A stretch of DNA of 28,790 nucleotides from Isotricha intestinalis (Eukaryota > Ciliophora > Litostomatea > Vestibuliferida > Isotrichidae). The notes below the pieces were generated by a model. That model saw only the letters and a list, made by a program, of their open reading frames with translations. It made no database searches and was not told the DNA's origin. The translations under genes were made by a program, and so were the position numbers. The first letter of the stretch is position 1. Each line of letters opens with the position of its first letter. Below are positions 1 through 28,790 of the stretch, in pieces. The DNA lies in NCBI GenBank assembly GCA_023807065.1, contig JAJJLU010003834.1:1-28790 (forward strand), in the 5' to 3' direction.

Positions 1-88
1 ACAAGAGAAAGCAGAAAAACAAAGAAAAAAAAAAAGAAGCAAGAGAAGCATTAGAACAAGAAGAAAAGGAATTAATGTCAAAATAGAT
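1..88 (+). pseudogene. Inverted fragment of a CCDC124-like gene
   Basis: The first ~85 bases nearly repeat, in opposite orientation, an internal piece of the intact CCDC124-like gene (about 2073-2157, minus strand). The shared part encodes the charged coiled coil up to the residues Glu-Leu-Met. The A-run has 11 bases here and 10 in the intact gene, which breaks the frame. The sequence then diverges and meets a TAG stop at about 82-84. It probably continues beyond the left edge. I read it as a duplicated, inverted, broken copy. Confidence 0.75.
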
Positions 89-1614
89 AATTGAGAAATT
101 GAATTTTTTTTGCAATCCCCTAATTTTAATAAATAGATTGAATTAACTTTTATTAAATAAAAAAATTTGCAAAACATTATTTTTCAAAACTCAATAAAAT
201 TTATGATTATTTATTTATCATATAAATCTATTAAATTAAATAAAAACAATTTTAATTTATTTATTTATGCGGGTGATTGGGGATAATTTGTAAATTAAAA
301 AATAAAACAAAAATTTGTTAAAACATTTATTTCAAATATTTAAATTATAGTTGATATTATATCATTTAGTTTATTAATTTTGTCGCTTAATGAAATAAGA
401 ATGTATTATTTATTAACTTTTCATCATCTTCATTATATTCTTCTTCTATTCTTTTAATTATAATTTTTTGTTATTCATTAATCATTTATCTTTACAATTT
501 CCAAAAGTCATCTTTATAAAAAAGAATCATTTCCTCTTGAAGAGAAATATCCTAATGAATTCCCTACTTCTCCATATTTAATTTTTATTTTAAAACCATT
601 TTATTTCTTGAATCTCAAAAGAATCTGGATAGAATTGAATTTTTTTTCTTTCGTTTCATATTTTGACTTTTTTAGGTGTATAAATTCCAAATATTTTTTT
701 AATATTTTTGTCAAATAAATATTGATAAATAAAATAAGTCATTTTCAGGTATTTTTATAATGAATCATTATTGCTTTTTTTCTATCAATCCTATTCTTTT
801 ATTTGAAAAAAGTATTGCTTCATTTTCCTTAACTGGATAATAATTCTTATAAAATGGTAATTCTAGTAATTAAATCATTAATTCACCCAAAATTTTTTTA
901 ATTTTCCTCTTCTAACATATACTTTATAATTAAATAAATGAATTTTACATCTTAATCAGAAATCATTGATATTGTAGTTGATTCAAATTTTATTTAAATT
1001 TTGAAACACCTGTATTTAAGGAAGTAAAAGATTAAAAAAATTAGAATCTTCATTTCATTTATGAAAAAATTTTTTTTGGACAGAATGCATTGAATCTTTT
1101 TTTCTAAATTAATATAATTAAATTCATAATCTGGTCATCAGTAATTTCAACATAAATGAAAATAGTTTTTGTAAAATTTAATTGTAATTGTCTTTGATTG
1201 AGTCAGTGATACAATTATGAATTGAAATAATAAAAATATTAAATTAAATTAAATTTCATCTTTCACTCAAATATTATTCCTCAAAAAATACATTAAAAAA
1301 TTCCTAGATTAATATTAATTAATAATAATTCAGATATAAATTACATAATATTATCTTATCTTCATCTAAATAAAAAATATATTTATTAAAATTTATTGAT
1401 ATACTTCTTTTATTATTTCATATATTTTTTTCCTTATTTTTTCTTTTAAAATTCAATATTTGGCCTTTTTAAAATATTTTATTAATTTTACAAATCTATA
1501 ACCTTCTATTTTTTTATTAAAAAACAATTTTCAATAAAAATTAAAAATAATTATTTTTCAATAAAATATATAAAAGAAAATTTAAAAAATAATCATATAA
1601 AAACACAAAAAGAC
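89..1614. other. Gene-poor stretch with possible decayed coding remnants
   Basis: I see no intact gene here. On the minus strand, short protein-like runs are broken by stops and frame changes. One around 780-890 reads LPFYKNYYPVKENEAILF and continues for about 13 residues. I do not recognise the family. The remaining bases are A/T-rich with no tRNA-like or repeat structure that I can support. Confidence 0.35.
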
Positions 1615-2351
1615 TTATTCTTTCTCATCTTCCTCATCTTGAGCTTTTTTAGCTTTTTGAATATTAGCTAAATAAATAGGATTTTCTGGAGAAGTTTTAA
1701 ATTCCTTTTGTATCATATCAATATATTGACTTCTTTTTAAATTAGGATATTCTTCTTTATAATTAGGTAATCTTTTTTCAAAAAAATTATTCCAAGCTTG
1801 TCTCATTCTTTTTTCAGGATGTTTATCATAATCTTCTAATTTTATTTCTTGTAAAACATTATCAATTCCAGAAGCTTCAATAATAGAAATTCCATCTTTA
1901 GTTTTGTTTTCTAATTTTCCATAATTTGGATTTACATAAGGTTCATCAACATTAATATCATCAATTGGATTTTCATTTTCTTTTTTATCTTTCTCTTTTA
2001 ATAATTCTTTAATTCGTTTTTCTTCAAATTCTGATATTTCTCTTTTTGTTGGTGGTTTTAATTTATATTGATTTCCTTTTGCCATTAATTCCTTTTCTTC
2101 TTGTTCTAATGCTTCTCTTGCTTCTTTTTTTTTTCTTTGTTTTTCTGCTTTCTCTTGTTCTTTCCTTCTTTTTTCTTCTTTTTTTTGTAAGATCTTTGGA
2201 TCTGTTTCTGCCCAATATGCGTCTTCTTTCTCTTTTTCCCTTTTTTCCCTTTCTTCTACTTTCTTTTGCTTTTTTCTCTCTCTTGCTTCTTCTTTTCTAT
2301 TTTTTTTATATAATATTTTTACTTTGTGTTTATTCCAAATTTTTTAGGCAT
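1615..2351 (-). CDS. CCDC124/Lso2-family ribosome-associated protein (two exons)
   Basis: The spliced gene is complement(join(1615..2296,2323..2351)) and encodes 236 aa. The N-terminus reads MPKKFGINTK after removal of a 26-nt intron, matching the family start MPKKF...NTK. A basic coiled coil follows, with the family hallmark DAYW (here EDAYWAETD) at about residues 49-57. The conserved C-terminal box contains HPEKRMRQAW, then LPNYKEEYPNLKRSQ and SPENP. CCDC124 and yeast Lso2 bind ribosomes and are linked to ribosome dormancy and recovery; that role comes from the family. The ATG at 2351 is chosen because the first exon restores the conserved start; without splicing only a 156-aa C-terminal part (Met at 2085) would be read. 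The gene stands alone and is followed upstream by a decayed Rab gene. Confidence 0.88.
2297..2322 (-). other. 26-nt spliceosomal intron in the CCDC124-like gene
   Basis: On the minus strand this stretch starts GTAAAA and ends AATAG. It interrupts codon 10 at phase 2. Without removal, the frame from ATG at 2351 hits TAA at once. With removal, the conserved MPKKF...NTK start joins the charged coiled-coil frame. At 26 nt it is among the shortest intron sizes known in eukaryotes, similar to those of some ciliates. Confidence 0.82.
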
Positions 2352-2879
2352 TTTATTCTGATATATAAATTTATTTTATTTATAATATTTATTTAAATTT
2401 ATTTGGATAAAATTATAAAAATAATTATTCTTTGATTTAATAATGAAAAATAATTAACAATTAATCATTTTATTATATTTTATATTAATTTTATATTTCA
2501 CTATTATTTCTTTAAATTTAAACAAAGACATTTAATCATTTTATCTGATTTATTAGAACCAACAAGAAAATCCTTAATTTTTTCTTCCAAATATATATAT
2601 TTCTTTTTCAAAAGAGTTCATAGTTTGTACAAATCTTTCTTTATCTAAAACTTTTGTTTTATAAAGTAGAACTAAATACGTTATTCTATTTTCTAATTTA
2701 TTATTTCTTTTTGACTAAAAACTCCTACTTTATAAAAAGATTGAAAAATTCTTACAATAAAAATATAATTAAAGATATTTTGGTTATTTCCTTTTATTAA
2801 CAATTATTGAATATTATGGAATGGATAATTTACTAATATCTTTAACTTAATGTAAAAAAAATGATTTAAATTATTTCCA
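2352..2879. other. A/T-rich intergenic stretch
   Basis: No gene is supported. It holds the presumed upstream region of the CCDC124-like gene and, from about 2500 on, possible C-terminal debris of the decayed Rab gene next to it. No RNA gene or repeat is evident. Confidence 0.3.
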
Positions 2880-3240
2880 TATATCCAATACTAAATTCTT
2901 TAGCTTTTTCTTCACCTTCTTCAACTTAATTTCTCTTTTATCATTTAAATCACTTTTGTTACCAATTAATATTAAATTATTTTTGGCTATCTGTTTTCCT
3001 TATTTCATTTAACCGTTTTTCAGAATTAATAAAGGTTACATAAATTTTGCCATTATATCTTTTAAAATTTCCCGGATTTATAAATAAAAAGGAGGAATAT
3101 ATGTTAAACTTTATTTTATACCAAATTATATTTATTCTATCTTGTGTTAAAGATATTCTTTTTTTCATATTTTTTTTATATACTTATATTATTTTAAATG
3201 CCTAAGTTTCATTAATAATTCTATCATTTAGAACTTTTTG
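2880..3240 (-). pseudogene. Decayed Rab-family small GTPase
   Basis: Reading the minus strand from 3240 downwards, Rab-like pieces appear in the correct order in shifting frames. A run like VLNDRIINET resembles the segment before switch I. KKRISLTQDRINIIW resembles the strand leading to the WDTAGQ box, but DTAGQ itself is lost. VTFINSEKRLNEI follows. NLILIGNKSDLNDKRE at about 2930-2985 carries the guanine-specificity motif NKxD. Stops and frameshifts separate the parts, and the P-loop was not recognised. Rab proteins direct vesicle traffic; this copy cannot encode one. Confidence 0.65.
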
Positions 3241-3434
3241 ATTTTCTCTTGTTTTTACTCAGTGGATATTTCTTATATTTTTTTTCTTAAATTTTAAATT
3301 TTATTTGTTGTTTGACGAATTTTTTTAATTTTTTTGAATTTGTATTTAAAAAGAATAATAATATTTATATTATCATATCACTTAAAAGATTATGAAGTAA
3401 AAAATATAAGGATAATTCATTTATCTATTATTAC

Positions 3435-5072
3435 CTAATAAATTATCATTTTATAATCTAAATTTAAATTTAGTTGAGAATTATTATTTTTTTTAGATTT
3501 ATTCATTCTTTCATTTTCATCTTTATAATTTATTGTTCTAAAAGATTTAAAAGGTGCTTCAGTTTTTCTTGATTTAATTATAATTTTATTGAATCTTCTT
3601 TCTGATTTACTTTTTTTTTCTTCATCTATTTTTTTCAATAATTTTTTTTGTTCCATTAATTTTTCCTCTTTATTATCAAATTTCCTAAGATCGATCATTT
3701 GAAAGAATAATTTTGGATTTTCCCTTTCCATAATATCTAAAATTTTAATATATTCACTTATTTTATTTTCTTTAATTTTCAATTTATGATTACATTCATT
3801 AATTATATCTTTAATTTTCATAGATTTATTTTTTATTAAAAGATTTTCATCACTACCACAAATCGAATAATAAATTTCATGAATTAAATTTGTTCCTTGT
3901 TTTATATCTTCAATCCCACAAAATTTTGGTGTAATTGGTAAATCTTTTGATTCTTTTTCATATAAATTTATTAATTTCTTTAATTCATTTTGAAGAAAAT
4001 TATATCTTATTTTCATTTCTTTTATTATATCATTTGCTTCTTCTCTTTTTTTTTTATTTTGTATTTCATTTTCTAAATTATCATTTATTATTTTTAAAAC
4101 ATTATCTTGAACTTCAACGAATTTAGAAATTATTAAATTTGGGTCATTAAATATTTCTTTTAATTCTTTTTCATCTTCCTCATTTCTATCTAAACTAAAT
4201 TTATAATTATTAATTGCATTTGAAGTAAGGTTTCTATAATCAATTTTCTTTGAAGAATTTTTATTGTGATTTGTTAAAATGATTTTATCGAATTTTCCTT
4301 TGTCTCTTTTTAAAATTTCACTTATAAATTTAGCATAATTTCTTATTTCTTCTAAATTTTCTAAAATTTTTAAAATTTGTTCATTGTAGGCTTTTTCTAT
4401 TATTTTATTTGACAATTCTTTTTGTTCTAATTCATTAATTTGTTTATACATTTTATGTAAAGAATCTCTAATTTTTTTGAAAGAATTATTTTGTTTTTCA
4501 ATAATTGAGATAAAATCTTCTTTATTTTTAGTTAATTTCAATTCTTTATTTTCAAGTTTTATATTATCTTCATTTAATTTAATTTTTAATTTTTGACTTT
4601 CATTTTTTAATAATTTTATCATATAATTTTCAAGTCCAATTATTTTATTTTCATGAATAAATTTTGATACAAAACCATTTTTATCAGTGAGTTTATTTAA
4701 ATTTCTTTTTTTATAATTTAAAATTTGATTTCTTGGTTCAAATACAACATTAATATTCTTTTTATTAAAAGCAATATTTGTTTTAAAATTTTTATTAAGT
4801 TCATTTGCACCATTATTCCTTGTCATATGTTTTATACTTTGAATTTTTTTTAATACATTAAATTTATTTTCTTCATTGGATACATATAATCTACTAAAAC
4901 TTTTACTTTTATGATGAAAATGCTTTGATTTTTCTTCTTTATTTTTATTTTTATTATTTTTATCATCTCCTACTTCTGATTTAAATAATTTTTCTGCTTT
5001 ATCTATTAGATTATTTAAATTTGAAAGAATATTATTATTATTTAAATCATCTTTAATTTTGATATAAGACAT
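3435..5072 (-). CDS. Coiled-coil protein, possibly cilium-associated
   Basis: This is a single-exon gene of 545 aa starting at ATG 5072; a TTG lies just upstream in frame. It ends in TAG. The protein is rich in Lys, Glu, Asn and Ile. Long heptad-like helical stretches run from about residue 140 to 250, again around 320-375, and near the C-terminus (about 465-500). There is no signal peptide or membrane segment. A short basic tail with SRKTEAPFKSF follows the last helix. The overall style, coiled coils followed by a short basic Arg/Lys tail, recalls axonemal CFAP100/CFAP73-type proteins, but I could not match a defining motif, so function is unassigned. It points away from the RBR gene, with 367 bp between the two starts. 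Confidence 0.7.
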   Translation of the reverse strand: MSYIKIKDDLNNNNILSNLNNLIDKAEKLFKSEVGDDKNNKNKNKEEKSKHFHHKSKSFSRLYVSNEENKFNVLKKIQSIKHMTRNNGANELNKNFKTNIAFNKKNINVVFEPRNQILNYKKRNLNKLTDKNGFVSKFIHENKIIGLENYMIKLLKNESQKLKIKLNEDNIKLENKELKLTKNKEDFISIIEKQNNSFKKIRDSLHKMYKQINELEQKELSNKIIEKAYNEQILKILENLEEIRNYAKFISEILKRDKGKFDKIILTNHNKNSSKKIDYRNLTSNAINNYKFSLDRNEEDEKELKEIFNDPNLIISKFVEVQDNVLKIINDNLENEIQNKKKREEANDIIKEMKIRYNFLQNELKKLINLYEKESKDLPITPKFCGIEDIKQGTNLIHEIYYSICGSDENLLIKNKSMKIKDIINECNHKLKIKENKISEYIKILDIMERENPKLFFQMIDLRKFDNKEEKLMEQKKLLKKIDEEKKSKSERRFNKIIIKSRKTEAPFKSFRTINYKDENERMNKSKKNNNSQLNLNLDYKMIIY

Positions 5073-5439
5073 CAATTTATTTTTTTTTCCTTAAAAAAAA
5101 TATTTTTTATTAAAACAAATATTATAATTAAATTTCCCTGAAAACCAAGGTCAATTATAAATAAAATGAAAAAAAATTATAAAAATTTAAATTTTAAAAT
5201 TAAAGTTTAAAAAATAAAAGATATCAAAACATTTAAATTGAAAAAAGAAAATATTTGAAACAAAAATATCTGTATTTAATATTTTTTTTTCATTTTTTTT
5301 ACTTTATTTTTTTATATTTTAATTGTTATTTAAGAAATTTAATAGGTTTCTTTTAAAAATATATTTTCATTTAAAATATAAAATATATTTAATCAAAAAA
5401 ATTAAAAAAAAACTTAAAAAAATCTTAATAATAAAAATA
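5073..5439. promoter_or_regulatory. Shared upstream region of two divergent genes
   Basis: The 367-bp gap separates the starts of the coiled-coil gene (-) and the RBR ligase gene (+). It is extremely A/T-rich with long T and A runs. It must contain both promoters if each gene is transcribed alone, but no specific element can be named. Confidence 0.3.
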
Positions 5440-6909
5440 ATGAATATAGAACTTTTAGGAGGAGAGAATTTTCTCCGTGAATCCAATTTTAGTGGTGATT
5501 ATCTATTAAATGACACTTCTTACAATGATGACTTTCAGATATTAGAAGATATGGGATATAAACCAAATATGATTAAAAAAGTTTATGCATTTTTAAGACC
5601 AGCTTCTTTAGAAGAAGCAATAAATTTTATGACAGAAGAAAATGGAATATATTCTCATAATTTTTTTAAAGATTATAAACACAAAAAAACAACATGTTAT
5701 ATATGTGGTCAACCAAAAGAATATCATATTAATTATGAAAATGATGAATTAGAAGATGAAATTGAAAATGAAATTGAAATTGATGATGATAAGTTAAAAT
5801 TCATTGAAAAAAAAGAAGAAAAAGATTTTACTTGTAATATATGTGGAGAAAATATAAAATTAAATTCATCTAATGTTACAAAAAATAGTAAATGTGGGGA
5901 TGAATATTGTAATCATTGTTGGTTTAGTTATTTAAGAAGTAAAATTGAAGAAGGTTATGTTAATAAAATAAAATGTATGAATTATACATGTAAAGAAATA
6001 TTATCAGATACATTTATAAGAAATATAATAAAAGATAATAAAACATTAATAGAAAAATATGAGAAATTTTTAGCGAAGACAGAAATATTAAATAATCCGA
6101 ATAAAAAATTTTGTCCTAAAAAAGGATGCGAGAGTTATGCTGAAAAAATAGGAAAAGAAAAATATGTTCAATGTAAAAATGGACATAAATTTTGTTTTAA
6201 TTGTATGAGAGATTGGCATGGAAAAGAAGAATGTGAAAAGAAAGATGAGGAAGATTTCAAAATATGGAAAAAAGGAAAAATAATAAAGCAATGTCCAAAT
6301 TGTAAAATGTGGACAGAAAAAAATGAAGGATGTAATCATATGACATGTGCAGAATGTAAATTTCAATGGTGTTGGTTATGTGGAGAAAAATATTCATTAA
6401 ATCATTATCGTGAAGGAAAATGTAACGGATTACAATTTTATAAACCTACAAGTGAAGAAGATATTAGTAGAGTACTTAAACAAGGACTTCAAAGAAATAA
6501 TGTTAATTCTAATTGGAGAAACTCTGAAGGATTAATCAATTTTAGATTTTATAATACTGGATATGATATTAATAATCCTCTCAGAGATTTTTATGATTTA
6601 AATTGGTTTGTTAAATTTTTATATATTTTACAATATATTTTCTTAGGTTTTAATTATATTGGGATTAGAGAATGTGAAGTTGCAGATAGAAGAATTAATA
6701 GAATAGGATACTGCTCTAAATATTATTTTAATTGGTGTTATTATATACATTTAATTATCTCTTCTCCTATTTTTCTTGTTCCAAGAACTGCTTTTATGGT
6801 TATTACTATGATACCTTCTTTTTTTTATTATCAATTTTTTTATAAAATTTGGATTCATTATTGGATTGAAGTTGTTGACAATAATGGGAGATTTAGATAT
6901 GGTTATTGA
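5440..6909 (+). CDS. RBR (RING-IBR-RING2) E3 ubiquitin ligase with membrane anchor
   Basis: The 489-aa product starts at ATG 5440; in-frame sequence upstream is lysine-rich A/T translation and unlikely to be coding. A UBA-like helical motif (LEDMGYKPNMIKKVYAFLRP) lies at about 31-50, and a lone CxxC follows near 87. RING1 begins at Cys132-x2-Cys135. The IBR contains FCPKKGCESYAEK and CKNGHKFC. RING2 has QCPNC, then EGCNHMTC, where Cys298 aligns with the catalytic cysteine that accepts ubiquitin from E2 in RBR ligases. Two hydrophobic regions (about 389-408 and 428-476) suggest a C-terminal membrane hairpin. In RING1 the usual Cys-Gly-His-x-Phe-Cys is Cys152-Gly-Asp154-Glu-Tyr-Cys157, so one expected zinc ligand is Asp. 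Ariadne-like architecture is clear; the substrate is unknown. Confidence 0.92.
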   Translation: MNIELLGGENFLRESNFSGDYLLNDTSYNDDFQILEDMGYKPNMIKKVYAFLRPASLEEAINFMTEENGIYSHNFFKDYKHKKTTCYICGQPKEYHINYENDELEDEIENEIEIDDDKLKFIEKKEEKDFTCNICGENIKLNSSNVTKNSKCGDEYCNHCWFSYLRSKIEEGYVNKIKCMNYTCKEILSDTFIRNIIKDNKTLIEKYEKFLAKTEILNNPNKKFCPKKGCESYAEKIGKEKYVQCKNGHKFCFNCMRDWHGKEECEKKDEEDFKIWKKGKIIKQCPNCKMWTEKNEGCNHMTCAECKFQWCWLCGEKYSLNHYREGKCNGLQFYKPTSEEDISRVLKQGLQRNNVNSNWRNSEGLINFRFYNTGYDINNPLRDFYDLNWFVKFLYILQYIFLGFNYIGIRECEVADRRINRIGYCSKYYFNWCYYIHLIISSPIFLVPRTAFMVITMIPSFFYYQFFYKIWIHYWIEVVDNNGRFRYGY

Positions 6910-7679
6910 AAATTATTTTTGTTTTTTTAGTTTAATTTTTATTTATCATGGTTTAATTTCTTAATCTCTAATTATTTTAAAAATGGAAGAATTATTTTGA
7001 AAAATAGAAAATTTATTGTTAAATATAATTCAAATAATTTTTTGGTTTAGACCACTATAAACAAATAATACTTAATCAATAATTTAATACATTTATAAAC
7101 TTTAATTCTTTTTGTATAAAGTAATTATTAAATATAAAATAATATAATAAACATTTCCATTATTTGAAAGTAAATAGAACATCAAATCAATTTCTGACTC
7201 TAAAATATCTTAACTCTAGCTCTCTGTTCTGTTGAAAGTTTAAATCATAATAGAATATTGAATTATAATTTGAAATAATAGTTTATACTTTTATTATAAT
7301 TAAATTCATTATTTCTTTTTTATCTCCAAAATCTAATAAATTAAAATTATTTATTGAGATATTAATTATTTAAAATTTTGCATTCAATTTATTTATTAAT
7401 TTTTAATTTTTGTTCTTCATTTCATTTTTTGATTTTTTTTTTATTTAAATCTTCTAATAATCATAATTTTCTTATTGACATATTTCTTTTTTATCTTTAA
7501 AATTAATTTTTTATGAAAAATTTTTATTATAATTATTTTAACAAAATTAAAAAAATCAAATATTAATAAAAGGACTATAAGATATAATAACCTCAATATT
7601 TAATAAATAAAAACATAATAATTTAAAAATAATAAATTTACTTGACTGGTATTTTATGCTAAATAATATTTATAAGCAT
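6910..7679. other. A/T-rich intergenic stretch without a recognisable gene
   Basis: This lies between the converging ends of the RBR gene (+) and the coiled-coil gene (-). I see only short broken reading frames; one minus-strand run near 7210-7240 reads LSTEQRARVKIF before a stop and is not enough to name. It probably holds both 3' ends. Confidence 0.35.
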
Positions 7680-9296
7680 TTATTCAATATCTTTTTCAAT
7701 ATCAATATTATTTTTAATATCTTCTAAATTATCGATCACCGGAATAATTTTTTCTTGGAATGATTCAGATAATTTATAAAAATCTATAATTTTATTAATT
7801 ATTATTTTAATATTATCTTTTGGTAGATCAAAAGAGTTCATATTTTGAATGATTGTTAAAATTTTAGAAAAAATAATATTATCTTTTATATTAGTTATAT
7901 CATTATTTCTTTTTAATTCATTATTTATATCTAGTTCGATAATTTGTTTTGAAAAAGTCTCCCAAAAATTTAGGTCTTTTATTATATTGCAATTTTGAAT
8001 AAAACAACTTAAATAAATCTTTTTACCATTTTTATTTAAAAAAAAATAAGTAAGAGACATAATTATGATTAACTTTAGATTTCCAACATTATTTTCTTCT
8101 TGAGAAATATTAATAAAAATTTGATTTATTAATGAACCAAAAATTTTCATTGATTTTGCATTTTTAATACTTAAAATCCCCTTTGATCTAATTTGATTTA
8201 TATATTTTAAAAAATAATCTCTTAGTATTTTTTGTTTTAAATATTCAGGTATAATATATTGTAATTTTTCATTGATTTCTCCTAATTCAATTAAGTCGTA
8301 AATAAATTGTTTTATATTTTGTTTTTTTTTTTCTGTTTCAATATCAATTTCTTTAATCATTTCAGGAAAATCATTTATCATTTTCTCTAATATTTCAATT
8401 GCTCTAGAATCACAATCAATTAATTTAAATGTCATGGGTTCATATTTTAATAAAGGAAATTCAATTGAAATCAATTTTAAATCTTTTTCTTCTTTTTCAT
8501 TTTCTTTTTCTATTTTTTCATTGTCATTACTTATTGATATATTATTATCTAAACAAGACACTGATTCTAATTTTTTTGTTAAAACAATTAAATTTTCTTT
8601 TAAACTGTTTTTGTATTGTAAATAATCATTTTTAATATTTTTTATTTTTGAATATAATTCTGAAGAAAAAATATTTAAATTGTTATTACTATCTAAATAA
8701 TTTTGATATACTGATTTCACTTCAGATTGAGTTATTTTCTTTTTTTTTTCTAATTCTTGAATAATATTTTTATTTTTAAAATTATTATAATTATCTATAT
8801 ATAAGTTTTCTAATTTATTTAATGTTTCAATATATTTTTTATAATTGTTGAAATTTAATTCATATTTTTCTTGAAATTCCTTTAAAATTATATTGAATTT
8901 ATTTGATTCTTCTAGAAATTTAAAATGATCTTCTTCAAATTTATTTGTAATACCTTGAATAATTTCTCCAACAACCATTAAAATATATTGAAATTTTTCC
9001 TGAGTTGAATTAAGAATATTCAGAAACACTTCATGAAAAAATGTTTTTGGTTCTATATTTATAATATCATTTGATACTCTTTTCAATAAGATATGTATTT
9101 TAGATAAAAAATCCTTTATAAATTCTTGATAACACATAAGTACATTTCCAATATTTCCTAAAGTATAATCAAGACATATTTCTTCATTTTGATTTGAAAA
9201 AAATTTTTCTATTTGATTTTTTTTTTTTTCATTTAGTTGAAAATATAAAAGATTGTTTTGATAACCATTTTCTTTTTTAATACTATCTTTTAACAT
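7680..9296 (-). CDS. Coiled-coil protein with BAR-like N-terminal helices, full-length copy
   Basis: A 538-aa single-exon gene starting at ATG 9296. The first ~250 residues form long helices. The stretch around 100-165 (VVGEIIQGITNKFEEDHFKF and onwards) has the spacing of BAR/F-BAR membrane-curving domains, with aromatic and acidic residues at intervals, but this is a structural guess without a signature motif. A low-complexity acidic Glu/Lys segment near 255-270 separates it from a second helical domain (about 280-538). There are no membrane segments. It lies 94 bp downstream of the B-box/WD gene on the same strand. The first ~211 codons are repeated at 24096-24727, where the gene is cut short, so this is the intact member of the pair. 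Confidence 0.72.
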   Translation of the reverse strand: MLKDSIKKENGYQNNLLYFQLNEKKKNQIEKFFSNQNEEICLDYTLGNIGNVLMCYQEFIKDFLSKIHILLKRVSNDIINIEPKTFFHEVFLNILNSTQEKFQYILMVVGEIIQGITNKFEEDHFKFLEESNKFNIILKEFQEKYELNFNNYKKYIETLNKLENLYIDNYNNFKNKNIIQELEKKKKITQSEVKSVYQNYLDSNNNLNIFSSELYSKIKNIKNDYLQYKNSLKENLIVLTKKLESVSCLDNNISISNDNEKIEKENEKEEKDLKLISIEFPLLKYEPMTFKLIDCDSRAIEILEKMINDFPEMIKEIDIETEKKKQNIKQFIYDLIELGEINEKLQYIIPEYLKQKILRDYFLKYINQIRSKGILSIKNAKSMKIFGSLINQIFINISQEENNVGNLKLIIIMSLTYFFLNKNGKKIYLSCFIQNCNIIKDLNFWETFSKQIIELDINNELKRNNDITNIKDNIIFSKILTIIQNMNSFDLPKDNIKIIINKIIDFYKLSESFQEKIIPVIDNLEDIKNNIDIEKDIE

Positions 9297-9390
9297 TCAA
9301 AATTATATTTTTTTAAAAAAGAAATAATTTATAATATATAATATTTAACTCTGAAAGAGAATATATTTTATACATTAATTATTAATTAAA

Positions 9391-11187
9391 CTATATAAAA
9401 TTATCAAAAGAAAATACATCAACCCCAGATTTATATTTTTTCATTCCAGAAATAACTAAATCACCATTAGGCAATTGGACCATTGAATTGATTTTGGTAT
9501 AAAAATTTAAATCAATTTTTCCAAGAGTCTTCAATTCAACTCCATTATAATACCATTGCTCCAAAATTTTTTTTCCATCAGATAAAAAAGTACCATCGTT
9601 TAATTTTATAAAAAAAGTACTGGTTGTTCCACTTTCTTGACTTTTCATATCATATTCTTGAAAATTAATCATTTTAAGAGGTAAATATGATTTTGGAGGA
9701 AAAATAATAGTTGTTTTATCAAGAAAGAATAATGAATTTGCATAAATTAAAGGAAAAAATTCAGGTTGAAAAATAATATATTGTTCTAAATCTAAACAAA
9801 ATACTTTTTTCTTGTTTTCTCCATATTCTTTTAAAAAAAAAATACAATTATATTTTTCCATTTCAACAATAGAACTTATTTTTTTATCATCTTGAATAAT
9901 AATTCTAGATTGATATATATTATTATTGTTGTCCCAAATAATTATTCTACCATCATCACCACAAGAAATTAATCTATTATTTGATAATTCAATACATTGA
10001 TTTATTTTATCTTTATGTCCTATTAAAGTTTGTTCTATTTCGAATTCATTATTTGGTAAAAGATTAATAATTTTAATCAATTTATCTTCTCCAGTACTTA
10101 CAATTTTATTATTTTTTAATTGATATATTGATGTTACTGATTCTTGATTATGAATATCTATTAATATATCTATTAAATCTAAAGAATCTTTTGAATAAAT
10201 TTTTATTAATCCATCTTTACTACATGATGCTAATCTACCATCATTTAATAATATCAATTGATTAACTGGGCAATTTATATTTTGAAGTTCGTAAATTTTA
10301 TTTAATTTATTTATATTATATTTTTTATTTATATTCTGTTTTTTTTGATTTGAATTTAGGAAACATCCTGGTAAATTTGGTATCAATGATTTACTTCTTT
10401 TAATTTTATGATTTTTGAAAGTTGATTCTAATATAGAATATTTATTTTTATTTAATATTGCTTCTAGAAAAAAATCTAGATCTAATTCCTTATTTACAAT
10501 ATCTTTAAAATTTATTATCTTTTTTATATTTTCTATCATTTGATAAGAGATTTTTTGCACTTTTATGTTTTTTTTATATAAATCAAATAAATCTTTACAT
10601 AATTTAATTTCATTGGAAATCAAATTTTTATATTCCTCATAATGATTTTTAATATCAATAAAAATTTTTTCAAAATTATTTAAATAATCTTCTGCTTTTT
10701 TTAAATTTAATTCAAATTTATTTGTTTCATCTTCAGAAAACAATTTTTCATTTATATTGATTATATTATGTCTATAATGATCATTTTTGCATTTTTCACA
10801 AATATTATAATTACAACTCTCACAAAAAAAAATCAGCTTTTGATTATGGAATGAGCATAAAGAATCAAAATTTACAATATCAATATTATTATGAAAAGCA
10901 TGTAAATAACTATGATCTAAGCAAAAATATTTTAAACATCCTTTACAAAACCAAATATTTCCTAAACTTGAATGATTAATACAAGAAAAACAATTTACGT
11001 TTTTTTTTGAAAAATTTTCATTTTTTAATTTATCAAATTCACAAATTGAAATTTGACCATTATGAGAATTTGGACAAGAATATTCGAGCATAATTGAATT
11101 TTGGTTTTGGATAAGAGAAAGAAAGGGAATTGTGAAACATTCTGGACATCTTATTGTGTTTGGGAGTTTTTCGATATATTTTTTCAT
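9391..11187 (-). CDS. B-box zinc-finger/WD-repeat protein, left copy
   Basis: A 598-aa protein with a TRIM-like layout. An N-terminal zinc segment begins at Cys14-x2-Cys17 and ends around CPNSH (38-42); it is RING-like but short. A first zinc finger spans about 66-99 (Cys66, Cys69, Cys81, Cys84, Cys89, His92). A clear B-box2 spans Cys111 to His140 (ECKNDH style: Cys130, Cys133, His137). A coiled coil covers about 148-235, then WD-type blades from about 300 to 425, e.g. LNDGRLASCSKDGLIKIY and NRLISCGDDGRIIIWD. Beta-rich sequence reaches the end. TRIM-like proteins often act as ubiquitin ligases or scaffolds; whether the N-terminal finger recruits E2 is unknown. The protein is identical to the copy at 24822-26618. 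Confidence 0.85.
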   Translation of the reverse strand: MKKYIEKLPNTIRCPECFTIPFLSLIQNQNSIMLEYSCPNSHNGQISICEFDKLKNENFSKKNVNCFSCINHSSLGNIWFCKGCLKYFCLDHSYLHAFHNNIDIVNFDSLCSFHNQKLIFFCESCNYNICEKCKNDHYRHNIININEKLFSEDETNKFELNLKKAEDYLNNFEKIFIDIKNHYEEYKNLISNEIKLCKDLFDLYKKNIKVQKISYQMIENIKKIINFKDIVNKELDLDFFLEAILNKNKYSILESTFKNHKIKRSKSLIPNLPGCFLNSNQKKQNINKKYNINKLNKIYELQNINCPVNQLILLNDGRLASCSKDGLIKIYSKDSLDLIDILIDIHNQESVTSIYQLKNNKIVSTGEDKLIKIINLLPNNEFEIEQTLIGHKDKINQCIELSNNRLISCGDDGRIIIWDNNNNIYQSRIIIQDDKKISSIVEMEKYNCIFFLKEYGENKKKVFCLDLEQYIIFQPEFFPLIYANSLFFLDKTTIIFPPKSYLPLKMINFQEYDMKSQESGTTSTFFIKLNDGTFLSDGKKILEQWYYNGVELKTLGKIDLNFYTKINSMVQLPNGDLVISGMKKYKSGVDVFSFDNFI

Positions 11188-12221
11188 TTAAATTTAATTT
11201 TTTTAATATACAAATTTTTTCCTATAAATAATAAATAATTGAAATAAGAAAAATTTTCATTTTTTTTATTTCATATTTTTATTGTTCATATATTTTTTTC
11301 TTTGTTTAAGAAAATTAGAAAGTTTTTGTTTGTTTTTGTATAAATCGTGTTTTCATATTATTTATTTTATTGAAAAACGGAAAATTATTTTAAAAATATA
11401 TAAGATTTTCTTCGTTAAAAATTGAATATGTATATGATATAATTACCAATAAATCAGAGTATTATATTTATTTTTATTTGTTGATAAAATGATATTTTAC
11501 CTTTAAAACAATTTTCAATTAATTTATAGAAAAGAATATTTTACATAAGAATTTTAAAATGATTTTTCTCAATGAATAATAGAATTTCTTTTTATAGAAC
11601 AAATTTTTTAAATTAAATACTTTCCAATAAAAAAATAGAATAAATAAAGTATTTTGAATTTTTACTTCAATTAAAAAACTATTTAATAAATAAATAAAAA
11701 TAGATATAATCACTGAAAATGAATCTTATAAATCTTTAAATTAATTTGGTTCTTTCTTGATAATATATTTGATTAAATACATTAAAAAAGAAAATGAAAG
11801 TATATAAATATAAATTTTGTATTGCTATTGTTTATGCTTTATTAATAAATTTCTTATTTTTAATTATAATTAACCAATTTTTAAAATTTAAATTCTTATA
11901 AATTGTAATAAAATTATGAATAAAATGTTTGATATCTTCTTATTTTGATAATCTGAAAAAATGAAAATTTAATTTAATTCTTTTCAAGAAACTTTTGTTC
12001 TTTTTGTGTTTTAAATGGAATTTTTTTATAATGAAAATATAGGTTTATTGTTCTTTATTTTTATTAATTTAAATATTTTAACAAAAAAATTATTGATTTC
12101 AAACTTATTGACATTTTGGATATAAATTTTTTTAAAGAAGAGTACATATATTATTTTAAATAAAAATATAATATGAAATATTTTCATAATACATTTATTA
12201 ACAATAAAACAAATATAGGTT
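11188..12221. other. Upstream region of the left B-box/WD gene, diverged from its duplicate
   Basis: This ~1-kb stretch has no supported gene. It aligns with 26619-27664. The first ~65 bases are the same, then point changes and indels accumulate. Short open frames around 11519-11713 and 12026-12235 are A/T-driven Ile/Phe/Lys strings and are not conserved in the other copy, so I do not call them. Confidence 0.6.
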
Positions 12222-12685
12222 TTAAAAAATTTCATTAAATAAATATTGTTCTATTACCTGTTTATTATCATCATTTTTAAGTAAATTTTTATATATATCT
12301 TGAGGATTTTTTCTCATCAAAAGTGAATCTAATTTAGTAGTTAAAAGTTCAATTAAAAATAAATTTCAAAAAAAATTTACAGCATGAATAAGGTCAATAA
12401 TAGTATTTATATCTATATTAGTATATTCTTTATCCAAATTACTCATTTCACTTTCAAAACCATAAATGGCAACAATTCTATTTGTTTCTTTTAGTTTATT
12501 TTTATTATAATATAAAATCTATTATTTTTTTTATAATATCATATTTAATATTATGAAAAGAGAATATTGACTGATTTCCTTCGGGTAAATCTTCTTTTAA
12601 ATTATTTAATAATTTTGACTGTTTATGCTTCTTTAGATAAAGAAATTTCATTATTATTTTTAGTTATTAATATTATTTTATCCTT
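12222..12685 (-). pseudogene. Skp1-like pseudogene (decayed duplicate)
   Basis: The sequence aligns end to end with the intact Skp1-like gene at 27665-28135. The start codon is changed (ATG to AAG at 12683-12685). A 5-nt deletion lies near 12513 and a 2-nt deletion near 12626, each shifting the frame, and further small indels occur around 12355-12375. No long reading frame remains. It lies directly upstream of the first USP gene's start. Confidence 0.85.
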
Positions 12686-12815
12686 TTAATTTAAAAAAAA
12701 TATGAATTCAATAATAAAAAAAGATAAATAAATATAATTTTTATATAAATTTAAATCTTATAATAAAGTTTTATATATAAAAATTAAAAAATAGTTATTT
12801 AATTTACATAATAAA

Positions 12816-14581
12816 ATGGTGAATATATCTAATATATTTATTGAAAAAATTCTTGTTGAAAGAAATAATTCTGCGAAAATAATTCAAAATTTCTGGATAA
12901 GTAAAATAAAAATATATCAATTATTAAAATAGAATATAAAAGCAATTTATTTATTAAAAAAATTAAATTTATTAAATATATTCTACAAAAAAGAAAAGAA
13001 GGAGGAGAAAAACTAACATCATATCTCCGAACTTATTTATTTAATTTAAGAATTCATCGGTTAGTTGGGGGGTTAAAAGAATTAAATACAATATTTTCAG
13101 CTTTTGAAAATATAAAAAATAAAAAAATTTTTAAATTCTATAATATAAGAATAGAATATTTAATAGATATTCTGAGAGATTGTAAAAAATATTTAAAACA
13201 TAAGGGAAAATTGAATTTGATTATTGAAAATAAGAATTTAAATAATCGTCCAATAACAGAAAATGAAAATTATTTTAAACACATTATAAAAATTCTAAAT
13301 GAATTTAAATCTGAGATAAAAACAATGAAAAAAGAAATTGAAAATCTTAGGAAAGAAAATTTAAAAATCCAAAATGAATTAAAAAGTAAAAAAGACAATG
13401 AAAATAATAAGAATAAACATCTAGAAATTGAAAAAATATCAATAACAATAATAAATAAAAATGATTTAAAAAATAATAACGAAAATATTGTAGAAGATTC
13501 TTTACATGAACAAAAAAAACAACACGAACTTAAATTAAAATTATTTTCTGGGGAAAAATATGGAAGAGTAGGATTAAAAAATATAGGAAATACTTGTTAT
13601 ATAAATTCAGTTTTACAAATATTAAAAAATATTCCTAAGTTTACTTATAATTTCTCTAAATTAAATAATACATCAGATAAATTTTTAAATTCTTTAAAAA
13701 ATTTATTAATTAACATTTGTAAAGCAACTAATTATCCTTTTCCTCCAAACGAATTCAAAGAATGTTTAGGTTTAGAAAACAAAAGATTTAGTGGAAATGC
13801 TCAATTTGATTCAACCATATTTTATATTTCATTACTAAACATAATCGATAAAAAATTATATCAAGCAAAGAAAGATAATTATCAAAAAATAGATATGAAG
13901 AAATATGAAAAGATAAGTCTCCAAGAAAGATTTGAAATATGGAAGAATAATTATTTATCTAAACATCAATCATTTATCTATGAATTTTTTTATATATATT
14001 ATGTGAGTGAATTTGGATGCAATCACTGTTCCAATAAAACTCAACAAGTATTTCAAGCTATGAACTTGTTAGATTTTCCAATTATGAATGAAAAAGGTCC
14101 TATAAAAAATTTAAAAGAATGTTTTGAAAATTTCCAAATGAAAAAAAATGTAGATGATGATAAATGTTGTGAATGTAATAAAGTTAAATTATATCAACAA
14201 TTTATTATATTAGAATTACCTCCAGTATTAATTATTAATTTAAAAAGAGTGGGAGAAAAAAATGTTTATAATAATGAAATTGAAATTCCTTTACAATTAA
14301 ATATGAAAGAAATAATAAAAAACTTTAAAAATAATTCAATTTATGAACTAAGGGGATATATTAAACATTTAGGAGATGAAAAATCAGGACATAATTATGT
14401 TATTTGTAAAAATATGTTTGATGATAAATGGTATGAATATAATGATAGTATTTGCAATCCTTGTGATCCCGATTTACAAAGAATATTTTTTTTATGTTAT
14501 ATTAAAATTGGAAGTGATGTTGAAAATATTGAATATTTAAAGAAAATTGTTGATTTATTAAATGAGAAAAAAGATTCATAA
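12816..14581 (+). CDS. USP-family deubiquitinase with N-terminal extension (two exons)
   Basis: The spliced gene is join(12816..12900,12933..14581), 577 aa. The N-terminus has an IQ-like run across the splice junction (IIQNFWIKYK), then a helical region, then a coiled coil at about 155-190. The USP fold starts with the Cys box GLKNIGNTCYINS, with catalytic Cys250. A zinc-ribbon pair (CNHC and CCEC) sits in the middle. The His box SGHNYVICKN holds His515, and WYEYND supplies Asn532/Asp533. All catalytic elements are present, so an active thiol protease that removes ubiquitin or a ubiquitin-like modifier is expected. It closely resembles the USP at 16251. Its 3' end converges on an E2 gene with 51 bp between. 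Without splicing, the first usable start is much further in. Confidence 0.88.
12901..12932 (+). other. 32-nt spliceosomal intron in the first USP gene
   Basis: The stretch starts GTAAAATA and ends AAATAG. It interrupts a codon at phase 1. Unspliced, the frame from ATG 12816 ends at this TAG. Spliced, it joins an 85-nt first exon to the long downstream frame, which has no stop up to the USP domain. A coherent helical, IQ-like sequence spans the junction. Confidence 0.75.
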
Positions 14582-14632
14582 ATATTTAATAAAAAAAATA
14601 TTTTTTTAAAATGAATATGAAAATTAATAATT

Positions 14633-15109
14633 TTAATTATCATTTATTATTTTCAATGCATTTTGCTCATTAAATTCTTTAACTTTTTTCTTGAATTCTT
14701 CGAAATCATTTTGATATAGTAATAAAGCCTCTTTATTTAATCCATGAGATAAATTGGGATTTTTTAATAAATCATAAATAGAATAAATAACACTAATGAT
14801 ATTCCTATTATTATCCCATTCAGTAGATTTAGAAGAAACACAAATTACTCCATCTTTCAAAGAAACGTTTGGATGATATATTTTAGTAACAAATTTAATA
14901 TCTGGTGGGTCTTCAGGATAATTATTTGGAAATTTTAATAATAATTTAAATAATGCATTTTCATAACAACTTTTTTTAGGTCCTTTTATTAAAACATTCC
15001 ATGTAAATATATCTGATTTTTTTTGTGGTCCTGCAGAACTACCTATATGAGTTAATAATTGACTAGTTTTAATTCTATCTAATTCTTCTCTTATATAGGT
15101 TTCACTCAT
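14633..15109 (-). CDS. E2 ubiquitin-conjugating enzyme (copy A)
   Basis: A 158-aa UBC-fold protein starting at ATG 15109; the in-frame sequence just upstream starts with TTG and is unlikely. Helix 1 reads REELDRIKTSQLL. The core has the Pro-rich FPNNYPEDPP loop (about 60-69), the HPN motif at 79-81 and the catalytic cysteine Cys90 in GVICVSS. A conserved Trp follows, then the helix with NPNLSHGLNKEA. It accepts the activated modifier from E1 as a thioester and passes it to E3 or substrate. Its start faces that of a second E2, 104 bp apart, and both share the unusual (I/V)CVSS around the active site, so they are duplicates. The partner modifier cannot be read from the sequence. Confidence 0.9.
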   Translation of the reverse strand: MSETYIREELDRIKTSQLLTHIGSSAGPQKKSDIFTWNVLIKGPKKSCYENALFKLLLKFPNNYPEDPPDIKFVTKIYHPNVSLKDGVICVSSKSTEWDNNRNIISVIYSIYDLLKNPNLSHGLNKEALLLYQNDFEEFKKKVKEFNEQNALKIINDN

Positions 15110-15213
15110 AATTATAAATATCAATAGAAATTAAGATTTATTTTTTTAAAAAAATAGTTAAAACATATAAATGCCATTTAAAGTTTAGAAAAAATTAACT
15201 TTAAGAAAGAAAT
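15110..15213. promoter_or_regulatory. Bidirectional gap between two head-to-head E2 genes
   Basis: Only 104 bp separate the two opposed start codons, so the promoters must overlap or be shared. The gap is A/T-rich. I cannot identify a specific binding site. Confidence 0.4.
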
Positions 15214-15707
15214 ATGACAAAATCAGCGGAAGAGATATTAAGAGAAGAATGGGACTATTAAAAAAATCAGGTCTTTTAAGTCAAATCGGTTGCTCAGCTG
15301 GTCCAAAAAAAACTAAAGGTATTTATAATATGTTTTTATGGAATGCATTAATAAGAGCTCCCAAAAATTCTCCTTATAGTGGTTATATGTTCAAATTTGA
15401 AATTATATTTCCTACAAGTTATCCAAATTCTCCTCCAACAGTGAGATGTATAACTAATATATATCATATGAATATAGCTGAAAATGGAGATGTTTGTGTT
15501 TCTTCAATAAAAGAAGGTGATAAATGGAAAACTGCTCGAGATATTAGTACAGTACTTTTATCTATTTTTATTATTTTCAGTAAACCTAATCCTCAGAGCC
15601 CTTATAGATCGGATATTGCAGAACAGTATCAAAACAAATATGAAGATTATGAAAAAGCAGTTAAAGACCATTGTGCAAAAAATGCAATTAAAATTCCTGA
15701 AAATTAA
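15214..15707 (+). CDS. E2 ubiquitin-conjugating enzyme (copy B), frame disrupted near the start
   Basis: From ATG 15214 the frame encodes helix 1 residues (MTKSAEEILREEWDY) that align with copy A, then stops at TAA 15259-15261. The rest of the E2, LKKSGLLSQIGCSAGPKK onwards, continues in a different frame to 15707. One extra base near 15256-15260 would join them into about 164 aa. An ATG at 15249 would give 152 aa lacking most of helix 1. The UBC core is intact: Pro loop FPTSYPNSPP and catalytic Cys encoded at 15495-15497 (GDVCVSS). The HPN motif is His-Met-Asn, with the proline lost. Explanations are a sequencing error, a recent inactivation, use of the internal start, or frameshifting. The low substitution load elsewhere suggests the gene is or was recently functional. 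Confidence 0.8.
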
Positions 15708-15912
15708 TCTTTTTTTTTATATGGTATGACAGTTTTTTTAAAGAAAAAAAGTAACTATTACTTATAAAATTTTTAAGTTCACAATTTGTATTTTAAAAAC
15801 AATTTAATTTAAATTCTTTTTATTTTCTTATTAAATTAAATATATTCAAAAGATATTTTAAAAACCAAAATATATAATATATTTGTATTAATATAATTTA
15901 TTTATTTTAATT

Positions 15913-16143
15913 TTATTTACCAGCTTTGAATATTCCTAGATAGTTGATAGTAACACCTTCAACAATATCTAAATCTGCTAAATTTTCATTATCATTTAAA
16001 ATAATTCCATTATATAATAATTCAACTTCTTCGTTCATATTATATAATTTATTCATTTGTTTTTTCAGTTCTGAAACTGTGTCTGATTCCATTATATTAA
16101 TGGGTTTTCTCTGGTTTTTTGAATCTACAATATAAATTTTCAT
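15913..16143 (-). CDS. Divergent ubiquitin-like modifier ending Ala-Gly-Lys
   Basis: The protein is exactly 76 aa, like ubiquitin, and aligns along its length (MKIYIVDS at the start; LLYNGIILNDNENLADLDI in the middle matches the ubiquitin stretch around LIFAGKQLEDGRTLSDYNI). Relative to ubiquitin there is one deletion before residue 40 and a one-residue extension at the end. The tail is GIFKAGK: Gly75 corresponds to ubiquitin Gly76, Ala74 to Gly75, and Lys76 is extra. The E1-contact Arg72 is Ile71. The Lys48 and Lys63 positions are Ile47 and Glu62. This could be a conjugated modifier needing removal of one residue, or a non-conjugated ubiquitin-fold protein. It sits head-to-head with a USP gene, 107 bp apart, and next to two E2s. 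Confidence 0.82.
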   Translation of the reverse strand: MKIYIVDSKNQRKPINIMESDTVSELKKQMNKLYNMNEEVELLYNGIILNDNENLADLDIVEGVTINYLGIFKAGK

Positions 16144-16250
16144 TTTTAAAGTTGTTTTATTTATAAAAGAAAAATAATAACTATTTTTATTTCAACATTA
16201 ACTATTTATTAAAAGAAAATAATTTATTATAAAAGTTAATAATTTCGAAC
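16144..16250. promoter_or_regulatory. Bidirectional gap between the modifier and second USP genes
   Basis: The start codons of the ubiquitin-like gene (-) and the USP gene (+) are separated by 107 bp of A/T-rich DNA. The close opposed starts allow joint control of modifier and protease. No motif is recognised. Confidence 0.4.
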
Positions 16251-17594
16251 ATGAATCTAAGAACCGTTTACTCACATCAAAAGAAAAATGTTCAACAAAC
16301 ATTAAAATTCAATATAAGCCATAATAATGAACCTATTAAAATCATAGACTACAACAAAAAAAAAATACCCAATAAAAAAAATGAGAAACCTCAGAATAGA
16401 AATTGTTCAAGTTTGAAATCAAACAATAATAAAATATATCAACAAAACAACAATAAACCCTCCAATGATAGTCTTAATTCGAAAAAGATTGAACAATCAA
16501 AAATTAGATCCGAAAGTAATTTTGGCCGAAGACGGTCTAATAACATTGAGAAACCAAGCAATGGTAAATATGTTAATGGAACAATAGGTTTGATTAATAT
16601 AGGAAATACTTGCTACTTAAATTCTGCTATCCAAAATTTGAAAAACGTTCATCTGTTAACTAAACATTTATTATTAAATCATAAAAATTATATTCCTAAT
16701 AGTTTTACTTTGAAATATTGTGAATTAATTGCAAATTTAATAAACCAAGATACTTACAAATATTATGAACCTAGAAAATTTTTTTCAAAATTAAATGAGC
16801 TTATACCCACATTCAGGTTTGGACAACAAAATGATAGTAATTTTTGTATTATTTATATTTTAAATTTATTAGAAAAAGGGACTACAAAGGATAGTAATAA
16901 TAATTTTTGTAAAAGAGATAAAATAATATTAAAAGATGAATTAGAAAAATCGCGGTTTGCTAATTTTCAAGAAAAATTATATAAAAGAAGAAATTCACCT
17001 ATTGTTGAATACTTTTATGGATATCAAGAGGATATATATAAATGTAAGGACTGTAAATATAGTAATTATACTTTTCAAGCAATTAGTGTTTTGAACCTTT
17101 CAATTATGAAAAAAAATAATACAGTTATTGATAATTTAAATGATGCAATTAAATATTATCAAATGGAACAAAGTCATGATAATGAACAAGATTTTTTTTG
17201 TCCTGAATGTAAAAAAAATAAAATATTTACTCAATCAAAAATTATTTCTTTTCCTAAAATTTTAATAATTAATTTAAAGAGAATTGGAGAGAATAATTTT
17301 TATGATCATAATGTTGACTATCCCTTAAAGTTGGAAGTATCTAATTATTCATATGAATTAATTGGATACATAAAACATAAAGGAGGAGCGAATTCAGGGC
17401 ATAATATTGCTGTCTGCAAAAATTTTTTTGATGATTGTTGGTATGTATACAATGATAATATTGTGTACCCTATAATAAAAGAAAATACAGAAACTCAAAA
17501 TTCATTTTTATTTTTTTATCAAAAAGTGGAAGAAAGAATCAATGACACGGATAAAGAATTTATTATAAATGAATCAGCAAAACTAAGAATTTAA
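16251..17594 (+). CDS. USP-family deubiquitinase (second copy)
   Basis: A single-exon gene of 447 aa from ATG 16251. The first ~105 residues are basic and Asn/Lys-rich, probably disordered. The USP domain starts with GLINIGNTCYLNS, catalytic Cys121. A zinc-ribbon pair follows (CKDC, then CPEC). The His box SGHNIAVCKN has His384, and WYVYND gives Asn401/Asp402. The triad is complete. The domain is closely related to that of the USP at 12816, including GYIKH before the His box and FFDDxWYxYND after it, so the two are paralogues. The different N-termini (coiled coil there, basic tail here) suggest different partners or locations. A candidate job is trimming Lys76 from the neighbouring modifier or removing it from targets; this is inference from position only. 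Confidence 0.9.
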   Translation: MNLRTVYSHQKKNVQQTLKFNISHNNEPIKIIDYNKKKIPNKKNEKPQNRNCSSLKSNNNKIYQQNNNKPSNDSLNSKKIEQSKIRSESNFGRRRSNNIEKPSNGKYVNGTIGLINIGNTCYLNSAIQNLKNVHLLTKHLLLNHKNYIPNSFTLKYCELIANLINQDTYKYYEPRKFFSKLNELIPTFRFGQQNDSNFCIIYILNLLEKGTTKDSNNNFCKRDKIILKDELEKSRFANFQEKLYKRRNSPIVEYFYGYQEDIYKCKDCKYSNYTFQAISVLNLSIMKKNNTVIDNLNDAIKYYQMEQSHDNEQDFFCPECKKNKIFTQSKIISFPKILIINLKRIGENNFYDHNVDYPLKLEVSNYSYELIGYIKHKGGANSGHNIAVCKNFFDDCWYVYNDNIVYPIIKENTETQNSFLFFYQKVEERINDTDKEFIINESAKLRI

Positions 17595-17894
17595 ATTATA
17601 TTTTTGAAATTGATGAAAATGAAAAGAAAGATGTTAATATAATAATTATATTGAATAATAATTTTGAATAAAATTAAAAAATAAAAAACATTTAAATAAA
17701 TTTGAAAAAAATTCAATAATATATATTTTTTAAAATAGAAAAGAAAAAAAATGAGGAATATTGATTGGACATTATCCAATTTAATGTTCAATTTAATATT
17801 TAAATCAAAAATTAAATAATAAATTATTCTTTATATGAATATTGTTATTAATAAACACAATATGCCATTTAATATATTATAAATATAATAATAA
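17595..17894. other. A/T-rich intergenic stretch
   Basis: No gene is seen between the end of the second USP gene and the start of the Hsp70 remnant. It probably contains the USP 3' end. Confidence 0.35.
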
Positions 17895-19245
17895 AAGAAT
17901 GAATGGACAAACTATTTGTTTGTAATATTTTAATTTAAAAATATTCTTTTGTTTTCTTTGGAGAATTCCAACTATTATCAGTTTAACTAAAAATGGAATA
18001 TTTGTTTGAGATTTTTTAAAATATACAACACATTTTATTTTTTAATCCATATAATAGGAAGAAAATTTAATGATTGAAAAATATAAAAGGACATTTAAAT
18101 TTTACCTTTTTTAAAGTAATGAAAATCAATATAATAATCTTAAAATAGAAATATCAGTTATAAGATTTCTTTCTAATTTTAAATAAATTCAAAAATATTT
18201 TTGAACGTATAAGGAAAGTAATGCCATCATTATATGTCCTACTTTTTTTGATAACTTCAAAGAAAGGTAACTGATGGCAAATAAAATTGTATACAAATGT
18301 ATTAAAAATATTTAATGAAAAAAGTTATAAAGAAAATTATCAGGGAATAAAATAAATTTTAATATTTCATTTTGGGGGAGAATAGTTGAGTAACACTAAT
18401 TTATGAGAAGATTTTGAAAATAGAGAATTAATATATTGTTTTCTAGAATTTAAGGAAAAAATTGGAATTAATATTTCTAATTCTTTGTAGGTTAAAGTTT
18501 TATGTGAAAAATCTGAAATTATTTATCATCATTAAAAAGACTCTAAAAAGATTTTGTATTAGGAGAAGATTTTAATTTAACAATTACTCGTTCAGAAATG
18601 GAAGTTTTATTCAAAGAAGATTTTTAACAAATGTATTTCAATTATAGAAAAGGTAACAGAAAATGAAAAGATAACAAAAGAAGGAATAAATGATATTGTA
18701 CTTGTTGGAATATCCATATATAATTCTAAAATACAACTATTATTTAAGGAATTTAATTGGAAAAGAACTTAATATCATTATTCATTCTGATGAACTAATA
18801 CCAATACTGGAATTTAAGGTTTAATAAAAAAATATTACTTATTTATTTCAATTTGATAAAATAGATAAACTATTTTGGAGTTTATAAATTTAAATAATAA
18901 AGAATTAATTATTTATTCCTAGAAATAATTTAATCCTAATAAAAAAATTATGTTGGATATAGAAAAAGATAATCAAAAAAAATTAAAATTAAAATATATA
19001 AAAATGTTAATTTTATTACTCAAAAATCAAAAAGAGAAATAATAGAAAAATTTTCTTTTAAATAGATAATAATTAAATGTTCATCTTAAATCCAAAATCA
19101 TAATAAAACACAAATAAAGGAAATTCAATCAGATAAAGATAAGAATGAAGGTGAGATTAATAAATTATTAAAAAGTGTAAGAAATGAAAGATGAAGATAT
19201 GGAAAATTAATAATAAATAACATAAAAGCAAAAAATTTAATTAAA
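17895..19245 (+). pseudogene. Decayed Hsp70 gene
   Basis: Hsp70 landmarks appear in family order over ~1.3 kb but in changing frames. There is a possible start-like piece near 17905-17935, then IIGRKFND at about 18052, VMPSLYVPTFFDNF near 18215-18265 (matching the VPAYF segment) and a GGE/EDFENRE piece near 18375-18425. EFKEKIGINISN follows near 18450-18480, then EDFNLTITRSEMEVLF near 18565-18615. The clearest run is KCISIIEKVTENEKITKEGI followed by NDIVLVG (about 18630-18710), then KELNII.HSDE. Remnants of the lid end near 19240. Stops and indels separate the parts, so no chaperone can be made. Confidence 0.88.
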
Positions 19246-20137
19246 GATAATCAAAAAACTATCTTTTATAAAAATTTATATAAAAATTATATAACAATCA
19301 AATAAAAAATAAATTAAAATTTGAAAGATTGAAAAATTATAATTTAAATAAAAAAATGAGATAATAATTATTTAAATAAAAAATTCTTTTTTTTTCTTTG
19401 ATTCTTCTAAATAAAAGAATTTTCATAAAATTATTGGAGGGAAAAGAAAATTTAAAATTATAAAGAGTTTAATTGAATTGCCTTAATTCTATTTAAAATT
19501 TTTTATTATTTTCATTCTAATAATAACTTTTAAATTCCAATAAAATTGGTTTTGAAAGGACTTCAGATATTTCAAGAGAATTAAAATTAAATCTGAATTA
19601 AAGATATATCAAAATTTAGAAGATATCAAGTTTTTTATTCTTATTATTCTTATAATTTATGAAATTTGAAATTTCCAAATCCATTAATTACAGTTGTATA
19701 TAATCAATTTATTATTAAAACTTAATGAGAGTAATGTCACTAAAATTATTATTTATATCATTTTTTTTTCTATTTTAATTTATTTAGTTATTTTATTGGA
19801 TTTACAAATATATTTTCAAATATTAACAAAATTAATTAAAGGTTTGTTATAATTGATTTTAATATTCATAATTTTCATTCTCAGTGATGATATTTGTTTT
19901 TATTTATTTATTATTTTTTTTTAATTGATTGCTAAGGAAGTAAAATTTACAATATTTTATGATATCTTTGTTAATAGGAAAGTATTTAATAGAATTTAAA
20001 AAAGGTATTCTATAAAAAGAATTCAATTTTATATTAAGTACATTAAGTTAATTAAAATTGTGTAATTATTCTATTTTATAAATTATTGAAAATTATTTTG
20101 AGGGAAAAAATTGTCGTTTAAAACATCCAAAATTCTT
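19246..20137. other. Intergenic stretch without a recognisable gene
   Basis: About 890 bp of A/T-rich DNA follow the Hsp70 remnant. I see no reading frame with family resemblance, no RNA gene and no clear repeat. Confidence 0.35.
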
Positions 20138-20551
20138 TTATTTCATGTTTAAATATTTTTTTTTTTCTTCATTTAAAAAATAATCATAATTATTTAATAT
20201 TTTAATTATATACCTCCATAAAAAAAAAATAAAATAAATAATTTTTTTAAAAATTTTTGTCAAAAAAAAGATAATGAAATACATTAATTTGAAGAAATTA
20301 TCATAAATATTAATACAAATTTTAATAATTCTTGTCAAAAAAAAGAAAATGAAATACATATAACAGAAAAAAAAAAATATATTAATAATTTCTATATCAT
20401 TATTCTCATTTAAAACATAAATTTTTTTTTGATTTTGAATTTTATTATCATAAAAATTTCTAATTACATTATTGTTTTCGAATCTAGAAATATTTTCATT
20501 ATTAACTTTATTATTTATAATTTCTGAATAAAAATATGGATTATTTCTCAT
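20138..20551 (-). CDS. Small hydrophobic protein, unknown
   Basis: A 137-aa open frame from ATG 20551. The first ~55 residues are polar and Asn-rich; the rest has two or three very hydrophobic Phe/Ile segments (about 56-72, 88-101 and 105-117) that could span a membrane. Two of them, containing MYFIFFFLTRI and MYFIIFFLTKI, are related through an internal 75-nt duplication, which preserves the frame. No family is recognised. The start faces the E1 gene across 110 bp. The amino acids are also what A/T-rich DNA gives by chance, so it may not be a gene. Confidence 0.4.
   Translation of the reverse strand: MRNNPYFYSEIINNKVNNENISRFENNNVIRNFYDNKIQNQKKIYVLNENNDIEIINIFFFFCYMYFIFFFLTRIIKICINIYDNFFKLMYFIIFFLTKIFKKIIYFIFFLWRYIIKILNNYDYFLNEEKKKYLNMK
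20257..20360. repeat. Imperfect 75-nt-spaced direct repeat inside the small hydrophobic ORF
   Basis: A ~28-nt unit beginning TTGTCAAAAAAAAG occurs at 20257 and again at 20332 with few changes. The spacing is 75 nt, a multiple of three, so the encoded hydrophobic segment is duplicated in frame. Confidence 0.6.
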
Positions 20552-20661
20552 TTATTTGAATTTTTAATTCTTAAACTATAATATAAGAAAAATAAACTAT
20601 TTTTAAAAAAGAAAATAGTTAATAAAAATCATATTTTAATGGTTTTCATTAATTAATCATA

Positions 20662-23600
20662 ATGATTACATTAAATAATGAAAAAAATGACACAATTGAT
20701 CATGACAAATGGTCAAGACAAATTAAAACTTATGGAATTGAAATAACAAAAATTTTGTCAAAATTAAAAATTTTGATAATTGGTCTAAGAGGATATGGAA
20801 TTGAAATAGCGAAAAATATCATTTTGTCGAATCCACAAAAAGTTTCAATATTTGATGAACAAATTTGTAAAATTAATGATTTAGGATGCAATTATTTTTT
20901 AACAAATGAAAATGTATTAAATAAAGAAAGAAGAGATCATGCTTGCTTAAAAAAATTAGCAGAATTAAATCCAACAACTAAAATTGTTATTGAAAATGAT
21001 TATTTGTCTAAAATTAAAGAATTTGATGTTGTAATAATTACTGAAATTATGAAATCAGATATAATTAATAAAATAAATAAGGAATGTCATGAAAATAATA
21101 AAGGTTTTATTTACACTTCATCTCTAGGTTTAACAGGTTTTGTTTTTAGTGATTTAGGACAAAAACATATTATAAAAGATAAAACTGGAAAAGAAAAAGG
21201 GAAATTTTATATTTTAAATATAACTAAAGAAAAAAACGGAAAAATGAAAATTGATTTCAAACAAACAGAAAAAAGATTAAATCAAAATGGATATTTAATT
21301 TTTAAACAAGTTGAAGGTATGATAGAAATAAATTCATCTATTCCAAGATATTATGAAGCTGATCAAGAAAATGAAGATGAATATTTTATAGGAGATACTT
21401 CAAATTATAATGAATATATTGGTGGAGGAATAGTAGAAGAATTTGATTATCCTATAGAAATGAATTATAAAACATTGAAAGACGACTTATTGAATCCTAC
21501 TGATACTATGATGCAAATTGATTATTCACAAAATAAAAAAGGTAGAAAACAATTATTACATGCTTTATTTATTAATCTTCAAAGATATTATGATAAAAAT
21601 GGTAAATTACCTGATCTTAATAATGAAGATGAATCTGAAGAATTATTTAATCAAATATCAGAATTTTCGAAAAATATGAGGGATAATGAATTTTTTAAAA
21701 ATTTACCTGAACTAAATAAAATTCTTATTAAAGATTTAATTAAATTTTCAAAAGCTCAACATCCTTCTTTATGTTCGTTTTTAGGTGGATTTGTTGCACA
21801 AGAATCGATAAAATATACTGGATTATATTGTCCTTTAAATCAATGGTTCTGGATTGATATATATGATGAAACAATAGTAAATTTATCAAATGTTAATAGA
21901 ACAATTTTAAATAGTAGGTATGATGATTTAATTTCTATTTATGGGCAAGAATTTGTAGAAAAATTACATAATTGTAATATGTTTTTAGTTGGTGCAGGAG
22001 CAGTGGGATGTGAATATTTGAAAATTTTGTCTTTAATGGGTATAGCAACAAAAAACAATTGTAAAGTTATTGTGACTGATAATGATTGTATAGAAAATTC
22101 AAATTTAAATAGACAATTTTTATTTAGAAAAGAACATGTTGGAAAAAGTAAATCCTTAACTGCCTGTGAACAAGTAAAAAAAATTAATCCTGAATTTAAT
22201 TGTGAGGGTTATCAAATTGAGGTCAGAGAAGAAAGTGAAGATATATTTAATGAAAATTTCTATAAAAATCAAGAATTTGTATTAATTGCAGTTGATAATG
22301 TCAAAGCTAGAAATTATATTAATAATCAGTGTACATTACATCGAATTAAATTAATTGAATGTGGTACTCTTGGTGAAAATGCAAGCAGTCAATTAATTAT
22401 TCCTTTTGTATCTGAAGAATATAATGGAAAAGAAAACAATAATAAAATTGGAATGTGTACTATAAGAAATTTACCTTCTTCAATTGAACATTGCGTTGAA
22501 TGGAGTAGAGATAAATTCTCAGAATATTTTGATAAAAACATTAAATTATTAAAAAATTTTTTTGAAGGTCCACAAGAATTTTTTAAAAATAATGAAGGAG
22601 GAATTGATTTTTATGAAAAATTAATATATTTGAAAGAATATGTGAAAATTTTTAAAAAAAAAAGTTATGATAGATGTTTATATTTAGGTAAAAAATTATT
22701 TTATTTAAACTATAAAAAATTAATTGAAGAGATTTTATTATTAAATCCTCCTAATAAATTATGTCAAGATGGAAGTAAATTTTGGAAAGGAAGTAACAGA
22801 TTACCACATATATTAGAATATAATAATGATGAGGAAATGAATTATTATTATATAGAATATTTTTCATATTTATTAGCAGATTCACTTGGAATTCCAATTA
22901 ATAATGATTTAATCTATAAAAAGGATTTTCTAAAATTAAACAAAATTTCAGCAAATGATGAAATAATTGATAATAATATATATAGTAATGAAAACTTAAA
23001 TAAAATAAATGATTTAAAATTAGAATTATTAAAATTATATTCAGAAGGGTTTAATCAAGAAGAAATAAACAAAATTCATGAACAAATTTTTGAAAAAGAT
23101 CATGATGAAAATCATCAAGTTGATTTTTTATATGTATCATCAAATTTGAGAGCATCAAATTTTAATATAGATCTTTGTTCAAGAGATAAAGTAAAATTTA
23201 TATCTGGAAAAATAGTTCCATCAATTCCAACAACAACTTCTTGTATAGTTGGATACATATCTTCTCAAATCTTTACTTTATTACAAACAACAGAATTAAA
23301 GTATTTAAGACAAATAAATATTGATTTATCTACTCCATTTTTCTTAATTTATAAACCTAGAAAAGTATATCAAAATAAGGATTCTATTCACCCAATTACT
23401 AGCATTTTAACAAAGGCCATTCCATCTAATTTCACTTGCTGGGATTATTTGGAAATAAAAGGAAATAAAACTACAAATGATGTTATTAACTATATTAATG
23501 AGACATATCAAGTAGAAATTAATGGATTATATACTTTAAATAGTAAAAATATCATAATAGATGACACTTCATATAACATACAATTTCAAGATGCATATTA

Positions 23601-23724
23601 TATTGCTATAGGAAAAAATACCAATGAAAATAATGGTCATAACATATATTTTAGAGTCTTAGCAGATGTTATTGATAGTGATGATCATGTGATAATGCCA
23701 AAATTTAAATATATTATAAATTAA
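20662..23724 (+). CDS. Ubiquitin-activating enzyme E1 (UBA1-type)
   Basis: A single-exon gene of 1020 aa, the usual UBA1 length. The inactive adenylation half opens with SRQIKTYG and IIGLRGYGIEIAKNII (about 17-54). The active half carries the nucleotide loop FLVGAGAVGCE (441-451) and NSNLNRQFLF with the following Arg/Lys residues. The catalytic cysteine is Cys599 in GMCTIRNLPSSIEH, which matches the conserved (P/x)xCTLxxFPxxIEH motif. The C-terminal ubiquitin-fold domain begins near NFTCWDYLEIKG (about 922) and runs to the end; it recruits E2. The enzyme adenylates the modifier's C-terminal glycine and passes it to E2. It could be the cell's ordinary E1 or one matched to the divergent modifier 4.5 kb away. 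Nothing essential looks missing. Confidence 0.95.
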   Translation: MITLNNEKNDTIDHDKWSRQIKTYGIEITKILSKLKILIIGLRGYGIEIAKNIILSNPQKVSIFDEQICKINDLGCNYFLTNENVLNKERRDHACLKKLAELNPTTKIVIENDYLSKIKEFDVVIITEIMKSDIINKINKECHENNKGFIYTSSLGLTGFVFSDLGQKHIIKDKTGKEKGKFYILNITKEKNGKMKIDFKQTEKRLNQNGYLIFKQVEGMIEINSSIPRYYEADQENEDEYFIGDTSNYNEYIGGGIVEEFDYPIEMNYKTLKDDLLNPTDTMMQIDYSQNKKGRKQLLHALFINLQRYYDKNGKLPDLNNEDESEELFNQISEFSKNMRDNEFFKNLPELNKILIKDLIKFSKAQHPSLCSFLGGFVAQESIKYTGLYCPLNQWFWIDIYDETIVNLSNVNRTILNSRYDDLISIYGQEFVEKLHNCNMFLVGAGAVGCEYLKILSLMGIATKNNCKVIVTDNDCIENSNLNRQFLFRKEHVGKSKSLTACEQVKKINPEFNCEGYQIEVREESEDIFNENFYKNQEFVLIAVDNVKARNYINNQCTLHRIKLIECGTLGENASSQLIIPFVSEEYNGKENNNKIGMCTIRNLPSSIEHCVEWSRDKFSEYFDKNIKLLKNFFEGPQEFFKNNEGGIDFYEKLIYLKEYVKIFKKKSYDRCLYLGKKLFYLNYKKLIEEILLLNPPNKLCQDGSKFWKGSNRLPHILEYNNDEEMNYYYIEYFSYLLADSLGIPINNDLIYKKDFLKLNKISANDEIIDNNIYSNENLNKINDLKLELLKLYSEGFNQEEINKIHEQIFEKDHDENHQVDFLYVSSNLRASNFNIDLCSRDKVKFISGKIVPSIPTTTSCIVGYISSQIFTLLQTTELKYLRQINIDLSTPFFLIYKPRKVYQNKDSIHPITSILTKAIPSNFTCWDYLEIKGNKTTNDVINYINETYQVEINGLYTLNSKNIIIDDTSYNIQFQDAYYIAIGKNTNENNGHNIYFRVLADVIDSDDHVIMPKFKYIIN

Positions 23725-24070
23725 AAAATATAATATATTTTTTATTTATTTAAAATAAATTGAGTTAATAAATATTATTATTATTTAAATATGGAGTTTG
23801 AATATTTTGAATGAAAAGAAAATAATTCAAATTTTATGAAACATTTTAATTTTTTATTATTTGATTTTATATTGAAAATTAATATTTTTTAAAGATAAAT
23901 GTTTTTATCATATTAATCAATTATTACAATTAATGTATTAAATTTATTAAGGAATGGGAGAACACTGCAAAAAACTTTCAATATTAAAAGTTTTTTAATA
24001 CATTAACTTTTGACCTTATAATTAATATATTTTAAATATTAAAAATATATTTTTAATTCATAAGATTATA
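23725..24070. other. Intergenic stretch at the left edge of the right duplication
   Basis: This region of 346 bp holds the 3' end of the E1 gene and no recognisable gene. Similarity to the left duplicate begins only at 24096. Confidence 0.4.
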
Positions 24071-24727
24071 TTATTCATGATTTTGATTAAATATTGAAAA
24101 AATATTTAAATTGTTATTACTATCTAAATAATTTTGATATACTGATTTCACTTCAGATTGAGTTATTTTCTTTTTTTTTTCTAATTCTTGAATAATATTT
24201 TTATTTTTAAAATTATTATAATTATCTATATATAAGTTTTCTAATTTATTTAATGTTTCAATATATTTTTTATAATTGTTGAAATTTAATTCATATTTTT
24301 CTTGAAATTCCTTTAAAATTATATTGAATTTATTTGATTCTTCTAGAAATTTAAAATGATCTTCTTCAAATTTATTTGTAATACCTTGAATAATTTCTCC
24401 AACAACCATTAAAATATATTGAAATTTTTCCTGAGTTGAATTAAGAATATTCAGAAACACTTCATGAAAAAATGTTTTTGGTTCTATATTTATAATATCA
24501 TTTGATACTCTTTTCAATAAGATATGTATTTTAGATAAAAAATCCTTTATAAATTCTTGATAACACATAAGTACATTTCCAATATTTCCTAAAGTATAAT
24601 CAAGACATATTTCTTCATTTTGATTTGAAAAAAATTTTTCTATTTGATTTTTTTTTTTTTCATTTAGTTGAAAATATAAAAGATTGTTTTGATAACCATT
24701 TTCTTTTTTAATACTATCTTTTAACAT
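24071..24727 (-). pseudogene. Truncated copy of the BAR-like coiled-coil gene
   Basis: The first 211 codons are the same as in the full-length gene ending at 7680. At 24096 similarity ends. The frame then adds seven unrelated codons (IFNQNHE) and stops. The product would be 218 aa against 538 aa and would lack the second helical domain and part of the first. It may be transcribed and even translated as an N-terminal helical fragment, but it is best read as a gene cut by the duplication breakpoint. The start codon and upstream 94 bp match the intact copy. Confidence 0.8.
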
Positions 24728-24821
24728 TCAAAATTATATTTTTTTAAAAAAGAAATAATTTATAATATATAATATTTAACTCTGAAAGAGAATATATTTT
24801 ATACATTAATTATTAATTAAA

Positions 24822-26618
24822 CTATATAAAATTATCAAAAGAAAATACATCAACCCCAGATTTATATTTTTTCATTCCAGAAATAACTAAATCACCATTA
24901 GGCAATTGGACCATTGAATTGATTTTGGTATAAAAATTTAAATCAATTTTTCCAAGAGTCTTCAATTCAACTCCATTATAATACCATTGCTCCAAAATTT
25001 TTTTTCCATCAGATAAAAAAGTACCATCGTTTAATTTTATAAAAAAAGTACTGGTTGTTCCACTTTCTTGACTTTTCATATCATATTCTTGAAAATTAAT
25101 CATTTTAAGAGGTAAATATGATTTTGGAGGAAAAATAATAGTTGTTTTATCAAGAAAGAATAATGAATTTGCATAAATTAAAGGAAAAAATTCAGGTTGA
25201 AAAATAATATATTGTTCTAAATCTAAACAAAATACTTTTTTCTTGTTTTCTCCATATTCTTTTAAAAAAAAAATACAATTATATTTTTCCATTTCAACAA
25301 TAGAACTTATTTTTTTATCATCTTGAATAATAATTCTAGATTGATATATATTATTATTGTTGTCCCAAATAATTATTCTACCATCATCACCACAAGAAAT
25401 TAATCTATTATTTGATAATTCAATACATTGATTTATTTTATCTTTATGTCCTATTAAAGTTTGTTCTATTTCGAATTCATTATTTGGTAAAAGATTAATA
25501 ATTTTAATCAATTTATCTTCTCCAGTACTTACAATTTTATTATTTTTTAATTGATATATTGATGTTACTGATTCTTGATTATGAATATCTATTAATATAT
25601 CTATTAAATCTAAAGAATCTTTTGAATAAATTTTTATTAATCCATCTTTACTACATGATGCTAATCTACCATCATTTAATAATATCAATTGATTAACTGG
25701 GCAATTTATATTTTGAAGTTCGTAAATTTTATTTAATTTATTTATATTATATTTTTTATTTATATTCTGTTTTTTTTGATTTGAATTTAGGAAACATCCT
25801 GGTAAATTTGGTATCAATGATTTACTTCTTTTAATTTTATGATTTTTGAAAGTTGATTCTAATATAGAATATTTATTTTTATTTAATATTGCTTCTAGAA
25901 AAAAATCTAGATCTAATTCCTTATTTACAATATCTTTAAAATTTATTATCTTTTTTATATTTTCTATCATTTGATAAGAGATTTTTTGCACTTTTATGTT
26001 TTTTTTATATAAATCAAATAAATCTTTACATAATTTAATTTCATTGGAAATCAAATTTTTATATTCCTCATAATGATTTTTAATATCAATAAAAATTTTT
26101 TCAAAATTATTTAAATAATCTTCTGCTTTTTTTAAATTTAATTCAAATTTATTTGTTTCATCTTCAGAAAACAATTTTTCATTTATATTGATTATATTAT
26201 GTCTATAATGATCATTTTTGCATTTTTCACAAATATTATAATTACAACTCTCACAAAAAAAAATCAGCTTTTGATTATGGAATGAGCATAAAGAATCAAA
26301 ATTTACAATATCAATATTATTATGAAAAGCATGTAAATAACTATGATCTAAGCAAAAATATTTTAAACATCCTTTACAAAACCAAATATTTCCTAAACTT
26401 GAATGATTAATACAAGAAAAACAATTTACGTTTTTTTTTGAAAAATTTTCATTTTTTAATTTATCAAATTCACAAATTGAAATTTGACCATTATGAGAAT
26501 TTGGACAAGAATATTCGAGCATAATTGAATTTTGGTTTTGGATAAGAGAAAGAAAGGGAATTGTGAAACATTCTGGACATCTTATTGTGTTTGGGAGTTT
26601 TTCGATATATTTTTTCAT
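24822..26618 (-). CDS. B-box zinc-finger/WD-repeat protein, right copy
   Basis: The 598-aa product is identical to that of the gene at 9391-11187: N-terminal zinc segment from Cys14, zinc finger 66-99, B-box2 at Cys111-His140, coiled coil about 148-235, and WD-type blades about 300-425. No synonymous differences were seen in the stretches compared. Its downstream neighbour is truncated here, and its upstream neighbour, the Skp1-like gene, is intact here, the reverse of the left copy. The promoter-proximal ~65 bp are the same in both copies; sequence further upstream differs, so expression could differ. Confidence 0.85.
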   Translation of the reverse strand: MKKYIEKLPNTIRCPECFTIPFLSLIQNQNSIMLEYSCPNSHNGQISICEFDKLKNENFSKKNVNCFSCINHSSLGNIWFCKGCLKYFCLDHSYLHAFHNNIDIVNFDSLCSFHNQKLIFFCESCNYNICEKCKNDHYRHNIININEKLFSEDETNKFELNLKKAEDYLNNFEKIFIDIKNHYEEYKNLISNEIKLCKDLFDLYKKNIKVQKISYQMIENIKKIINFKDIVNKELDLDFFLEAILNKNKYSILESTFKNHKIKRSKSLIPNLPGCFLNSNQKKQNINKKYNINKLNKIYELQNINCPVNQLILLNDGRLASCSKDGLIKIYSKDSLDLIDILIDIHNQESVTSIYQLKNNKIVSTGEDKLIKIINLLPNNEFEIEQTLIGHKDKINQCIELSNNRLISCGDDGRIIIWDNNNNIYQSRIIIQDDKKISSIVEMEKYNCIFFLKEYGENKKKVFCLDLEQYIIFQPEFFPLIYANSLFFLDKTTIIFPPKSYLPLKMINFQEYDMKSQESGTTSTFFIKLNDGTFLSDGKKILEQWYYNGVELKTLGKIDLNFYTKINSMVQLPNGDLVISGMKKYKSGVDVFSFDNFI

Positions 26619-27664
26619 TTAAATTTAATTTTTTTAATATACAAATTTTTTCCTATAAATAATAAATAATTGAAATAAGAAAAATTTCATTTTTTTAATT
26701 TCATATTTTTATTGTTCATATATTTTTTTCTTTGTTTAAGAAAATTATAAAGTTTTTGTTTATTTTTGTATAAAGGGTGTTTTCATATTATTTATTTTAT
26801 TGAAAAACGGAAAATTATTTTAAAAATATATAAGATTTTCTTCGTTAAATAATTAATATGTATATGATATAATTATCAATAAACCCGAGTTTTATATTTA
26901 TTTTTATTCATTTATTAAATGATACTTTACCTTTAAAGCAAATTTCAATTAATTTATAGAAAAGAATATTTTACATAAAAATTTTAAAATGATTTTTCTC
27001 AATGAATAATAGAATTTCTTTTTATAGAACAACTATTTTAAATTAAATACTTTCCAATAAAAAAAATGAATAAATAAAGTATTTTTAATTTTTACTTCAA
27101 TTTAAAAACTATTGAATTAATAAATAAAAATAGATATAATTACTGAGAACTAATATTATAAATCTTTAAATTAATGTCATTCTAGATATTTATAAATCCA
27201 ATATAGCAGATTAAATTCATTAAAAAAGAAAATGAAAGTATATAAATATAAATTTTGTATGCTATAGTTTATGTTTTATTAATAAATTTCTTATTTACAA
27301 TTATAATCAACTAATTTTGGAAATTTAAATTATTGTTATAAATTTTAATAAAATTATGAATAAAATGTTTGATATATTCTTAATTTTGATAATCTGAAAA
27401 AATGAAAGGGTTTAATTTAATTCTTTTTCAAGAAACTTTTGTTCTTTTTGTGTTTTAAATAGAATTTATTTATAATGAAAATATAGGTTTGTTGTTCTTT
27501 ATTTTTATTAATTTAAATATTTTAACAAAAAAATTATTGATTTCAAACTTATTGACATTTTGGGTTTTTTAATTTTTAAAGAAGAGTAAATATATATTTT
27601 AAATAAAATTTAATATAATATGAAACATTTTCATAATTTATTAACAATAAAACAAATAAAGATT
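26619..27664. other. Diverged upstream region between B-box/WD and Skp1-like genes
   Basis: This stretch of ~1 kb aligns with 11188-12221 but with frequent point changes and indels after the first ~65 bases. No gene is conserved between the two copies, which argues against a hidden coding region. Confidence 0.55.
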
Positions 27665-28135
27665 TTAAAAAATTTCATTAAATAAATCTTGTTCATTTAC
27701 CTGTTTATTATCATCATTTTTAGGTAAATTTTTATATATTTCTTCAGGATTTTTTCTCATCATAAGTGAATCTAATTTAGTAGTTAAAAGTTCAATTAAA
27801 GATTTAATTTCAAAAAAATTTGCAGCATGAATAAGGTCAATAATAGTATTTATATCTATATTAGTATATTCTTTATCAAAATTACTCATTTCACTTTCAA
27901 AATCATAAATAGCAACCACTCTATTCGTTTCTTTTGGTTTATTTTTATTATAATATTCAAGAAAATCTACTATTTTTTTGGCAATATCATATTTAATATT
28001 ATGAAAAGAGAATATTGGTTGATTTCCTTCAGGTAAATCCTCTATTAAAGTATTTAATAATTTTGATTGTTTAGAAGCTTCTTTAGACAAAGAAATTTCA
28101 TTATTATTTTCAGTTATTAATATTATTTTATCCAT
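27665..28135 (-). CDS. Skp1-like adaptor protein
   Basis: A 156-aa protein starting at ATG 28135. The N-terminal POZ-like half has KIILITENNNEISLSKEASK, then LIEDLPEGN and PIFSFHNIKYDIAKKIVDFL, matching Skp1 order. The C-terminal half has FDKEYTNIDINTIIDLIHAA (Skp1: WDxEFVKVDQxTLFDLILAA), then IKSLIELLTTKL and NPEEIYKNL (Skp1: TPEEIRKTF). Skp1 links F-box substrate receptors to cullin in SCF ubiquitin ligases. The usual acidic, Trp-containing tail is replaced by KQVNEQDLFNEIF, and a Lys/Asn loop (KNKPKE) is inserted at about 64-72, so F-box binding may differ. Its left duplicate is a pseudogene. Confidence 0.88.
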   Translation of the reverse strand: MDKIILITENNNEISLSKEASKQSKLLNTLIEDLPEGNQPIFSFHNIKYDIAKKIVDFLEYYNKNKPKETNRVVAIYDFESEMSNFDKEYTNIDINTIIDLIHAANFFEIKSLIELLTTKLDSLMMRKNPEEIYKNLPKNDDNKQVNEQDLFNEIF

Positions 28136-28234
28136 TTAAAAATTATTTTTTAAAAATATTTTTTAAAAATAAAATTATTAAAAAGTCATTTAAAATTAAT
28201 ATTTAATAAAAGGAGTTAATATTTAAGATGTTAA

Positions 28235-28480
28235 AAAAGGAAGAAAAAAGAAAATATGATATAAAAATCTTTAATAAAAAAAACTAAAATTTAATTTTAG
28301 ATGAAGCAACTTCTGTTTTGATTTAGAAAAGTGAATTTAATAATAAAAAGAATTAAATTTACGTAATAGATATCACTATATTATATATTGCGATAAAAAA
28401 TTAGAATTAAAAAGGAAATAATAAATAAAATTGGAAATTCATAATTAATTAATTAAATAAAATGATTTATAAACATTCAA
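28235..28480 (+). pseudogene. Relic of an ABC-transporter nucleotide-binding domain
   Basis: The clearest piece is LILDEATSVL at about 28293-28322, the Walker B and D-loop signature of ABC exporters, followed by a TAG where Asp is usual. KSEFNN comes next. Further on, pieces resembling the H-loop region, then KGNN and IGNS and LNKMIY, occur in the expected order in changing frames. The upstream Walker A and signature motif were not found. This is a short broken remnant. Confidence 0.65.
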
Positions 28481-28632
28481 TGGAAAAGAAGACAAAGTAA
28501 AAATATTAAGAAGAAGAAAAAGGAATAATAGTGAAATTATGGAGTGAATTTTTTTCTTTGGTAAAAATTGATTTAATTTTTTTTTGATTTTTTATATTTT
28601 TAAAAACTTTTCATCAAAGACAATAATTAAAG

Positions 28633-28790
28633 TTAAATTTTAAGATTCAATTGTTTTAAAGCATGAGGATTAAAAAAAATAGATTCCTTATTTTTATTCA
28701 TTCCAATTTTATTCATATCATCCATAACATTTTAGCTCTTTTTAATTGTTTAGTCAATTCAGCATTTATATTATCTTCACCAATTAAAGC
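28633..28790 (-). CDS. 3' end of an unknown gene running off the right edge
   Basis: From the right edge the minus strand reads ALIGEDNINAELTKQLKRAK, then meets a TGA if unspliced. Removing a GT...AG stretch of 42 nt (28687-28728) gives a continuous frame ending SIFFNPHALKQLNLKI and TAA at 28633-28635. Without splicing, the last part is still open in another frame from an ATG. The intron is less certain than the 26- and 32-nt ones. The family is not recognised; the visible part is helical and charged. A frameshifted pseudogene is the alternative. Confidence 0.45.

Follow-up and report, generated by a model that had tools for sequence, protein, structure and literature searches.

Six ubiquitin-pathway genes within 10.9 kb

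The window analyzed here is one entire contig of 28,790 nucleotides (JAJJLU010003834.1) from the 57.3-Mb, 2153-contig assembly of the ciliate Isotricha intestinalis, and its GC content varies between 14 and 23% in 1-kb steps. Pfam searches on translated frames identified six genes packed in 10.9 kb, which encode a UBA1-type E1, two E2s, two ubiquitin-specific proteases (USPs) and a protein of the ubiquitin family, referred to below as the modifier (Table 1). A preliminary description of this DNA had proposed such a cluster in about 11 kb, and each of its members was confirmed by Pfam. The genes follow one another in the order USPa (+), E2a (-), E2b (+), modifier (-), USPb (+) and, beyond a 3.07-kb spacer which carries a weak Hsp70 remnant, E1 (+); this is a cluster with alternating strands, not an operon. 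Given a USPa start at 12816, five of the genes occupy 12816-17594 (4,779 bp) with intergenic gaps of 51, 104-124 (depending on the start codon chosen), 205 and 107 bp, in agreement with the earlier count of five genes in 4.8 kb with gaps of 51-205 bp; the span from 12816 depends on the predicted USPa intron. Two gene pairs, E2a/E2b (104 bp between the start codons) and modifier/USPb (107 bp), are arranged head to head and could share promoters, which may keep their expression in step. The position of the E1, 3 kb away and beyond the Hsp70 remnant, is a point against reading the six genes as one dedicated pathway.

Table 1. Genes and intergenic features of the cluster (positions in the window).
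Feature	Position	Strand	Pfam evidence
USPa, ubiquitin-specific-protease type	12816..14581	+	UCH, E 1.9e-39 on 13211-14581
E2a, ubiquitin-conjugating type, HPN + Cys	14633..15109	-	UQ_con, E 8.8e-38 (on 14633-15124)
E2a-E2b gap, 104 bp, divergent start codons; candidate shared promoter	15110..15213	.	
E2b, sister of E2a, HMN replacing HPN	15214..15707	+	UQ_con, E 2.1e-36 on 15249-15707
Modifier (predicted), ubiquitin fold, 76 aa, C-terminus Ala-Gly-Lys	15913..16143	-	ubiquitin, E 1.5e-9
Modifier-USPb gap, 107 bp, divergent start codons; candidate shared promoter	16144..16250	.	
USPb, ubiquitin-specific-protease type, nearest to USPa	16251..17594	+	UCH, E 1e-37
UBA1-type E1, 1020 aa, non-housekeeping	20662..23724	+	ThiF, E 1.9e-55; SCCH, E 1.4e-41; FCCH; 4HB

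The USPa start requires a GT-AG intron. A 32-nt intron at 12901-12932, predicted by frame joining only, joins the ATG in frame and leads to a protein of 577 aa; an alternative 98-nt intron also fits. Both proteases possess a UCH domain with its Cys and His boxes, which read GNTCY and SGHNY in the translation of USPa. The two USPs are 33% identical and the two E2s 40%, in keeping with the kinship suggested earlier for each pair, and the best non-self match of USPb in the genome is USPa, with 142 bits vs 66 for the next one. In this assembly, the reading frame of E2b is interrupted close to the N-terminus and open from 15249; it is intact in a close relative (P0154). This broken frame is a further point against the dedicated-pathway reading.

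The RBR and Skp1 genes described as flanking the cluster are both present. Their membership in the system is unsupported, since the RBR gene (5323-6909, about 6 kb from the cluster) is one of 38 RBR hits genome-wide and the Skp1-like gene sits within a duplicated flanking block. Pfam gave no JAMM match for the window proteins submitted to it.

The E1, the E2s and the modifier

The E1 combines two ThiF stretches, FCCH, 4HB and SCCH domains in a single chain. A search for its metagenomic relatives, of which the best 120 of 989 were listed, gave 79 E1s at 60-100% identity, followed by a fall to 44%. Eight of these 79 family entries are fragments of less than 950 aa, and the catalytic-Cys motif was present in 79/79 among the matches listed. 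When the genome was searched with the window E1, full-length matches were found on contigs C322 (41%) and C1330 (40%); C1825 matched over the N-terminal half, and C167, C297, C196 and others more distantly. Yeast Uba1 scored 753 bits with the C322 UBA1 vs 444 bits with the window E1, and canonical ubiquitin ending in RLRGG-N is encoded on C1494 and C145. A tree was built from 57 E1 sequences (10 of the 79 window-family members, 41 other listed hits and 6 own sequences; quick mode, SH-aLRT support only). The window family formed a single clade (100) apart from the C322 clade. It is joined by two more non-housekeeping E1 clades (100), with a third placed outside this group (88); the E1s of C1330 and C297 form long branches whose placement is unsure. 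Judged from these sequence comparisons, C322 carries the housekeeping UBA1 and the window E1 is a second, non-housekeeping UBA1-type E1. The preliminary description had allowed for a genome devoid of any other UBA1, in which the window E1 would be the housekeeping enzyme; this was rejected, as a separate, better-scoring UBA1 (C322) and ordinary ubiquitin genes exist. The gene beside the C322 UBA1 has its best structural match in CFAP21A chains (8g3d, 8g2z; 232 bits vs 129 for the next), which come from Tetrahymena. Together with the standard genetic code, the low GC content and the predicted short intron, this match agrees with a ciliate source; a rumen habitat is suggested, more weakly, by the UBA1-type frame of L082, a contig described below.

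The profile of the UFD, the domain on which E2s dock, gave no Pfam match in the window E1. Among the matches listed, it was recognized in 4/79 window-family entries (8 of them fragments, as stated above) vs 15/15 housekeeping entries. Residues 929-1020 form a compact strand-helix fold in an E1 model of poor quality (pLDDT 66, pTM 0.43), and the UFD is probably there in a diverged form. The poor quality of this model is also counted against the dedicated-pathway reading.

Prokaryote genomes were scanned with the E1 (80 of 168 relatives listed). Among these, two aligned over the greater part of the E1: L082, a sheep-rumen bin contig that carries a UBA1-type frame, and L083 (28% identity). The remaining matches listed cover shorter stretches, mostly of the adenylation domain. 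A bacterial origin of the E1 was rejected, the matches listed being mostly partial, and so was a viral origin, two scans of viral contigs with the window E1 having yielded no relative.

Relatives of the E2s (best 120 of 303 listed) were split by score into 60 E2a-like and 60 E2b-like sequences. HPN was found in 60/60 of the E2a relatives listed, with the catalytic Cys recognized by pattern in 59/60, and HMN in 60/60 of the E2b relatives listed, with the Cys in 60/60. In a tree of 37 E2s (17 of the 120 listed relatives and 20 sequences from this genome), E2a and E2b formed sister clades (98/92), to which the E2s of C525 and C1454 are adjacent (86/80). Rather than grouping with ordinary orthologues, as had been considered, the window E2s thus fall in clades of their own.

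The modifier is single-copy in the genome, where the next match scores 26 bits, and its C-terminus reads GIFKAG, not LRLRGG as in ubiquitin. Of five AlphaFold models, two were poor (pLDDT 59.7 and 47.6); the best one (pLDDT 87.4, pTM 0.73) shows a beta-grasp fold and matches ubiquitin (1ubq) with a TM score of 0.91 at 20% identity. Searches yielded 32 relatives at 54-100% identity, which are proteins of 75-91 aa with a single Ubl domain. Ala74-Gly75 is invariant (32/32); behind it come 0-16 residues that vary, and four of the 32 relatives have no tail. Precursors that are trimmed at their C-terminus show this pattern. The beta-grasp fold and a conserved C-terminal Gly with a variable tail or none are features of conjugatable modifiers and are present here, and the window protein fits, as a prediction from sequence and model, a ubiquitin-like modifier of the conjugatable type. 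Its Ala-Gly end instead of Gly-Gly is a point against the dedicated-pathway reading.

According to an excerpt of PMC3731359, UBA1 requires Arg72 of ubiquitin, and Gln576 and Asp591 of the E1 are at the matching gate positions. The Arg72 position of the modifier was counted back from the last Gly, and the E1 positions from a conserved Tyr. Among the modifier relatives, the Arg72 position is occupied by Ile (24), Val (4), Gln (2), Met (1) or Tyr (1), and by Arg in 0/32. On the E1 side (78 of the 79 window-family entries, P0064 being left out), the Asp591 position is Asp in 2/78 window-family E1s vs 16/16 housekeeping ones, and Gln576 is kept in 78/78 and 16/16, respectively. The window family has Ser at 574 in 78/78 and a Gly-x-Glu loop in 76/78, the Glu of which could partly replace Asp591; the C1330 E1 has lost both gate residues (Asn, Ile). 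With Gln576 kept and a possible replacement by Glu, the gate is thus best described as altered, and exclusion of Arg by the E1 remains a prediction. These counts fit a re-gating of the E1 in the window family, and the invariant Ala-Gly, the non-Arg residue at 72 and the loss of Asp591 would all fit a dedicated E1-modifier pair.

Linkage in relatives and a candidate pathway

Linkage in relatives was read from matching lengths of the longest contigs per protein cluster (at least 4 kb), not from contig sequence. Exact lengths were shared in 8 cases between the E1 and modifier lists, 13 between E1 and E2 and 8 between modifier and E2, the E1 and E2 lists covering the best 120 of 989 and the best 120 of 303 matches. 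As a null, one list was slid by 1-200 bases either way, which gave means of 0.12, 0.31 and 0.11 and maxima of 3, 3 and 1 for the same pairs. Four lengths (7913, 10715, 11014 and 11964) were common to the E1, modifier and E2 lists, and the 41 other listed E1 hits shared no length with the modifier or E2 list. Since this sharing is far above chance, the E1, the modifier and the E2s are very probably linked in related species as well. Length-matched pairs that each derive from a single contig should also agree in their distances, and such a correlation was seen between E1 and E2a (8 pairs, rho 0.76, 1/5000 permutations as high), E1 and modifier (8 pairs, rho 0.46, 56/5000) and modifier and E2a (7 pairs, rho 0.42, 162/5000); the E1-E2b correlation failed (9 pairs, rho 0.16, 1171/5000).

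We consider, with a probability of roughly 0.7, that the six genes form a self-contained pathway which would attach a new modifier to proteins and remove it. The dedicated conjugation/deconjugation system for the divergent modifier suggested by the preliminary description is supported by the second UBA1, the E2 clades, the apparent linkage and the gate pattern. In such a pathway, the USPs would trim the residues behind the Ala-Gly of the modifier and cleave modifier conjugates. The window E1 would adenylate the terminal Gly, hold the modifier as a thioester and pass it to E2a or E2b, as can be expected because domains and catalytic motifs are intact. From the published Arg72 rule, it is predicted that the housekeeping UBA1 of C322 would not accept the modifier, whose Arg72 position is never Arg.

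The alternative that survives best, although we hold it to be unlikely, is that the window E1 is a second ubiquitin E1 of dual specificity, comparable to UBA6 which serves ubiquitin and FAT10, and that the cluster E2s and USPs also act on ubiquitin. Gln576 and the pocket Tyr are indeed kept, the gate loop holds a nearly invariant Glu, and the UBA6 pocket accommodates ubiquitin with its Arg72 as well as FAT10 with its Tyr161, as described in an excerpt of PMC12355090. However, the Asp591 position is lost in 76/78 window-family E1s, the Ser at 574 (78/78) leaves no Asn or His there, the UFD profile is mostly unrecognized, and a full housekeeping UBA1 is present. The small protein could also remain unconjugated and act as a regulator or decoy binding the E1 or the USPs, the E1-E2 pair serving another modifier. 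This is improbable. In its favour, Ala-Gly replaces Gly-Gly and 4/32 relatives lack a tail that could be processed, but Ala-Gly is invariant in 32/32 at the conjugation position while all residues behind it vary, and the genome search found no other Ubl at the window locus.

It is more improbable still that the genes became neighbours by chance and local tandem duplication, with no joint function. Both pairs, E2s and USPs, are duplicates of the tandem type, the flanks form a duplicated block and the genome is rich in USPs, with 135 hits (about 110 genes after merging) next to 8 E1, 62 E2 and 90 Ubl hits. From those genome counts, however, only about 1e-4 E1 loci are expected by chance to have E2, USP and Ubl genes inside one 16-kb span, and the apparent linkage recurs in many relatives. 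A mobile or virus-derived cassette is the least probable reading. The compactness of the cluster and the diverged partial sets at other loci would suit it, but no E1 relative was found in the scanned viral contigs, Pfam recognized neither a transposase nor a viral family in the window proteins submitted to it, and the E1 branches among UBA1-type E1s of the same group.

Related gene sets and known systems

Divergent partial sets of such genes were found at three other loci in the genome. Contig C525 carries a 77-aa Ubl ending in DGG-N, an E2 and a USP in about 2.6 kb, with no E1 hit. C1825 encodes an 85-aa frame ending in VGGG-KKGIRY (without Pfam family, Ubl-like by eye), an E2, a USP with a stop that cuts it short, and an E1 frame that is truncated beyond its first half. 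On C1330, an E1 and a USP lie back to back and adjoin a UBTD-like protein, with no E2 and no small Ubl seen. The USPs of C525 and C1330 are 44% identical over 205 aa, and Arg is absent at the gate position of the C525 and C1825 Ubls when aligned from the C-terminus. Among the best 30 of 62 E2 loci, those on C1270, C525 and C1825 were the only ones to have one of these types of Ubl, USP or E1 at a distance of up to 1.5 kb. A NEDD8-like gene, named by eye and ending in KGG-F, is present on C1387 and C942. The incompleteness of the sister sets is a point against the dedicated-pathway reading.

These sets make it probable that copies of the E1-E2-USP-modifier module arose and were re-specialized in this group. 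A broader proposal, for which we would give slightly less than even odds, is that gut ciliates possess a family of orthogonal Ubl pathways. Each would be organized as a eukaryotic cluster that encodes its own modifier, with a residue other than Arg (such as Ile or Ala) at the gate, an E2 and a USP of its own and, in many cases, also a separate re-gated E1 of the UBA1 type. Eukaryotes would in this way have invented the prokaryotic ubiquitin operon anew, and new modifiers would emerge whenever the whole module is copied and re-gated. No such cluster in a ciliate or other eukaryote was found in the open-licence literature, as searched by title and start of abstract. If the dedicated-pathway reading is right, gene linkage would have led to a whole set at once, made up of a new eukaryotic modifier and the E1, E2s and proteases dedicated to it; its E1, E2s and modifier could also be used as an orthogonal set in engineering. 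The C525, C1825 and C1330 sets, together with the three further non-housekeeping E1 clades, would then constitute a natural series for the co-evolution of modifier, gate and E2 surface, which bears on how ubiquitin systems multiplied.

The side-by-side arrangement of modifier, E1, E2 and protease genes is best known from archaea and bacteria. The archaeal operons of Candidatus Caldiarchaeum subterraneum and Asgard encode a modifier, an E1, an E2, a JAMM (Rpn11-type) protease and a RING E3, according to the excerpted text of PMC5654768. As in the operons described there, modifier, E1, E2 and protease are encoded together in the window and the modifier appears as a precursor with a tail; unlike them, the window cluster has USPs in place of JAMM, a full UBA1-type E1, two E2s, alternating strands and no E3 found here (PMC5654768, excerpt). 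Bacterial BilABCD, according to excerpts of PMC11354881, likewise brings together Ubl, E1, E2 and protease genes. It differs in its double-Ubl protein BilA and its JAMM protease BilC, whereas the window modifier has a single Ubl domain and is accompanied by USPs. With PADLOC, the window E1 gave a weak match to BilD over the adenylation domain (E 8.7e-9), and the modifier and USPs gave no match. To judge from its genes, the window cluster resembles the prokaryotic ubiquitin-like operons and is not a member of them.

In vertebrate genomes, the genes of the UBA7-ISG15 and UBA6-FAT10 pathways are scattered. The window set is like UBA7-UBE2L6-ISG15 and UBA6-UBE2Z-FAT10, as these are presented in the excerpt of PMC12355090, in that a UBA1 paralogue would be paired with its own modifier and E2, and the FAT10 gate residue Tyr161 is non-Arg, as in the window modifier family. 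ISG15 and FAT10 are tandem double Ubls, whereas the window modifier consists of one Ubl domain and its genes are clustered (PMC12355090, excerpt). With NEDD8, as far as the excerpt of PMC3731359 describes it, the modifier shares a single Ubl domain and a non-Arg residue at 72 that holds NEDD8 apart from UBA1 and would do the same here; the NEDD8 E1 is a heterodimer, whereas the window E1 is a single chain with both halves.

Predicted E1-E2 fusions and further E1s

Two contigs of the same assembly carry frames in which an E2-type UBC domain precedes an E1 (Table). The longer one, on contig C196, encodes a BIRC6-like UBC domain (233 bits against BIRC6) followed by a complete UBA1-type E1, in which FCCH and SCCH are present and the UFD match is weak. 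This frame is predicted to be an all-in-one E1-E2 giant. In the second fusion, on contig C167, the UBC domain is followed by ThiF and SCCH. The equivalent of Asp591, the E1 residue pairing with ubiquitin Arg72, is retained in both fusions.

The divergent E1-like frame of contig C297 has a catalytic site without the usual Cys-Thr motif, and a stop is present in the piece upstream. Among the best 120 of 989 matches to the window's E1, relatives P0080-P0111 form three more non-housekeeping E1 clades, each with a distinct sequence of the gate loop, the region of Asp591. An amidohydrolase joined to a UBA1-type E1 was recovered on a contig of a sheep-rumen bin filed as Clostridia; this frame is possibly an assembly chimera.

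Duplicated flanks of the cluster

The cluster is flanked on each side by one copy of a segmental duplication, the two being offset by about 15.43 kb. Besides a B-box/WD40 gene and an unknown frame, the duplicated block includes a Skp1-like gene, which has a long open frame in the right-hand copy only.

Coordinates of the features in the window and on other contigs
Feature	Location	Remarks
Ccdc124/Oxs1 gene	window 1615-2085	
546-aa frame	window 3435-5075	no family in Pfam search
Segmental duplication	window 8665-12689 and 24096-28139	two copies
Hsp70 remnant	window 18581-18769	weak; between USPb and E1; E 0.0097, below family cut-off
Skp1-like long open frame	window 27665-28135	
UBC-E1 fusion, C196	L164:1-3882, L163:3-9899, L007:754-4353	minus strand; single open frame, 5732 aa
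UBC-E1 fusion, C167	L005:1-4665	1934 aa
Divergent E1-like frame, C297	L006:1111-3732	
E2, C1454	L064:1471-1956	
Amidohydrolase-E1 frame, sheep-rumen bin	L082:115-4542	single frame

E2 and ubiquitin variants on other contigs

The E2 of contig C1454 is placed in the E2 tree as sister (support 100/99) of that of C525, the contig with a partial Ubl, E2 and USP set, and no Ubl, USP or E1 of the cluster kinds was found within 1.5 kb of it. On contigs C2 and C284 (pieces L011 and L015), near-canonical ubiquitin forms the C-terminus of long frames, which end in RLRGA and RLRGC, respectively, instead of the usual RLRGG.
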